DNA from: a virus | IMG/VR virus record: IMGVR_UViG_3300017917_002593 | Span: 22,212 to 86,211 of that record | Reading direction: 5' to 3' (one strand) | Length of the DNA stretch: 64,000 nucleotides | Shown here: positions 1 to 64,000 of the stretch, one piece after another | Numbering within the stretch: position 1 is the first letter of the stretch | Layout: each line of letters starts with the position of its first letter | Program-made: the position numbers and the translations under genes | Notes under the pieces: model-generated | The model's input: only the letters and a program-made list of their open reading frames with translations | What the model was told of the DNA's origin: nothing | Databases searched by the model: none

Positions 1-325
1 AGATTTAGATTTCGATAACCTAAGTCGAGGCGAAAGAAATAGATTAATTCTGTCCTTATCTTGGGCATTTAGAGATGTGTGGGAAAACTTATACCAACAT
101 ATTAACTTGCTGTTCATTGATGAGCTAATTGATGCAGGTATGGATTCAGCAGGTGTTGAATCTGGGCTTGCTGTCCTAAAAAAGATGGCACGAGAACGCA
201 ACAAGAATATATACTTAATAAGTCATAAAGACGAATTAATAGGCCGTGTGAACAGTGTGTTGAAGGTCATAAAAGAAAACGGATTTACATCATATTCAAA
301 TAATGCCGACTCCGAAGAGACATAA
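1..325 (+). CDS. gp46: Recombination endonuclease large subunit gp46 (SbcC/Rad50-like), C-terminal part
   Basis: The reading frame is open from base 2, so the gene begins outside the window. The visible end carries the ATPase hallmarks of the SMC/Rad50 family: an ABC signature (LSRGER), a Walker B segment (LLFIDELID) followed by a D-loop (AGMD), and an H-loop (LISHKDEL). In T4, gp46 works with gp47 as a Mre11/Rad50-type nuclease in recombination-dependent replication and host DNA processing. A GTG at 77 is an internal codon and not the start. The stop codon overlaps the ATG of the next gene, which implies translational coupling. Only the last 108 residues or so are present, so the zinc hook and N-terminal Walker A cannot be checked. 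Confidence 0.9.
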   Translation, partial: DLDFDNLSRGERNRLILSLSWAFRDVWENLYQHINLLFIDELIDAGMDSAGVESGLAVLKKMARERNKNIYLISHKDELIGRVNSVLKVIKENGFTSYSNNADSEET

Positions 326-603
326 TGCTAAACAAGTACAATGCACTCTATGATAAAATAGTTCAGGATTTAGTTATGTTACACAATGCAAATATGCATT
401 TCCGTAACAAAATAAGTCAGACATCTGCATTAGAAGTTAGAATGGCTATCAAGTCTCTTCAAACTAATACAAATGAACTACGAAGTGAAGTGTTAAGAGT
501 GCAGAAAGAGCACAAGAAGTGGTTAAAAACGCAGAGACTTGAATACAAGGCAAGGCTTAAAGCACAAAAGAAACCGTCATTTAAAAAGAAGGAAATAAAA
601 TGA
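325..603 (+). CDS. Small Lys-rich helical protein of unknown function
   Basis: This is a 92-residue protein whose ATG overlaps the gp46 stop and whose TGA overlaps the next ATG, so it sits inside a coupled operon. The sequence is strongly helical and rich in charged residues, with a coiled-coil-like centre and a basic C-terminus (repeated KK and KAQKK runs). No enzyme motif or membrane segment is seen. The overlaps on both sides argue that it is a real gene. A DNA- or nuclease-associated role would fit the position next to gp46, but that is inference only. Confidence 0.7.
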   Translation: MLNKYNALYDKIVQDLVMLHNANMHFRNKISQTSALEVRMAIKSLQTNTNELRSEVLRVQKEHKKWLKTQRLEYKARLKAQKKPSFKKKEIK

Positions 604-797
604 GTACACAACAAGAACTACAAGCAGCATTTGATGCATACATGACAGAGAATGCAAAATTTGAAAGTGGTAATTCTGCTGCCGGAACCCGTGCCCGCAA
701 AGCATTAGCAGAAATGAGTAAGGCTGTTAAGACTCGCCGCAATGAAATTACAGCAGAAAAGAACGCCCGTAAGGAAGCCAAAGCTACTGGCAAATAA
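600..797 (+). CDS. Small basic protein with an Hc1-like AGTRARKAL motif
   Basis: This 65-residue basic protein has the central motif NSAAGTRARKALAEM followed by a lysine- and arginine-rich helix. The AGxRARKA pattern resembles bacterial histone-H1-like Hc1 proteins and small proteins seen in other aquatic phages. That is recognition from memory, not an alignment. A role in DNA binding or compaction is therefore only a suggestion. Its start overlaps the previous stop, and its TAA overlaps the ATG at 797 in the arrangement TAATG, so translation of the four genes from gp46 to the GIY-YIG protein is probably coupled. Confidence 0.7.
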   Translation: MSTQQELQAAFDAYMTENAKFESGNSAAGTRARKALAEMSKAVKTRRNEITAEKNARKEAKATGK

Positions 798-1225
798 TGA
801 CTTGGACCTACCAAGGGCAATTAGTTAATCAGCTACCCGAAGACTGTGTTGGATTTGTTTATCTTATTACCAACACAGTCTCGGGTCGCAAGTATATTGG
901 CAAAAAATTAGCAAAATTTAGTAAAACGACCTACAAGACTGTAAAGTTGAAGAACGGCACAAAGAAAAGAAAAAAAATCAAAGGCAAAATTGATTCAGAT
1001 TGGCAAGAATATTACGGCTCCAGTGTTGAGCTGACAAAAGACATAGACACCTTAGGCAAAGAAAACTTCTCCCGCGAAATATTATACTACTGTAAATCTA
1101 AAGCAGAAACATCTTACGTTGAGGCCCGCGAACAATTCGACCGCAAAGTATTAGAATCCGACGAATACTATAACGGACACATACAAGTCCGTGTACATGG
1201 CTCACATATAAAATCTAAAATTTAA
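797..1225 (+). CDS. GIY-YIG nuclease-like protein (SegE type)
   Basis: This 142-residue protein has a GIY-YIG-like N-terminus: GFVYLITN at residues 19-26 and the second element RKYIGKK near residues 31-37. A conserved Tyr-Tyr-Gly-Ser patch (EYYGSS) and a later Glu (YVEAREQF) follow, as in SegE-like nucleases of T4-like phages. In T4 such proteins are freestanding homing endonucleases or their domesticated relatives. A basic Lys/Arg insertion (KLKNGTKKRKK) lies between the first motifs. The gene overlaps its upstream neighbour, which is less typical of a recently inserted homing gene. It borders the structured non-coding stretch 1226-1689. Nuclease activity is inferred from motifs only. Confidence 0.8.
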   Translation: MTWTYQGQLVNQLPEDCVGFVYLITNTVSGRKYIGKKLAKFSKTTYKTVKLKNGTKKRKKIKGKIDSDWQEYYGSSVELTKDIDTLGKENFSREILYYCKSKAETSYVEAREQFDRKVLESDEYYNGHIQVRVHGSHIKSKI

Positions 1226-1239
1226 GGCACTTTAAGCGA

Positions 1240-1575
1240 TAAAGGCAAGCGCCGGCTAAAATCGGGCGCCCTATACCTGGACCTCGGGTCGCAGGGACGG
1301 AAATCTCTGGTCGCTAAGAGTACTCAACCACTATCCTTAACAGGACGTAGATCGCAAACTCGCCGCGGTTTGGTTGTTTGAAGCAAGAGAAAAGGCAAAA
1401 AGACGCTGTAGTGATACAGCACGTTTTACAAATATGTTAGCGTATATTTGTAAGACCGCCGTTGTAATAAGACGGGGATGGAGGTACCGGACAACCGCCT
1501 CTGATAAACACCCTAACGCTAAGTGACTATCCGAACTCGGATGATGTTCTTTGCCCTGTGCGGGCAAAGTGTGAC
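1240..1575 (+). ncRNA. Candidate structured non-coding RNA, class unknown
   Basis: No plausible coding frame fills this stretch, but hairpins are dense. A GC-rich stem lies at 1250-1270 with one bulge. GACC/GGTC pairs at 1280-1290, and CAGGGA (1292-1297) pairs with TCTCTG (1304-1309). CAAAC (1355-1359) pairs with GTTTG (1368-1372). GCTGTA-GTGA-TACAGC at 1405-1420 has a GNRA loop. A 10-bp AT stem around 1427-1453 has loop bases TTAGCG (1437-1442) that are complementary to CGCTAA at 1517-1522, a possible pseudoknot. ATCCG/CGGAT lies near 1529-1542 and CTTTGCCC/GGGCAAAG near 1549-1569. The element CGCTAAG followed by ACTATCC occurs twice (from 1312 and from 1517). Strand is assumed from neighbouring genes. 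It does not match a tRNA, tmRNA or RNase P RNA by eye; large phage RNAs such as GOLLD or ROOL are a comparison in style only. Confidence 0.5.
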
Positions 1576-1602
1576 CATTGAATCTGGATGATATTTAAAT
1601 CG

Positions 1603-1668
1603 CTTCGCTATTAATATTGCTTCGAGCGTTTAGCGAAGAAGCAAACGAACGCAGTTCGTTTATAAATA
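1603..1668 (+). promoter_or_regulatory. Two hairpins followed by a perfect T4 late promoter box
   Basis: CTTCGCTA (1603-1610) pairs with TAGCGAAG (1631-1638). Immediately after, AAACGAAC (1643-1650) pairs with GTTCGTTT (1654-1661) around a 3-base loop. The octamer TATAAATA, the T4 late-promoter consensus read by gp55 with gp33 and the sliding clamp, follows at 1661-1668. It lies 21 bases upstream of the ATG at 1690. The hairpins could end the upstream RNA while the box starts the late transcript. Confidence 0.65.
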
Positions 1669-1689
1669 AAAGATATCACTGGAATACCT

Positions 1690-2487
1690 ATGAAAATCAC
1701 TGAACTCATATTAGAACAAGAACAAATAGATGAATTATCTGCTGCTGGGGTAGGGCAAGGTATTGGTAAAGTTGCCGGAGGTGCAGTAAAAGGAGTAGGT
1801 GATTTCTTCAAAGGAATGAAACAGGGATATAAGGCAGCAAGAAACCCAGGTGTTGCCCAAGAACCGAAAGATAATGCACAAGCACCTGTTGCTGACAAAG
1901 CCCAAATACAGGCTCAGATTGATCAAAAGAAGCAAGAGATTAAAGCACTACAGGCACAAATGACCAAAACTGAACCTGGTATTGGTCAGGCAAATAACAC
2001 TGTTTCGGCTACAGCAACTAATACTCCGGCTGCTCAACAGACTGCACAAGGAGTAGCACCACAAGCTGAAACTCCGCCAGTTGAGCCAGGAATTGGACAG
2101 GCTCAAAACACTGTGGCTGCAACTGCATCAAACACAGCACAACCAGATCCGGCACAAATTCGACAGCAAAAACAAGCTGCCGCAGCCAAAGTAGCACAAG
2201 ATCAAATGGCTGCTAACCCTGCGCCGGCTCCTCAGGCTGCACCAGCGGCTGATCCTAATGCAAACAAGCCAAGTGCAGATGCTATCAAGCAGGCTCAACT
2301 AAAGAAAAATCTAATGAAAAATCAACAAGCTCGCTCAGCAAGTCCTGCCGCTCCGAGCGGATTTGCAGCAAGTGGTGTTGGCCAAGCTCGTCAAAGAACC
2401 TACGCAGGTGCAGGCGGCGCTCCAAAATCCTATACTGTAAGAGAAGGTGTTGAATTTTACAGTAGCTTCTTAGGTAAGAATATTTAA
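1690..2487 (+). CDS. Ala/Gln/Pro-rich low-complexity protein, probable virion or head-internal protein
   Basis: This 265-residue protein is not a recognised enzyme. The N-terminus (MKITELILEQ) and the C-terminus (VEFYSSFLGKNI) are ordered-looking, and the middle is rich in Ala, Gln, Pro and Asn. A glycine- and alanine-rich helix near residues 18-45 is followed by two copies of an EPGIGQAxNTVxATAxNT motif around residues 95 and 137. It is preceded by a perfect late-promoter octamer at 1661-1668, so late expression is expected. The short conserved ends recall small virion proteins of aquatic T4-like phages, but that is an impression. The stop codon overlaps the convergent minus-strand gene by 4 bases. 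Confidence 0.7.
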   Translation: MKITELILEQEQIDELSAAGVGQGIGKVAGGAVKGVGDFFKGMKQGYKAARNPGVAQEPKDNAQAPVADKAQIQAQIDQKKQEIKALQAQMTKTEPGIGQANNTVSATATNTPAAQQTAQGVAPQAETPPVEPGIGQAQNTVAATASNTAQPDPAQIRQQKQAAAAKVAQDQMAANPAPAPQAAPAADPNANKPSADAIKQAQLKKNLMKNQQARSASPAAPSGFAASGVGQARQRTYAGAGGAPKSYTVREGVEFYSSFLGKNI

Positions 2488-2702
2488 AAGAACGGCAACT
2501 TAGTCTTTTTAGTTGTTTCTAAGTTTTCTTTAATTATTTTTCCAATAATTTCAAGATCCTCAGCTTCTAATTCAAACGATTCGGATATGGTTATGCTACC
2601 ACGCATAAACCACATGATCTGATAAATTTGATTTTTTAAGGCTTTTGCCTCACGTTCCATACCATCACTTAACTTTTGAATTCCTTCTAAGTCAAGAGAC
2701 AA
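2484..2702 (-). CDS. Small baseplate-linked protein, unknown
   Basis: This 72-residue protein lies five bases downstream of the gp26-like gene on the same strand, so it is almost certainly co-transcribed with it. It is helical, has an aromatic centre (QIMWFMRGS) and ends in NLETTKKTKLPFF. Small genes with this look commonly follow gp26 in T4-like phages of aquatic bacteria. A role in hub assembly is plausible from position alone. No catalytic motif is visible. It converges on and overlaps the stop of the gene ending at 2487. Confidence 0.7.
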   Translation of the reverse strand: MSLDLEGIQKLSDGMEREAKALKNQIYQIMWFMRGSITISESFELEAEDLEIIGKIIKENLETTKKTKLPFF

Positions 2703-2707
2703 AAGCC

Positions 2708-3577
2708 TTACCCGAAAAAACTTGACGGGTCAAAGTTTAATGGAATTTCAAGTTCGTCGCCAGTGATGCCAATGTTACGCATTTCATCGGTAACTGCAAT
2801 TCTCAAAGGTTTGATAGCGTTTTTTTCTCTAAGCGTATCAACGTGACCTTTGATCTTATCAAACACTTCTTTGTCAACATTATCTACAAACTCTTGTATG
2901 TGCTGTCTATCGTTGGTAGCTCCGTTGACAGAATCAACCGAAATAATAGATTCTGTAATAACACTTAAGGTTAGTTTGTTGAGTTTGGCAAAACTTTCTT
3001 TGAAAATTTTAATTTTTTCTTCGTCGGATATGGACTCATTGTTAACCACTTGCATGATTTTTTGAGTTTCAAACGTTTGCAGTGCGCCCTGTGTCATGGT
3101 CTTATAGTTGATGGGACGTACATAGACTGTTAGATCATTATTAATTTCTACAACAGGATCCCAAGAAATAGTATTCATCAATTGATCAATTACATTTCTT
3201 AAATCTAATTCGTACTCGTAATCAACATCTTCGCCTAACTTAACAGGTACACTCATCTTTTCTCCATAGGTTGCAATTCGAATAGCAATAAGAATTACAT
3301 CCATGTCAATGTTGGGAATGTTCCATGCATTTTTAATATTAGGCATACAGTGCTGAATAACATCAACTACTGCCTGTCCGTTCATAAGAGCATCGGGTAT
3401 TTTTAACTTTAGCTCGTCCTGTGCAGTCATAGAGTACACAGGGTATTCACCGTTCTCACTAATCTCTAAGCTGTTTTGCTCCCAAAATTCTCCACCACTT
3501 GGCAAGCGAATGTAGATTTTTGGCTGTCTCATCTGTGCTAACAGGGGATTAAGTTGAGCTGATCTTGGTTGTACCAT
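2708..3577 (-). CDS. gp26: Baseplate hub protein gp26-like (T4_baseplate family)
   Basis: This 289-residue protein belongs by sequence character to the T4 gp26 baseplate family. Recognisable stretches are QPKIYIRLPSGGEFW near residue 18, YSMTAQDELKLKIPDALMNG near residues 48-68, and MDVILIAIRIATYGEKM near residue 100. In this family a short peptide usually follows the EKM segment before the second half. T4 gp26 (208 residues) helps assemble the central hub of the baseplate. The Pfam T4_baseplate assignment is from memory. The gene runs opposite to most neighbours, is followed by the 72-residue gene, and has its own TATAAATA box on the minus strand at 3620-3627. Confidence 0.85.
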   Translation of the reverse strand: MVQPRSAQLNPLLAQMRQPKIYIRLPSGGEFWEQNSLEISENGEYPVYSMTAQDELKLKIPDALMNGQAVVDVIQHCMPNIKNAWNIPNIDMDVILIAIRIATYGEKMSVPVKLGEDVDYEYELDLRNVIDQLMNTISWDPVVEINNDLTVYVRPINYKTMTQGALQTFETQKIMQVVNNESISDEEKIKIFKESFAKLNKLTLSVITESIISVDSVNGATNDRQHIQEFVDNVDKEVFDKIKGHVDTLREKNAIKPLRIAVTDEMRNIGITGDELEIPLNFDPSSFFG

Positions 3578-3590
3578 GTTTTTGATCTCC

Positions 3591-3627
3591 GATAAATAAA
3601 GTTGAAATACTCTGCGTATTATTTATA
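3591..3627. promoter_or_regulatory. Divergent T4-type late promoters
   Basis: On the minus strand a perfect TATAAATA occupies 3620-3627, 42 bases upstream of the gp26-like start. It sits inside an inverted repeat, GCGTAT (3614-3619) and ATACGC (3627-3632). On the plus strand GATAAATA (one mismatch) lies at 3591-3598, ahead of the tape-measure gene at 3654. The 76-base gap between the two divergent genes thus seems to hold both promoters. Confidence 0.65.
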
Positions 3628-3653
3628 TACGCACAGAACCACGGAATATAACA

Positions 3654-6065
3654 ATGGCTGAAGTAACAGGTAGAATTGGCGATCAAGATGTAGCACTGGA
3701 TAATGCTGCCACGGAAGCCACGTTAAGGGACCTACTGGCTGCAATGAAAGGGCAGACAGCCGTATTGAGTAAACTGACAAATACTGCTGGACAGGCAGGA
3801 ATTAGTCCCCAAGCTATTGCTGCGGCAAACAAAGGGCTGCAACAGATGTCTCCTGCGTTCCAAGCAGGCACCGTAGCAGGCAAAGCATTAGGTGTTGTAT
3901 TTTCTGGCCTATCAAAAGGTGCAATGATATTAGGCGGTGTGCTTGGAGATATTGTTGCAAGCGGTTTACAAACCGGCAAAAACTTAATAGGCTTTGCAGA
4001 TCAACTGCTCGAAGGTACTGCATCGGTTAGTAATTTATTTGCAGCCTTTAAAGACTTACCACTTGGTGTTGGTGTAGTTGCTGGTTTATTTGAAAAATTT
4101 GCAAAGATGCAGGAAGCTAATCTTACTGCATTTAGAGATCTAAGTAAAGTTGGAGTTAACTTAGGAGGCGACCTTAATCAAGTTAGACTACAGGCATTAG
4201 AAGTAGGCCTAACCATGCAAGAATACGGAGCAATAATTTCTGCCAACGCTTCTACTATTGCTCTTATGGGCACAAATGCAGAATCTGGAGCAAAAGCCTT
4301 TAGAAATATCAACAGGATGTTAACAACTGGAGATTTAGGAGGACAGCTCTTATCTCTCGGATACAGCTTTAAAGATATTAATGAACTAACAGCAAACTAT
4401 GTAAAAGTTCAAGGCGGCTTAACTTCTTCTCAAAAGAAAGATTATGCAGGAGTTGCAGCCTCTGTTGCAGCCTACGGCAAAGAATTAGATGTATTAGCAA
4501 GACTAACTGGTAAAAGCAGAGAGCAACTTGAAAAAGAACAAGAGCAAATGACTCAAGATGCTAACTTTCAGTCTTACCTAAACGGTTTAGATGAAAAAGA
4601 AAGAGAAAAAGCAAATGCTGCTCTAAGACTTGCAATGGCCAGTGGCGGCAAAGGCGCAGCAGATGCCTTAAAAGCCAAACTTATGGGCTTACCTCCTTTA
4701 ACTGAAGAAGCTCAAATGTACATGGCCACAATGAAAGACGGTGGTAAGAGCATTGACGAGTTTTCTGATATTGTTAAAAATGGAAAAACTCTACAAGAAA
4801 GTCAGCTTGCATTAGATAAAGCATTCTCATCAGCTGTTGCTGGCAACATCAAAGACATGAAACAGTTTGAAACTGTTATGCGTGCCGGCGGTATGACAGG
4901 AGACAAATTTGCACAAACCATGATGGGTGTGCAAGAAGCAGTTAACAAATACAAAGCTCAAGGACTAACTGAAGAAGCTGCTATTACAAAAGCAATTCAA
5001 GAAGAAAGAAAGAAGCAATCTGATCAAAATAACTCAGCAGCCGCTTCCGCAGCTGAAGTAGAAAAACAAATGAAGAATCTTGGAGCACAATTAATGGGGT
5101 CTTTACTGCCTATTTTTGAAGCTCTTACTCCTATTATAAACAATTTGGCAAAAAGTTTTATGGAGTTCTTAAGCGGAAACATGCCTGTTATCAAAACAGC
5201 AATGACCGAGTTAGCAACTTTTATATCAAACTTTGCAAAAGATCTATTCAGTCAAGCAGGTCGAGATAAGATTATTAATGACTTAAAATACTATTTTGGT
5301 TTGGTAATGATTGAAGTTAAGAAAGCAATTGTACCTTTCTATAACGAAAAAGATGCAGATAAAGATAAAGCTAAGTTAGATTTAGAAAAAGCCGCAGCTG
5401 ATTCTAAAGCCGAACTTGCAAGAACTGAATTAGAAATCACAAGCAGACAGAGCAAATTAAACAACGAAAAAAGCAAACTAACAGACGAACAACGTACACA
5501 ACTGCAAAAAGAAATTTCTGATCTTGAAAAAAAGAAAAGCGGTCAACAAAATCTTTCAACTAAAGCAGGCGAAGCAAATGCAAGAGTAGAAGAAGGAAAT
5601 AAAACAGTTAGCGGTTGGAGTGGAGCAGCCGCAGGTGCAGCTTCTTTGGGATCAGCAGGTGCATTACTTGGAAGTGTTATTCCAGTTGTAGGAACAGCAG
5701 TTGGTGCAGCCATTGGTGCAGCTTTGGGCGGCGCCGCCGGCGGACTTGGACTTATTGATTACGGTCTTAAAGACTATGATCCTCGAAAAGAATTAAATTC
5801 ATTACCAAAAGCTGCCAATGGTGGAGTATTTGACGGCCCTGAATCTGGATATAACGTCGAACTCCACGGTAAAGAAAAAGTTGTTCCAATAAAGGACGAT
5901 CTATCATCGAGTCCTCCGACTAAATTTGAAGAAAACTTGTTAGTGGAGCTACAACAGTTAAATAAGCAAACAGCGCAGATGTTGTCTTATATGCGTGAAA
6001 CAAACGATTTCACAAGAAGAAACTTAGATGCAATCCGCGGACTTAACGGGAACCTATTAATTTAA
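3654..6065 (+). CDS. Tail tape-measure-like protein
   Basis: This 803-residue protein is predicted to be mostly helical. Hydrophobic Gly/Ala-rich segments lie near residues 75-110 and 660-710, the latter reading as a glycine-zipper-like hairpin (GAAAGAASLGSAGALLG). Long charged coiled-coil stretches lie near residues 430-480 and 570-650. The C-terminal motif GGVFDGPESGYNVELHGKEK is typical of phage tape-measure proteins. These proteins set tail length and take part in DNA ejection; gp29 plays that role in T4 (590 residues). No lysozyme or peptidase motif was recognised. It lies three bases upstream of the portal gene, an order different from T4, where gene 29 is with the hub genes. Confidence 0.75.
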   Translation: MAEVTGRIGDQDVALDNAATEATLRDLLAAMKGQTAVLSKLTNTAGQAGISPQAIAAANKGLQQMSPAFQAGTVAGKALGVVFSGLSKGAMILGGVLGDIVASGLQTGKNLIGFADQLLEGTASVSNLFAAFKDLPLGVGVVAGLFEKFAKMQEANLTAFRDLSKVGVNLGGDLNQVRLQALEVGLTMQEYGAIISANASTIALMGTNAESGAKAFRNINRMLTTGDLGGQLLSLGYSFKDINELTANYVKVQGGLTSSQKKDYAGVAASVAAYGKELDVLARLTGKSREQLEKEQEQMTQDANFQSYLNGLDEKEREKANAALRLAMASGGKGAADALKAKLMGLPPLTEEAQMYMATMKDGGKSIDEFSDIVKNGKTLQESQLALDKAFSSAVAGNIKDMKQFETVMRAGGMTGDKFAQTMMGVQEAVNKYKAQGLTEEAAITKAIQEERKKQSDQNNSAAASAAEVEKQMKNLGAQLMGSLLPIFEALTPIINNLAKSFMEFLSGNMPVIKTAMTELATFISNFAKDLFSQAGRDKIINDLKYYFGLVMIEVKKAIVPFYNEKDADKDKAKLDLEKAAADSKAELARTELEITSRQSKLNNEKSKLTDEQRTQLQKEISDLEKKKSGQQNLSTKAGEANARVEEGNKTVSGWSGAAAGAASLGSAGALLGSVIPVVGTAVGAAIGAALGGAAGGLGLIDYGLKDYDPRKELNSLPKAANGGVFDGPESGYNVELHGKEKVVPIKDDLSSSPPTKFEENLLVELQQLNKQTAQMLSYMRETNDFTRRNLDAIRGLNGNLLI

Positions 6066-6067
6066 TT

Positions 6068-7777
6068 ATGAGCTGGAAAAAGTACTTTACCCCTGTCGAT
6101 ACCTCTGGAACTATGAGCCCAATTAGTGGCTCGGGTGGCGACAGACCTACTGGCTCGCGCCTTAACTATAGTTCCTACTTGCCTGATGTTTATAGCGGTC
6201 ATCCAAATCGTTTAGAGCGTTACGGCCAGTACGACATGATGGACGGAGACAGCGAAGTTAACGCAGCGTTGGATATTCTTGCAGAATTCTGTACGCAACT
6301 CAATGAAGAAAATGCGACTCCATTTCAAATTTTCTTCAAAGATCAAGCAACTCCAACCGAAGTTAAGATTATTAAAAAGTATCTACAGCAATGGACTCGT
6401 TTGAATAAGTTTCAGAAGCGTATCTTTAAAATTGTAAGAAACGCATTTAAGTACGGTGATTGTTTCTTTATTAGAGATCCAGAAACTCAAGTTTGGATGT
6501 ATGTAGATCCTGGTAAAGTAGATAAGATTATTGTTAATGAAAGTGACGGTAAAGTTCCTGAACAGTATGTTATCCGTGATCTGAATCCAAACTTTGTTAA
6601 TCTAAGTACAACGCAAATTGCTCCAAGTGCAACCAATGCAGGACCTCCTACACCATATAGTGGCGGCGGAGGCGGTCAACGTAACATGACCGGAACGTAT
6701 CCTACAAACATTGGAAATCGTTTTGGTGTTAATCAAACACAGTGGGCTATTAATGCTGAATATGTAGTTCATCTAAGTATGAGCGAAGGAATGGATCAAA
6801 ATTATCCGTTCGGTAACAGTCTATTAGAAAGTATCTTTAAGGTTTATAAGCAAAAAGAACTATTAGAAGATGCGATCATTATCTATCGTGTACAACGTGC
6901 TCCCGAGCGTAGGGTATTTTATATTGACGTTGGTAATATGCCAAGTCACTTGGCTATGAGCTTTGTTGAGCGTGTTAAAAATGAAGTAAATCAGCGCCGT
7001 ATTCCAAGCGTTACAGGTGGCGGTCAGACTGTAGTAGATTCAAGCTACAATCCATTAAGTATCAATGAAGACTATTTCTTCCCTCAAACAAGTGAAGGTC
7101 GCGGATCTAAAGTTGAAATTCTTCCAGGTGGTACTAACTTAGGAGAAATCGATGATCTTAGATATTTTACTAATAAGTTGTTTCGTGCTTTACGCATACC
7201 TTCAAGTTATCTACCTACCGGGCCTGACGATGGAGGATCTAGCTTTAATGATGGTCGAGTTGGAACAGCCTACATCCAAGAACTTAGATTTAACAAATAC
7301 TGCGAGCGACTCCAAAGTAATTTAAACGAAGCATTTGATCTTGAGTTTAAAGCCTATCTACAGAATAAAGGCATTAACTTTGATCCTAATGTATTTGAAC
7401 TACAGTTTAATCCTCCACAAAACTTTGCAGCCTATCGTCAAACAGAAATGGATACTGCAAGGATTCAAAGTTACAGCAGTGTTGTTACAGTTCCTTACAT
7501 CAGTAAGCGTTTTGCTCTCAAGCGTTTCTTAGGTCTAACTGCTGAAGAAATGGCAGAAAACGAAGAAATGTGGAAAGAAGAAAATGGTTTAAGTATCAAA
7601 GCACCAAGTGCAAGTGCTGAGTTACGTAGTAGCGGCATAACCAGCGGCGGTATGGAAAACGATGTTTCCGATTTAGGTCAGTCGGGCACAGCACCGGAAG
7701 GCATGCCAGGAGGACCTGATCCAATGGCAGCACCAGCAGGTCCTGGCGCAGCGCCGGCAGGACAAGCACCGGCATAA
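6068..7777 (+). CDS. gp20: Portal vertex protein gp20
   Basis: This 569-residue protein (T4 gp20 has 524) forms the dodecameric DNA gate at one capsid vertex. Characteristic segments include DMMDGDSEVNAALDILAEF near residues 57-75, RAPERRVFYIDVGNMP near residue 278, and the following VKNEVNQRR helix. The LPGGTNLGEIDDLRYF and LRIPSSYL region near residues 355-385 is strongly conserved in T4-like portals. A glycine-rich insert (YSGGGGGQRN) lies near residue 197, and the C-terminus is a Pro/Ala/Gly-rich tail. The ATG follows the tape-measure stop with no obvious Shine-Dalgarno, so coupling is likely. It starts the head-gene block. Confidence 0.95.
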   Translation: MSWKKYFTPVDTSGTMSPISGSGGDRPTGSRLNYSSYLPDVYSGHPNRLERYGQYDMMDGDSEVNAALDILAEFCTQLNEENATPFQIFFKDQATPTEVKIIKKYLQQWTRLNKFQKRIFKIVRNAFKYGDCFFIRDPETQVWMYVDPGKVDKIIVNESDGKVPEQYVIRDLNPNFVNLSTTQIAPSATNAGPPTPYSGGGGGQRNMTGTYPTNIGNRFGVNQTQWAINAEYVVHLSMSEGMDQNYPFGNSLLESIFKVYKQKELLEDAIIIYRVQRAPERRVFYIDVGNMPSHLAMSFVERVKNEVNQRRIPSVTGGGQTVVDSSYNPLSINEDYFFPQTSEGRGSKVEILPGGTNLGEIDDLRYFTNKLFRALRIPSSYLPTGPDDGGSSFNDGRVGTAYIQELRFNKYCERLQSNLNEAFDLEFKAYLQNKGINFDPNVFELQFNPPQNFAAYRQTEMDTARIQSYSSVVTVPYISKRFALKRFLGLTAEEMAENEEMWKEENGLSIKAPSASAELRSSGITSGGMENDVSDLGQSGTAPEGMPGGPDPMAAPAGPGAAPAGQAPA

Positions 7778-7793
7778 TTGGATAAATATCATC

Positions 7794-8039
7794 ATGCTAC
7801 TTAACGAATTCATTTATTTTAAGCCAAACGAGGGATTGTCTTCTAATGACCGCTACAACCCATTAGAAGACAACATCAGCATTTTAAAATCGAGCGATCT
7901 TCGTAAGACAAGATTAACACTTGGAATGATCAATAGATTAAGAAAAGCAGGCGATGCAAGGGAAAAAGAGCAAAAAGAACATTTAGAATTTGTTAAGATA
8001 ATGTATGCTCCACCACCTCCTGAAGCAGGTGTTGCGTAA
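7794..8039 (+). CDS. Small conserved-looking protein downstream of portal
   Basis: This 81-residue protein is predicted to be helical, with the segment DLRKTRLTLGMINRLRKAGD at residues 36-55 and a Pro-rich end (APPPPEAG). A gene of this size commonly lies between gp20 and the prohead core gene in aquatic T4-like phages. Its role is unknown, but a prohead-core or portal-associated function fits the position. The sequence GATAAATA lies at 7781-7788, only five bases before the ATG, which is too close for a normal leader. It may be a chance match, or the transcript may be nearly leaderless. Confidence 0.7.
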   Translation: MLLNEFIYFKPNEGLSSNDRYNPLEDNISILKSSDLRKTRLTLGMINRLRKAGDAREKEQKEHLEFVKIMYAPPPPEAGVA

Positions 8040-8068
8040 TCTGCAAAGTTAATTTTGCATCGAAGATC

Positions 8069-8220
8069 ATAAATAATTTTAAGAAACAATTCAATCCTGA
8101 GCCTAAAAACTCTGTCTTTTGTCAAAAACTGACCGTTTTTGGCCTATTTCACATAAGTATTCAGTTATGGCTGTAAATATACACGACAGCCTTGCCAATC
8201 TAACATAGGAGAAACCCGCA
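8069..8220 (+). promoter_or_regulatory. Late promoter-like box and hairpin-bearing leader of the prohead core gene
   Basis: CATAAATA at 8069-8076 has one mismatch to the T4 late octamer and would give a leader of about 140 bases. The leader holds a 9-bp stem at 8121-8129/8135-8143 (loop TGACC) and a second at GGCTGT 8169-8174 / ACAGCC 8186-8191. A good Shine-Dalgarno (AGGAGA) precedes the ATG at 8221. The hairpins may tune RNA stability or translation of an abundant head protein. Confidence 0.5.
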
Positions 8221-9174
8221 ATGTCTACAAAGTTTGAACAACTATTAGACCTATTAGTCAACGAGGAAATGGATAAGGCGAATGAATTATTCCATGAGAT
8301 CGTTGTTGAAAAGTCTAGAGAAATTTATGAAAATATGATCGCCGAAGAGGCAGATGATGAAATGGAAGAATCTATGGAGTCTGATGACGACATGGAAGAA
8401 GCTATGGATAAAGACGACGAACAAGTCGAAGAAGAAACTACACTTGAAATCGGTGGCGACAGTACCGATGATTTCATGGACAAAGTTTCCGACCCTGACG
8501 CTATGGGCGATGAGGGTGATATGGACAGTATGGACGGCGACATTGGAGCCGAAGGCGAAGGTTCTGAAGAACAAAGAATCTCCGATCTTGAATCTGAACT
8601 CGAACAACTAAAAGCAGAATTCGAAGCTTTAATGGCTGACGAACAAAATGAGCCAGAGCACAGCGACGGCGAAGAAGATCCTGACTTTGGCGGAATGGCC
8701 GACGATGAAGAAGGCGACGACGAAGAAGGTGAAGAAGGCGACGAAGAAGAAAAAGCCGAAGAAGGCGAATACATGCGTGAGTATGTAGAGCATGTAAAAG
8801 ACGGCCACGGCGCTGACAAAAAAGGTAAAGGCGAAGACGGTGGTACTAACACCAAGAGCGTTGGTCTACAAAATCCAAAAGGACGCCCAACAACTACAGC
8901 ATCTGCACATAACATCTTAGGTGGTAAGGGCGGAGAAGCTGGCATCAAGGGCGGAGAAGGCCTTGTTGGCGGACAAAAAGGTGAATTCACAAGCGACCAC
9001 TTGAACAAGCCAGGTGGATACAAAGGTGATGCATTTAGCAAGAACAGTGCTGGACACGGCGCTGAAGGTAAAGCACAACGTGGTGAAGGTCGCCCAGTTG
9101 GTGCAGCTACTGGTGGTAAAGCAGGTCAAACTGGCGCTGTAAACACTAAGAGCCCAGCTGACCGTATGCAATAA
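8221..9174 (+). CDS. Prohead core protein, gp67-like N-terminus with long acidic and Gly/Lys-rich extension
   Basis: This 317-residue protein has three zones. Residues 1-40 form a helix (LLDLLVNEEMDKANELFHEI) followed by acidic residues, the same design as the 80-residue T4 core protein gp67. Residues 40-190 are extremely rich in Glu and Asp, with a short coiled coil near 120-140. Residues 190-317 switch to Gly, Lys, Thr and Asn with repeated GGKGGEAG-like phrases. It lies immediately upstream of the gp21 protease, as gene 67/68 does in T4, and core proteins are normally cut by gp21. The gp67 relation rests on the N-terminus and position; the extension has no known counterpart to me. Confidence 0.7.
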   Translation: MSTKFEQLLDLLVNEEMDKANELFHEIVVEKSREIYENMIAEEADDEMEESMESDDDMEEAMDKDDEQVEEETTLEIGGDSTDDFMDKVSDPDAMGDEGDMDSMDGDIGAEGEGSEEQRISDLESELEQLKAEFEALMADEQNEPEHSDGEEDPDFGGMADDEEGDDEEGEEGDEEEKAEEGEYMREYVEHVKDGHGADKKGKGEDGGTNTKSVGLQNPKGRPTTTASAHNILGGKGGEAGIKGGEGLVGGQKGEFTSDHLNKPGGYKGDAFSKNSAGHGAEGKAQRGEGRPVGAATGGKAGQTGAVNTKSPADRMQ

Positions 9175-9186
9175 TAGGAACTCGGG

Positions 9187-9813
9187 ATGCTATATCTAAG
9201 AGAACATTTAAGTTTTGATCAGGCAAGAGTTGTTCTTGAATCTGACGGAAATGAAGGTAAGAACCTTTACCTAAAAGGCATTGCCATTCAAGGTGGAATT
9301 AGAAACGCTAACCAGCGTGTCTATCCTGTCTCCGAGATTACCAACGCTGTCAAAACTCTAAATGATCAGATTCAAAACGGTTATAGTGTTCTTGGAGAAG
9401 TTGATCACCCCGATGACTTAAAAGTAAATTTGGATCGTGTATCGCATATGATTGTTGATATGTGGATGGATGGTCCAAACGGTTATAGTAAGATGAAAAT
9501 CTTACCAACCCCTATGGGCAACTTAATTCGCACAATGCTGGAAAGTGGCGTAAAACTTGGCGTAAGTTCTAGAGGTAGCGGCAACGTTAACGATAGCACT
9601 GGCGAAGTAGCTGACTTTGAAATTATTACAGTAGATATCGTTGCTCAGCCGAGTGCGCCAGGAGCTTACCCTACTCCAATTTATGAACACCTGATGAATA
9701 GTCGTGGTGGTAGTAAAGCATTTAGGGTGGCGCAAGAGGTAAAAGAAGATCCCAAGGCCCAAAAGTATCTCCGCGAGGCGATGCTTAACATTATAAATGG
9801 CTTAAAAGCCTAA
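9187..9813 (+). CDS. gp21: Prohead core scaffold and protease gp21
   Basis: This 208-residue serine protease (T4 gp21 family, peptidase S77) matures the prohead by cutting core and shell proteins. The conserved landmarks are in order: GIAIQGGIRNANQRVYP near residues 31-47, GEVDHP with His74, GVSSRGSG with Ser127/Ser128, and TVDIVAQPSAPGAY with Asp150. The His/Ser arrangement is that of the family, and the length equals that of T4 gp21 (212). A Shine-Dalgarno-like GGAACTCGGG precedes the ATG. The gene is placed between the core protein and the gp22 scaffold, as in T4. Confidence 0.93.
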   Translation: MLYLREHLSFDQARVVLESDGNEGKNLYLKGIAIQGGIRNANQRVYPVSEITNAVKTLNDQIQNGYSVLGEVDHPDDLKVNLDRVSHMIVDMWMDGPNGYSKMKILPTPMGNLIRTMLESGVKLGVSSRGSGNVNDSTGEVADFEIITVDIVAQPSAPGAYPTPIYEHLMNSRGGSKAFRVAQEVKEDPKAQKYLREAMLNIINGLKA

Positions 9814-9825
9814 GGAGACAAAGCA

Positions 9826-10929
9826 ATGTTGGACGCATTCAAACAGCTGGTCGAGAGTGGTATGATTTCTGAGTCTGTAAAGACTGAGATTGAGTCTGCT
9901 TTCAATCAGAAGATCCAAGAGAATCGCGACCAATTGACTGCTGAACTTCGTGAAGAGTTTGCTCAAAAATATTCCCATGATAAGGGAATTATGGTTGAAG
10001 CACTCGACAAGATGATTAGCGAAAGATTGGCCGTAGAGATGGCTGAACTCGCTGCTGATAAAAAGGCTTTAGCAGAAGCTAAAGTTGCATATCACCAGAA
10101 AATGACAAAGGATACTAAAGTTTTAGAATCTTTTATCATGAGTCAGTTAGGAAAAGAATTGGTAGAATTCCAAAGCGATCGTAAGAAAGTAAGTGAGAAT
10201 TTTACTAAGTTAGAGCAGTTCATTGTAACAGCTCTGGCACGTGAAATCAATGAATTTGCACAAGACAAGCGTGAATTAGCTGAAGCGAGAGTTAAGCTGG
10301 TAAGCGAAGCCAAAGTAAAATTTGACGAAGTCAAGAGCAGATTTATTAAGCGTAGCGCCGCAATCGTTGAAAACACAGTTACTAAGACATTGAAATCCGA
10401 GATGAAACAACTCAAGGAAGATATCGATAGTGCTCGTCAAAACGCATTCGGTCGTCGCTTATTTGAAGCATTTGCACAGGAATTTAGCACAAGCTATCTA
10501 AACGAAAAGTCTGAAACACATAAGTTGTTAAGAATTATCGAAAAGAAAGAGCAAGAGCTTGCCGAAGCAAAAGCTGTTGTTACTGAAAAAGCACAATTAG
10601 TTGAGTCTAAGGAACGCGAAATTCGCATTGCTCATGACATGGCTAAGCGTAAAGAAGTAATGGCAGAACTGTTAGCACCTTTGAGTGCTGACAAACGAGA
10701 GATCATGAAAGAATTACTTGAGTCTGTCCAGACAGTAAAACTTAATGAGTCATTTGAGAAATACCTACCAGCAGTTATGGAAGGTGGCGTAAAGAAAGTA
10801 GCACCTAAGGCGCAAGCTAAAGAAATGCTTTCCGAAAGCACTGAAGTAACTGGAGATCGCGAAACAAAACAGCCACAGGTAGGCTTAGATAACATCTTAG
10901 ATATCCGCAAGTTAGCGGGTCTAAAATAA
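9826..10929 (+). CDS. gp22: Prohead scaffold protein gp22
   Basis: This 367-residue, highly charged protein is predicted to be almost entirely helical. It has long coiled-coil stretches (roughly residues 60-270), as expected for the assembly core on which gp23 builds the T4-like prohead. It is longer than T4 gp22 (269). Position between gp21 and gp23, a strong AAGGAGA ribosome site and Glu-rich helices support the call. The C-terminal motif LDNILDIRKLAGL is short and ordered-looking and may contact the shell. Several L-x-x-E sequences are possible gp21 cleavage sites. Confidence 0.88.
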   Translation: MLDAFKQLVESGMISESVKTEIESAFNQKIQENRDQLTAELREEFAQKYSHDKGIMVEALDKMISERLAVEMAELAADKKALAEAKVAYHQKMTKDTKVLESFIMSQLGKELVEFQSDRKKVSENFTKLEQFIVTALAREINEFAQDKRELAEARVKLVSEAKVKFDEVKSRFIKRSAAIVENTVTKTLKSEMKQLKEDIDSARQNAFGRRLFEAFAQEFSTSYLNEKSETHKLLRIIEKKEQELAEAKAVVTEKAQLVESKEREIRIAHDMAKRKEVMAELLAPLSADKREIMKELLESVQTVKLNESFEKYLPAVMEGGVKKVAPKAQAKEMLSESTEVTGDRETKQPQVGLDNILDIRKLAGLK

Positions 10930-10953
10930 AAATATTCAAGGAGAAGACATAAA

Positions 10954-12135
10954 ATGTCACAATTATTAAATGAAAGATGGTCCGAGACCAAAGAAGCTCT
11001 GCTTGAAGGCCTACAAGGTAACCGTCGTTCTTCTATGAGCGTTTGCTTAGAGAATACACGAAAGTACCTAGCTGAAAGTGCTACAGCAGGAGCTACAAGC
11101 ACTGGTAATATCGCAACACTAAACCGCGTTATTCTTCCAGTTATCCGTCGTGTTATGCCGACAGTTATTGCTAACGAAATCGTTGGCGTACAACCAATGA
11201 CTGGCCCAGTTGCTCAGATCCATACTCTACGTGTTCGTTACGCTGATACCAGCGCAGGCGACAGTGTAGTAGCAGGCGATGAGGCACTAAGCCCATTCAA
11301 GTTGGCTGCTGCTTATTCTGGTAACGGTAATAACAGCGCACCAAAAGCACAAACTACCAGCGTTCTTGAAGGACAAGTTGGTAAGCGTATGAGCATTCAA
11401 ATCTTGAAGGCTCCAGTTGAAGCTAAGTCTCGTAAACTAAGCGCACGCTGGACATTCGAGGCTGCTCAAGACGCACAAGCAATGCACGGTATCGATATCG
11501 AAGCAGAAATCATGGCAGCTCTTGCTCAAGAAATCACTGCTGAAATCGACCAAGAAGTTCTTGCTTCTCTACGTGGTCTTGGCACAGTTGAACAAACTTA
11601 TGACCAAGCTGCCGTATCCGGTACTGCTACATTCGTTGGTGACGAACACGCTGCTTTAGCTGTTCAGATCAACCGTGTTGCAAACTTGATCGCTCAGCGT
11701 ACACGTCGTGGTGCTGCTAACTGGGCAGTTGTTTCTAACCAGGCTCTAACGATCCTTCAGTCTGCAACAACATCCGCTTTTGCACGTACTACAGAAGGTA
11801 CATTCGAAGCACCTACAAACACTAAGTTTGTTGGTACTCTAAACAACAGCATGAAGATCTATGTTGACGCTTACCTAAGCGACACAGACGACAACAACCA
11901 AATTCTTGTTGGTTATAAGGGACCAAGCGAAGCTGACGCTGCCGCTTTCTACTGCCCATATATTCCTCTAATGAGTTCTGGTGTTGTTCTTGATCCAGCA
12001 ACATTCGAGCCAGTAGTTGGCTTCTTAACACGTTACGGCTATGTTGAGTTAACAAACACAGCATCCAGCTTAGGTAACGCTGCTGACTACCTAGGTAAAG
12101 TTGCTATCACAGCCGCTAACGTATCTTTCCGTTAA
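10954..12135 (+). CDS. gp23: Major capsid protein gp23
   Basis: This 393-residue major capsid protein has the T4-type fold. Recognisable segments include RVILPVIRRVMPTVIANEIVGVQPMTGP near residues 59-86, the typical entry into the HK97-like core. Others are LVGYKGPSEADAAAFYCPYIP near residues 314-334 and GFLTRYGYVEL near residue 357. The N-terminal 41 residues form a charged helix ending in LAE-S, which matches a gp21-type cleavage point. The mature protein would then begin at Ser42. It is short compared with T4 gp23 (521), suggesting a reduced insertion domain. An AAGGAGA site precedes the ATG, and a strong terminator follows the gene. Confidence 0.95.
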   Translation: MSQLLNERWSETKEALLEGLQGNRRSSMSVCLENTRKYLAESATAGATSTGNIATLNRVILPVIRRVMPTVIANEIVGVQPMTGPVAQIHTLRVRYADTSAGDSVVAGDEALSPFKLAAAYSGNGNNSAPKAQTTSVLEGQVGKRMSIQILKAPVEAKSRKLSARWTFEAAQDAQAMHGIDIEAEIMAALAQEITAEIDQEVLASLRGLGTVEQTYDQAAVSGTATFVGDEHAALAVQINRVANLIAQRTRRGAANWAVVSNQALTILQSATTSAFARTTEGTFEAPTNTKFVGTLNNSMKIYVDAYLSDTDDNNQILVGYKGPSEADAAAFYCPYIPLMSSGVVLDPATFEPVVGFLTRYGYVELTNTASSLGNAADYLGKVAITAANVSFR

Positions 12136-12161
12136 TTCGAAAAGTTACTTTACCAAGTACA

Positions 12162-12185
12162 AAAGCCCGCATATGCGGGCTTTTT
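12162..12185 (+). terminator. Rho-independent terminator after gp23
   Basis: AAAGCCCGC, a two- to four-base AT loop, and GCGGGCTTTTT form a perfect GC-rich stem ending in a T-run. It lies 26 bases after the gp23 stop and closes the head operon. Confidence 0.9.
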
Positions 12186-12265
12186 GTTAAATACAATATC
12201 TACAATTATGCGGTCCCCACCGCGTATGGGCCTAGAACGCCCTGTAGTCAATAAGGAGAAAACAA
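12186..12265 (+). promoter_or_regulatory. Promoter-like box and structured leader
   Basis: GTTAAATA at 12186-12193 keeps the TAAATA core of the late promoter directly after the terminator. The leader then holds CGGT/ACCG (12211-12222) and GGGC/GCCC (12228-12242) hairpins before an AAGGAGAA ribosome site ahead of the ATG at 12266. The promoter call is tentative, because two octamer positions differ. Confidence 0.4.
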
Positions 12266-12982
12266 ATGGGACGTCCAATTCAAAAAAAATATTTCGCTAA
12301 CACAAACGTTGCTTTAGACGGTGAAGGCGTAGGCGGAGAAAAATTTAGTGCTGTAACAGTACTAACAACTGGTACTCTGTATTCTACAGTTACAAACTAT
12401 ACATGGACAGGTTCTGCACCTCAGCTTGCAGGCGGCCAAGCTGCTACTGGTACATTAACTGTTGGTACTGATGGTCGTGTAAGTGCTTTCAACATTAGTG
12501 ATGCTGGTAGCGGTTATACCTCCACTTCCAGTGTTACTGTTACAGTAAGCCCATCAACAACTGGTACTACAGCAACCTACCATATTGCATTAACATCATC
12601 AGCTCGTGCAAACGGTGTAGCAATTTACGCATATATTCCTGCAAGCGGAACAGCAGGTTTAGTTAGCGGATCTGGCGGAACACAACGTCTATTAGGAGAC
12701 ATTGTACGTCAAGTTGGCAGTACAAAGTATATGGTAAGAACTTCTGAAGGTTTAGGAAAAGTTAAATTAGTATCCGACGGTGCTGCTGACGCAGCTGGAG
12801 AAGCTGATCTAACAGCAACAGACAGTTCTGGCAAGACATACTATGTTATGAAGCTAAACGGTCGTAAGGCAAAACTAAAACAATACGGTTCAGCTGGTCA
12901 CGAATTTGCTGACGAGTCTTGGGTTAAGTGGACAATTACTGCCGCTGAAGAAAATGTAAGTGTTCTTATAGCTAACGCTTAA
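12266..12982 (+). CDS. Virion structural protein downstream of capsid gene
   Basis: This 238-residue protein begins MGRPIQKKYF and has no known enzyme motif. It has the Thr/Ser/Gly/Val-rich composition of beta-structured virion proteins. Residues 40-120 contain a short-repeat region (GTLTVGTDGRVSAFNIS, GSGYTSTSSVTVTVSP) like fibre or Ig-like beta strands. The C-terminal half has charged strands ending in ADESWVKWTITAAEE. It has its own strong ribosome site and lies between two terminators, so it is a single-gene transcription unit. Such an isolated unit is consistent with an abundant capsid-associated or decoration protein, but the exact place in the virion is unknown. Confidence 0.7.
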   Translation: MGRPIQKKYFANTNVALDGEGVGGEKFSAVTVLTTGTLYSTVTNYTWTGSAPQLAGGQAATGTLTVGTDGRVSAFNISDAGSGYTSTSSVTVTVSPSTTGTTATYHIALTSSARANGVAIYAYIPASGTAGLVSGSGGTQRLLGDIVRQVGSTKYMVRTSEGLGKVKLVSDGAADAAGEADLTATDSSGKTYYVMKLNGRKAKLKQYGSAGHEFADESWVKWTITAAEENVSVLIANA

Positions 12983-12999
12983 TTAAGTTAAGCACACAG

Positions 13000-13021
13000 G
13001 AAAAGGGCTTAGGCCCTTTTC
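13000..13021 (+). terminator. Rho-independent terminator
   Basis: GAAAAGGGC (13000-13008), the loop TTAG and GCCCTTTTC (13013-13021) form a 9-bp stem with a T-rich 3' arm, 18 bases after the stop at 12982. It isolates the preceding single gene from the fibre genes. Confidence 0.85.
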
Positions 13022-13030
13022 TTATTTGCT

Positions 13031-13038
13031 GCTAAATA
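13031..13038 (+). promoter_or_regulatory. Late promoter-like box
   Basis: GCTAAATA retains the TAAATA core of the T4 late octamer, with the first two bases different. It lies 17 bases before the ATG at 13056 and just after a terminator, where a new promoter is needed. Confidence 0.45.
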
Positions 13039-13055
13039 CGATAAAGGAAATTTAC

Positions 13056-14090
13056 ATGACCGTAGATGTAATTCGATATTCTGGCGATCTTAAAATAGCA
13101 ACTAAACCTGGCGGCATCATTACATTAGACACGGGTGTAAATTCTGGAACAGTTGTTATTACCGGAAACTTAAATGTATTAGGAACTGCAACCAACATTG
13201 CAACAACTAATACTATTGTAAAAGACAATATCATTACATTGAATGCAGGGGAATCTGGTTCAAGTGTAAGTTTAGGAGAATCAAATACTCCATTCTTTGG
13301 TCAATCTGGTTTTGTAGTTGATAGAGGAAATAATGCCAGTACTGCAACAAGGGCATCTATCTTATTTGAAGAAAGAACTTGGAGCTCTACATCGACTACT
13401 GCAACTCAGTATCAAGGAATTTGGTCAATCAAAACAGCCAACCGTGGAGCTGCAATCGAAGTTGGAGCAATTAGATTGGCAGGTGGCGGTCCAAATAACG
13501 ATAATAGATTGAACTTGCTGGGTGCAGGTATCAACGGAGTTTTAAGTGTTGCAGGACAGTTAAATTATCATACTCGTGTTATCGACGATAATGATATTCC
13601 TAACAAATACTATGTTGACAACACTCCATTAAGAGGAACAGCTACAAGTGCAGTAACAGCTTTGGAACTGAGACAAAATGACACTCGTATATCAATTACA
13701 GACAACAATATTCAACCAGGATTTATTACAACAGTAATTGACGGCGTTACCACAATGATTGTTCAGCGTTTTGCTGGCGTTCCAACGATTACATTGGGTA
13801 CTCTTATTGTTGCAGGTAACAGTATTCGACCAGCAGCTACTAATGCAGATTTAATTTTACAAACTATCGGAACAGGTACAACCGTTGTAAATAATGGAAT
13901 AACAATTGGAGTATCAAATGTTGAGCCTCAACCTGTTCAAGGCGCAGTTAAAATTTATACAACTTCGACTGTAGGAGCAGGTAGCACAGGTATTCGATAT
14001 TCTGGATACGAAAACTTATCTACTCTTGTTCCAACATCAGGTGAATTAATTTCTGCAAGAAAGGCTCTTGTTCTTTCAATTATATTCTAA
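13056..14090 (+). CDS. Fibre-like virion protein, 344 residues
   Basis: The start is placed at ATG 13056, which follows AAAGGAAA, rather than at an upstream TTG whose frame crosses the promoter and terminator. The N-terminal part is VDVIRYSGDLKIATKPGGIITLDTG. It is followed by the module LNVLGTATNIATTNTIVKDNIITLN, which recurs in the larger fibres at 32333 and 35633. This module is common in structural proteins of T4-like aquatic phages. The rest is beta-rich and Thr/Ala-rich. A baseplate- or fibre-associated location is likely from composition and neighbours, but the precise part is not known. Confidence 0.75.
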   Translation: MTVDVIRYSGDLKIATKPGGIITLDTGVNSGTVVITGNLNVLGTATNIATTNTIVKDNIITLNAGESGSSVSLGESNTPFFGQSGFVVDRGNNASTATRASILFEERTWSSTSTTATQYQGIWSIKTANRGAAIEVGAIRLAGGGPNNDNRLNLLGAGINGVLSVAGQLNYHTRVIDDNDIPNKYYVDNTPLRGTATSAVTALELRQNDTRISITDNNIQPGFITTVIDGVTTMIVQRFAGVPTITLGTLIVAGNSIRPAATNADLILQTIGTGTTVVNNGITIGVSNVEPQPVQGAVKIYTTSTVGAGSTGIRYSGYENLSTLVPTSGELISARKALVLSIIF

Positions 14091-14099
14091 GGATTCAAA

Positions 14100-14417
14100 A
14101 TGGCAATTACAAATTCTCAACTAAGTTCGACTTCAAAGACTGAAGTTTTTGTAGGATCGGGCGAGAATGCAATCACATGTATTATTTTGTGCAATACAAG
14201 TCTTACTGTTAATGCAACAGTGAGTGTATGGATAGTTCCAGCTGCTGTGGCAGCAGGAGATGCAAATCTGATTTTAAATGAAATATCTTTACCTGCAGGC
14301 GAGACGTTTAGTATGGACACTGAACGATTTATTTTAGCGGACGGCGATAGTATTCAAGCACAAGCAAGTCAAAACTTAATTGTAACTGCAACAGTCAGTT
14401 ATGTTCAAACGGCATAA
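14100..14417 (+). CDS. Small beta-rich virion protein, paralogue of 21868-22254
   Basis: This 105-residue Thr/Ser/Ala-rich protein is expected to be mostly beta strand. The C-terminal half (LPAGETFSMDTERFILADGDSIQAQAS) aligns by eye with that of the 128-residue protein at 21868. Both share a DSIxAxA turn followed by a short strand at the end. Proteins of this pattern are frequent next to fibre genes and may cap or connect fibres. It lies 9 bases after the previous stop and 3 bases before the next start, in one operon. No specific function can be given. Confidence 0.7.
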   Translation: MAITNSQLSSTSKTEVFVGSGENAITCIILCNTSLTVNATVSVWIVPAAVAAGDANLILNEISLPAGETFSMDTERFILADGDSIQAQASQNLIVTATVSYVQTA

Positions 14418-14420
14418 ATT

Positions 14421-15155
14421 ATGAAATTTTACAAAAGACAGTCTATTGATTCTCATAATCCGCAAGATGATAAATTTGCGGTAGAAGCTGACGGCCGATT
14501 AATTTCTGATTCTACAAAAAGTTTTAGACTACCCGGCGGCATGACTTCAGAACGTCCAACTAATCCTGATGCAGGACAAATTAGAGTCAACACAGACCTT
14601 GACGATCTCGAAACAAGAGTAAGAACTTTATGGGAAAGAGTTAGAACAGTTCGCCCGGCATCCATTACTGTTCAAAATTTAGGAAGTGGAAATTATTTCA
14701 GTACAATCTTTGGTCCTTTAAATTCTTCATATGACCGTTCATATGATCCTACTTATAATGGCGGCGCAGCAAATATAATGGTCTATGTTGACAACGTTTA
14801 TCAGATTCCTGGAATAAACTACGATCTAATAACTGACCCTTCTCCAGTTACGGCAGCTACTACCGCAACTACTTCTGCATCTTCTACTGTGCTGTATCTT
14901 GACTCTGTACAAAACGTTCAGCCGGGGCAACGTATTAGTGGTAGCGCATCAATTACAACAACTACAGTTGTCGTAGGAACTGTTCCTGGAACTTTTAATA
15001 TTGAAATTAGCGAACCAACATCGGCACCAGTTAACGTAGGTACCAATTTAACTTTTACATTTAGCACTGGAACTTTCATTCAATTTTCTGGAACAGTACC
15101 TGCAAAACCAGTAGTGACTTTACTTGGATACGACGGATATTTCCCTCCAGGATAA
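14421..15155 (+). CDS. Virion structural protein, 244 residues
   Basis: The N-terminus (FYKRQSIDSHNPQDDKFAVEADGRLISD) resembles a docking segment. It is followed by a short helical stretch with regularly spaced charges (TDLDDLETRVRTLWERVRTVRP, residues 57-78) that could trimerise, as in fibre-associated proteins. The remainder is beta-rich and Thr-rich, with IMVYVDNVYQIPGINYDL near residue 113, a pattern seen in fibre and baseplate proteins of T4-like phages. It is the last gene before the first giant fibre. Function within the tail is unassigned. Confidence 0.7.
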   Translation: MKFYKRQSIDSHNPQDDKFAVEADGRLISDSTKSFRLPGGMTSERPTNPDAGQIRVNTDLDDLETRVRTLWERVRTVRPASITVQNLGSGNYFSTIFGPLNSSYDRSYDPTYNGGAANIMVYVDNVYQIPGINYDLITDPSPVTAATTATTSASSTVLYLDSVQNVQPGQRISGSASITTTTVVVGTVPGTFNIEISEPTSAPVNVGTNLTFTFSTGTFIQFSGTVPAKPVVTLLGYDGYFPPG

Positions 15156-15185
15156 TATCCTATCAACTACAAATAATTAATTCCC

Positions 15186-15286
15186 GATAAATACTCTGAT
15201 GCCAAAAGGTTTGGCAGTCGGTTATACTGTGGTAAACCCGCAATGTAAGGTGGTTAACCGTGAAACACGGGGTATAGGGAGCAAGC
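15186..15286 (+). promoter_or_regulatory. Late promoter and hairpin leader of the first giant fibre gene
   Basis: GATAAATA (15186-15193) has one mismatch to the late octamer. The leader of roughly 90 bases carries GCCAAA-AGG-TTTGGC (15201-15215) and CCGTG-AAA-CACGG (15258-15270). The latter ends just before the AGGGAG ribosome site of the gene at 15287. Confidence 0.6.
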
Positions 15287-18200
15287 ATGGCCGTAGGTCG
15301 TATTACGGGCCCGCTCTTAGCGCAAAATTTGCTAAGAGACGGTGTCGACATAGCAGTTGAAACAGATCTGCTGTATATTGATGTTAAAAATGGCCGTATT
15401 GGTGTAAGAACCGATATTCCCCGTACCGAACTTGATGTCAATGGCACACTTACTACAAAAGTTCTAATTGCCGATACTGCAACTATTGGTTTAGTAACCA
15501 TTGAAAGCAGCACATCGAGCAGCACAATTTCTACACTGTTTGGACCGTTAAACGTTAACCCCGGTGGTAACGACTGGTTATATATCAACAGTACTGCAAG
15601 CGTCCGAGGCGATGTTTATGCAACTGGCAACTTCTATGCCAACGGAAATATCAAGTTAGGTGATACTACATCATCTGATACAATCGAATTATTAGGTGAG
15701 GTCCAAAGTGACATCTTGCCTTTTATCAGTAGCGGCACATTTTCTACCTATGTCAGTACCTTAACTGGTTTAACAGTAACTGACTTCTATACCAATACTG
15801 AAATTGTTTCTGAATATAGTTTAGGTAATACAAGTAGCTATTGGCAAAACGCATATCTACAAAATGTCTTTACAAGAAAAATTGATACAGTTGGCACAGA
15901 AACCGATGTTCAATTTTTCCCAGATATTCCCAGATTAGAAAGAACTCTAAACAAGAGTGTTACAATCAACGGAGATATTCGTGTATATGGCGGAAATCCG
16001 TTAGGTACATTTCCAGTTGTAAACAACATTCTATATGTAAACGAAAACGGTAGCGATGACAATGATGGTAGGGCTATGGACGCAAGTCGTGCTTGCCGTA
16101 CAATTACTGGTGCTACTCGAAGCCCTTATTTTAAACAAGGCACTATTATTAAAGTAGCTCCTGGCTACTATGCAGAAGATAACCCTATTAAGTTATTGCC
16201 ATACACTTCAGTAGTGGGCGATAGTCTTCGTGCAGTTTTTGTTGAACCGTTAAACAAAACAGTAGATTTATTCCATGTAAATTCTGGTGTATATATCACT
16301 GGGATGACCATGCTAAACTTGCGCCGAGGCGAAGTTGTACGCTACGAACCGGGCGGAGCAGGCACATACACCACAGGTGCTTACTGTGTTGCGTTTCCTC
16401 CTCTATTAGAAAATCCGATCGATTTATTCCACAGTCCCTATATTCAAAACTGTACTAATCAATCTGGTCCGTGGCTGTATGACGGCACAATGTTTGTTCC
16501 GAACCAAACAGTTCAGTTACCACTGGTAGTTGCTACTGCTACCTATGCATCCAGCACAACTACAATTACTGTAACTATTCAACCAGAACTATCTGCCAAG
16601 CAGTTAGAAATTGGAATGGCAGTGAACGGATCTGGCATTTTGATAGAGGACGATCTTCCAATTGCATCTATTGAAAAGATCGAAAACATTGATCCTAACT
16701 TTAGAAATGCAAAACAACTTTTAACTTCAAACAAAGATTTTATCAAAGACGAAATCATTGCTTATGTTAATACAAACTATCCTGGATTAAATTATAATCA
16801 AGATAAATGCCGCAGAGATGCTGGCTATGTTTTAGATGCTTTGATCTATGATGCAATTCTCGGCGGTAATAGAAAAATTGTTGAAGCAGGTCGTGCCTAC
16901 TTTCAAGGTAACGCCAATATTTTAGGCGATGAATTAATTCCTACCATTGCAGCATTTGAAAGAATGAAAACTTTTGCATTTGCAATTGTTGCAAATACTG
17001 ATCTATCTTCTATCAAGACACCGGCAAACAGCGGAATACAAATTATAGATACAAATCTAACCGGCGGAGAAATTGCACAGCCTAACATTGTTAAATTGAT
17101 GGACTTGTTGATTGACATCTTAAGAAACAATGGAGGTTATGAAAATGCTGCTGCTCTATTAAATGCAAATAGAGGTTTTATTCAAGCAGAAACAGTTGCG
17201 TTTGTTAACAAAACATATGTTGGCCAACCTATTCCAAGTTTTACCTACGATAGAGCAAAATGTTTCAGAGATGTTGGATATGTTATAGATGCAATCGCTA
17301 ACGATCTTTTATATGGCGGAAACCAACAAACGGTTGCTGCCGGTGAAGCATATATTGGCGGCGCAGCGATTCCCGGAGAAGCTGACGAAACTATTGCAGC
17401 ATTCAATTACTTAGGAATGATCATTCGTGATGTAGTTTTACAAAACGAAATAAACGACGGTTACCAAACTACTGTAACTCAAGTCACTAATTTGATAACA
17501 GGTACTAATGCGGCAATTGAGTTGATGACACGAAATATTCAAATTATCAATTCGTACATTGACGATGGCGCATTTTCTGTTCCAGTTGTTTCAAATAGCG
17601 CACAAAGTTCTATTCCAGGAATCGTTAACAGTTACAATTTAATTGTAGCTAACAAAGCATTCTTGCAACATGAAGTTGTTAACTATATTGATGTAACATT
17701 TACTAATCTTGATTTTGTCTACAACGAAGATAAGTGTGCTCGTGACACTGCTTTAATATTTGACGGATTAGTATTAGACCTTGTACATGGAGGTTCAAGT
17801 CAATCAACTTTTGCAGGCCTACAATATTGGAATCAAACTAATACTGTTATACCTGGAGAAGAAACAACCACTACTAATGCTTTTGCCTATGCAAAAGATA
17901 TTTCTAAAACTATTATCCAAGGTATTCCTTTAACAACAATTTTAGGAACATTGACTCAGTATATTAGCACAGGGTCGGACCTAACTGTTGCAAACTTACT
18001 CGGTGAAAAATTTGATACAGTTATTTCTGTAATAACAAATGGCACAGCTGGAATAACTGATTTAATTGAACCAAACGGTGATATTAACACAACTACTCTT
18101 TATACCAGTGCTATAGATTTGTTAATAGGAAATAAAGATTTTATTGCCGACGAAGTTATTGCTTGGATTGAACAAACTAAAACTCCTGGCTTTACATACG

Positions 18201-21200
18201 ACCAAACAAAGTGCAGAAGAGATGTTGGTTATGTAATTGACAGTGTAGCAATGGATCTGTTAAGAGGCGGTAACAGACAAAGTATTCAAGCTGGTGTTTA
18301 CTATTACGGATATAATAGTACCAGTACTGTTCTTGTAAACGAAGTTCCGCAAACAATGGCTGCATACAAGTATATGAAGTCGTTGATTGAAAAAGTTGTT
18401 CAAAGAATTCCTGCTACAAAAACATACCAAACAGAATTTGCTCAGAATTTAGATTACGGTGCAGCAACTCTTGATGAAGCAAGAATCATTGGAGATAACA
18501 TTGATCTGATAAGGACCATTATTAGAAAAGGTCCAGCCGCAGCACCTGCTCAAGTACCGATTGGTATTGCAGTTAGCACTTCTACTAATGTAAGTAAAGC
18601 AGCTACTCTATTAGCGGCTAACAAAGATTTTATTGTTGCAGAAGTTGTTGAATTCGTTAATAAAACATTCATCCAACCTTTCCAATTTAATTACAACGAA
18701 GAAAAATGTTTTAGAGATGTTGGATTAATTGTCGATGCGATTGCTGGAGACATTATTAAACGCTCCAATGTTAAATCAATTGAAGCAGGTTTAGCTTATT
18801 GGGAAGGCGCAGTTAGTGTTATTGAAGGTCAGCTAAAAGAAACTGCTGGAGCTATTCAATACGCTAAGAGCATTGCATTGGATGTAATTGCTAATAATCC
18901 TGTTACAAGTTTCTATCAAGATTCTGTTCAAACAATTATTCCAGGAACAAGTTCTACTACAATGACTGTAGTAGTAAGTCAACTTATTAACGGACAACTT
19001 GGCGGCGGAGAAGTTGCAAGAGATTTAGTAGATAGTAACTTTAACGCCATCACAACAATTTTACAAAATGGTCCTGCTTACTCACCTTTTAGTACAGACA
19101 GTACTCTGACACAATTTGTTGTTACCTTAACTACTTCGACTGTCAAGGCTGCATCTAATGATATTCTGTACTTTGGTGAAACTACAGTTTATCCAATTGA
19201 AGATAAAAACTTGCCAGGCATGTGGACTGAAAACGGAGAAGCTGATCGCAGAATTGATCCAAATGGTTCAGGTGGTGGTGCATTGGTAGATGGAAATGCT
19301 CCTTCGAGAAGAAGTCCAATTCAGTCGTTCGTTTTTGATGCGTTTACTCAAATTACTCAAGGCGGACGAGGCATACACATTATCAATGAAGGGTATGCAC
19401 AGTTAGTTTCTGTGTTTACAATTTTCTGTAATGTTGCTGTTGAAACAGATAGCGGTGGTATTGCATCTATTACAAACTCTAACAATAACTTTGGAGACAT
19501 TTGTTTACAATCTAAAGGTTATGGTAAGAGGAAGTTTGGCGGAACAGTTTATAATCCGGAAAATATTGCCTATAACGAACTAACAAACGAATTCGAAGCT
19601 AACGAATATTATCCTCAAGGGTATTTCCCAACTCGACAGCAAGTTTGTGTGTTTGTTCCAGATCCTTTAAATAGGCCGCACATCAGTTTAGTTATGGAAG
19701 TTGTTCCTCCTGATCAATATGTTAACTACGACGGTGTGGTTGTTCCTTACATCAATGAACAAGGTTATCCAGGATTCTTAACTGCGGTCATTAATACAGC
19801 AACATTAACAACAGGATCTTTTGTTGTTAGCGGTATTGATGTAACAGGCGCAAGCATTGGTCAAACTGTTTACATTAAAGATCAGTTTGGTTACGAAGCA
19901 GCCGATAACGGAGAAGGTGCAAGATATATTTCGACAGGAACTACTATTGTCGACATTAGCTACCAGTCAATTACATTAAGTAATCCAATTAACTTTGGTG
20001 GAGGCGAATACGGCAATCCGTTCTACTTTGATATCTACTGCTGTGGAAATGCTTACTACAATGTCTTAACAAGTAAGCCAGCAGTAAGTCCATACCCGAT
20101 TGGGCAAAGTAAAATCATTGGTCAAGAAACTGAAACTATTGATGCAATTGATCACTTAAAAGAAATAACTAACTTTGTAGTAGCTAACATTGCTTATACA
20201 GGAACGTATACTACTGCTGTTCCGCAATCTATTAACACAGAATTTATTGGAGGAGCAAGTGCAATACCTTTCATCAACGAAAGATTAGATATTATTTCTA
20301 ATGTAATTCTTTCTGGTCCTCAAGCAGCACCCGAAGTTAGAACAACAGGTACAAGAGCAGAGAACTATGCAAGTGCTATTGAATTACTAAATCAAAATAA
20401 GATCTTTATTCAGAATGAAGTAGTTGCATATGTAGACGATACATTTGGTGGGTTTGTTTATGATGAAGCCAAGTGCCAGCGTGATGTTGGATTAATTATT
20501 GACAGTATTGCAATGGATATGTTGTACGATGATACAACACAAAGTACCTTTGCTGGCCTTCAATACTGGAATCAAACTTCATATGTAGATGGCATTGGAG
20601 GTCAAATTACTACAACTACGGCAGCTATTGCTTATGCAAAATCTCTTGCACTATCTGTTACAAGTAACAATGTAGTAATCGGGCAAAGATTCGATACTAT
20701 CTTAGAAATACTACAACTTGGCACAGCAAATGTAAGTAACATTGTTGTTGCTAACGGATATAGAACCACTGATCCAGGTGCGCTCGCTGACTATGCTGCA
20801 CTACAATCAAATAAGGCTTCAATTCAAAGTCAGGTAATTTCTTGGATCAGTAGTAACTATCCAAGTTTTACATATGATCAAGCTAAGTGCTCGAGAGATA
20901 TTGGTTACATCATTGACAGCGTTTCTATTGATTTAATCCACGGTGGTAATAGACAAAGTATTCAAGCTGGTGTTTACTATTACGGTTTCGATCAAGGTAG
21001 TAGTGCTATTGCTGGAGAGATTCCGCAAACTGCGGCAGCTTATAATTTTATTAAGAGTATTGTAGGTGATATTGTTACAGGTACTCCAATTAGTCCTAAG
21101 TATCAAAATACAGTAACTCAAGTAACTAATCTTCTACCTGGAACTTCTGTTGAAGCAGCAGCTCTACAATCTAAGATTAGTGTTATTACAAATATTTTAG

Positions 21201-21856
21201 ATAACGGACCGACTGCTGCCGAAGAAAGAAGAGCAATAAAGCAAACAATGAACACCAGCGTTGATGTTCAACGAGCATTTAACTTATTAAATGCAAACAA
21301 AGACTTTATCAAAGCTGAAGTAATTGCCTACATTGCAAATGAATTTGGCGGATTCCAGTACAACAAACAAAAATGTAGAAGAGACGTTGGTCTAATGATC
21401 GATGCGTTAGTTGCTGACTTAGCTACTGGAGGAAACTTCCGTGCAGTTGAAGCGGCTAAAACTTACTACACAAGAGAAGGTACTTATCATATTGTTACTG
21501 TTGAAGACAACGTAAGAAATCCTTTATTGTTTGTTGACGGTAGCACTGTAAACTTCTATCAGAGAAGCTATCAATCTGCATCTGGATACCTATTCGAATA
21601 CTGCGGAGCAGGTACACAGTACGGTGCATTGCCTCAGGTAGGTAGAGTTGATCCTGTCCAAAGCAAGGAAGTAGTTCAGTTAAATAATGGTAAGGTGTTC
21701 TTTACTTCCACTGACCAGAACGGCGATTTCCGTATTGGACCAACGTTAGTAATTAGTCAGGCAACTGGTGTGTTGTCAGGCAGAACATTTGAAAAGAGTT
21801 TATTTGCTCAGATGACACCATTCATCTTAGCAGTTGAAGCAGGTGGCGGCGAATAA
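15287..21856 (+). CDS. Giant modular fibre or appendage protein, 2189 residues, eight CxRD modules
   Basis: Residues 1-240 are beta-rich and likely serve attachment. From about residue 245 the segment ILYVNENGSDDNDGRAMD and following strands look like a right-handed beta-helix (pectin-lyase-like). From about residue 506 eight copies of a helical module recur. Its core is K-C-x-R-D-[VT]-G-[YL]-I-[VI]-D, then GGN-x-QSI-x-AG-x-YYY or QSTFAGLQYW. A beta domain with PIQSFVFDAFTQ lies near residue 1344. The last 100 residues (YLFEYCGAGTQYGALPQVG, then VQLNNGKVFFTSTDQNGDF) are shared with the protein at 22268. Both therefore belong to one paralogous pair. A role as a long appendage is inferred from size, modularity and position; receptor specificity cannot be read. 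Confidence 0.8.
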   Translation: MAVGRITGPLLAQNLLRDGVDIAVETDLLYIDVKNGRIGVRTDIPRTELDVNGTLTTKVLIADTATIGLVTIESSTSSSTISTLFGPLNVNPGGNDWLYINSTASVRGDVYATGNFYANGNIKLGDTTSSDTIELLGEVQSDILPFISSGTFSTYVSTLTGLTVTDFYTNTEIVSEYSLGNTSSYWQNAYLQNVFTRKIDTVGTETDVQFFPDIPRLERTLNKSVTINGDIRVYGGNPLGTFPVVNNILYVNENGSDDNDGRAMDASRACRTITGATRSPYFKQGTIIKVAPGYYAEDNPIKLLPYTSVVGDSLRAVFVEPLNKTVDLFHVNSGVYITGMTMLNLRRGEVVRYEPGGAGTYTTGAYCVAFPPLLENPIDLFHSPYIQNCTNQSGPWLYDGTMFVPNQTVQLPLVVATATYASSTTTITVTIQPELSAKQLEIGMAVNGSGILIEDDLPIASIEKIENIDPNFRNAKQLLTSNKDFIKDEIIAYVNTNYPGLNYNQDKCRRDAGYVLDALIYDAILGGNRKIVEAGRAYFQGNANILGDELIPTIAAFERMKTFAFAIVANTDLSSIKTPANSGIQIIDTNLTGGEIAQPNIVKLMDLLIDILRNNGGYENAAALLNANRGFIQAETVAFVNKTYVGQPIPSFTYDRAKCFRDVGYVIDAIANDLLYGGNQQTVAAGEAYIGGAAIPGEADETIAAFNYLGMIIRDVVLQNEINDGYQTTVTQVTNLITGTNAAIELMTRNIQIINSYIDDGAFSVPVVSNSAQSSIPGIVNSYNLIVANKAFLQHEVVNYIDVTFTNLDFVYNEDKCARDTALIFDGLVLDLVHGGSSQSTFAGLQYWNQTNTVIPGEETTTTNAFAYAKDISKTIIQGIPLTTILGTLTQYISTGSDLTVANLLGEKFDTVISVITNGTAGITDLIEPNGDINTTTLYTSAIDLLIGNKDFIADEVIAWIEQTKTPGFTYDQTKCRRDVGYVIDSVAMDLLRGGNRQSIQAGVYYYGYNSTSTVLVNEVPQTMAAYKYMKSLIEKVVQRIPATKTYQTEFAQNLDYGAATLDEARIIGDNIDLIRTIIRKGPAAAPAQVPIGIAVSTSTNVSKAATLLAANKDFIVAEVVEFVNKTFIQPFQFNYNEEKCFRDVGLIVDAIAGDIIKRSNVKSIEAGLAYWEGAVSVIEGQLKETAGAIQYAKSIALDVIANNPVTSFYQDSVQTIIPGTSSTTMTVVVSQLINGQLGGGEVARDLVDSNFNAITTILQNGPAYSPFSTDSTLTQFVVTLTTSTVKAASNDILYFGETTVYPIEDKNLPGMWTENGEADRRIDPNGSGGGALVDGNAPSRRSPIQSFVFDAFTQITQGGRGIHIINEGYAQLVSVFTIFCNVAVETDSGGIASITNSNNNFGDICLQSKGYGKRKFGGTVYNPENIAYNELTNEFEANEYYPQGYFPTRQQVCVFVPDPLNRPHISLVMEVVPPDQYVNYDGVVVPYINEQGYPGFLTAVINTATLTTGSFVVSGIDVTGASIGQTVYIKDQFGYEAADNGEGARYISTGTTIVDISYQSITLSNPINFGGGEYGNPFYFDIYCCGNAYYNVLTSKPAVSPYPIGQSKIIGQETETIDAIDHLKEITNFVVANIAYTGTYTTAVPQSINTEFIGGASAIPFINERLDIISNVILSGPQAAPEVRTTGTRAENYASAIELLNQNKIFIQNEVVAYVDDTFGGFVYDEAKCQRDVGLIIDSIAMDMLYDDTTQSTFAGLQYWNQTSYVDGIGGQITTTTAAIAYAKSLALSVTSNNVVIGQRFDTILEILQLGTANVSNIVVANGYRTTDPGALADYAALQSNKASIQSQVISWISSNYPSFTYDQAKCSRDIGYIIDSVSIDLIHGGNRQSIQAGVYYYGFDQGSSAIAGEIPQTAAAYNFIKSIVGDIVTGTPISPKYQNTVTQVTNLLPGTSVEAAALQSKISVITNILDNGPTAAEERRAIKQTMNTSVDVQRAFNLLNANKDFIKAEVIAYIANEFGGFQYNKQKCRRDVGLMIDALVADLATGGNFRAVEAAKTYYTREGTYHIVTVEDNVRNPLLFVDGSTVNFYQRSYQSASGYLFEYCGAGTQYGALPQVGRVDPVQSKEVVQLNNGKVFFTSTDQNGDFRIGPTLVISQATGVLSGRTFEKSLFAQMTPFILAVEAGGGE
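18275..18309 (+). repeat. Exact 35-bp direct repeat, copy 1
   Basis: This segment, encoding part of the QSIQAGVYYYG turn of one CxRD module, is identical at every base to 20951-20985. Since the protein would allow many synonymous changes, exact identity over 35 bases suggests recent duplication or gene conversion between modules. Confidence 0.8.
20951..20985 (+). repeat. Exact 35-bp direct repeat, copy 2
   Basis: This is the second copy of the repeat at 18275-18309, about 2.7 kb downstream in the same reading frame and same gene. Recombination between the copies would delete or add whole modules without breaking the frame (the distance of 2676 bases is a multiple of three). Confidence 0.8.
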
Positions 21857-21867
21857 AGGAGAAATAA

Positions 21868-22254
21868 ATGGCATTAATTCCATTAAACACGTTTAAAACA
21901 AAAACAAAAGTATTAGATACTAATTCAACATCAACAGTATACGTTGCACCAATTGGCGTAACTTCTATTGTACTAATGGCTCAAGTTGCCAATGTTGATC
22001 CGGCAGCGGCACATACTATTACCTTTAGTCATCATAGGAGATTTAGAGTGCTCCCTGATGCCCAAGGAAATAACGCTCAAGATCCAAACATTACAACTGA
22101 GTTGGTGCAAAACTTTGAAGTCCCACCTAATGATAGTGCAGCATTAATTACAGGCAAGATGATTCTCGAAAGTCAAGATAGTATTAGAGCCAGTGCTGAC
22201 GCGAACGGTGTCATGAAATTAGTTCTAAGTATTCTTGAAACAGCCAACAATTAA
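21868..22254 (+). CDS. Small beta-rich virion protein between the giant fibre genes
   Basis: This 128-residue protein has a strong AAAGGAGA ribosome site. It begins with strands (TKVLDTNSTSTVYVAPIGVTS), has a short basic loop (SHHRRFRVLP, near residue 54) and ends with FEVPPNDSAALITGKMILES then DSIRASADANG. The C-terminal half resembles the 105-residue protein at 14100. Its position between two paralogous giant fibres suggests a linker, cap or assembly partner. No enzyme motif is present. Confidence 0.72.
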   Translation: MALIPLNTFKTKTKVLDTNSTSTVYVAPIGVTSIVLMAQVANVDPAAAHTITFSHHRRFRVLPDAQGNNAQDPNITTELVQNFEVPPNDSAALITGKMILESQDSIRASADANGVMKLVLSILETANN

Positions 22255-22267
22255 TTAAGAGAAAGCA

Positions 22268-25200
22268 ATGCCACGTTTATTAAGTAATAGAAAACCAGTA
22301 GCAAGACCATCTGAGTTAAAAGAAAACAGATGGGAATATTTAAATCTACAGCAGGCTCAGCCTGCATTGGGTCCTGCACCTGAAGCAAATACCGGTTTTA
22401 CTCTGGAAACAGATGAAAACGGCAAAGTTACCTATACTAATACACTTGGCAAACTTGCATTTGACGAGCAAGTCATTTCCGGTACATTACCGGGAGTGGA
22501 TATTGAAATTGATTCTTCTATCAATAACGGAGAAATTGTCTTAACTCCATTACAGACTGCAAGAATTGCAGGTAATTTATCTGTTCAAGGCGACGAGATT
22601 GTTGATGGAAACTTTACTGTAAGAGGTATTCCTGAAGGTACTGCACCTTTAGTAAGTAATACACTTTATGTAACTCCAGACGGTAATGATGAAAATGACG
22701 GAACAGCAATGGATAGAACTCGTGCTTGCCGTACAATCAGCGGTGCTGTTCGTAGTCCGTTTTATCAACCAGGTACTGCTATTAAAGTTATGGCAGGTAC
22801 ATATTTTGAAGACAACCCAATTCCTTTAAAGCCTTATACATCTGTTGTTGGCAACGACTTGCGTACAACGTTTGTTGAACCTCTAAACAAAGATTTAGAT
22901 TTGTTCCACGTTAACTCTGGTGTTTATATTGCACAGATGCAGATGCGTAATTTACGCAGAGGAAGCGTTGAACGATATGCACCAGGAGGAGCAGGAACAT
23001 ACACTACAGGTGCTTACTGTGTTGCGTTTCCTCCTAACTTAGAAAACCCTATCGACGTTTACTACTCACCGTACATTCAAAACTGTACCAACCAATCTGG
23101 ACCTTGGTTAAAAGATGGAACCATGATGGTTCCTAACCAAACCGTTCAAATTCCGTTGGCAGCAGGTACCAGTACATGGACTGCCGGAGTTGATCAAATC
23201 ACAGTAACGTTATACACTGGTACTGTAGTAGTCGGTATGGCAGTTAATGATGCAGCGAATGAAGGTTATCGCAATGCTCAATTGTTGTTAAAGAAAAATA
23301 GAGAATTCTTACAAAAGCAAACTGTTGCATACGTTGAAGATGCTTATCCTGATCTTGTTTATGATCAAGCCAAATGCTACAGAGATGTTGGCTACATTGT
23401 CGATGCGGTTGCAGGCGATGCAAGATTTGGTGGAAACAAACGTAGTATCGAAGCAGGCCTTTCCTACTGGAGAGGAAACACTTCATTAATTGCAGGAGAA
23501 CAAGGCGAAACTGCTGCGGCAATTAACTATCTACGAGATATTTCTTTACAAGTTATCACCAACACCACAGTTACTAATATTTTTAACACTTTGTCAAATC
23601 AGGTATTTGATTTGGCATTAGATGGAGGGTCAGTAGTATCGACTCGTGCAACAGACAGTTACAATTTAATTACTGAAATTCTGTTAAACGGAGAAACATC
23701 AGCTCCTGATCAGCCTACACCTGATTTATTGGGATTAATCTACCCAACTGGATTGAGTCCTAATGATGTTAATGTTGCATCAACTGTAACAGCAGTTACA
23801 CAATTAACAACAAACACATATCTTGTTACATTAAGTACCTCGACTGTAAGTCCAAGTGACAATGCAACAATTTATTTTGGTTATACTACAACATATCCAT
23901 ATCTCGATGCAGATGTGCCGCCGGAATGGTCAACTAATTTAGCAGAAGGCTATGTTGACCGCAGATTAGATCCTATCGGATCTGGTGGCGGAGCACTGGT
24001 TGACGGTAACGCACCGAGCTTAAGAAGCCCTATTCAATCGTTCGTATTTGATGCGTTTACACAGTTGAACCAGGGCGGTATTGGTATTCACATTATTAAC
24101 AACGGCTACGCACAGCTTGTATCTGTGTTTACGATTATGTGTAGTCAAGCTGTTATTGTTGAGAATGGTGGTATTGCATCTATTACTAACTCTAACGCAA
24201 ACTTTGGTGATACATGTTTAACTGCAAAAGGTTTAGGTAAACTTGCTTTCCAAGGTTTCGTAGTTAACCCTGCTTTTCCAACTAATGTACCTAACGGCGA
24301 ATATTATCCATTAGGTTACTGGCCTCAGAAACAGGTCATGGAAGTCTTTATTCCAAGTGATAGAGATCGTCCTCACATTGGCCAAGTTATGGAAGTGGTT
24401 CCTCCTGATACATATCTCAATTTTGAAGGAGAACGTGTACCATTTATCAACGAAGCAGGCTATCCAGGATACTTAATTGCAACAGTCAACACCAATACTA
24501 TTAGTACTGGTAGTTTTATTATCAATGATGTTGATGTTACTGGAGTATCTGTAGGTCATACTTTATATGTTCGAGATGTATTAGGAAATGAAGTACATCC
24601 TGAAACAGGTATTCCTTATGTTACTACTGGAACACAAGTTGTTGACGTTAACTATAGACAAATTGTATTAGATCGACCAATCTTGGCCGGCTATACAGAT
24701 GCATTAAATCCAAGTTATTTTAATTTATATTTCTGCGGTAACGCCTATTACACAGTATTATCGAGTAACATTGATCCTACTCTTGCATCAACAGTTACTA
24801 CTGAAGTAACTTTAGTTGCAGGGCAAGAAACAACAACATCTTTAGCAGTTAGCTATGCTAAAAATTTAGCTCTTCGTGTAATTCAAAACACTCCTATTAA
24901 TGGATTTGTCTACAATCAAGCAAAATGCAAAAGAGATACTGGATTAATTGTTGATGCACTGGCAGTAGACCTCTTGCACCCAACTTCAGAACTTAGCCAA
25001 AGTAATTTTGCCGGCTTGCAATATTGGAATCAAGAAAATTATGTCGGCACAATTGCAAATGAAATTACAACAACTACAAATGCTGTTCAATTTGTAAAAG
25101 AATTGGCAATGGAAATTGTTCAAGGTATTACTACCGGAACAAGATATCAGAGTACAGTTACACAGAATATTGGTCTTCCGTTAGCATCTTCAGTTGAAGC

Positions 25201-28200
25201 AGCAATTATTTCCAATGATTTTGATGTTATCATTGATATCCTTGTTGATGGTGTTGCAGGAGTAACCGATAAGATCATTCCAAACGGCGAACAAACTTCC
25301 GATGAAAATACAGCAAGAGCCTATTCGTTGCTCACTGCTAACAAAGCCTATATTCAAGCAGAAGCTGTAGCATTTGTTGAGTATACAAAAACTCCGGGCT
25401 TTACTTATGATTCTGCAAAATGCTATAGAGATGTTGGCTATATGGTTGACAGTGTTGCGTTTGACTTGCTACATCCTAACGGAAGTGTTCCAAGTAACAG
25501 ACAGGCAATTCAAAGTGGAGTTTACTACTATGGATACATCAGCACAAGCACATCTATTGTTGGTGAAATCGTTCAGACAACTGCGGCCTACAACTATATT
25601 AAAGATTTAGTTCCATACATTGTTAAAGGAATTACAACTTCGACATATCAGACTTATATTGATCAAGTGACTGATTTAACTCCTGGCACAGATGCCGAAG
25701 TTAACGAAATCCAATCTTATATTGATCATATTACTAATGTTATTAATGTTGGTCCTGCCGCTGCCAGGGTTAAAGTACCTGTTAGCTTGACACAGTCAAC
25801 TGATCCTAATGTTTATAACGCATACAGAATGTTAAATGCAAATAGAGCATTTATTCAAGAATCTGTTATTGCTTACATTAACAAAACTTACGACTCTGGA
25901 ACATATCAGTCTGTTTACCCGCAAGTATTTGATCAAACATTAACTGGAGGTGTTGATGCTGTTCAAAGCCTTGGAGAAAAATTTGACATCATTTCTGGCA
26001 TCATTATCAATGGCGCAGATAGTAGTCCTGAAATTATTCGTCCAAGACAATATGTTGACTCAAATCAAAATATTCTAAATGCTAAAAAGTTACTTGAAAA
26101 GAATAGATTGTTCATCCAAGCAGAAACTGTAGCGTTCGTTGACAGTATCTGGCCAAGCAAGTTTAGCTATGATCCTGCTAAGTGCAGTCGCGACACTGGA
26201 TTAATTGTTGATGCCCTTGCACAAGATTTGTTATTCAATGGTACAAGCCAAAGTACATTTGCAGGTATTCAATATTGGAATCAAGGGTTAACCGTTATAC
26301 CTGGCGAACAAACAACAACTACCAATGCTGTCAAGTACTTGAAGTCTGTTGCACAGGATGTTATTTTAAACAAACAACAAAGATACAAGTATCAAAGTAC
26401 AGTTACTCAAGTTGTTAGCACAATAACCAGTTCAACTACTGCTACAAGTCTATCTCTTGGAACAAAATTTGACACAATTATTAATATTTTAGAAACTGGC
26501 ACAGACGGAATTACTGATAAAATTGTTCCTAACAGTTTAGATCAGTCTACTTCTTCTGCTGTTCTTGCTGCCTATAACTTACTACAGGCAAATAAAGAAT
26601 ATCTACAACATGAAACGGTTGCTTGGGTAGAAGCCAATGCTAACTTTAACTACGATCAAGTAAAGTGTGCTCGAGATACTGGTCTAATAGTTGACAGCAT
26701 CGCTTTTGATATTTTATATCCAACAGCAACAGACAGTCAAAGTAATTTTGCCGGTCTGCAATATTGGAATCAAAGCAACTATGTTGGTACTATTGCTAAC
26801 GAAATTACCACTACAACTAATGCAATTACACATATCAGTTCTATTGCACAGAAGATTGTAGTCGGAGATACCAGCGGAACACGCTATCAAAATACTGTAA
26901 CTCAAACAACTTCTACTGCGACTGGTATTGTAGGAGATGCAGTTGTAGTTGGTACAAACTTTGGAGTGATTCTAAATATTCTTTCCACAGGTACAGCAGG
27001 TGTTACAGATATTATTGTACCAAACGGCAGAAGAAGTATTACAACTTCCACAGTTAACGCTTATAATTTATTGGTTGCAAATAGATCGTACCTTGTAGCA
27101 GAAGCTATTGCTTTTGTTGAAGATACAAAAACAGCCGGATTTAATTACGATCAAACTAAGTGTGCAAGAGATGTTGGCTACATGGTCGACAGCGTAGCCT
27201 TTGACTTGTTACATGGCGGCAACAAACAGAGTGTACAAAGCGGAGTTCTCTACTACGGATATGACAGTACTTCAACTTCTATTCCAAATGAGATTCCTCA
27301 GACCACTGCGGCTTATAATAGAATTAGAGAAATACTACCAAGAATCTTGTCTGGTGTAGAAATTTCTCCAAGTCAAGGGAACACAACCAAACAGATTACC
27401 TACATGTTGCCAGTCAACAATGCTACAATACTATCTGCACAGGCAAAGGTTGACAAGATTACAAGAATTATTAACAACGGACCAAGTGCCGCAAGTGAAC
27501 TAACTCCAATTAGTTTAACTCCAAGCTCTGATGCAAATGCAGATCGTGCCTATGATCTATTAGTAGCAAATCGAGATTTTATCAAAGACGAAATTATTGC
27601 CTATATCAATAGTACCTTTACTGGATTTGTCTACGATAAAGCTAAGTGCTTTAGAGATGTTGGCTATATGGTTGACAGTGTAAGTTTTGATATACTTTAC
27701 GGCGGTAATAGACAAAGCATTCAAAGCGGTGTCTACTATTACGGATATCAAGAAGATAGCAGTGCTATTGCTGGAGAAATTCCTCAAACAACAGAAGCCT
27801 ACAACTTTATTGAAAAGATTGTAGGAGACATTGTCACAGGAACATTGATAACTAATCCTCAACAGGCTTCTGTTCCGCAAGTTACTAACTTGAGCTTTAC
27901 TTATAACCAAAACAAGTGCTCAAGAGACACAGGAATTCTTGTTGATAGTTTTATTACTGATTTACTATTCAACGAAAACGGTTACACACAAAGTAATTTC
28001 TCTGGTTTACAATATTGGAATCAGAATGGTTACACAGGATCTATTGCAAGTGAAATTACTACAACAACTAACGCAGTTAGATATCTAAGAAGCCTTGCTG
28101 AGCAAATTGTTATTAACGGCACATCTACTGCAACTGTAGTAAGATATTCTACAACTGCAAGCCAAGTTACTAACTTAACTACTGCAACTTACGATCAATT

Positions 28201-30568
28201 GTACAGAGTTAGAAAAGATTTTAATGTAATTGTTGATATCTTAACAACAGGCACAAGCGGAGTAACTGACAAGGTTGTAGCAAACAGCATTGAACCTGTA
28301 TCTAATGATGCAGTAAATGCCTACGAATTGCTAATTGCTAACAAACAATATCTACAAGAGCAAGTAATTGCCTATGTTGAAAGTACTAAGACTGCTGAGT
28401 TTGAATATGACATGTCTAAGTGCTATCGCGATGTTGGATATATTGTAGACAGTGTAGCATTTGACATCAAGTACGGTGGAAATAGGCAAGCTATTCAAAG
28501 CGGTGTTTACTATTACGGATTCTCTACATCTACTTCTGCTATTGCAGGAGAAATTGATCAAACAATTGCAGCATACACAAGATTAAAAGAAATTCTTCCA
28601 GCTATTGTAACCAATACTGCGATTGCTAAGAGTCCAAATAATACACTAACTCAGGTAACAAACTTAACAACTGCTACATCAGCAGAAGGTATTGAGTTAG
28701 AAAACATGGTTGATTTAATTACAGGTATTATCACAACGGGTCCGTCTGTTGCAGAAGTTCAACAACCTGTAAGTTTAACAGTATCTTCTTCAACATCTGT
28801 AACTGCTGCTGCCGAAATTTTAGTTGCAAACAGAAACTTTATTGTTGAAGAAGTTGTTAACTATATTAACTATGTACACTTAGTTGGTACAGAGACAGAA
28901 GCACAGGCTATTAAAAATAATGTTAATTTAATTAATAACATTATTGAATATGGACCTGATGAAGTTTCTGTTAAGGAACCAATTGCATTAGCAAGAAGTA
29001 CCGGTACTGCTGTAGTTAATGCTGCTAAACTATTGGCTGCAAACAGAGATTTTATTCGTGCAGAAACAATTGCCTTTATCAACAACACTTATAACACTGG
29101 CTTCTTATATGACAAGAGCAAGTGCCGTAGAGATACCGGCCTAATTGTTGATAGTCTTGCGTTTGATTTACTCTACAACGGACTAACAGAAAGTACATTT
29201 GCTGGTTTACAATATTGGAACCAAGATACTTATACAGGCACAATTAAAGGAGAAATTACAACTACAACTAATGCTATTAGATACCTAAAAGAATTAGTAC
29301 AAGATGTAGTTTTAAATGTGCCAGTTGCTGCAACTACTGGAAATGTAACTTCTCAAGTTATTAACTTAACAACCAGTACAGCAGGTATTGCAGGTGTTCT
29401 TGCTGGTAATGTTGACCTAATGTTAGATATTTTAACAAATGGAACAGCAGGAGTAACAGATCGAATTATACCAAACGGTGTTCGTACAACTGCAACTGAT
29501 AGAGTTAGCGCATACGATCTATTGCAAGCAAACAAGACATTCTTACAAAACGAAGTTGTTGCAAGAATTGATCTTGACAATACTCAGTTTGAATATGATA
29601 GAGCAACTTGCAGACGAGACCTCGGTTATATCATTGACAGTTTAAGTTTTGATATAGTACACGGCGGTAACAAACAGAGTATCACTTCCGGAGTTTACTA
29701 CTACGGATTTAATGCTAACGATACTGCTATTGATGACCAAATTCCTCAAACAACTGCGGCCTACAACTATATTAGAGAATTAGTTGATAGAATTATTAGA
29801 GGACAAGCTGTTCCGGTAACATATCAAAAGAAAGTTCCGCAAGTTATTACAACAAACGTCGGAACAACTTTAGAAGTTACCAGTGTAAGAACTTCAATTG
29901 ATAATATTACAAATATTATTAATAATGGCCCGTCAGTAGCTCCTACAAAACAACCAATTAGTTTAACTGCAAGTACCAGCACAGATGTTGTTAATGCATT
30001 TAATTTATTGTTAGCAAATAGAGCATTTATACAAGCCGAAGTTATATCTTACATCGATACAGTCTTTACTGATGCTACTAACTACAACAAAGACAAGTGC
30101 TTCCGAGACATGGGCGCAATTGTTGATGCTGTAGGTTATGATTTAATTTACGGTGGAAACTATAACTCTGTCAATACTGGTAATGGTTATTTCCTACGCA
30201 AAGGACAATACCACTTAGTAAGACTTGAACAAAACGTAACAGATCCTACACTGTTCATTGATGGAGCAACTGTAAGATTCTATCAACAGAGTTATATTTC
30301 TGCTTCTGGTTATCTGTTTGAATATGTAGGTGCTGGTACACAGTACGGTGCTCTACCTCAGGTTGGTACTGCTGACCCGCAACAGACCAAAGAAGTAGTT
30401 CAGTTAAATAATGGTAAAGTATTCTTTACAAGTACTGACCAGAATGGTGACTTCCGCATTGGTCCGACACTTGTTATCAGTCAAAGTACTGGTATCTTAA
30501 GTGGACGAACATTCCAAAAGTCGCTGTATGCGGAAATGACTCCGTTTATCTTGGTAGTAGGAGCATAA
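22268..30568 (+). CDS. Giant modular fibre or appendage protein, 2766 residues, twelve CxRD modules
   Basis: This is the largest gene of the window. Residues 1-100 form an N-terminal module (LNLQQAQPALG, then TGFTLETDENG and NTLGKLAF) that recurs at the start of the protein at 30570. From about residue 132 a beta-helix-like region (LYVTPDGNDENDGTAMDRTRACRTI) parallels that of 15287. The beta domain PIQSFVFDAFTQLNQGG lies near residue 587. Twelve CxRD modules follow. Two subtypes tend to alternate: KCxRDTGLIVD with QSxFAGLQYWNQ, and KCxRDVGYMVDSV with QSIQSGVYYYGY. The last 100 residues match the C-terminus of 15287. One module (residues near 2446) has T-C in place of K-C. It is probably a tail appendage; its ligand is unknown. 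Confidence 0.8.
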   Translation: MPRLLSNRKPVARPSELKENRWEYLNLQQAQPALGPAPEANTGFTLETDENGKVTYTNTLGKLAFDEQVISGTLPGVDIEIDSSINNGEIVLTPLQTARIAGNLSVQGDEIVDGNFTVRGIPEGTAPLVSNTLYVTPDGNDENDGTAMDRTRACRTISGAVRSPFYQPGTAIKVMAGTYFEDNPIPLKPYTSVVGNDLRTTFVEPLNKDLDLFHVNSGVYIAQMQMRNLRRGSVERYAPGGAGTYTTGAYCVAFPPNLENPIDVYYSPYIQNCTNQSGPWLKDGTMMVPNQTVQIPLAAGTSTWTAGVDQITVTLYTGTVVVGMAVNDAANEGYRNAQLLLKKNREFLQKQTVAYVEDAYPDLVYDQAKCYRDVGYIVDAVAGDARFGGNKRSIEAGLSYWRGNTSLIAGEQGETAAAINYLRDISLQVITNTTVTNIFNTLSNQVFDLALDGGSVVSTRATDSYNLITEILLNGETSAPDQPTPDLLGLIYPTGLSPNDVNVASTVTAVTQLTTNTYLVTLSTSTVSPSDNATIYFGYTTTYPYLDADVPPEWSTNLAEGYVDRRLDPIGSGGGALVDGNAPSLRSPIQSFVFDAFTQLNQGGIGIHIINNGYAQLVSVFTIMCSQAVIVENGGIASITNSNANFGDTCLTAKGLGKLAFQGFVVNPAFPTNVPNGEYYPLGYWPQKQVMEVFIPSDRDRPHIGQVMEVVPPDTYLNFEGERVPFINEAGYPGYLIATVNTNTISTGSFIINDVDVTGVSVGHTLYVRDVLGNEVHPETGIPYVTTGTQVVDVNYRQIVLDRPILAGYTDALNPSYFNLYFCGNAYYTVLSSNIDPTLASTVTTEVTLVAGQETTTSLAVSYAKNLALRVIQNTPINGFVYNQAKCKRDTGLIVDALAVDLLHPTSELSQSNFAGLQYWNQENYVGTIANEITTTTNAVQFVKELAMEIVQGITTGTRYQSTVTQNIGLPLASSVEAAIISNDFDVIIDILVDGVAGVTDKIIPNGEQTSDENTARAYSLLTANKAYIQAEAVAFVEYTKTPGFTYDSAKCYRDVGYMVDSVAFDLLHPNGSVPSNRQAIQSGVYYYGYISTSTSIVGEIVQTTAAYNYIKDLVPYIVKGITTSTYQTYIDQVTDLTPGTDAEVNEIQSYIDHITNVINVGPAAARVKVPVSLTQSTDPNVYNAYRMLNANRAFIQESVIAYINKTYDSGTYQSVYPQVFDQTLTGGVDAVQSLGEKFDIISGIIINGADSSPEIIRPRQYVDSNQNILNAKKLLEKNRLFIQAETVAFVDSIWPSKFSYDPAKCSRDTGLIVDALAQDLLFNGTSQSTFAGIQYWNQGLTVIPGEQTTTTNAVKYLKSVAQDVILNKQQRYKYQSTVTQVVSTITSSTTATSLSLGTKFDTIINILETGTDGITDKIVPNSLDQSTSSAVLAAYNLLQANKEYLQHETVAWVEANANFNYDQVKCARDTGLIVDSIAFDILYPTATDSQSNFAGLQYWNQSNYVGTIANEITTTTNAITHISSIAQKIVVGDTSGTRYQNTVTQTTSTATGIVGDAVVVGTNFGVILNILSTGTAGVTDIIVPNGRRSITTSTVNAYNLLVANRSYLVAEAIAFVEDTKTAGFNYDQTKCARDVGYMVDSVAFDLLHGGNKQSVQSGVLYYGYDSTSTSIPNEIPQTTAAYNRIREILPRILSGVEISPSQGNTTKQITYMLPVNNATILSAQAKVDKITRIINNGPSAASELTPISLTPSSDANADRAYDLLVANRDFIKDEIIAYINSTFTGFVYDKAKCFRDVGYMVDSVSFDILYGGNRQSIQSGVYYYGYQEDSSAIAGEIPQTTEAYNFIEKIVGDIVTGTLITNPQQASVPQVTNLSFTYNQNKCSRDTGILVDSFITDLLFNENGYTQSNFSGLQYWNQNGYTGSIASEITTTTNAVRYLRSLAEQIVINGTSTATVVRYSTTASQVTNLTTATYDQLYRVRKDFNVIVDILTTGTSGVTDKVVANSIEPVSNDAVNAYELLIANKQYLQEQVIAYVESTKTAEFEYDMSKCYRDVGYIVDSVAFDIKYGGNRQAIQSGVYYYGFSTSTSAIAGEIDQTIAAYTRLKEILPAIVTNTAIAKSPNNTLTQVTNLTTATSAEGIELENMVDLITGIITTGPSVAEVQQPVSLTVSSSTSVTAAAEILVANRNFIVEEVVNYINYVHLVGTETEAQAIKNNVNLINNIIEYGPDEVSVKEPIALARSTGTAVVNAAKLLAANRDFIRAETIAFINNTYNTGFLYDKSKCRRDTGLIVDSLAFDLLYNGLTESTFAGLQYWNQDTYTGTIKGEITTTTNAIRYLKELVQDVVLNVPVAATTGNVTSQVINLTTSTAGIAGVLAGNVDLMLDILTNGTAGVTDRIIPNGVRTTATDRVSAYDLLQANKTFLQNEVVARIDLDNTQFEYDRATCRRDLGYIIDSLSFDIVHGGNKQSITSGVYYYGFNANDTAIDDQIPQTTAAYNYIRELVDRIIRGQAVPVTYQKKVPQVITTNVGTTLEVTSVRTSIDNITNIINNGPSVAPTKQPISLTASTSTDVVNAFNLLLANRAFIQAEVISYIDTVFTDATNYNKDKCFRDMGAIVDAVGYDLIYGGNYNSVNTGNGYFLRKGQYHLVRLEQNVTDPTLFIDGATVRFYQQSYISASGYLFEYVGAGTQYGALPQVGTADPQQTKEVVQLNNGKVFFTSTDQNGDFRIGPTLVISQSTGILSGRTFQKSLYAEMTPFILVVGA

Positions 30569-30569
30569 C

Positions 30570-32318
30570 GTGGCAATATTATTAAGCGGAAAAACAAGAA
30601 ACCCAACAGCACCGAGCGGTTATATTAGTTTAGGTCAGACTCAGGCAGCTCTGGGTAATACTCCGTCTACTGCAACTGGTTATACTCTTATAACAGCAAA
30701 CTCGCAAACTACATATGCTTCAACATTAGGAAAAGTTGAGTTTACATTTACCAACACTGCTAACTTTATAACAAGTACTATTCCGAATGGCAATGTCATT
30801 TATCAACCTAACGGAACAGGAACACTGTATCTATATGGCAATGTTGTAATCCCCAGCTTAGATGCACAAACGGCATTTAAAGGACCAGTTAAAGCTGCTA
30901 CAACTGCTAACATTGATTTAATCGGTGGTGCTCCTATAGAAGTTGACGGATATAGTCTCGTATTAAACGATCGAGTATTAGTTCGAGCACAGACAAATAC
31001 AGCAACTAACGGTATCTATGTTGTTAGTTTCTTAGGAAACGGTACTAACGGAACATGGGCAAGATCTGCGGATACCAATACTGCTGAAGAAATGGCTGCT
31101 GCTATTGTTAGTGTTGTTAACGGGGATACACTATCTGGAAGATATTTCTATAACGACTTTAAAAACACCGATACATTAGAAACCGATCCTGTCAATTGGT
31201 ACCAACTAATTGCAGATACTAAACCAAATCAAGATCTTTTTAATAAGTTAATAGATGCAACTGATATCGGTACACGTATTCCAGGCCGTGGTTTCTTTAC
31301 AGAAATTCAAAGTACAGGAAGTTTTGTTGCCGATAAGCTGCGTCTAACCAGTACTGAAACTTCTACAAGTACACAGAGCGGTGCATTGGTAGTTGCAGGC
31401 GGTGTTGGTATTGGTGGAAATATGAATATCGAAGGTCCTGTAAGGATCTATGATTTAACTTCTGCAACCAGTACATTCTCCGGAGCATTAATTGTACAAG
31501 GCGGAGCCGGATTTAACGGCGATATCTACGCACAAAGATATTTTGCAGAAGGCGAACCACTTGATAATTTATTTTGGAACGGCGGAGAAATATCGGCACC
31601 GTTAAGAATTAGAAACCCTGCACAAGCTACAAACACTTATTCAGGCGCACTTCAAGTATGGGGCGGAGCTGGAATTGGCGGCGATTTGTATGTAGGTAAG
31701 AGCATAACACTCGAAACTCCTATCGAAACAGAAAGTGTTTACTTCAGAATGCGTAACACTGCTACTAACGGACAGAGTTATACATGGAGAGTAGGCGGAA
31801 ACAACTATGCAGGACAGAACGGCACCAACTTAAACGAAGGTGGCTTATCGTTATATAACGATACTCAAAACGTTTATCGCCTTGCAATTACAAAAACAAC
31901 TGGTAATTTGCTTGTTGGCCCACAAACAGACAACGGCGTCGACAAGCTACAAGTATCCGGAAGTGTTCGTTTTGGGGATGGTCAACTGTTTACACGCAGT
32001 ACCAGCATAAATAACACAAGTACTACGGTAATTGACAGTTTTCCTGCTGCAAATTATAGGACTGCGAAGCTTTTAATTCAAATAGCTGACGGGGTAGGAG
32101 CAAGTGCAAAATTCCATGTAGTAGAAATAGTTGTATTAGTAGACAACAGCGGTAACGTTTATAAGTCTGAATACGGTATTATTACTACAGGAGGTGCCAT
32201 AGGGGAGTTTGATGTGGATTATAACATAGGAGGCAATGGTCTAGTAAGATTATTATTCACGGCAGACGCTGCGTCAGCAAAACAAGTTAAGGTCGTAAGA
32301 ACCAGCATCAGTAGGTAA
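30570..32318 (+). CDS. Fibre protein, 582 residues, GTG start
   Basis: The start is a GTG one base after the previous stop (MAILLSGKTRNP). The N-terminal module (TQAALGNTPSTATGYTLI, then YASTLGKVEF) matches the N-terminus of the 2766-residue protein at 22268 and may dock to the same site. Residues 108-175 form a known fibre domain type (KGPVKAATTANIDL, then LNDRVLVRAQTNTATNGIYV). Three SGALxVxGGxG repeats follow near residues 269, 305 and 350. The last 100 residues (AKLLIQIADG, KFHVVEIVVLVD, YGIITTGG) match the C-terminus of the next protein. All this supports a trimeric fibre or fibre segment. Confidence 0.78.
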   Translation: MAILLSGKTRNPTAPSGYISLGQTQAALGNTPSTATGYTLITANSQTTYASTLGKVEFTFTNTANFITSTIPNGNVIYQPNGTGTLYLYGNVVIPSLDAQTAFKGPVKAATTANIDLIGGAPIEVDGYSLVLNDRVLVRAQTNTATNGIYVVSFLGNGTNGTWARSADTNTAEEMAAAIVSVVNGDTLSGRYFYNDFKNTDTLETDPVNWYQLIADTKPNQDLFNKLIDATDIGTRIPGRGFFTEIQSTGSFVADKLRLTSTETSTSTQSGALVVAGGVGIGGNMNIEGPVRIYDLTSATSTFSGALIVQGGAGFNGDIYAQRYFAEGEPLDNLFWNGGEISAPLRIRNPAQATNTYSGALQVWGGAGIGGDLYVGKSITLETPIETESVYFRMRNTATNGQSYTWRVGGNNYAGQNGTNLNEGGLSLYNDTQNVYRLAITKTTGNLLVGPQTDNGVDKLQVSGSVRFGDGQLFTRSTSINNTSTTVIDSFPAANYRTAKLLIQIADGVGASAKFHVVEIVVLVDNSGNVYKSEYGIITTGGAIGEFDVDYNIGGNGLVRLLFTADAASAKQVKVVRTSISR

Positions 32319-32332
32319 AAAAGGAACAACAG

Positions 32333-35300
32333 ATGGCACAAATAAAAGATTTCGTCGTCAAACAAGGCTTAGTTGCAGAAGGTAATGCACAATCTCTATC
32401 AACCACAACTGGTGCTTTGATTGTAGGCGGCGGCGCTGGTTTAGGCGGAAACCTAAGTGTTGGCGGATCTATCAAACGATATGGAAATGTAGATCAAGGT
32501 AGAGAGCACGCACTTGGTGCTCAATTATCTTTACGTGATGCAACATTTACAGACGAATTAGTTAGCGGACGCACAGGATGGGGCGTTGTAAACTATTTTG
32601 GTCAAGCAACATTAGACACAATTAGTGAATCAGCAACTTATACAAACGCTGCAAGTTTGTTTATTAAAGGTGCCCCACAAGCTGGTACAAACTTAACAAT
32701 TGAAAAAGCCTGGTCAATCTACATTACTTCAGGTACTGTATTCATTGGCGAGACTCAGGGTAATACATCAACTACATCGAGCCAATCCTTACAAGTTGCA
32801 GGCGGAATTAGTTTCAATAACGGATTAGTTGGTTACGGTGGCGGTAACTTATATGGTCCTTTCGATCTTAACGGAAGTCCGATTGTTACTAAAGCTACAC
32901 AAAACGTAGGTTTGGCAGAATTCCCAGACGGAATTCGAATTACAACTTCAACTCAATCTGTTAGCACAAACACCGGAGCGTTAATTGTTGATCGTAACGG
33001 CGGCGCAGGTATCGGTGGCAATTTATATGTCGGCGGCAGATTTGTTGGAGAAACAACTGGTACATTTTTAAGCACGGTAAACGCTGTTTCTACATCAACC
33101 GGTGCTTTAACAATTAAAGGCGGTCTGGGTGTAGGCGCAGACTTATATGCCGAGAACGGATTCTTTGTATCCGGACAAGCCAGCACAACTACTGTAGGCG
33201 GAAACAGCTTACAGGTAACAAATAATGGCGGTCTTGGAGTAACTGGCTCTGCAAGATTTGAAAGTCAAGTTTGGATTACAAGTCTATCCGACAGCACAGG
33301 CCCCGGAACAGGTGCATTAATTGTTCAAGGTGGTGCAGTAGTCGAAAGAAATTTAGCCGCCGACACTGCTAAAATTCTAAGTGAAACTGCTGCAAGTTCA
33401 ACAGATACTGCGGCATTTACTGTAGTAGGCGGTGTTGGAATTGGCAAGAATTTAATTATTGGAGACGCTGGTAGTTCAACTGGCACTACATTAACTAACG
33501 CTTTAGTTGTTGCAGGTGGCGGATATTTCGGCGGCTCTTTAACTGTCGACGGTTCTACTGTAATTAAAGGTGATCTGTATCTGTTAGGTACTGGTACACA
33601 AGTTACAATCAATAGTACAAACACTTATGTAGTTGACCCAGTTATTGAAATTGGTGGCGGCGTAGACGGTGCAATGTTAACATTGCCTGATGTCTATGAC
33701 AAAGGTTTATTAATTCACTATCAAAATGCTGTAAGTACTGCTACTGATTTCCGTGCATTCGTTGGTTTAGAAAATACCACTGAAAGATTTATCTTCAAGC
33801 AGAATATTTTACCAGGCGTGGGCGGCAACGATCCGTTCGGTGACTATTATAATAGCGGAACTTGGAGCACATTAGAAGCTGGTAGTTTAATTCTACGCAA
33901 TACTACACCTGCAACTGATGAAAATACTGGAGCATTGATTGTTGCAGGCGGTTTAGGTGTAAGTGGAAACAGTGTATTTGCAAGTAATACAGTTACATTT
34001 ATCAGTGAAGCATTCTCCATAACTAATATTGTAAACAATGCTATTCAAGTTCCTAACGGCGGCATTGGTTCAAAATACCTATATATTGAAGAAACTGGTT
34101 ACATTGGTAACGCAAGAATTCTTACTACCGGTACTGTTAACGAAAACATTGGCGGTATTTTTACACTAACATTTAGTTTTGTTAACTTAACAGAGTCTAA
34201 CAGTACAGATACAGGCGCAGTTACTGTTGCAGGTGGTGTTGGTATTGGCGGCAATTTAAATGTTGGCGGCAATCAAACGCTGGGCGGAACACTACGAATC
34301 TTAAATGATACGCAGTCTAACAGCACTGACACTGGCGCATTAACTGTTGTTGGCGGAGTTGGCATTGGTAAAAATGTTAATATCGGTGGTCAGACAAGGA
34401 TATACGATACATCTGCAAGCACATCAACTACTACTGGTGCATTAATTGTCGGTGGTGGTGCTGGAATTGCTGGTGATTTAGTAGTCGGAGGATTAGTAAC
34501 TGTTGTTAATACTCTAACAGTAGAAACATTAAAAGTTACAAGCGATCTTGATAGTACTGCAACTAACAATGGTGCTGTAGTTATTACTGGCGGCTTAGGC
34601 GTTGGTAAGACTATAAATGCCAATGCAATTAATATTCAAGTTGCAACTATTAATAGTGGATCAAATGCTATTTCCACAACATCAGGCGACTTAGTTGTAG
34701 CCGGTGGTGTTGGCATTGGTAAAGATGTATTCATTGGCGATCATTTAAGCGTTCAAAGTACTGAAACTTCTACAACAACTAATACTGGTGCTGTAACTGT
34801 TGCTGGCGGCGTTGGCGTAACCAAAGATGTAGTTATCGGTGGAACAATTACAAGAACTGGTCAGGTAACTAAAGACATAATTAATTCTTTAGGTGCTGGT
34901 TTAGTTTTAAGTTCGTCTACTTACGTTGATAACTTAACTACTGGCAGTCCGACTGATTTAGCTATCCACAGTATTGGTCGTCCTACTATTCAAGGCGTGT
35001 TAAATCCAACTTGGACTAACGCTGCTACTTTATATATCGACGACGAACCGCTATTTACAGGCGGCGCAGATGCTACTAACAAGTGGGCAATTAATGTCAA
35101 GAACGGCAAAGTACGTATCGGATCTGCTGCTACAAACTTAGGAACAACCAGTTCTGGTGCATTGCAGGTAGCTGGCGGTGTCGGAGTAGGCGGTAACTTA
35201 ACTGCTGGTGGCCAGATTAAAGGAACTACATTCAAAGTTGCTGACAACATGATCAGCAGTGCTGTAGTTACTGGCAAAAATGACACGAACCCAGTAACAA

Positions 35301-35587
35301 TTGACACGTATGTTGGTAATGAATTTACTACTGCAAAATATTTGGTTCAAGCAGTTGACTTAGGTACACCTAATAAGTTCCATGTTGTTGAACTAATGGT
35401 AACTTACGACGGTGCAGGTTCCACAAACGGCGTTTACATTAGTCAATACGGAATTATAACCAATACAGGTGAGTTGGGAACTTTTGATGTTAGCTACAAT
35501 GCAGGTAATATCAATGTTATCTTTACTCCAAATTATACACCAATTAGTATGAACATTAGAGCTTTACGTATAGCTATAATGACATAA
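32333..35587 (+). CDS. Fibre protein, 1084 residues, built of TGALxVxGG repeats
   Basis: About fifteen repeats of the form S-T-x-T-G-A-L-x-V-x-GG-x-G-x-GG-N-L-x-VGG make up most of the protein, spaced irregularly. Such Gly/Val repeats are typical of beta-structured trimeric fibre shafts. A module near residues 420-520 (VTINSTNTYVVDPVIEIGG, then DKGLLIHYQN) recurs twice in the next protein and in short form at 13056. The C-terminal domain (TAKYLVQAVDLG, KFHVVELMVTYDG) equals that of the 582-residue protein upstream. Start ATG follows AAAAAAGGAAC. A role as fibre shaft is inferred. Confidence 0.78.
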   Translation: MAQIKDFVVKQGLVAEGNAQSLSTTTGALIVGGGAGLGGNLSVGGSIKRYGNVDQGREHALGAQLSLRDATFTDELVSGRTGWGVVNYFGQATLDTISESATYTNAASLFIKGAPQAGTNLTIEKAWSIYITSGTVFIGETQGNTSTTSSQSLQVAGGISFNNGLVGYGGGNLYGPFDLNGSPIVTKATQNVGLAEFPDGIRITTSTQSVSTNTGALIVDRNGGAGIGGNLYVGGRFVGETTGTFLSTVNAVSTSTGALTIKGGLGVGADLYAENGFFVSGQASTTTVGGNSLQVTNNGGLGVTGSARFESQVWITSLSDSTGPGTGALIVQGGAVVERNLAADTAKILSETAASSTDTAAFTVVGGVGIGKNLIIGDAGSSTGTTLTNALVVAGGGYFGGSLTVDGSTVIKGDLYLLGTGTQVTINSTNTYVVDPVIEIGGGVDGAMLTLPDVYDKGLLIHYQNAVSTATDFRAFVGLENTTERFIFKQNILPGVGGNDPFGDYYNSGTWSTLEAGSLILRNTTPATDENTGALIVAGGLGVSGNSVFASNTVTFISEAFSITNIVNNAIQVPNGGIGSKYLYIEETGYIGNARILTTGTVNENIGGIFTLTFSFVNLTESNSTDTGAVTVAGGVGIGGNLNVGGNQTLGGTLRILNDTQSNSTDTGALTVVGGVGIGKNVNIGGQTRIYDTSASTSTTTGALIVGGGAGIAGDLVVGGLVTVVNTLTVETLKVTSDLDSTATNNGAVVITGGLGVGKTINANAINIQVATINSGSNAISTTSGDLVVAGGVGIGKDVFIGDHLSVQSTETSTTTNTGAVTVAGGVGVTKDVVIGGTITRTGQVTKDIINSLGAGLVLSSSTYVDNLTTGSPTDLAIHSIGRPTIQGVLNPTWTNAATLYIDDEPLFTGGADATNKWAINVKNGKVRIGSAATNLGTTSSGALQVAGGVGVGGNLTAGGQIKGTTFKVADNMISSAVVTGKNDTNPVTIDTYVGNEFTTAKYLVQAVDLGTPNKFHVVELMVTYDGAGSTNGVYISQYGIITNTGELGTFDVSYNAGNINVIFTPNYTPISMNIRALRIAIMT

Positions 35588-35593
35588 TAAATA
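35586..35593 (+). promoter_or_regulatory. Late promoter box
   Basis: AATAAATA (one mismatch to TATAAATA) overlaps the stop of the preceding gene and lies 39 bases before the ATG at 35633. It would allow the 2241-residue fibre gene to be transcribed separately. Confidence 0.55.
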
Positions 35594-35632
35594 TACAAAA
35601 TTTACAAGCCGTCAAGTGGAAAGGGAAACTGA

Positions 35633-38600
35633 ATGGCACAAGCTGATTTCATCGTTAAAAACGGTGCGGTAATTCTTAATGGTCTTACTGCAACCTCAAC
35701 AAGCACAACAACAGGTGCCTTAATAGTTCAAGGTGGCATTGCCACATCGGGTCGATCTACATTTGGCGGCGATTTAAACATCGTTAGCAATACAAGCTCA
35801 ACTAACTCAACAACGGGTGCCTTAACAATCTTAGGCGGCCTTGGAGTATTTGGTGACGTAAACATTGGAACAAACCTAAAAGTCAGAGGCGTTGACCTCA
35901 TGACTTTCGACGATCATATTCACTACGTGTCTGACAGCACCGGTAATGATAACAATGACGGTCATAGACTTCAAAGTGCTTTCAGAACAGTCAAACGTGC
36001 AATTGAACAAGCACAAGCAGGCGATACTGTTTACATCGAAGCAGGTACGTATCAAGAAGAATTTCCAATTACAGTACCTGCTGGTGTAAGCATCCGTGGT
36101 GCCGGACTTCGCGAAGTTTATGTTTACCCAACAACTGCAACTAACACACAAACTGCATTCTTATTAAACGGCGAAACAACAATTAGCGATTTCACAGTTG
36201 GCGGATTCTACAAGCCAGGATATGCGTTTAAGTTTGCACCAGGTGCAAAAATTACTACACGTAGCCCATACGTTGAAAGATTCTCGGTTATTACAAGAGG
36301 ATCAAACCCACAACCTGGAGATCCCTACGGTTATGACAGTAATGACGCAGGTGGCGGCGCATACTTAGACGGTGCAAACGTTGACTCTACCAGTTTAGAA
36401 GCTGCATTTTTATTCAACGAAGCAACATTTATTACTCCAAGCTCTACCGCAGTTCATATTAAGAACGGTACACGAGTAGAATTACTAAACGGCTTTAGTT
36501 ATTTTGCAGATAAAGCTATTGTAGGCGAAAGCGGAACAACTGGTTGGGGCGATCAAGGACGTACAAGACTTCGTCTTGCAAACTCGACAGGAACATTTAC
36601 AGTAGGCCATTCACTACACTATGTAGGATCTACTGGCACGTTATTAGCCACCGGTGTTATTGACGAAGTTACACCTGAATACATTTACCTTCAAGGTAAA
36701 GCATCTGGCTTTGTAGAAGCACAAGACCGTACAGGAAAAACAATTAACGTTTACGGAAATACTGTTATCAGTAGCTTTGAACGTAAGTTTGGTACAGGTG
36801 CGGCATACTTTAGTACCGATGGCGATTTATTAGACATTGTTAGTGATGCTGACATGCAGTATGGATTTAGTTCCTATACTCTCGAATCGTGGGTACACTT
36901 AACACAGAACGGTAGAAAGCAGTACATCCTCAATAAAGGTAGTATACCTTCTACAACTTTTGGTTTGTACATCGGCGCTGATAACAAGCTAACTGGACAA
37001 CACGGTACAACACTCTTTACTTCTACTAATGTTTTAAACACTGGTACTTGGTATCATATCATGATGAGCCGTGATATAAACAATGTAAACAGATTGTTTA
37101 TTAACGGAAACTTGGAAGCTACTGTAACTGCAACTTCAAGTATTAGTAATGCTGATAGTTTAACTATTGGTGGTTATGCAGGAACACCAAATTTAAGTTT
37201 GAGAGGTTATCTGGACGAAGTTAGAGTTAGTACAACTCCGAGATATACTGGCTCCTTTACACCTCCTACAAGCGCATATGCAAGTGATATAAGCACTACA
37301 GTTCTTCTTCACTGTGACGGTGCTAACCTAAGTACTGGATTCACTGACGACGGACTTGGTAGTCAAAATGTATTTTCTACTACTGGCACATATACTGCCG
37401 CAGTAGTAGCAAGTGCTCAGCAGATTAGTCTTGCAGATTATAGACAATTTGGTGGAGAACTACGTTGTATTGGTAGTGCTGCCTGTTACGGTAACTATGG
37501 TATATATGCCGACGGTGAAGGTATTGACTTCAAAGCAATCGCTTTCAATATGAGCTATGTTGGTAGCGGAAAAGATTTTACCAACGATCCTGCTCTTGCT
37601 GTTCAAGCTAACGAAATTGTTAGACTAAATGGCGCAAAAGTATATTTCCAAACTGTTGACCACATAGGCGATTTCCGAGTTGGTCCTGAGTTCCGTATCA
37701 ACCAACGTACTGGTAACGTTGACTTTGGCACAGCAAACTTCCGCTTGGGACCTTTGTCCAGCTTGACAATTAGTGATGGAGTTAACACCAGCGTTCTACA
37801 ACCTACAAGTATTCAAGTTGGACAATTGCTTTTCTCTGGAAATAGAGTACAGACAATTAGTGGTAACTTAACAATTGATCCTGCAGGTACATTAACAACT
37901 ATTGAAAGTGATTTGCAGGTCAACGGCGCTCTCAACTTCACTGGACAAATTCGTGCAACCAGTGTAGAAAATTCTACAAGTACTACAACAGGCGCATTAG
38001 TTGTTAGCGGCGGCATTGGATTAGCTAAAGATTTATGGGTTGGAGGAAATGCTACCGTTGTCGGTGATTTAGTTGTTAAGGGTAAGACAACAGTTGTTAA
38101 CAGTACACAGACAAGCATTGCAGATCCAATATTAGATTTAGGTATTGCACCGGACGGTGCTGACTTAACAGTTGACGACAATTTTGATAGAGGTCTATTA
38201 CTTCACTATAATACAGGAACTGGAACAACATCTTACACAAGAACATTCTTGGGTATGGATAACAACACCGAAACTCTTATCTATAAGACTCGTGTTATTA
38301 CCGGACCTGCAGGAGAGTATGTACCACAATTCATTAACTCTGGTTTTTGGGGTGCTGCAAAATTTGGTAGCCTTTCATTAGCAGATACTACACCCGGCGG
38401 AACTCTTAATTCTGGAGCACTTCAGGTTGCAGGCGGAGCCAGTTTTGCCGGCGCAGTTTATGCCAACACATACTACGATTCTACTGGTCTAATTCTTTCT
38501 ACAGCTACTATTGGACAATATGTTGTAACACAGGCGTTATCTGGTGAAGATATATCGGTATCGAGCATCCCAGTAACTCCGGGACGAGGTGTCGTTACTA

Positions 38601-41600
38601 TTAATAACACTTCTACTTTACAATCAGTTACTCGTCGAGGTTCAACTACCACTTATGCATTAACTTTTGCTAATCAAACAGAATCTACCGGAACTGCAAG
38701 CGGTGCTCTTGTTGTTTCGGGCGGTGTTGGTGTAGGTGGTAACTTATGGGCAACTAATCTATATTCTAATGGTAGTCTTGTTGTTACACAGGCAACTATT
38801 GGCAGCTTAGGTGTAACCGCAATAAATGCCGGAACAGATACCGCAGTCAGTTCAAGTACTGGTGTTGTAGTTATTTGGAATACTTCAACTTTAGACACTG
38901 TTGCAAATAGAGGAAGTACAACAACCGCTGCAATTAATATTGTTAATACTACATCGAGTACATCTACTAATTCAGGTGCATTAACTGTTAGCGGTGGTGT
39001 TGGAGTAGGCGGCAATATTTACGCCGCAAACATTTATTCTAACGGTATTCAAGTATTAACAACTGAAACAGATACATTAGAAAGCGTGACAATGCGAGGA
39101 GCAACTACTCCTTATGCAGTTACATTCTCTAATACATCTCAAGCAACTATTTCCGGTAGCTCAAAAGCTGTTGGAATTACCGGCGGATTATATGTTGGTA
39201 AAAAGTTGTACGTTAACGAATACGCAACATTTATGTCAAGTCCAATTGTTGGAGCAATTGACAGTAGAAGTGCGTTAACAGTTAACGGAACTAATCAGTT
39301 ACAGTCCTGGTTTGACCCAGAAGGTGGAATTTTAGATTTACTTTGGACAGGTACTGGCGGTGTTGGTTACTTCCAACTCCTACCATCGAGCGGACAGACT
39401 ATAGCAGTTGGCGCAAACGATGTTGTAAAAATTTACGGTGGTGCGCCTGGTAATAATTTTGTAGGAATTAACACTGCAACACCTACAGCACAATTAGAAG
39501 TCGGCGGCGATATTAAAGCTGCTAACATTTATTCTAATGGTAGTCTTGTAATTACTAATGCTACTTTAGGTTCCTATGGTGTAACCAGCATTCAAGGCGG
39601 TAGTGGTATATCTGTCAACACCTCAACAGGTGCAGTAACAGTAACTTCAACTGACACACTACAGACAGTAACTGACAGAGGAAACTCTACTACAAATTCA
39701 ATATTAATTTCTAATACCAATGTTTCTACTTCGACTACTACTGGTGCGTTAGTAGTTACAGGCGGCGTTGGAATCAGTGGTCAAGCAACTATTCAAACTG
39801 CTCTCATTGCAGGTGTTTTAAGAGGTGGTACTACAGCACTGGCAGTCTTTGAAAATCCGACTGACAGTAGTTCTACAACTGACGGATCTGTAACAATTGC
39901 CGGTGGTTTGGGTGTTAACAAGCGACTATATGCGGGCGAGTTGTACGACAGCGGAAACCGTGTTGTAACTAATGTTAATCCAAATGCTGGACCTGGAATT
40001 ACAATTACAGATGAAGTTAGTGTTGGTACATCAACCAGCTTTACAATCAATAACGCAGGTGTTATTGCCGCAGTGGGAACACAATTCTTAGGTGTAAGTT
40101 CTGCAACTGGTATTGTAACATTTACTAACCTTGGCGTTCAAACATTAACCGCAGGTACTGATACATCTGTTAGCAGAAGTACAGGAACTGTTGTAGTTTG
40201 GAATACTTCGACTCTACAATCAATTACTAATCGAGGTTCAACAACTACTAACGCAATTAACATTACAAATGCAACCGATTCTAATACTTGGACCGGCGGA
40301 GCATTAACTGTCGGTGGTGGTGTAGGCATTGCTAAGAATTTAATTGTTGGCGGTAACGCTGCAATATACGGCAACTTACAAGTTCTTGGAACACAGACCT
40401 ATGTAAATTCTACACAAACAGTGGTGGTAGATCCTGTTTTAAGTATCGGGGCAGGAGTCGATAATACTAACTTAGGTGTAAACGACGGTTTTGATCGAGG
40501 TGTATTACTACATTACAGTACTACAGCAACAATCAACAACAGTTTTGATAACCATTCTTTCTTAGGAATGGATAACGCTACTAAGAAGTTAGTATATAAA
40601 ACAAACATTTACCCAGGCGGCGTACAAGAATTTCCTCCTCTGTTTGCTAACACAGGAACCTGGGGCTCTGCACAATTTGGAAGTTTAAATCTTGTTGATA
40701 CAACCAGTGCAACTAACACAGTTAGCGGCGCATTAACTGTATCAGGTGGCGTTGGTATCGGCGGCGATCTGTATGTTGGCAATAAAATTTATTCTTCTGG
40801 ATTAGAAGTATTAACAACCTCCAGCTTGGGTAGCGGCGGCGTTGGTGTAAGTCAGATTTTTGCAGGAACTGACACAGCAGTAAGTTCTAACTTTGGTGCA
40901 ATTACAATTTGGAGTACTGCTACCTTACAGAGCTTAACCCAACGCGGATCGAGCACTAATCAGATAATCTATTTTACCAACACAACGACTGCGATTTCTA
41001 CTACCACTGGTGCTGTACAAATTTCAGGCGGCCTATCTGTTGGTCGAGATCTGTGGGTAGAAGGTGCAATTTATGGAGCACCGTCATTTATAGAAAACAG
41101 TGCAGCGGCAGGTGTAAGCCCAGGAACTAACCAGTGGATTAGATGTCTAACATGGGCCTTACCAAATGTAGGAGATAGTATTACATTCAAAATGAAGAGT
41201 GTAGTAAAAGCCAGCGCAAGTCCTACATTTAGTGATAACATGGACAATGATGTCCTATGGATAAGTTACGTAAAAGACAGTCCTACAACAGTGCTGGGAT
41301 CGATCTATTGGGTTTCCGAAAGCAGTGAAGCAGGAATTAGCAATCTGCTGGCAAATCATACATTAACTTTTAATGCAACAACTGGTCAATTTGAGTACTG
41401 GAGACGTTCGACTATTGCAGGCGGCAGAATATGGACTCTAATTCAGGAAGAAATTCCAGCCAATCCTGCATATCAATTTGTTGCTCCGACTATAGTTAGA
41501 GACGGCACTTGGGCAGCAAGCGTTACATCTTTAGGTTCTGTTGCAACGGTAGACGATATTGATGTTATACAATATGAAGATCTAACCATAACAGGTACAC

Positions 41601-42358
41601 TGGCCCATAGCGGAACACTTGCTAACTTAAACAACACAACTTCTGCAAATACTTTAGGTCTTTCTGCAGGTGCTATTACTTCTGGCGTAACTAAAACAGT
41701 TAATATTGCAACTGGTGGATTAACTGGTTCTACTTCTGATGTTAACATTGGTTCTGCTAATACAGGAACATTAGGTCGATTAACTGTAGCAAGTACACTT
41801 ACTACATTTGCGTCTACTGTTGCTGCAACTAATACACAGACTGCTGCGGTAGTGATTGCAGGCGGATTAGCAGTTGGTGAAAACTTAGTTGTAGGTACTG
41901 GAGCAACAACCAGAGGTATTATCGATGCCAATGTTGTTGCAAGTGGATCGTTCGCAGCCTCTGGTGATGCACAAGCAGGCGTATATGTATTACGAGCATT
42001 GAGTACATCTACTGCCGCAACAGTTTTAACTACAAATAATTCTGCTGCAAGCACAAACAATCAGGTAATTTTACCAGACAACTCAAGTTATATGTTTAAG
42101 ATTTTTGTAACTGCAAAATCTACTACAACTAACGACGAGGGTGCTTGGGAATTTAATGGCTCAATTTCAAGATACGCAGGCGCAGGAACTACTGTTCTTA
42201 GAATGAGCAATAAAACAAAAATTTGGGCAAGCCAAGCATACGATGTTGATCTTGCCGCAGATACAGTGAACGGCGGATTAAGTGTCCGTGCAATAGGTAT
42301 AAACAGTAGCTCTACTCGATTTGTTGCAAAAGTTGAAACAGTTGAAGTGAGCACATAA
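35633..42358 (+). CDS. Fibre protein, 2241 residues, with beta-helix, LamG-like lectin domain and fibre repeats
   Basis: Domain order is as follows. Two TGALxVxGG repeats lie in residues 1-90. A beta-helix-like segment runs from about residue 97 (HYVSDSTGNDNNDG, then DTVYIEAGTYQEEFPITVPAG). A LamG/concanavalin-type domain occupies about residues 386-560: YTLESWVHL, WYHIMMSRD, LFINGNLEATV and LDEVRVS are its usual strands. A C-RLNGAKVYFQTVDHIGDF-like segment follows, then about ten more TGALxVxGG repeats and two copies of the DPxLxLGxGxD/DRGxLLHY module. The final 135 residues (GSFAASGDAQAGVYVLRALS, then LPDNSSYMFKIFV and RFVAKVETVEV) are a widespread phage fibre C-terminal domain. Glycan binding through the LamG domain is plausible but not shown. 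Confidence 0.82.
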   Translation: MAQADFIVKNGAVILNGLTATSTSTTTGALIVQGGIATSGRSTFGGDLNIVSNTSSTNSTTGALTILGGLGVFGDVNIGTNLKVRGVDLMTFDDHIHYVSDSTGNDNNDGHRLQSAFRTVKRAIEQAQAGDTVYIEAGTYQEEFPITVPAGVSIRGAGLREVYVYPTTATNTQTAFLLNGETTISDFTVGGFYKPGYAFKFAPGAKITTRSPYVERFSVITRGSNPQPGDPYGYDSNDAGGGAYLDGANVDSTSLEAAFLFNEATFITPSSTAVHIKNGTRVELLNGFSYFADKAIVGESGTTGWGDQGRTRLRLANSTGTFTVGHSLHYVGSTGTLLATGVIDEVTPEYIYLQGKASGFVEAQDRTGKTINVYGNTVISSFERKFGTGAAYFSTDGDLLDIVSDADMQYGFSSYTLESWVHLTQNGRKQYILNKGSIPSTTFGLYIGADNKLTGQHGTTLFTSTNVLNTGTWYHIMMSRDINNVNRLFINGNLEATVTATSSISNADSLTIGGYAGTPNLSLRGYLDEVRVSTTPRYTGSFTPPTSAYASDISTTVLLHCDGANLSTGFTDDGLGSQNVFSTTGTYTAAVVASAQQISLADYRQFGGELRCIGSAACYGNYGIYADGEGIDFKAIAFNMSYVGSGKDFTNDPALAVQANEIVRLNGAKVYFQTVDHIGDFRVGPEFRINQRTGNVDFGTANFRLGPLSSLTISDGVNTSVLQPTSIQVGQLLFSGNRVQTISGNLTIDPAGTLTTIESDLQVNGALNFTGQIRATSVENSTSTTTGALVVSGGIGLAKDLWVGGNATVVGDLVVKGKTTVVNSTQTSIADPILDLGIAPDGADLTVDDNFDRGLLLHYNTGTGTTSYTRTFLGMDNNTETLIYKTRVITGPAGEYVPQFINSGFWGAAKFGSLSLADTTPGGTLNSGALQVAGGASFAGAVYANTYYDSTGLILSTATIGQYVVTQALSGEDISVSSIPVTPGRGVVTINNTSTLQSVTRRGSTTTYALTFANQTESTGTASGALVVSGGVGVGGNLWATNLYSNGSLVVTQATIGSLGVTAINAGTDTAVSSSTGVVVIWNTSTLDTVANRGSTTTAAINIVNTTSSTSTNSGALTVSGGVGVGGNIYAANIYSNGIQVLTTETDTLESVTMRGATTPYAVTFSNTSQATISGSSKAVGITGGLYVGKKLYVNEYATFMSSPIVGAIDSRSALTVNGTNQLQSWFDPEGGILDLLWTGTGGVGYFQLLPSSGQTIAVGANDVVKIYGGAPGNNFVGINTATPTAQLEVGGDIKAANIYSNGSLVITNATLGSYGVTSIQGGSGISVNTSTGAVTVTSTDTLQTVTDRGNSTTNSILISNTNVSTSTTTGALVVTGGVGISGQATIQTALIAGVLRGGTTALAVFENPTDSSSTTDGSVTIAGGLGVNKRLYAGELYDSGNRVVTNVNPNAGPGITITDEVSVGTSTSFTINNAGVIAAVGTQFLGVSSATGIVTFTNLGVQTLTAGTDTSVSRSTGTVVVWNTSTLQSITNRGSTTTNAINITNATDSNTWTGGALTVGGGVGIAKNLIVGGNAAIYGNLQVLGTQTYVNSTQTVVVDPVLSIGAGVDNTNLGVNDGFDRGVLLHYSTTATINNSFDNHSFLGMDNATKKLVYKTNIYPGGVQEFPPLFANTGTWGSAQFGSLNLVDTTSATNTVSGALTVSGGVGIGGDLYVGNKIYSSGLEVLTTSSLGSGGVGVSQIFAGTDTAVSSNFGAITIWSTATLQSLTQRGSSTNQIIYFTNTTTAISTTTGAVQISGGLSVGRDLWVEGAIYGAPSFIENSAAAGVSPGTNQWIRCLTWALPNVGDSITFKMKSVVKASASPTFSDNMDNDVLWISYVKDSPTTVLGSIYWVSESSEAGISNLLANHTLTFNATTGQFEYWRRSTIAGGRIWTLIQEEIPANPAYQFVAPTIVRDGTWAASVTSLGSVATVDDIDVIQYEDLTITGTLAHSGTLANLNNTTSANTLGLSAGAITSGVTKTVNIATGGLTGSTSDVNIGSANTGTLGRLTVASTLTTFASTVAATNTQTAAVVIAGGLAVGENLVVGTGATTRGIIDANVVASGSFAASGDAQAGVYVLRALSTSTAATVLTTNNSAASTNNQVILPDNSSYMFKIFVTAKSTTTNDEGAWEFNGSISRYAGAGTTVLRMSNKTKIWASQAYDVDLAADTVNGGLSVRAIGINSSSTRFVAKVETVEVST

Positions 42359-42366
42359 TTTAAACG

Positions 42367-42374
42367 AATAAATA
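42367..42374 (+). promoter_or_regulatory. Late promoter box of the collagen-like fibre gene and the downstream cassette
   Basis: AATAAATA lies 22 bases before the ATG at 42397, the same spacing as the perfect box at 1661-1668. It is the last good late-promoter match before 58179, so it is the likely source of transcripts covering the collagen-like gene and the radical-SAM cassette. Confidence 0.6.
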
Positions 42375-42396
42375 TTGGAATAACAGTTGAATAACT

Positions 42397-45300
42397 ATGG
42401 CAATTAATTTAGATACCAGTCAGCAAGGTAATATAACCTTAAAATCACCTACAACAGGAACAGTTACTCTAACCTTACCGCAGAGTGCAACAACCAGCGG
42501 TTGGTTATTAGGTTTAGCTGATACCCAAGGTAGCTTGGCATTTATTCCGCCTGGAACAGGTGCAAGCGGCGCAGCAGGAGCCACAGGTGCCACAGGCCCA
42601 ATTGGTTCAACTGGCGCAACCGGTGCTACAGGTGCTACTGGTTTACAAGGTTCGACTGGTGCTACAGGCCCTATTGGTGCAACTGGATCTACAGGTGCTA
42701 CAGGTTTAAGAGGCGGCACTGGTGCAACTGGTCCTGATGGTGCTACTGGTGCAACAGGACCTCAGGGTGCTACTGGAGCAGCAGGTGCCGGCGGTCAGGG
42801 CGGTGCTACTGGATCTACTGGTCCAATTGGATCGACAGGTGCAACTGGTGCTACTGGACAACAAGGTACTACTGGTGCTACAGGTTTAAGAGGCGCAACT
42901 GGTGCAACTGGACCTCAAGGTGCTACAGGTTTCCCTGGTGCTACAGGCGCAACTGGTCCTCAAGGTGCTACAGGTGGTGCAGGCGGTCAAGGAAATCCTG
43001 GTGCTACAGGCGCAACTGGACAACAAGGTGCTACAGGTGCAACCGGTCTTGTAGGTGCAACAGGTGGTATTGGTGCAACAGGCGCTCAAGGTTCAACTGG
43101 CGCTCAAGGCGCTACCGGTGCAACTGGCCCTGCAGGTAATGCGGGTAACGCAGGTGCTACGGGTGCTACGGGTGCAACTGGCTTACAAGGTACTACTGGT
43201 GCTACAGGACCTCAGGGATCTACTGGTGCAACAGGACCAACAGGTGCTACTGGTGCAGCCGGAGGTAACGGTGCTGTTGGTGGAACAGGTGCAACTGGTT
43301 TAGGATACGATGTAACAAGTTCAACATCAAATACAAACGGTACAGGTAGCAAAACTTGGACCGTTAATAGAACAAATGCATTCAGTGTAGGAATGCGTGT
43401 ACGAGTCATTTACCCTGCTGTTCCTACAAACTTCATGGAAGGATCAATTACTTCCATTGTTGGTTTAGCAATTACTGTAAACGTTGATTATGTAGCCGGT
43501 ACAGTAGGCGGCGGCCCATGGGCAAACTGGACAATTGACGTTGCTGGTATCCACGGAAGTACAGGTGCAACTGGCCCTGTTGGTGCAACAGGTCCTATAG
43601 GAGCAACTGGATTACCTGGATCAGGTGGTGGCACAGGTGCTACAGGTGCTACAGGACAAACAGGTGCTCAAGGTAACCAGGGCTCAACAGGTGCAACTGG
43701 CCCTGCAGGTGCCAACGGAGGCACAGGTGCAATAGGTGCCACAGGTGCCACTGGTAACATAGGTTCCACTGGCGCAACAGGCGCTACTGGTTTCCAAGGT
43801 GCTACTGGTGCTACTGGACCAACAGGAACTGGAGGTAGTACAGGTGCTACTGGTGCTACTGGTGCTACTGGTGCTACAGGTATTAGAGGCACAGGTGCTT
43901 GGACCGCAGTTTATACTTCTGGAATTTCGACAACAAATCTTACAATCTTTACAAAGACTGGAGGAACTAACGGCGTTTGGGATCAACAGGTTTACTCAGC
44001 TGAAGGCTTTATAAGAGGTGCAATGGCCAGCGCCAGTGTTAATGACACTACTGGCCGCGCAATGTTCGGTTTAAACTCCGATCCAACAGGCAGCGCAAGT
44101 TTTGATACTCTTGATTATGCAATTTATTTTAATGCAGGTACGGTTGTAATCTACGAAAGTGGTTCTTCTGTACAAACAGCAGGCGCATATACTACCGCAG
44201 ACAAGTTTGTTATCACTTATGACGGCGGTAATGTTAGATATTGGCAAAACAATACATTATTAAGAACAACTGCAAGAGCAATTAGCAGTTCTGCACTGTA
44301 TTTTGATTCTTCTATTCAAACTACAAACACCGCTCTAACTAATGTTGCGTTCTCTGCTATGGGCGAGATTGGTGCAACAGGTCAAGCCGGTGCTGGTATT
44401 GGCGCAGGATCTGCTAACCAAGTTATCTTTAAAGACAGTAGTAACGTCTTTGCAGGTTCTGCAAACTTAACATTTGACGGAACAAATTTAAATATTGGTG
44501 GTGCTTTAAGATTTGATGGCAAAACAAATTGGGAACATAATGATAGTGCAACCGGTACAGGTGCACCTACAATGTCTTTCCATGCGTTGGGCGCTCCTGG
44601 TAAGAAACATCCAAACTATCTTGATGAAAACTTCTTTGCAGGAACCAATAACATAAACGTTTACGATAATAACGGATCCGGACAGACCGTTATTACAAGA
44701 ATAACAGCACCGAGCGATACTCCAACAACCAGCGGATTTGTTTTACAAATTCAACATACAGGCTCTGGCCAAACTCCGGGATTTGGCGGATTTTACTTTG
44801 CCGTTCCGTCAAGAGCTAATGCAATTTTAGTTGCCAGATTTAAGGCTAAACTTCCTGTAGGGTATACACTCAACTGGGCAAGTAACGCAATCGGAACTGG
44901 CAGCGTAACCTACTGGGCAACAAATAATGTCGGAACAGGCAAATGGGAAGACTATGCTTATGTAGTAGTTTGTGGTGGATCTGGAACATTCAGCTCTACA
45001 CACTTCTTCTTTGTAACAGGCAGTCCTGCCCCTACAAGTGGTACTCCGTTAACATGGTTTGTTGCGTCTGCTGCGGTATATGATGCAACAGATCATAGAA
45101 CAGATATATTATATTTGGATAGAGCAGGCGGAGTTGCTAACATCAAAGGCTACGGAGAAGGACAGATCATCATTGACGGTTCTACTACCGGCAAAGCTGT
45201 TTATCTAAATCATTATATAAATGCCGATGTATATGCAGCCAGTGGCGGCGGCAAACTGAGAGTAGGTAGCACTGCTGTTCCAACATACGAATTAGATGTT

Positions 45301-48300
45301 GCAGGCGAAGGTGCTTTCCAAGGCTATTTAAGAATTACCAATACTGCTGGCGAACAACGTCTATTAATGGGTAACCAGGATAGCGGTGGAACGAACAATC
45401 CAAGTATAATTCGTGCAGCCAACGGAACACTGTATTTTGGCAATGGTAACTCTTGGACAACTAACGGTGGTACTGTAACTGACTTTGCAACATGGGCAAC
45501 TGGCGGAAGTTCTTTAATATCTGGTACAGGCTCTAACCCTGCTTTAACAATTACTCCTGGCGGAAACAACTGGAGTGAGGGTATTAGAATTAACCCGTCA
45601 ACTACAGGCGGCTGGGCTGCGGTATTGTATCCTATTACAGCCAACACTGGCGGTGATTCTTGGTTGCTCGGTAAGGCAGGAAGCACAAATCAGTTTACTT
45701 TATTAAAGAACGGATTTACTGGCTCTGCTGCTTTTAGATCAGATGCAGCCTTTGATGTTAGTGCAACTACAGGTAGATTTACCTTTGGTTATAATCCATA
45801 TGTAGGTCCAAACCAAGTTTGGCACGCAGGTAACCTCACAAACGTTAACCAACTAAGTAACGGTCCTGGATTTGTCAGTTCAGGTAGCACACCTACATTC
45901 CAGTATGTATTAACAACTAACGGTGGTCTAACTGATAACAACGGCGGCCTAAAAGTATATGCTCCAGGAGGTGGTGCATATACTACTGGTGCAAGCAGTG
46001 TAGCTGGCGCAATTAAGATTAGATTGCCACAATTCCGTACAAGTACAATGATGCGTATGACCGTAAAAATTTACGAATACGCAGGTGGTAGTGCAGGCAC
46101 AAGTAGGACTATCGAATTAGGTGGTTATAACTACGGACCGGGTGGCTGGTATAACATTTTTGCATATCAGCAGACTCATGGTGGCGGCGATTTAAATGTC
46201 CGATTTGGTCACGACGGTACAAGAAACTGTATCTGGATCGGTGAAACAGGCGGAAGTTGGTCATACCCTCAAGTCTTTATCACAGAATTCCAAGCTGGTT
46301 ATAACGCATTTGCTAACACAGATTGGAACGACGATTGGTCAGTTACATTTGCCACAGCATTTGATACTGTTGAAAACGGTCCTATTACTGCTGCAAGAGC
46401 ACATACAACCTACAGTTTAACTAACCTAAGTCAGTTGACTAACGGTCCTGGATATCTTACACCGTATTATACAAGTCCACTCGACTTCCGAGGCGGAAAG
46501 CATATGTTCCACTCAAGTGGAACTGGCTCATCTTCTATTAATGCCGACACTTATGCAATGCAAGTTGGACCTGCTACAACCAGAGTAACTACAGCAAATA
46601 GCTACTATGGCGGTATTGCATTTAACCACTTGCTGAACTACAGTGGCGGCACATTAAACGCAGACAATACCGGTTATAACGTTAGCCCACATGCATGGAT
46701 TGGTTTAAGACTACACGATACTCCGGGAAGCGAGCGCAGTTTCTTAGCACTGGCTGTTAAACCAGGAACAGGTACAACTGGAGCCGGAACTGATGTTCCA
46801 GTTGAGCGTGTAACTATTGATCCAGTAGACGGATTTGTTGGTATTAACGTTCTTGACCCATTAGCAAGATTGCACGTTAGTGGTGATAGTAGATTCCAAG
46901 GCGATAGTAGAATATACTTAGGACCAAACAGTACATGGAGTGCTGATCTTATCCTTGGTGGTAACGGCAGAACAGATTCGAGTCGTGCAACAGTTGCCGC
47001 AACTAACGGCAATTTACATATTGATGCGGCTAACGGTTACGATCTATATCTAAACTATTACAGTGGTCGTCCTATCTACACAAGAGGCAGTGCGTTCACT
47101 AACTGGGATAGCGGTAATTTGACTAACCTAAGTCAGTTGACCAACGGTCCAGGTTTTATTACCAGCTCCGGCAGTATTGATAACTTAGGTGGAATTAACT
47201 ACTTGAGATTTGTCTACGGTGATAACACTACCAAGACTACATATACTGGCTTTACACAACAGCTAAATTCCGGATTCTATAATCATGATAGCAGCGGTGG
47301 ACCAACTGCTGCTTGGTATCACATGATTGCAAACCGCCACACAAATACTGGTAACAACTACCAAATGCAGATTGCACATCAGTTCTTTAATGATGCTGAC
47401 TTCTGGGGTAGAACTGTCGACAACGGAACTTATAAAACATGGCGCCGTTTCTGGATGGACGGTGGTACTAACGGATTAACCAACCTAAGCCAATTGACTA
47501 ACGGTCCGGGATTCTTAGGTAAATTCGGTAACAGCTATTATCAATTAGATACATGGTTGCAAATTACTGGATATCATGGTCTTTACAGCCCATTAAACGG
47601 TGCTCACTTCTATCCAAACGATGCGTCATACGGTTCCTGGAGAATGTTAGGCACACGTAACGGTTGGGCAGGTATTGAAGGCCCGGGTAACGGCGCCGGA
47701 AACGTTGTTGTTATGATGAACAGCGATACCAGCGGTTTCCATAACAACAGCTATGGTTGGCATTGGAGATGGTCAAGCGGTACTGCCTACATTAACCGTA
47801 GCACTTACGGTGGCGGTACACAGTATACTATGTGGGACAGCGGTAACCTGACCAACCTAAGTCAGTTGACCAACGGTCCGGGATTCATTACAGCTTCCAG
47901 CGGTGCTCTGTATATTGTCAGCCAGGATACACGTAACAGCAACTTTAACCCTCAAGATAGAGTCGCTGGTCTATGGGCTGACTTTAAAACCAACAGTGTT
48001 ATTGGCTTATCCGACGGTGGCAGCTATAACGGATTATTAACTTTCCGTAGTTATGGTAGCGGTGGAGATTTAAGTGGCGGACAACCAAGTCAGTTATCTT
48101 ATACTCCTAACGGAAACTGGTGGCATAGATTAGGCACTGGTACAACTTCTTGGGGCGGATGGAAGCGTTTCTGGGATAACAGTAACCTAACTAACCTAAG
48201 TCAATTGACCAACGGACCTGGTTTTGTTGTTAACGGACAAGGTAGCGTAACATTTAGTGATATCTATAACAACGGCTGGTTTAGAAATAACAACAGCGGT

Positions 48301-49500
48301 CAAGGTCTATACAACCAAGCAACTGCTAACCACTGGTATAGCCCTGCAGGCAACTATTGGGATGCAGGCCAGCAAGGGTCCGGCGGTATTAGATTAAGAA
48401 ACGGCTATGCAGGTACTATTTTAGGATATTACTATGCTGATACTTCTCTAAACAGCGGATTGTTAAACCAAAACGGTAGTTGGAAAGTTCGTGTAGTCAG
48501 CGGCGAAACTGAAATTTACGATATATTATACTGGAACGACGCCAGAGGATATATTTTCTATGATCGTAACGATACTGCCTACTATGCAGACCCTGCAAGT
48601 ACCAGCAGGTTTAACGTTCTTGGAGTAGGTCTTCAGGCTAACAACGGCGGTAAATTAAGTGTTACCGGCGGACACGGCGATTCTACAATTAGATTAACTG
48701 CACAAGGTAACCAGTTAGGTTCTGGTGTTACATCCTCAATGCACTGGTGGGTAAGTGAACCAGGTATTACATGGAACGAAGGCGGCTTCGGTTACAACGT
48801 AACTAACGACGGTGGTGCACCAGGCGGCTTTAGTAGACCAAACACCAGTTATGGTCAGGCCTACATGCGTTTCAGTACTGCGGGACATTTGTATTTCTAT
48901 AATACAAACACCAGCGGAACTCGATTTAATGCTATGGACATGTATTCCAGCAATTACATATATGTCTATAACTATCTCGAAGCTGGCGGATCTCTAAGAG
49001 CACCGATCTTCTACGATAGTAACAACACCGGTTACTACATGGATGCGGCGGGCACTACAAACTTAAACGTTCTGCAAGCAGTATCTGCAAACATTACTGC
49101 CCAGTTTGCTCGTTGGGCGGACGTGGCAGAAAAGTACGAAGCCGATGCCGATTACGAACCCGGTACTGTATTAGTATTTGGAGGTGACAAGGAAGTTACT
49201 ATTTCAACAGAAACTCATTGCCCAGAAGTTGCAGGTGTTGTATCAACCAAACCAGCATTACTAATGAATAATGATTTGAAATCTACTTTTGTTGCCAATC
49301 TTGCGCTAACAGGTAGGGTTCCTTGTAAAGTATTAGGACCGGTAAAGAAGGGACAAATGATTGTTTCTTCTCATATACCTGGTGTAGGCAGAGCAATGGA
49401 TAAAACATTGTACGAACCTGGTTGCATTATTGGTAAATCTGTAGAAGCAATTGAGTCTGCCGAAATCAAAGTCATTGAAGTTGTTGTAGGAAGACTGTAA
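42397..49500 (+). CDS. Collagen-like tail fibre protein, 2367 residues, with Peptidase_G2-like C-terminus
   Basis: Two collagen-like Gly-X-Y blocks lie at about residues 56-301 and 387-498, made mainly of GAT, GPI, GPQ, GST and GLQ triplets, separated by a beta-rich spacer. The middle has lectin- or fibre-like beta domains. Between residues 1150 and 1950 six linkers of the type [11 protein letters not shown] occur. Near the end there are two xYDxNxTxYYxDxxxT motifs. The last 130 residues ([20 protein letters not shown], then [18 protein letters not shown] and [15 protein letters not shown]) form a C-terminal domain common in such fibres. It is related to intramolecular chaperone or Peptidase_G2 domains, which trimerise and may self-cleave. 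Prolines are mostly in X positions, and there is no Lys in the triplets. The adjacent oxygenases could act here; that is inference. Confidence 0.82.
42562..43890 (+). repeat. Collagen-type Gly-X-Y coding repeats in two blocks
   Basis: Blocks at about 42562-43300 and 43555-43890 are tandem nine-base units dominated by ggt-gct-act and ggt-gca-act variants. The units vary at third positions, so they are not perfect DNA repeats. They encode about 80 and 37 triplets. Long open frames on the opposite strand across this stretch are a by-product of the repeat. Confidence 0.85.
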
Positions 49501-49520
49501 AATAGTTGCATGACTATTTT
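49499..49520 (+). promoter_or_regulatory. Hairpin enclosing the start codon of the cassette's first gene
   Basis: AAAATAGT (49499-49506) and ACTATTTT (49513-49520) are perfect inverted repeats around the six-base loop TGCATG, which contains the ATG at 49510. A further T follows. The element begins in the stop region of the collagen-like gene. It could be a weak terminator or attenuator, or a translational switch that hides the start codon. No clear Shine-Dalgarno precedes this ATG. Confidence 0.5.
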
Positions 49521-49992
49521 TAGTACACAAGATTTGGATGAAATAATCTTTCATCCAATCTCCTACGAACAACGCATGGTGTCTATAATCGACAACATTG
49601 GCCGACAAATATTCTTACATTCAGTTGGTGAATTATTTCAGTACCCCAGTCATACCATAAAAGTAGAAGGTCTGGAAAAATACAGTAAAGAAATTGAAAA
49701 GTTTATCTGTTTGTTGAAAGAAGACTATCAGCATAATGGACCAGTAACGTGTCACGCCTTTAAGTCTTTTAAAAATTCTGGAAGTTTCGGAGTTCATACT
49801 GACCCGGACAATGTATTTTTATTAGTAGTCGATGGAACAAAGCATATGACATACAATAATGTTACCTACGAACTAACGAAAGATCAAAGTCTGTTTATTC
49901 CTGCAAACAGTCCTCATTGTGCAATTAATAATGAAGATTCTCTTATGTTAAGTTTTGGGTTAGAATCGTATTTTTGTGAAAAATTAAAATGA
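49510..49992 (+). CDS. JmjC/cupin_4-like Fe(II) oxygenase
   Basis: This 160-residue protein has a cupin core with an HxD pair and distal His: GVHTDPDNVFLLVVDGTK (His96, Asp98) and LFIPANSPHCAI (His136). The run HxD, D-N-V-F, then GxK, then xxIPxxxPH is typical of the JmjC or cupin_4 oxygenases that hydroxylate protein side chains with 2-oxoglutarate. The N-terminal part is helical. It is the first gene of the cassette, ten bases after the fibre gene, and its stop overlaps the radical-SAM start. Its ATG lies in a hairpin loop without a clear ribosome site. Substrate is unknown; the adjacent Cys-His-Ser protein or the fibre are candidates. Confidence 0.7.
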   Translation: MTIFSTQDLDEIIFHPISYEQRMVSIIDNIGRQIFLHSVGELFQYPSHTIKVEGLEKYSKEIEKFICLLKEDYQHNGPVTCHAFKSFKNSGSFGVHTDPDNVFLLVVDGTKHMTYNNVTYELTKDQSLFIPANSPHCAINNEDSLMLSFGLESYFCEKLK

Positions 49993-51062
49993 CTGCTAAC
50001 CTTATCTATCTTAAAACTACAGAGACCTGCAACTTAAACTGTCTACACTGTTTTACCAGCGGCAGTAAAGGTGCTAAAATCTATTGGGATCATCTAAAGG
50101 TCGTGAACTGGTTAGAAAGATTAAGCAAACATCTGCCTAAAGAAAATCATGTACACTTAGAATTTCATGGAGGAGAACCCTTCTTAGCTGAATTAGATTC
50201 TTTACAATATGTCTATGATAATTGCAAAGATCTCTGGGATAATCAAAGCTGGGGAGTTACTACAAATTTAACGTTTAAGCTCACCCAAGATATTATAGAT
50301 TTTATCATGGGGCCATTAAATGGTCGCGTTGGGACCAGTTGGGATCCAGATATTAGATTTTCAAGTCCTAAGCAATACGACCTATGGCGTAAAAATGTAG
50401 AAACCTTAACTAAGTTAGGTGTTGAAATTAAACTTTTTGTATCAGTTACTAAAGGTACTGTTGCAATGGAACCTATTGATCTATTAGAGTGGGTACGAGA
50501 TTTGGGTGTAAAAGAGTTAGCATTAGAACGATTAACTGTTAACGGCAGCGCCAGACAAAATTTACATATATTCCCATCAAACTTAGAACAAGACGCTTGG
50601 TTCTTAAAAATGCATCAACAGAGTAATGCTGCTGGTGCAAGAAATTGGTTCGAAAACGAATTTTTAGAAACAGTATATGCCAAGTTTGAGATGGGTATAA
50701 GTTCACAAGGAACATTTTGCAGAGATTGCGAAGAAAAATTATTCACGGTTAACGCCGATGGTTCAATTTCTGGATGTCCTAATAGTGCGCCAGAACAGGC
50801 TTTTGGGCATATCAACGACGATATAGAACAGTTACTTTACAGTCCAAAACGTATTGAAAATATTGTCTGTGAACGTAGTAGAGATCCCAGATGTTATCAA
50901 TGCCCGGTTTTTCAATATTGCGGCGGAGACTGTCATCAACTCGAGTGGCAAGACGATAAATGTGGAGCTCCAAAGAGTTTGATGCTTAATTTGGCAGGAA
51001 TAAATACCGATAGGACTAATAAGATTATTTTAATAAAGGAGTTAAAATGCCAAGTGGATTAA
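49989..51062 (+). CDS. Radical SAM/SPASM maturase-like protein 1
   Basis: This 357-residue protein has the cluster motif TCNLNCLHC (Cys14, Cys18, Cys21) and the SAM-binding GGEP at 61-64. A C-terminal SPASM-type set of cysteines starts near residue 243: FCRDC, GCPN, CYQCPVFQYCGGDC and CGAP. This is the layout of anaerobic sulfatase-maturase and RiPP-maturase enzymes, which carry auxiliary Fe-S clusters and modify peptides. It overlaps the cupin gene by four bases. It also overlaps the gene for the Cys-His-Ser protein by 16 bases, which points to that protein as the substrate. HxsB of His-Xaa-Ser systems is also a SPASM enzyme, but orthology is not established. Confidence 0.9.
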   Translation: MTANLIYLKTTETCNLNCLHCFTSGSKGAKIYWDHLKVVNWLERLSKHLPKENHVHLEFHGGEPFLAELDSLQYVYDNCKDLWDNQSWGVTTNLTFKLTQDIIDFIMGPLNGRVGTSWDPDIRFSSPKQYDLWRKNVETLTKLGVEIKLFVSVTKGTVAMEPIDLLEWVRDLGVKELALERLTVNGSARQNLHIFPSNLEQDAWFLKMHQQSNAAGARNWFENEFLETVYAKFEMGISSQGTFCRDCEEKLFTVNADGSISGCPNSAPEQAFGHINDDIEQLLYSPKRIENIVCERSRDPRCYQCPVFQYCGGDCHQLEWQDDKCGAPKSLMLNLAGINTDRTNKIILIKELKCQVD

Positions 51063-51625
51063 CGGACCCGATAGCCCGACAGAACATTGTAAATAGATTC
51101 GCAGACTATGTTAGAGGCGCGGCAAATTCTGGCATTTCTTGGGGAACTAACGCCTATCCATTTGGAGAATTTAGTGTACTTGCCTATGTATTCGGCGGAA
51201 CTACAGCTGGTAAAGCTATTGAAATTGACGGCAACAGTTTAGGTGCTGCCGGAACAGTTGCCAACGCTAACACAGTCTATAACGTTTTAATTGCCGAAAC
51301 TACCAGGTATACACGAATTAGACTAATGAGGGCTTTATTGTTTGTTGATGGCGGCGGCGGAAACACTGGCTCTCGTCCAACTCCGGGATATGTATATGAC
51401 GGAACCGCTGTTGCACATCTTAACAGCGGATATCAAGTAAACGTAAGTGCAGGAAGAGATAACGTTTTTTCCGGAAACACTATGACTCGAGTGGGTACAG
51501 CCAATATGTTTAACAACATGAGAGCTGCTTATAACAGTATAAGAGGCTCTGCCGTTACGTTCCAAGTAAACGTATGCCACGCATCTTGCCACAGTAGCTG
51601 TCATAGCTCTCGAGGCAGGAGATAA
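51047..51625 (+). CDS. Cys-His-X-Ser tail protein, candidate RiPP-like substrate or virion protein
   Basis: This 192-residue protein ends in three tandem C-H-x-S units followed by RGRR (residues 177-192: CHAS, CHSS, CHSS). Residues 1-176 form a Gly/Ala/Asn-rich, beta-leaning domain (RQNIVNRFADYVRGAAN, then ETTRYTRIRLMRALLFVDGG and SRPTPGYVYDGTAVAHLN) and contain no cysteine. Cysteine is thus confined to the repeat. A good AAAGGAG site precedes the ATG, which lies inside the end of the SPASM enzyme gene. The body looks more like a virion component than a short leader. The concentrated repeat beside radical-SAM genes resembles the HxsA repeat protein of His-Xaa-Ser systems. Alternative: a metal- or haem-binding tip, since CHxxCH is a CX3CH pattern. 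Confidence 0.75.
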   Translation: MPSGLTDPIARQNIVNRFADYVRGAANSGISWGTNAYPFGEFSVLAYVFGGTTAGKAIEIDGNSLGAAGTVANANTVYNVLIAETTRYTRIRLMRALLFVDGGGGNTGSRPTPGYVYDGTAVAHLNSGYQVNVSAGRDNVFSGNTMTRVGTANMFNNMRAAYNSIRGSAVTFQVNVCHASCHSSCHSSRGRR

Positions 51626-51634
51626 GGATTTAAG

Positions 51635-52366
51635 ATGAGTACTATCATTGACACAGTTGCTCCTATTGCATTAGAAGATTTGAAAAAATACTTTATTAAC
51701 AAAGATATTGTATTTGTAATCGACTATGAAAAGAGTAGCCTAACTGGCGCCAAATTGTTGACCTATTTAGGAAATTTAGATATCCCTTGCGATATAAAAT
51801 TAAGTTTTACAGAACCTTCACATTTTGACTTACTTAAAGAATATTTTGAAACTGGCAACCTATTAAAAATACCCAGTTTAGAACAGGCAGCAATTCTTTG
51901 TCTGTTAGAAAAAAAAGAATTAGTTATCAATACCCCTTTTGAAAATTTTATTAAAGAGAATGAGACAACATTAAACGAATGGGAATCGAGATTAGACAGT
52001 TTAACGCTGTTCAATATGCAAACTGTAGATGTTGACGAGTTTAAAAACTTTGTAGATCAGTTCCCGGAAGATTTATCAGACTCGTCGAAGTATGTAAATT
52101 TTGTTAACTTAGCACGCCATGAAGATTTTTTCTTATATTATTCAAAGATCGATAATGCTAAATTAAAAAATTATAAAACCCTGTTTAACGATTACTGCTA
52201 TCGGGGAAAAAACTTATACAGTTTCTGGGCAGTTGACACCAACCCATTATTCTTATTAACATGGTCGATCGCTTCTGGAAATTTAGATACTGAAGAGTAC
52301 GTAAATTCAGTTAAAGAAGACTACAATGTAGTAACTAAGGACTCAGCAAATGTTTCACCTGTTTAA
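51635..52366 (+). CDS. Unknown protein, cassette component
   Basis: This 243-residue, mixed acidic and aromatic protein has no motif I recognise. The N-terminal half reads as alternating helices and strands (DIVFVIDYEKSSLTGAKLL, IPCDIKLSFTEPSH), and the C-terminal half is helical. It starts ten bases after the Cys-His-Ser gene with a GGATTTAAG-type upstream sequence, and overlaps the next gene by 17 bases. Position between the presumed substrate and further radical-SAM enzymes suggests a recognition or scaffold role, comparable to precursor-recognition proteins. There is no visible PqqD-like fold signature to support that. Function is unknown. Confidence 0.75.
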   Translation: MSTIIDTVAPIALEDLKKYFINKDIVFVIDYEKSSLTGAKLLTYLGNLDIPCDIKLSFTEPSHFDLLKEYFETGNLLKIPSLEQAAILCLLEKKELVINTPFENFIKENETTLNEWESRLDSLTLFNMQTVDVDEFKNFVDQFPEDLSDSSKYVNFVNLARHEDFFLYYSKIDNAKLKNYKTLFNDYCYRGKNLYSFWAVDTNPLFLLTWSIASGNLDTEEYVNSVKEDYNVVTKDSANVSPV

Positions 52367-53567
52367 AAAAGTATATTTAGATTTTGACGATAAAATTAAT
52401 ATGAGCTATGACAGGATAGTTTGTTCAAATGCCTATGGCGGAATTATAGATTCTATCGACTTATCTAAAGTATTTTATGGGGAACTAATTGCATCAAGTA
52501 AGAACATTGGTGACTTAATCGGCCCCGAAAAGAAATTTAATACCTTCTTAGAAATGTTGGAGCTATTAAACAGCAGAGTTGATCAATATAACAGCCCTGT
52601 TTACGTCTACTGTGATAAAGAATCGTATTATAAATTTGCAGTCAAGTGGATGAAAATTATTCTTCCAAGATGTACAGCACCCGCAGCTTGGAAATTTTTC
52701 AAGTCTCATATTTTTAAAGAAAAGAATTTTGTTAATTCCAGAATGTCGGCCTCTGAAAGATTTATCAATGATGTAGACTCGTGGTATTTGCTCGAAGAAC
52801 AATTTAACACATACTGGACAAATGAAGTTGTTACTCAAGCTGATAGAAACACATATTCTCAATTTATAAACACAGTAAAGAATAATCTCAAAGTTGAATT
52901 TTTGCTTGCATCTTACCTTTACAATAAAAGTCTCGGTGATGTTTTAGCTAAGGCAATTACTCCGTTAGTTAAAAAAGATTTAGAAAAATTTATATACGAG
53001 CATAAAGAAGTTATCCTTGTACATTTTCAACGTCCGTTTTTTCAAACCCTATTAGGAGTTCAAAACGGCCCATACACCTTTGACAATTTTTATTCAATGG
53101 TAGATGATCCTGCTCCATTAGTACAGTTGATGTTTAAGCCAGAAATATGGGGTGAAACTCGAAGCTCTATGTTTGCTCCGACTTCCTCTGGCTCAATTAA
53201 TTTGTCAGCATTTACTGATGAAGATATTACTAACCTAAAAAGTTATAGCGCAATTACAGGGCAAATTTGGAAAGACGAAGTTTGGTATACCAGTTTAAGA
53301 ACAACTCCGTCGGCGCAATCATACTTAGGATCTGAAGTTGATAAATTTGATTTTATTAAATTTTTTAGAAACAAAGATTACCTAACAGTTGAAGAATTAG
53401 ATTCTATTTTAGACTATGAGATCTACCATCAGTATCATTCTGCAGGATCGTTTTATGCGTTTGACTTAAGATCAGTTAACACATATTTTGTAGACTTCTT
53501 ATTAATGAACTACAATAATGCAGAACTACTTGAACCTTTTATTATTGAAATCAACGAAAGCCAATAA
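52350..53567 (+). CDS. Unknown 405-residue protein, cassette component
   Basis: No known domain is recognised. The protein is rich in Phe, Tyr, Lys and Asn and predicted to be largely helical, with the segments YDRIVCSNAYGGIIDSIDL near residue 20 and RCTAPAAWKFFKSHIF near residue 107. Aromatic patches (HFQRPFFQTLL, EIYHQYHSAGSFYAFDLR) are frequent. No cysteine cluster or HxD pair is present. It overlaps the upstream unknown gene and lies two bases before the second radical-SAM gene, so it is part of the same operon. It could be a large accessory or docking protein of the modification system. Confidence 0.75.
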   Translation: MFHLFKKVYLDFDDKINMSYDRIVCSNAYGGIIDSIDLSKVFYGELIASSKNIGDLIGPEKKFNTFLEMLELLNSRVDQYNSPVYVYCDKESYYKFAVKWMKIILPRCTAPAAWKFFKSHIFKEKNFVNSRMSASERFINDVDSWYLLEEQFNTYWTNEVVTQADRNTYSQFINTVKNNLKVEFLLASYLYNKSLGDVLAKAITPLVKKDLEKFIYEHKEVILVHFQRPFFQTLLGVQNGPYTFDNFYSMVDDPAPLVQLMFKPEIWGETRSSMFAPTSSGSINLSAFTDEDITNLKSYSAITGQIWKDEVWYTSLRTTPSAQSYLGSEVDKFDFIKFFRNKDYLTVEELDSILDYEIYHQYHSAGSFYAFDLRSVNTYFVDFLLMNYNNAELLEPFIIEINESQ

Positions 53568-53569
53568 CA

Positions 53570-54595
53570 ATGTCAATATACGAAGTCATTGATTCTAAAG
53601 TTGTTGATCATGGAGAAGTTATTGTTTGCTTATTTGAACACTGTAATTTACAATGTTCATTTTGTCCACAAGATCATAATTCTTTAATCGGTGTCTCTCG
53701 AGAAAAGATTTTAGGAAAGATTCCCTCAATAGTTAAATGGATCAACGAAAACACCAGATCAAAGTGTTTCAAGATTCATATAATGGGAGGCGAGCTGTTT
53801 CAAGATTGTTGGATAAATGATGGCTTCATTGAAATTTATCAAGAGCTATTGTATTCTATTCGTGCTCAAGTATCAGAAGATAAAGATTTAATTTTCAACT
53901 TTGTCACAAATTTAGTGTTTGAAAACACAGATAAAGTATTAGATTTTCTAAAAAAGAATAATCTAAAAATCTCAGTGTCTTATGATTCCAAAGGACGTTT
54001 TAATAAAAGTCAACTTGAAACATTTAAACGCAATATAGAAATATTTAGAGACAACATTGAAATGATCTCTCTTGTAATGACTCTTCAAAATATGGAAGCA
54101 GTTATAGCAGGCGACAAGTACTTTGATTATTTGTATAATAATTTTCCATGTGATTGGGATTCTTTTCTTCCCGCAGTACAGGCATCTGAGATCATGATGC
54201 CTAAAGAATCAGATCTACTTAAATTTTATAAGCATTTAGTTGATCGATATCCCGACTGTACAAATATTTCATATTTTACAACAACTGAACATTCTAAAAA
54301 AATGACATGCACTCGCGGTAGTAATTTTACAATAATGCATGATGACACAATTCCTCAAGGCTGTTCGGGCAGTATTCTTATGAAAGGGAATACTACAAAA
54401 AATACAGCGTCGGATCAAATTGTGATAAATTTTTTTAAAACATACAATTGCTTTGAATGTGAGTATTTTAAAAAATGCCCATTCACATGTTTCATAAAAA
54501 ACGACTATAATAAACTCAAAAAAGATGTTGGTGAGTGTGTTTTTAAATTAACTTTTGATCATGTAAATGCAAGAAAACAAGATACACTTTTATAA
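53570..54595 (+). CDS. Radical SAM protein 2 with SPASM or twitch-like C-terminus
   Basis: This 341-residue protein has the cluster motif HCNLQCSFC (Cys25, Cys29, Cys32), the SAM-binding GGEL at 73-76, and a C-terminal cysteine set (TCTRG, GCSG, NCFECEYFKKCPFTC, ECVFK) that fits auxiliary Fe-S cluster binding. In place of the usual GGEP it has GGEL, a tolerated variant. Two bases separate it from the upstream unknown gene, and its end overlaps the third radical-SAM gene by 29 bases. It differs from enzyme 1 outside the motifs, so this is not a simple duplication. Peptide modification is inferred from family and context. Confidence 0.88.
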   Translation: MSIYEVIDSKVVDHGEVIVCLFEHCNLQCSFCPQDHNSLIGVSREKILGKIPSIVKWINENTRSKCFKIHIMGGELFQDCWINDGFIEIYQELLYSIRAQVSEDKDLIFNFVTNLVFENTDKVLDFLKKNNLKISVSYDSKGRFNKSQLETFKRNIEIFRDNIEMISLVMTLQNMEAVIAGDKYFDYLYNNFPCDWDSFLPAVQASEIMMPKESDLLKFYKHLVDRYPDCTNISYFTTTEHSKKMTCTRGSNFTIMHDDTIPQGCSGSILMKGNTTKNTASDQIVINFFKTYNCFECEYFKKCPFTCFIKNDYNKLKKDVGECVFKLTFDHVNARKQDTLL

Positions 54596-56297
54596 ACCAG
54601 TAAGAGTCGTAAAAGAACCCTTAACAATTGCATTTGTAAATCCTCCACATGCAGATTGGTCTCTTATAAACACGCTGACTTACCATTTATGCCATAGTCA
54701 TTATAGTCGATATGGCAAGTATAAAGACATGGTTAAATGGCTACCATCTCCTTACAGATGGAATAAGTATTCTTCTTGTCAAGAAGTCTATGAAGAAATC
54801 AAAGAAGCAGACATAATCATGTTTAGTTCATATGTCTGGAATTATCCTATATGCGATGAAATTGCTAAGATAGCCAAAGCAAATAATAAGATAACACTAT
54901 TAGGCGGCCCGCATATTGGAACTAACGACAACGACTTTTTAAAATCAAGAAATTTTTACGACTTTATTTGTAAGCCTACTAAACCGGGAGAAGTATTTCT
55001 TGAAGACTGCATTGATTCTTGGTTTGAAAATGACAAACATATACAAGCTGAAAACATAAGCTGGGAATTAAATTCATCAAAGACTCGAGATTATTCTATA
55101 TCAGATTTAACGTATTCTGTATACGAAGATCATGCTGAGTATTTGAAAGAAATAGTTACCTATGCAAAAATTAATAAAATGGAGCCTTTTGTTGTTCTTG
55201 AAACTACAAGAGGATGTCCTTATAGTTGTGTATTCTGCGAATGGGGCGGCGGCATTGGCACCAAAATACAAAAGAAACCTTTAGACATAGTAAAACGAGA
55301 TATCCTTGCACTTTTAAATATAGGATATCGAGATGCAATGTCTGCAGATGCAAATTTTGGTATTTTTTTAGAGAGAGATTTAGAGATTTTAAGATTTGCA
55401 TGGGAAAATGGATTTAGCATAAGTGACATGTCGTCAATGAAATCGAAAGATCTAACTAAAAGGAAAAAATTAGTCGACGAATGGTTTAATATTGTAAGTA
55501 GGCCTGTTACTAAAACTAATAGTAGCGCAGACAACATGTGGGAAAATACCAAATATATTTCCATCCTACCAACTGTCTCGATACAAAGTATTTCGAACGA
55601 AGCAATGAAGATTGCAAAAAGAGTTGACTTGTCGTATGAGGACAAGTTAGAGTTAAGTAGATATATAGGAGAAAAAATTCGAAGCGCAGGCTATCCTGTT
55701 CCTGCACTTGAATTAATATTAGCAATGCCCGGCTCGACTTTAGATGATTTTTATAAAGAAATGGAAATTATTTGGAACTTTAGGATATGGGGATTGCGTC
55801 GACACGATTATATGTTCTTGCCCGACTCCGAACTAAATTCAGAAGAATATAAAAATCAATACAAGATAGAAACAGTAGAAGTTTATTCAGATTCTGCTGA
55901 TGAAGATGGGTCTGACAATTTTTATAGTTTGTATAAAAACAAAAAATCTTATTTTAAGACTATAAGGTCTTGTTATTCTTTTACCAAAGAAGAGATGCTT
56001 GAAATGTTTTTTATGAACTGTGCCGCAACATATCTGCTTAGGAATGTTTATCAGGAATACGAACCTTATCTACTACCTGGAGATTTTTGTAAACTGTGTT
56101 ACAAAATTATAAAAACATTTGACTCCTACAAAAAAATTTATGATGCAATTGAAGATATATTCGATCCAACAACTGCTCCTAAATCAATAAAGAAGATAGA
56201 AAACAGGGATAGGGTTGAAGTAGTTGAGGAACTTATCAACAATAATATTTTGTTACTTAAAAATGGGATAGCTAATCATGTACTCGTCGATCAATAA
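54567..56297 (+). CDS. Radical SAM protein 3, cobalamin-class-like
   Basis: This 576-residue protein has an N-terminal domain that looks like a B12-binding Rossmann fold: IAFVNPPHAD near residue 21, DIIMFSSYVWNYP near residue 82, and ITLLGGPHIG near residue 109. The usual DxHxxG cobalamin ligand motif is not evident. The radical-SAM cluster is RGCPYSCVFCEWGGG (Cys217, Cys221, Cys224), followed by a TIM-barrel-like part. Class B radical-SAM enzymes include C-methyltransferases acting on peptides (for example in proteusin clusters) and on other substrates. The start ATG overlaps the previous gene, and the end overlaps the next dioxygenase gene by 20 bases. Substrate is unknown. Confidence 0.85.
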   Translation: MQENKIHFYKPVRVVKEPLTIAFVNPPHADWSLINTLTYHLCHSHYSRYGKYKDMVKWLPSPYRWNKYSSCQEVYEEIKEADIIMFSSYVWNYPICDEIAKIAKANNKITLLGGPHIGTNDNDFLKSRNFYDFICKPTKPGEVFLEDCIDSWFENDKHIQAENISWELNSSKTRDYSISDLTYSVYEDHAEYLKEIVTYAKINKMEPFVVLETTRGCPYSCVFCEWGGGIGTKIQKKPLDIVKRDILALLNIGYRDAMSADANFGIFLERDLEILRFAWENGFSISDMSSMKSKDLTKRKKLVDEWFNIVSRPVTKTNSSADNMWENTKYISILPTVSIQSISNEAMKIAKRVDLSYEDKLELSRYIGEKIRSAGYPVPALELILAMPGSTLDDFYKEMEIIWNFRIWGLRRHDYMFLPDSELNSEEYKNQYKIETVEVYSDSADEDGSDNFYSLYKNKKSYFKTIRSCYSFTKEEMLEMFFMNCAATYLLRNVYQEYEPYLLPGDFCKLCYKIIKTFDSYKKIYDAIEDIFDPTTAPKSIKKIENRDRVEVVEELINNNILLLKNGIANHVLVDQ

Positions 56298-56805
56298 TAT
56301 ATATGAAAAAGGATTTGTAAAACTTTATGAACCTGAAGGCGTAGGTATGATACAAATCGATAACTTTGTTTTATTAAACACCGAAGAGCGCCTGCGTGAT
56401 AACATTAAGCATGATGTATCAAAAGATCTCTCTGAACGATTATCTTTATTTGGCCAGTATTTAAAAACTAAGTATATTGACCCAGAATGGCCGGACGCAG
56501 TATATAATAAATTTGTTGTTTGGGAAGGTGTTGACAAAGACAATCAGGGATGGCATACTGATATGTTTGAAGGCTACGACATTTTCTTTTTATATTATCT
56601 GGATACAATGTCTCCAGAAACAGGCGGCTCAATAAGTTTTAAATGGCAAGGCGATGGAGATAATTCAGTTGAATTTTACCCTAAAGCTGGAGATCTGTTT
56701 ATGGTTAATAATATGCGAGGTTTTTGGCACAAGGCACAAAGCTGTAGTATTAAGAGACGAGTTGTAAGTTTTGATTTTAATGTAGGATTAACAGATCATG
56801 AATGA
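56278..56805 (+). CDS. 2-oxoglutarate/Fe(II) dioxygenase
   Basis: This 175-residue double-stranded beta-helix dioxygenase has the metal triad GWHTDMF (His93, Asp95) and GFWHKA (His151), with a conserved Arg pair at 160-161 for 2-oxoglutarate. The phrase PKAGDLFMVNN precedes the distal His as in prolyl 4-hydroxylase-like proteins. It overlaps both neighbouring genes by a few bases. Phages of this type often carry such dioxygenases, but here it sits between radical-SAM genes, which suggests joint action on the same substrate. Substrate cannot be read from sequence. Confidence 0.82.
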   Translation: MYSSINNIYEKGFVKLYEPEGVGMIQIDNFVLLNTEERLRDNIKHDVSKDLSERLSLFGQYLKTKYIDPEWPDAVYNKFVVWEGVDKDNQGWHTDMFEGYDIFFLYYLDTMSPETGGSISFKWQGDGDNSVEFYPKAGDLFMVNNMRGFWHKAQSCSIKRRVVSFDFNVGLTDHE

Positions 56806-57103
56806 TGTTAAAAAAATGTTTGAATTAAAAAACGAATTGTGCAAAGAAAGAGACTTATGTGCAGAATTGTGCAATATATGGCTTACACGTATGTATCAGA
56901 ATCAAGGTAACAAAGAAGAATACAACAAATACTTAAAGTTGATACAAGATACAGAACCCTATACTCGTCAACTAAAAGCTAAAATATCTGAATTGAACAA
57001 AAAAATCTGTGAAGTAGAAGGGGTCGACAGTATCACTGATACAGAGTACACACATGAATGCGTGAGCAAATACGGTTTTGATTTTCCTAATACTGACAAA
57101 TAA
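56798..57103 (+). CDS. Small helical protein, cassette component
   Basis: This 101-residue, Glu/Lys-rich protein is predicted to be an antiparallel helical hairpin: KMFELKNELCKERDLCAELC near residue 6 and YTRQLKAKISELNKKICEV near residue 55. It has six cysteines, three of them close together in the first helix. The gene overlaps the upstream dioxygenase gene by eight bases, and its stop codon overlaps the next ATG. It could be an adaptor binding the radical-SAM enzymes or a peptide, but no family is recognised. Confidence 0.65.
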   Translation: MNDVKKMFELKNELCKERDLCAELCNIWLTRMYQNQGNKEEYNKYLKLIQDTEPYTRQLKAKISELNKKICEVEGVDSITDTEYTHECVSKYGFDFPNTDK

Positions 57104-58170
57104 TGGACTTAATTATTAAACCTACAGAAAGGTGCAATTTTAAATGTACTTTCTGTTCAAGTACACATATTACAGAGGACAAGTCTGCTGAGCTCGATCA
57201 CCAATACATTTTCGATTTCTTAAAAAGGTTTCCCGAGACCAATACAATAATTGTTAACGGTGGTGATCCTTTAATGATGACTCCCGAATACTATTGGAAG
57301 ATAATAGATTACTTAGATAAAATAGGATCTTCTGCTTCAATATCTTTTACAACTAACCTATGGCCGTTTTATAAAAATCCAGAAAAATGGAAAGATTTGT
57401 TTAACCATCCAAGGATGGGAATTACAACAAGTTTTCAATATGGCGGTGGCAGACTAAAGGGAGACTTATCTGAATTTAGTGAAGAAGATTTTTGGAAAAC
57501 ATCTGATGCAATGTTAGAACATTGTGGATATCGACCTGATTTTATTTCTGTAATTACAGAAGAGAATGCTCACTTGGCAATTAAGAATGTTGAGCTCGCT
57601 AAACAGATGAATGTTGAATGTAAATTAAACTATGCGTTCTCGAGCGGACCCCCGATAAAGTTTAAAAATATTGTAATGGGGCAACAAGGAAAGCCGTACA
57701 TGCTTGCCGATATCTACGAAATTTATGTAGAAATATGGAAAAGAGGATTAACTCCTTGGGAATATAATACCAAGCAAATGGTCAAAAGACTAAAAGGCTC
57801 GGGCACAACTTGCCCTCAAAATAGAGATTGCGATTCGGGAATTAGAAATTTACAGCCGTCAGGGGATTATTATTCTTGCGGAGCTTTTGGAGATGATAGA
57901 GAATATGCAATAGACTTTAAAAAAGAAATGGAAGGGGAGAAGATATACCCACTAAAATTTCAACCAGAATTGCAGAGTTTGAAACAGAGTTGTTATACAT
58001 GTCCAATGTTTCAGATTTGCAATGGCTGTAAAAAGACTATTAAAGATTTAAAAAGCTACGGATTAGTTGAATCACATTGTATGAAAATGAAGAAGCTGGC
58101 ACCTGATATTATTGCGGCAAATGGTATGACTTTGGAAGTAACAGAGTACGTATCAGAGGTTCAAGATTGA
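57103..58170 (+). CDS. Radical SAM/SPASM protein 4
   Basis: This 355-residue protein has the cluster motif RCNFKCTFC (Cys11, Cys15, Cys18) and NGGDP (52-56) in place of GGEP. It has a C-terminal SPASM-like set (TCPQNRDCDSG, YSCGAF, SCYTCPMFQICNGC, SHCMK). The N-terminus DLIIKPTERCN is close in phrase to known aquatic phage radical-SAM genes, from memory. The start codon overlaps the preceding stop (TAATGG). It ends 34 bases before the fifth radical-SAM gene. It belongs to the peptide-modifying group by architecture; substrate is unassigned. Confidence 0.9.
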   Translation: MDLIIKPTERCNFKCTFCSSTHITEDKSAELDHQYIFDFLKRFPETNTIIVNGGDPLMMTPEYYWKIIDYLDKIGSSASISFTTNLWPFYKNPEKWKDLFNHPRMGITTSFQYGGGRLKGDLSEFSEEDFWKTSDAMLEHCGYRPDFISVITEENAHLAIKNVELAKQMNVECKLNYAFSSGPPIKFKNIVMGQQGKPYMLADIYEIYVEIWKRGLTPWEYNTKQMVKRLKGSGTTCPQNRDCDSGIRNLQPSGDYYSCGAFGDDREYAIDFKKEMEGEKIYPLKFQPELQSLKQSCYTCPMFQICNGCKKTIKDLKSYGLVESHCMKMKKLAPDIIAANGMTLEVTEYVSEVQD

Positions 58171-58178
58171 CCAGCCAA

Positions 58179-58186
58179 TCTAAATA
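58179..58186 (+). promoter_or_regulatory. Possible late promoter inside the cassette
   Basis: TCTAAATA matches TATAAATA at seven of eight positions and lies 18 bases before the ATG at 58205, in the largest gap of the cassette. It could give extra late transcription of the last three genes. Confidence 0.4.
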
Positions 58187-58204
58187 TTGTATAGTTAAGT
58201 AATA

Positions 58205-59119
58205 ATGGTACTGTCGATTAATCCCTGGTATTACTGTAATTTTAGATGCAGTTTTTGTTATCTAACCGAAGAACAGTTGTCTGATAAAAAATTATTGCCC
58301 CTTGATAAGTTGGAGCAACGATTAATCGAAATTACTGCTGTTTCAAAAATAGATATGGTAGATCTTTACGGAGGAGAGGTAGGGTTACTTCCAGTATCTT
58401 ATGTAAAGTCTCTAAAAGAATTACTTCACGCATACGGGATTTACGATATTAATGTGATCACTAATTTGTCCATGATAAATGAGATTACTACTGACCCAGA
58501 TTTCTTTATTTCTGTAAGTTATGATTTTAGTGCAAGAGAAAAGCATGAGTTGGTCTTTAGGAATATGGCGCAACTAACTACTCCGTTTTCAGTGTTAATG
58601 TTAGCTTCTCCTAAACTGTTAGAATATGATGTTAACGAAATAGTAGAAACTTTAAATCTATTACCTAATCTACAATCAGTTGAGATAAAACCCTATAGTC
58701 AAAATCAAGCTAATCAACATAATTTGCAGTACACTCAGTTTGAAGAGTTTGTAAAATCTTTTTTAGAGAATAAAAATAAAAACTTTACTTTTGTAAACGA
58801 AAAATTAATACAGCGTGTATTAGACAAGACGAGAAATAGTTTCAGCGATGATCATGTTTACATCACACCGTCTGGAAATTATGGCGTTTTAGAATTTGAT
58901 TTAAACGATCGAGAATATTTTCAAGAGTATGAAACTTTAGACGAATATTTTGAATGGTGTGAACTTGAAAAAGTAAGAGTACAAAAAAATAAATTTTGTT
59001 CAAGCTGTGAATATTTTGGAAATTGTCTATCGGAACATTTACGAGAAGTTAAATCTTTAGATAATAGTTGTAACGGATTTAAAAAGTTAATCAATTGGTA
59101 TGCAAGACTGGAAAATTAG
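58205..59119 (+). CDS. Radical SAM protein 5
   Basis: This 304-residue protein has the cluster motif YCNFRCSFC (Cys11, Cys15, Cys18), YGGEV at 55-59, and a shorter C-terminal cysteine group (FCSSCEYFGNC and a later SC) that could hold one auxiliary cluster. It is the smallest radical-SAM protein of the five and lacks the full SPASM set, so it resembles twitch-type enzymes. It overlaps the next gene by 20 bases. It may be preceded by its own promoter box at 58179. Function beyond radical-SAM chemistry cannot be given. Confidence 0.88.
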   Translation: MVLSINPWYYCNFRCSFCYLTEEQLSDKKLLPLDKLEQRLIEITAVSKIDMVDLYGGEVGLLPVSYVKSLKELLHAYGIYDINVITNLSMINEITTDPDFFISVSYDFSAREKHELVFRNMAQLTTPFSVLMLASPKLLEYDVNEIVETLNLLPNLQSVEIKPYSQNQANQHNLQYTQFEEFVKSFLENKNKNFTFVNEKLIQRVLDKTRNSFSDDHVYITPSGNYGVLEFDLNDREYFQEYETLDEYFEWCELEKVRVQKNKFCSSCEYFGNCLSEHLREVKSLDNSCNGFKKLINWYARLEN

Positions 59120-59504
59120 ACAAGAAATATATCATCGAATGACAAGGGCTCACGAAGATGACCTCAGTCAGTTTGATATTGAGCTAACAGATAATGTTGT
59201 AGATGATGCTGTTCGATATTTTAAAGATCGAAATATAGGTTGGGTGTATCCTTCTAAATCGTACATGGTAGGTATTTGTTATTCAAAGTGGTTATCTAAA
59301 GAATTTGGTGAATTACCTGAATACTATCTTGACGATGCCGATTTACTCTACGGCAATGATCCCTATTTTGTAGAATATAGTAAAGACCCAGAAACATATC
59401 ATAAGATTCTTAATCAAATTGGCGGTTGGGACTTTGATCAAACAGCTGGAATGGTACCGGATGTCTATGAATATTTTAAAAAAGAGTTTTTATTAAATGA
59501 ATAA
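59100..59504 (+). CDS. Unknown 134-residue protein, cassette component
   Basis: This acidic protein has many Tyr, Trp and Asp residues and contains KSYMVGICYSKWLSKEF near residue 57 and GNDPYFVEYSKDPETYHKIL near residue 82. No known motif is recognised. It overlaps both the radical-SAM gene upstream (by 20 bases) and the dioxygenase gene downstream (by 8 bases), so it is a real member of the operon. Its features give no hint of an enzyme; a binding partner role is possible. Confidence 0.7.
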   Translation: MQDWKIRQEIYHRMTRAHEDDLSQFDIELTDNVVDDAVRYFKDRNIGWVYPSKSYMVGICYSKWLSKEFGELPEYYLDDADLLYGNDPYFVEYSKDPETYHKILNQIGGWDFDQTAGMVPDVYEYFKKEFLLNE

Positions 59505-60066
59505 AGGTTTTAATAATTTATGGCCCACACCTGTCTACATAGACAAGATATCTAACGAAGAATTAGTGAATCAAGTATGCGAAGAAATATTGATGAACGT
59601 TGATTTGTCAAAGCCTTTTACTGAATTCCAGGCATATGATATTTTAAGAGACGGTGCAGAAGTGTTTCAAACATTTAGAGATCAGGTAGTGATGCCCTCA
59701 TTTGAAACGTATTTAAAAAACTGGAATTTAAGTTTTAAAGATTTTACAAATTATCGTATTCGGTCTTGGTTAACTGGCGCACATGCAGGGTATAATATTC
59801 CTGTTCATAATCATAGCGGTGCAACTCTAAGTGCAATTTTTTATCTGTTGATAGATGATAATTTACAAGGAGGCGATTTAATATTCCTTGACCCGCGGTC
59901 AAATGCTAATCGAGGATACGAGGATCAATTTAAACCGCTTTTTGAAAACAAGCAGTATTCTCCTAAGTCAGGAGAAGTTGTAGTGTTTCCGGGATTTTTG
60001 TACCATCAAACAATTCCATTTTCTGGATCAATTCGATTAGCTATGCCAGTTGATCTTTTTTTCTAA
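59497..60066 (+). CDS. 2-oxoglutarate/Fe(II) dioxygenase, phage 2OG-FeII_Oxy_5 type
   Basis: This 189-residue protein has N-terminal NLWPTPVY and the metal-binding region PVHNHSGATLSAIFYL (His104/His106), then GGDLIFLDPRSNA. The distal part SGEVVVFPGFLYHQTIPFSGSIR has His170 and Arg180. This layout fits the 2OG-FeII_Oxy_5 family often found in aquatic T4-like phages (named from memory). It is the last gene of the compact cassette; the next gene starts after a gap containing a new late promoter. Its substrate could be a virion protein, but many homologues are free-standing. Confidence 0.85.
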   Translation: MNKGFNNLWPTPVYIDKISNEELVNQVCEEILMNVDLSKPFTEFQAYDILRDGAEVFQTFRDQVVMPSFETYLKNWNLSFKDFTNYRIRSWLTGAHAGYNIPVHNHSGATLSAIFYLLIDDNLQGGDLIFLDPRSNANRGYEDQFKPLFENKQYSPKSGEVVVFPGFLYHQTIPFSGSIRLAMPVDLFF

Positions 60067-60079
60067 CTTGGTTTTTGCA

Positions 60080-60087
60080 TATAAATA
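60080..60087 (+). promoter_or_regulatory. Late promoter, perfect match
   Basis: TATAAATA lies 25 bases upstream of the ATG at 60113, in the 46-base gap following the cassette. This marks the start of a new late unit. Confidence 0.7.
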
Positions 60088-60112
60088 GTGCTAACTAAAC
60101 AGAGGATTTCAA

Positions 60113-60505
60113 ATGCCAATTACCTACACCTGGGAAGTAACATCGATTAAAACAACAACTGAAGGCAGCAATGATAATGCAGTCATTCAAACCTATTGGA
60201 AAAAAACAGGAACTGACGAAAACGGCAAAACTGGTACTTTTGACGGAGCAACTCCTTTAACTTCTCTAAATGTACCCGAGGGCGAATTTATTCCCTTTGA
60301 GCAATTAACTGAAGAAATTGTTTTAAGTTGGATCCAGGGACAAATTGATGAATTTTACGAAGAGCATATTAATCGACAGATTAAGAAAAAAATAGATGCA
60401 TTCTATGTAACTCAGCCCGGTCTTCCTTGGGATCCTACAAAAGGATTGCCTCCTAATCCTAATCCGGGTCCTACTCAAGTATCAGATTACAAACCACCCG
60501 TATAA
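60113..60505 (+). CDS. Small TYTWE-family protein, copy 1
   Basis: This 130-residue protein has an N-terminal ITYTWEVTSIKT strand pair and then VIQTYWKKTGTDENGKTGTF. A central FIPFEQLTEEIVLSWIQ helix starts near residue 62, and the C-terminus is Pro-rich (LPPNPNPGPTQ). It shares this plan with the proteins at 60760 and 61709. Such small proteins occur repeatedly near tail genes in aquatic T4-like phages; their function is not known to me. A perfect late promoter precedes it. Confidence 0.75.
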   Translation: MPITYTWEVTSIKTTTEGSNDNAVIQTYWKKTGTDENGKTGTFDGATPLTSLNVPEGEFIPFEQLTEEIVLSWIQGQIDEFYEEHINRQIKKKIDAFYVTQPGLPWDPTKGLPPNPNPGPTQVSDYKPPV

Positions 60506-60511
60506 CTCTAT

Positions 60512-60519
60512 TATAAATA
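60512..60519 (+). promoter_or_regulatory. Late promoter, perfect match
   Basis: TATAAATA lies 21 bases upstream of the ATG at 60541, immediately after the stop of the preceding gene. The following small gene can be transcribed from here. Confidence 0.7.
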
Positions 60520-60540
60520 TCTCATCTTAACGGAGTTTCT

Positions 60541-60732
60541 ATGAACACACAACCAAAAATTACACTAACTTTAGACATGAACGAACTAAACACTATTATG
60601 GCAGGACTTGGTAAACTGCCATACGAACAGTGTTTTGCAGTAGTTGACACTATTCGTACTCAGGCATCCACTCAGTTGCAAGAACAACAAGCCGCCGGCG
60701 GCCAGGGTGCAATGGGTCCTGGTAGAGAATAA
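60541..60732 (+). CDS. Small conserved-looking phage protein, 63 residues
   Basis: The pattern ITLTLDMNELNTIMAGLGKLPYEQCFAVVDTIRTQ is a strand followed by two helices, and the tail (GGQGAMGPGRE) is flexible. Small proteins of this pattern (LTLDxxxLxxIxxxLxxLPYxxV) recur in many phages of different types without known function. It has a perfect late promoter and an ACGGAGTT ribosome site. It is a real gene by pattern and regulation. Confidence 0.7.
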   Translation: MNTQPKITLTLDMNELNTIMAGLGKLPYEQCFAVVDTIRTQASTQLQEQQAAGGQGAMGPGRE

Positions 60733-60735
60733 ATA
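60728..60735 (+). promoter_or_regulatory. Late promoter box
   Basis: AATAAATA (one mismatch) overlaps the stop of the 63-residue gene and lies 24 bases before the ATG at 60760. Confidence 0.55.
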
Positions 60736-60759
60736 ATAGTTTAGTAAGCGGAGATTACA

Positions 60760-61140
60760 ATGGCAACTACATATACCTGGGACATCGAAAATGTTGATTT
60801 GATCGACAACCACGAAGGCAACGAAAACGTTGTTTTTAGGGTCGTTTGGAAATGCACAGCAACTTCCGATTCTGGCAAAACTAAAGATCAAGTAGGTGTG
60901 GTAGAGCTAAATCCAAATGTAGCAGCTGAAGATTTTATCCCTGTTGATCAAGTTACAAAGCAGGACATTATTAATTGGGTTAAAAACACCGTTGCAGTTA
61001 GTGTTATCGAACGTGATTTAAATCCGTCCGTGACTTCAATTACATTTATGAACACTACCGGTACTAATATTACTGTAGCTGAACAACTTGCAGCCGCTAA
61101 CAATAAACAAGATACAACACCAGACCCTAATAATCCATGA
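60760..61140 (+). CDS. Small TYTWE-family protein, copy 2
   Basis: This 126-residue paralogue of the proteins at 60113 and 61709 has TTYTWDIENVDLI at the start and VVFRVVWKCTATSDSGKT in the second strand pair. The helix DFIPVDQVTKQDIINWVK starts near residue 60. The tail is Asn/Asp/Pro-rich. It overlaps the following dioxygenase gene by four bases (ATGA), so the two are coupled. This pairing may hint that the dioxygenase acts on or with a TYTWE-family protein. Confidence 0.75.
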   Translation: MATTYTWDIENVDLIDNHEGNENVVFRVVWKCTATSDSGKTKDQVGVVELNPNVAAEDFIPVDQVTKQDIINWVKNTVAVSVIERDLNPSVTSITFMNTTGTNITVAEQLAAANNKQDTTPDPNNP

Positions 61141-61700
61141 TAGGCGAGTGGGCGTATATTAAAAGTTATTTTACGCCAGAACAATGTGATTTAATTATAC
61201 AAGAGGCCTTAAAGTTGCCAGATTACGAAGCAACTTTAGGGCCTTCCAGTGAAAGAGTCGACAATCAGTGGCGTAAAAGTACCATCCGTGCAATCACACG
61301 AAATTCTACTTGGAATTATCTGTTCAGTGAGTTAGATAAAGTAGTTGCACAAATCAATAACGAATGGTTTCAGGTTGATTACAACTATCTTCCTGCAATA
61401 CAGTTTGCAACCTACGACGAAGAAACACAAGGTTTTTACAAAAGACATCAAGATGTCTTTTTAGCACCGTTAAAAACTCATAGAAAATTAAGTGTTACAG
61501 TTCAGCTAAGTGATCCTGATACTTACGAAGGCGGTAATCTTCAATTCTTAGATGTAGGACATTACCCTAAACAAGAAAACATAAGAGCCAGAGGCACAGT
61601 CTGCGTATTTCCAAGCATTATTTTTCACGAAGTTACTCCTGTAACTAAAGGAGTTAGGCATAGTTTAGCAGGCTGGTATGAAGGCCCTCACTGGAGATAA
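61137..61700 (+). CDS. 2-oxoglutarate/Fe(II) dioxygenase, prolyl 4-hydroxylase/PKHD-like
   Basis: This 187-residue protein has the complete triad KRHQDVFL (His104, Asp106) and IIFHEVTPV (His164), with Arg174 in GVRHSL for 2-oxoglutarate. EGGNLQFLD between them is typical of the P4H/PKHD class. It is coupled to the TYTWE-family copy upstream. Together with the three oxygenases of the cassette it makes four distinct Fe(II)-dependent oxygenases within about 12 kb. The substrate might be a proline in the collagen-like fibre or other virion proteins; this is not shown. Confidence 0.87.
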   Translation: MIGEWAYIKSYFTPEQCDLIIQEALKLPDYEATLGPSSERVDNQWRKSTIRAITRNSTWNYLFSELDKVVAQINNEWFQVDYNYLPAIQFATYDEETQGFYKRHQDVFLAPLKTHRKLSVTVQLSDPDTYEGGNLQFLDVGHYPKQENIRARGTVCVFPSIIFHEVTPVTKGVRHSLAGWYEGPHWR

Positions 61701-61708
61701 ATAATAAT

Positions 61709-62053
61709 ATGAGCACAAACACTTTTCCTGGAATTACATTTACTTGGGAATTCCCTCGATTCGCTGCACATTCTACTCTAAACGAAATGCAGAATGTAGT
61801 TTATAATGTTGAATACATTTTATCTGCGACTGACGGAGAAGGACACGGTAGTCAATATTTTAGTTCAGTTGGCATCGGCGAGCCTAACCCAGAAACTTTT
61901 AAGAAGTTTAATCTTATTACACAAAATGTCGTGGAAGAATGGGTAGAATCTGCACTGGGCGAAGAGCAGCTACACGATATTAAGACAATCTTAGTTAATC
62001 AAATTGAGCAACAAAAACAGCCCGAAGTGTTGCAACTTAGCAAGCCTTGGTAA
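61709..62053 (+). CDS. Small TYTWE-family protein, copy 3 (divergent)
   Basis: This 114-residue protein shares the plan of the proteins at 60113 and 60760: ITFTWEFPRFAAH at the start, VVYNVEYILSATDGEGHGSQ in the second strand pair, and a helix (NLITQNVVEEWVES) near residue 72. It is the most divergent of the three. GATAAATA lies at 61696-61703, only five bases before the ATG, so it is doubtful as a promoter. A GGAG at 61693-61696 may serve as ribosome site. It converges head-on with the Nudix gene with no spacer. Confidence 0.72.
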   Translation: MSTNTFPGITFTWEFPRFAAHSTLNEMQNVVYNVEYILSATDGEGHGSQYFSSVGIGEPNPETFKKFNLITQNVVEEWVESALGEEQLHDIKTILVNQIEQQKQPEVLQLSKPW

Positions 62054-62503
62054 TTAAAAAATAATATCGAGCAACAGCTCTATTTTAGTTTTGTTTGTCT
62101 TATTAGATAAACTTCTTTTTACACCTTGATGTAATGGCTTAGGCCATTGATTTAATGCACACCAAGCGTATCCAACATGTTCATCGTTTAACACAGGAAT
62201 AAATTCTTTGTCTACAATTAAAATGTAGGTATTAAAGAAAAATCTCTGATCTTCGCTGGTAAACAATTCAAGCGGAATAGTTTTCTTGATCTTGGGACTT
62301 ATACCTATTTCTTCTTTAATTTCTCTTTCTAAAGCAGCATAAGCAGTAATGTCAGTAGGTTCTTTTTTACCCCCAACGATCCCCCAAGTGCCCGCAGTTT
62401 TGCCGTGATTTCTTAACAAGAACAAAAATCTCTTGGTATCTTTAGCAAAGAATAATCCGCCACTGCAAACAATATTTTCTTGGTTCATAAAACTAAACGC
62501 CAT
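62054..62503 (-). CDS. Nudix hydrolase
   Basis: This 149-residue protein has a Nudix box variant: GGKKEPTDITAYAAL then EREIKEEIGI. The catalytic REIKEEIG half is intact, but the first half has one extra residue before Arg compared with the G-x5-E-x7-R-E consensus, and the first Glu is replaced. WGIVGGKKEP and FLLRNHGKTAGTWG are typical of the fold. Nudix enzymes hydrolyse nucleoside diphosphate-linked compounds (ADP-ribose, NADH, oxidised dNTPs, capped RNA); the exact substrate cannot be told. It overlaps the gp15 gene by 19 bases, so it is co-transcribed with it. Confidence 0.85.
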   Translation of the reverse strand: MAFSFMNQENIVCSGGLFFAKDTKRFLFLLRNHGKTAGTWGIVGGKKEPTDITAYAALEREIKEEIGISPKIKKTIPLELFTSEDQRFFFNTYILIVDKEFIPVLNDEHVGYAWCALNQWPKPLHQGVKRSLSNKTNKTKIELLLDIIF

Positions 62504-63915
62504 TCTCCTGGATAGTACATTCCATCAATGCTCTTGGACCATTGCGTTCCGTCCCACTTGTACTGTACTCCAGTGTATGAGTTAGTTATATAGGTAACAT
62601 CTGTAGTATTTGCAGAACTGAAAATCACGTTCCATTGTGTTCCGTCCCACTGAATTATATCATTTGCTGATGCAGTAAATCCGCTACTGTCGCTGTTTAA
62701 CCATGCACTTGGGCCGTCATCCTCGGTAGAAGTAATATCTTCAATTAACAAATACCTTGTATCATTGGCAGGAGTACCTGGATTAAATGTTTGAGGATTA
62801 ATGATAGCATTAATTGTACCTCTACTGATAGTATCAGTAAGGTCTGAGATAGCAGTATTCAGCAGTGTTTCGCCGTCAAACTGTATGTTCAGTACTTCAA
62901 TTTCTGAATTATCAAACGGACTTAGGCTTAGGTAGCCTACAATTTTCCCACCATCTGGCTTTGTAAGCTCGATATGGCTTAGACCGTTTCTAAATTTACC
63001 TGGATATACGTCTAAAAGAGTAGACCAATTTATCTTTGTTCCAGCTTTTACAGGAATTTGATCAAACTCAGGGGAAAGTAAATTTTCTCCAGCGGCCATT
63101 AGTTTAGCAGTGTTGTTAGTTAACAATACTGAAAAATTACCCGGTGTTACATAGACATTGGCCACAGGATTAGTAAAGCTAAACTCAGGTCCTGCAAGAC
63201 TGGAGCCTTGTTCTTCTGAGAAAATGTTAGCAATAATCTTGGTAATAATTCCTAATTTCTTAACTTTAGCTGGCGGACTTAACCATATCGGAGTTAAAAA
63301 ATTCATAGTTGCAATGTCAATGTCTGATTCAGTTCCCTGAGGAATACTGCGACTGGTCCAGTTCATTCCAGTTAGTTCAACATAACTTAAACTTGTCCAG
63401 TCGATATAATTGCTGGTAGTCTGTATCTCCATTGCAGGACGGAACAATACTAAAATTTGTTCAAGTATTTGTAACTTTTGATCAGTGTTAGTACTCCATA
63501 CATCTGCAACCAATTGTAGATTAAAGGGAGTAGGCATTAATCTTTCAACAGTGTAGTTTTCTCCCTGTACGTTAGCATAGTCTTGAATAGTTTGACCGTA
63601 GGTAGGACTATTGGGATTTTCGTCTACGTAGCCAAACTGTCTTTCTCTAATATGCATTTTTCCTACAAAAGTTGGATCTTGCAGTCTGTCTCGAGCAATG
63701 TCTAAACTTTTAATATAACAGGCAATGAACGGCGCAGAATTTAGAACATTCTCACTGTTCTTTTTCATAATGCCTGCAACCTGTCTACTCATGTCTCCGT
63801 ATCTTACAGGGATTTGCACTACATTACCGCGGGCATCTTTGTAACTAAAGTTACTCATTAACCGCATAAACTGTGTTAGGTAACGGCGTATCTGGCCGTC
63901 ATAAAAATGTTCCAT
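62485..63915 (-). CDS. gp15: Tail sheath stabiliser and completion protein gp15, extended
   Basis: The N-terminal 200 residues resemble T4 gp15 by pattern: HFYDGQIRRYLTQFMRLMSN at residues 3-22, the strand IPVRYGDMSRQVAGI near 35-50, and PFIACYIKSLDIARDRLQDP near residue 63. PTPFNLQLVADVWSTNTDQKLQ then QILVLFRP lies around residues 128-158. T4 gp15 (272 residues) forms the ring at the top of the contracted tail that joins it to the neck. At 476 residues this protein has a long C-terminal extension. It contains two related WDGTQW motifs (IQWDGTQWNVIF and YKWDGTQWSKS) that may fold as beta modules. The stop codon of the upstream Cys-rich gene overlaps its ATG. Confidence 0.85.
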   Translation of the reverse strand: MEHFYDGQIRRYLTQFMRLMSNFSYKDARGNVVQIPVRYGDMSRQVAGIMKKNSENVLNSAPFIACYIKSLDIARDRLQDPTFVGKMHIRERQFGYVDENPNSPTYGQTIQDYANVQGENYTVERLMPTPFNLQLVADVWSTNTDQKLQILEQILVLFRPAMEIQTTSNYIDWTSLSYVELTGMNWTSRSIPQGTESDIDIATMNFLTPIWLSPPAKVKKLGIITKIIANIFSEEQGSSLAGPEFSFTNPVANVYVTPGNFSVLLTNNTAKLMAAGENLLSPEFDQIPVKAGTKINWSTLLDVYPGKFRNGLSHIELTKPDGGKIVGYLSLSPFDNSEIEVLNIQFDGETLLNTAISDLTDTISRGTINAIINPQTFNPGTPANDTRYLLIEDITSTEDDGPSAWLNSDSSGFTASANDIIQWDGTQWNVIFSSANTTDVTYITNSYTGVQYKWDGTQWSKSIDGMYYPGEWRLVL

Positions 63916-64000
63916 TAATTTTGTCCTCGACCTTGGTCTAATCTTTTACATTCTTCGCATTCGCAATCTGGGCAATACTCGCATTTTTGGCAACTATGAT
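63915..64000 (-). CDS. C-terminal part of a Cys-rich protein
   Basis: Reading on the minus strand from the window edge, an open frame encodes the end of a protein with the phrase CQKCEYCPDCECEECKRLDQ and then GRGQN before TAA. The TAA overlaps the gp15 ATG as TAATG. Seven cysteines lie within seventeen residues, an arrangement that suggests a zinc- or Fe-S-binding ribbon. The rest of the gene is outside the window, so size and function are unknown. The overlap with a well-identified gene supports its reality. Confidence 0.6.
   Translation of the reverse strand, partial: HSCQKCEYCPDCECEECKRLDQGRGQN

Follow-up and report, generated by a model that had tools for sequence, protein, structure and literature searches.

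PqqD-like recognition elements are winged-helix proteins of ~90 residues, and many peptide-modifying radical-SAM enzymes carry an additional N-terminal domain. In the His-Xaa-Ser (HxsABCD) systems, a substrate with repeated His-x-Ser units is combined with multiple radical-SAM enzymes. Radical-SAM gene clusters are also present in large tailed phages, including Campylobacter phages CP220 and CPt10 (PMC2853527), Ralstonia phages RP12 and RP31 (PMC5468394) and phage FLC6 (PMC8066314). The passages of these papers that concern the clusters present the radical-SAM genes as metabolic or miscellaneous and describe no substrate or accessory protein. FLC6 carries the cassette analysed here, of which no earlier description was found in the openly accessible papers searched.

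The cassette was examined in a 64,000-base window (positions 22,212–86,211) of the 86,211-base virus record IMGVR_UViG_3300017917_002593. The record represents a tailed phage with genes for a portal, a head protease, a major head protein, a tail sheath and a collagen-like tail fibre. The original prediction had singled out two proteins, here termed A and B, downstream of the gene for a Cys-His-Ser protein. The locus shares with the His-Xaa-Ser systems the repeated His-x-Ser units and the multiple radical-SAM enzymes but differs in that a Cys precedes every His. The Cys-His-Ser ORF (51047–51625) had no NCBIfam match at E values up to 1, HxsA-type family models included, and no A or B member matched HxsD. 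The cassette radical-SAM proteins scored 33.7 bits against the HxsB cut-off of 370 and 30.2 bits against the HxsC cut-off of 267.9. Assignment of the cassette to the His-Xaa-Ser systems was rejected on these family cut-offs.

Organization of the cassette and its Cys-His-Ser protein

The cassette is encoded on the plus strand. According to gene maps, its first and conserved gene encodes a 160-residue cupin-type protein (49510–49992; Cupin_2, E 4.3e-10). The following gene encodes rSAM-1 (49989–51062; 357 residues), a radical-SAM protein with a SPASM domain that is matched by Pfam, NCBIfam and PHROG families and contains a CxxxCxxC motif near the N-terminus. The Cys-His-Ser protein (51047–51625; 192 residues) terminates in CHASCHSSCHSSRGRR. 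Gene A (51635–52366; 243 residues) is separated from the end of the Cys-His-Ser ORF by 9 bases, and gene B (52350–53567; 405 residues) overlaps gene A by 17 bases (52350–52366), so that the order, lengths and overlap originally given for the two ORFs are borne out. Both are genuine genes, for which 109 distinct A sequences of full length and 87 distinct B sequences were collected.

Downstream of B, the cassette continues with rSAM-2 (53570–54595; 341 residues), a radical-SAM enzyme, and a KedN5-like B12-binding radical-SAM protein (54567–56297; 576 residues), which occurs in some cassettes only and matches NCBIfam NF033712 with an E value of 1.9e-20, under the family cut-off. An oxygenase-like protein of 175 residues (56278–56805), which may be prolyl-hydroxylase-like, recurs across cassettes. 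Two further radical-SAM enzymes, rSAM-3 (57103–58170; 355 residues; Radical_SAM, E 1.6e-9) and rSAM-4 (58205–59119; 304 residues; Radical_SAM, E 4.4e-7), precede a 134-residue protein of phrog_20737 (59100–59504; E 7.1e-50) and a 189-residue 2OG-Fe(II) oxygenase (59497–60066; phrog_81, E 1.6e-22). The phrog_20737 protein also adjoins rSAM-4 in phages pPa_SNUABM_DT01 (DT01) and FLC6 and may be an rSAM-4 accessory protein. The collagen-like tail-fibre gene (42397–49500), which contains GATGPQG-type repeats, is located upstream of the oxygenase-like gene, and hydroxylation of fibre prolines by the oxygenase-like protein is conceivable. Elsewhere in the window, two very long and related structural-type ORFs with many internal repeats (15287–21856 and 22268–30568) encode 2189 and 2766 residues, respectively.

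The Cys-His-Ser protein is the proposed substrate of the cassette. It matches phrog_35144 (E 2.7e-5); its body is variable, and its C-terminal tail is fixed. Among 68 unique proteins from loci found through A, the length ranges from 118 to 309 residues, and every C, H and R in the 16-residue tail is invariant. The consensus at the extreme C-terminus is C-H-x-S-C-H-x-[S/N/A]-C-H-x-[S/N/A]-R-[G/S]-R-R. Phage proteins whose bodies differ greatly have the CHxSCHxSCHxSRxRR tail in common, which was seen in at least 120 viral stretches, and this substrate family may merit more attention than A and B.

The location of the Cys-His-Ser protein in the particle was addressed using phage Atu_ph07, whose accessions run parallel to its gp numbers (portal, AUZ94980/gp198; prohead core, AUZ94986/gp204). 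The substrate AUZ94952 should therefore be gp170, and A (AUZ94951) should be gp169. The virion proteins of Atu_ph07 detected by mass spectrometry are mostly clustered, and one cluster is given as 'CDS 170-215' (Attai et al., PMC6102473). Read from its limits, this cluster has the substrate (gp170) as its first member and does not extend to A (gp169), which suggests that the Cys-His-Ser protein resides in the virion and that A does not. The same omission bears on the idea that A and B are structural particle proteins, whose genes would accompany that of the Cys-His-Ser protein on account of joint assembly. The cassette does adjoin tail structural genes, but the exclusion of A by the cluster limits and the co-divergence of A and B with cassette enzymes described below render a structural role very improbable.

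Distribution of A and B

A matched seven cultured jumbo-phage records in a tblastn search: Phosso, pPa_SNUABM_DT01, Atu_ph07 (twice), FLC8, FLC6 and SURPRISE13. All six distinct phages share a layout with a cupin-type protein, a radical-SAM protein, a protein ending in CHxSCHxSCHxxRxRR and A nearby. They also encode additional radical-SAM enzymes and, in most cases, 2OG oxygenases. A tblastn search of the cultured phages with B or the substrate gave no match, and B was recovered in DT01 and FLC6 by a profile search. B is not universal, because the profile search detected no B in Phosso and Atu_ph07; a 302-residue protein of these two phages was considered as the missing B and rejected, since it had no profile support. 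Within the FLC6 cassette, two dihydrofolate-reductase-like genes are observed (L005:12930-14143).

A contig search with the A protein of the window as the sole query returned no relative. The full A alignment contains no stretch that is conserved enough to serve as a search query, and a closer subset was used successfully. The tail motif was searched separately as a DNA pattern, which alone identified at least 120 viral stretches and 19 genome stretches. An ORF containing the motif is present in at least 135 loci, a count that takes in seven loci known beforehand. With profiles derived from a small number of seeds, A was detected in at least 113 ORFs and B in at least 75 ORFs of the motif loci. 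A Streptomyces match to the motif (L138) was dismissed as a chance frame, given that the end of the ORF lacks the motif. Four loci from genome contigs (L133, L139, L144 and L145) contain substrate-like ORFs with radical-SAM and A- or B-type neighbours; their bins are assigned to Bdellovibrionaceae, Bacteriovoracaceae and one bacterium, and the contigs may derive from phages that were binned with bacteria.

The association holds in both directions. Among the matches listed, 45 non-redundant viral loci anchored on the motif have at least 4.5 kb of downstream DNA. In this set, A is present in 45/45 loci, accompanied by B in 31 and by a B-like 367-residue family in 12, so that B or a B-like protein is found in 43/45 and A stands alone in two. 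Conversely, 80 loci were found by the sequence of A itself. A protein ending in CHxxCHxxCHxxRxRR lies upstream of A in each of the 75 loci with upstream DNA, and B is present in 75 of the 78 loci with downstream DNA. The 17-base overlap between A and B is seen again in 48 of 75 related loci. A and B are thus core members of a widespread phage cassette. Absence from related cassettes would have spoken against the original prediction, but A is never missing (45/45 and 75/75 loci) and B only rarely; the proposal that the two genes are sited where recognition proteins are expected is likewise supported by their core position.

The B-like family sits directly before A in a second locus type. Its alignment to B using hhalign (E 7e-4, probability only 26%) makes homology between the two families suggestive only. 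The second locus type (L070:4689-5452, L008:2523-3286 and similar) contains two tandem substrates of ~127 residues and the B-like protein, together with several radical-SAM-like proteins that carry a Cx(2-3)GCFV-type motif. Variation in copy number is also observed, with a duplicated A (L017:1347-3872), a duplicated B (L079:4147-6425) and a shorter second B (L076:8421-9101).

Predicted structures and conserved residues of A and B

A belongs by sequence to phrog_20767, a phage family of unknown function (E 4.6e-55; A residues 3–225 on profile positions 21–256 of 271). B could be assigned to no PHROG family, its best match having an E value of 0.16. Pfam and NCBIfam yielded no consistent match for A and B of the window or for their homologues (67 A and 45 B sequences aligned). 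The earlier statement that the proteins have no recognised domain consequently holds for Pfam and NCBIfam, with the addition that A matches the unnamed phrog_20767. A sequence search of the PDB found no match for A and a best E value of 0.039 over 74 positions for B. A and B were also compared with each other and are not detectably related.

AlphaFold2 produced confident models of each protein alone, with a pLDDT of 91.1 and a pTM of 0.84 for A and values of 88.9 and 0.89, respectively, for B. The predicted A structure starts with a β-α-β-α-β arrangement and is helical in its remainder. The predicted B structure starts with four strands and an α-β-α arrangement, followed by helices. A Foldseek search of the PDB returned nothing significant for either model. 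Against predicted viral structures, the A model has significant matches only to proteins of phages, among them Atu_ph07 and RSF1. As modelled, the fold of A is new.

The most conserved A residues are P10, Y31, S34, Y44, N47, Y70, L82, G153 and N155. They do not compose a catalytic-type set, and an enzymatic role for A is unlikely. In B, H3, Y9, D13, S26, D89, K102 and E183 are conserved. B could be an enzyme because several of these polar residues are kept. A or, more probably, B would then be an enzyme of new fold that performs its own chemical step on the substrate tail. The retention of D13, S26, D89, K102 and E183 in most B members and the enzyme-rich remainder of the cassette are compatible with such a step. 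However, the conserved A residues P10, Y31, S34, Y44, N47, G153 and N155 do not fit it, and neither model has a significant fold match to any enzyme. Weak recurrent matches of the B model to dual-specificity phosphatases reach a best Foldseek probability of 0.30 with an E value of 1.2. Identification of B as a dual-specificity phosphatase was rejected, as these matches lack significance and the window sequence has CDKESYY, without Arg, in place of the catalytic Cys-x5-Arg loop. An independent catalytic role is thus improbable.

The original analysis had also suggested a remote homology search for PqqD-like folds. In Pfam and NCBIfam, PqqD matched no member of the A set (67 sequences) or the B set (45 sequences), and the phage record yielded no PqqD domain. 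A PqqD-like fold is not supported for either protein, as their models have no significant PDB match and their predicted order of strands and helices differs from that of a winged helix. The motif CxxxCxxC is present in 280 of 282 cassette radical-SAM proteins from four groups, with a start no later than residue 69 in every one of the 280. These enzymes therefore appear to have no N-terminal recognition domain. Given that the record contains no PqqD domain and that the radical-SAM proteins leave no room for one at the N-terminus, a discrete docking protein is plausible. A and B are both acidic (median net charge −12), and the substrate tail is basic.

Co-divergence, proposed roles and relation to known systems

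The partners of A and B were analysed by co-divergence, a correlational measure based on pairwise raw p-distances from alignments of 50 loci. A co-diverges with rSAM-1 (r 0.90, partial 0.62) and with the substrate body (r 0.86, partial 0.44). B co-diverges with rSAM-2 (r 0.83, partial 0.73). The partial correlation between A and B is only 0.13 despite their overlapping genes. The contrasts among A/rSAM-1, B/rSAM-2 and A/B persist under subsampling. In 23 loci that contain all genes, rSAM-3 correlates with the substrate at 0.88 and with A at 0.80, compared to 0.55 and 0.63, respectively, for rSAM-2. Gene linkage as the sole cause is disfavoured because rSAM-3, located beyond B and rSAM-2, follows the A/substrate group. 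B and rSAM-2 therefore look like a unit swapped within an otherwise co-inherited set. Because B co-diverges with rSAM-2 more than with the substrate, A and B probably have separate roles. At the sequence level, these patterns favour a model in which A would bridge the substrate and rSAM-1 and B would be the partner of rSAM-2.

The same patterns bear on whether A and B could instead be folding or assembly chaperones of the Cys-His-Ser virion protein, comparable to tail-fibre chaperones. In that role, they would aid substrate folding, oligomerization or tail attachment and would dock no enzyme. The A and B genes follow the substrate gene directly and usually touch or overlap, the cassette comes after the tail-fibre and other structural genes, and A tracks the substrate body, all of which a chaperone would explain. 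However, the correlation of A with rSAM-1 is at least as strong as that with the substrate, and B follows rSAM-2, features that a pure chaperone would not require. We regard a chaperone function as rather unlikely.

Under the preferred model, A and B would serve as accessory proteins in a phage cassette for the post-translational maturation of a virion protein. A would bind the substrate and hand its tail to rSAM-1, and would in this way act as a recognition element whose fold is unrelated to the known ones. B would associate with rSAM-2, as its partner or as a subunit that positions the substrate, and rSAM-2 would act on the same protein. A would be active in maturation and would not be retained in the particle. 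We consider it an even call that A is a substrate-docking adaptor of new fold, B is an rSAM-2 partner subunit and the cassette matures a virion protein. The earlier proposal of a new recognition or scaffold protein is supported in essentials for A, whose co-divergence with both the substrate and rSAM-1 is as expected of an adaptor, except that the predicted fold is new and not PqqD-like; B is likelier a partner of rSAM-2. A more general version is put forward tentatively, at slightly below an even chance: many tailed phages would hypermodify the CHxSCHxSCHxS C-terminal tail of a virion protein using radical-SAM enzymes and oxygenases, the unrelated-fold adaptor A and the enzyme-specific partner B. 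If true, phages carry widespread radical-chemistry machinery that acts on a particle protein, with a recognition factor that is invisible to homology searches for PqqD-like elements. Two 'hypothetical' families, one of them already in PHROGs, would become testable parts of a single pathway, and the cassette is available in the cultured phages Atu_ph07, FLC6, pPa_SNUABM_DT01 and Phosso.

The comparison with known systems reveals both shared and distinct features. Like PqqD-like recognition elements, A and B are accessory proteins encoded beside the protein proposed to be modified and its putative maturase, a radical-SAM/SPASM enzyme, and a role in presenting the substrate is proposed for them. 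Unlike these small elements of ~90 residues, A and B contain 243 and 405 residues, and they are predicted to start with β-α-β elements followed by helices rather than to form a winged helix. The cassette has the conserved substrate tail adjoining radical-SAM/SPASM enzymes that characterizes RiPP-type radical-SAM maturation cassettes, but its substrates of 118–309 residues are far above a typical peptide precursor in length. Based on gene content, the cassette would work like a RiPP-type radical-SAM maturation system that introduces a putative modification. The family phrog_20767, which includes A, carries no function, and its link to a CHxS substrate and a radical-SAM cassette is contributed by the present analysis.
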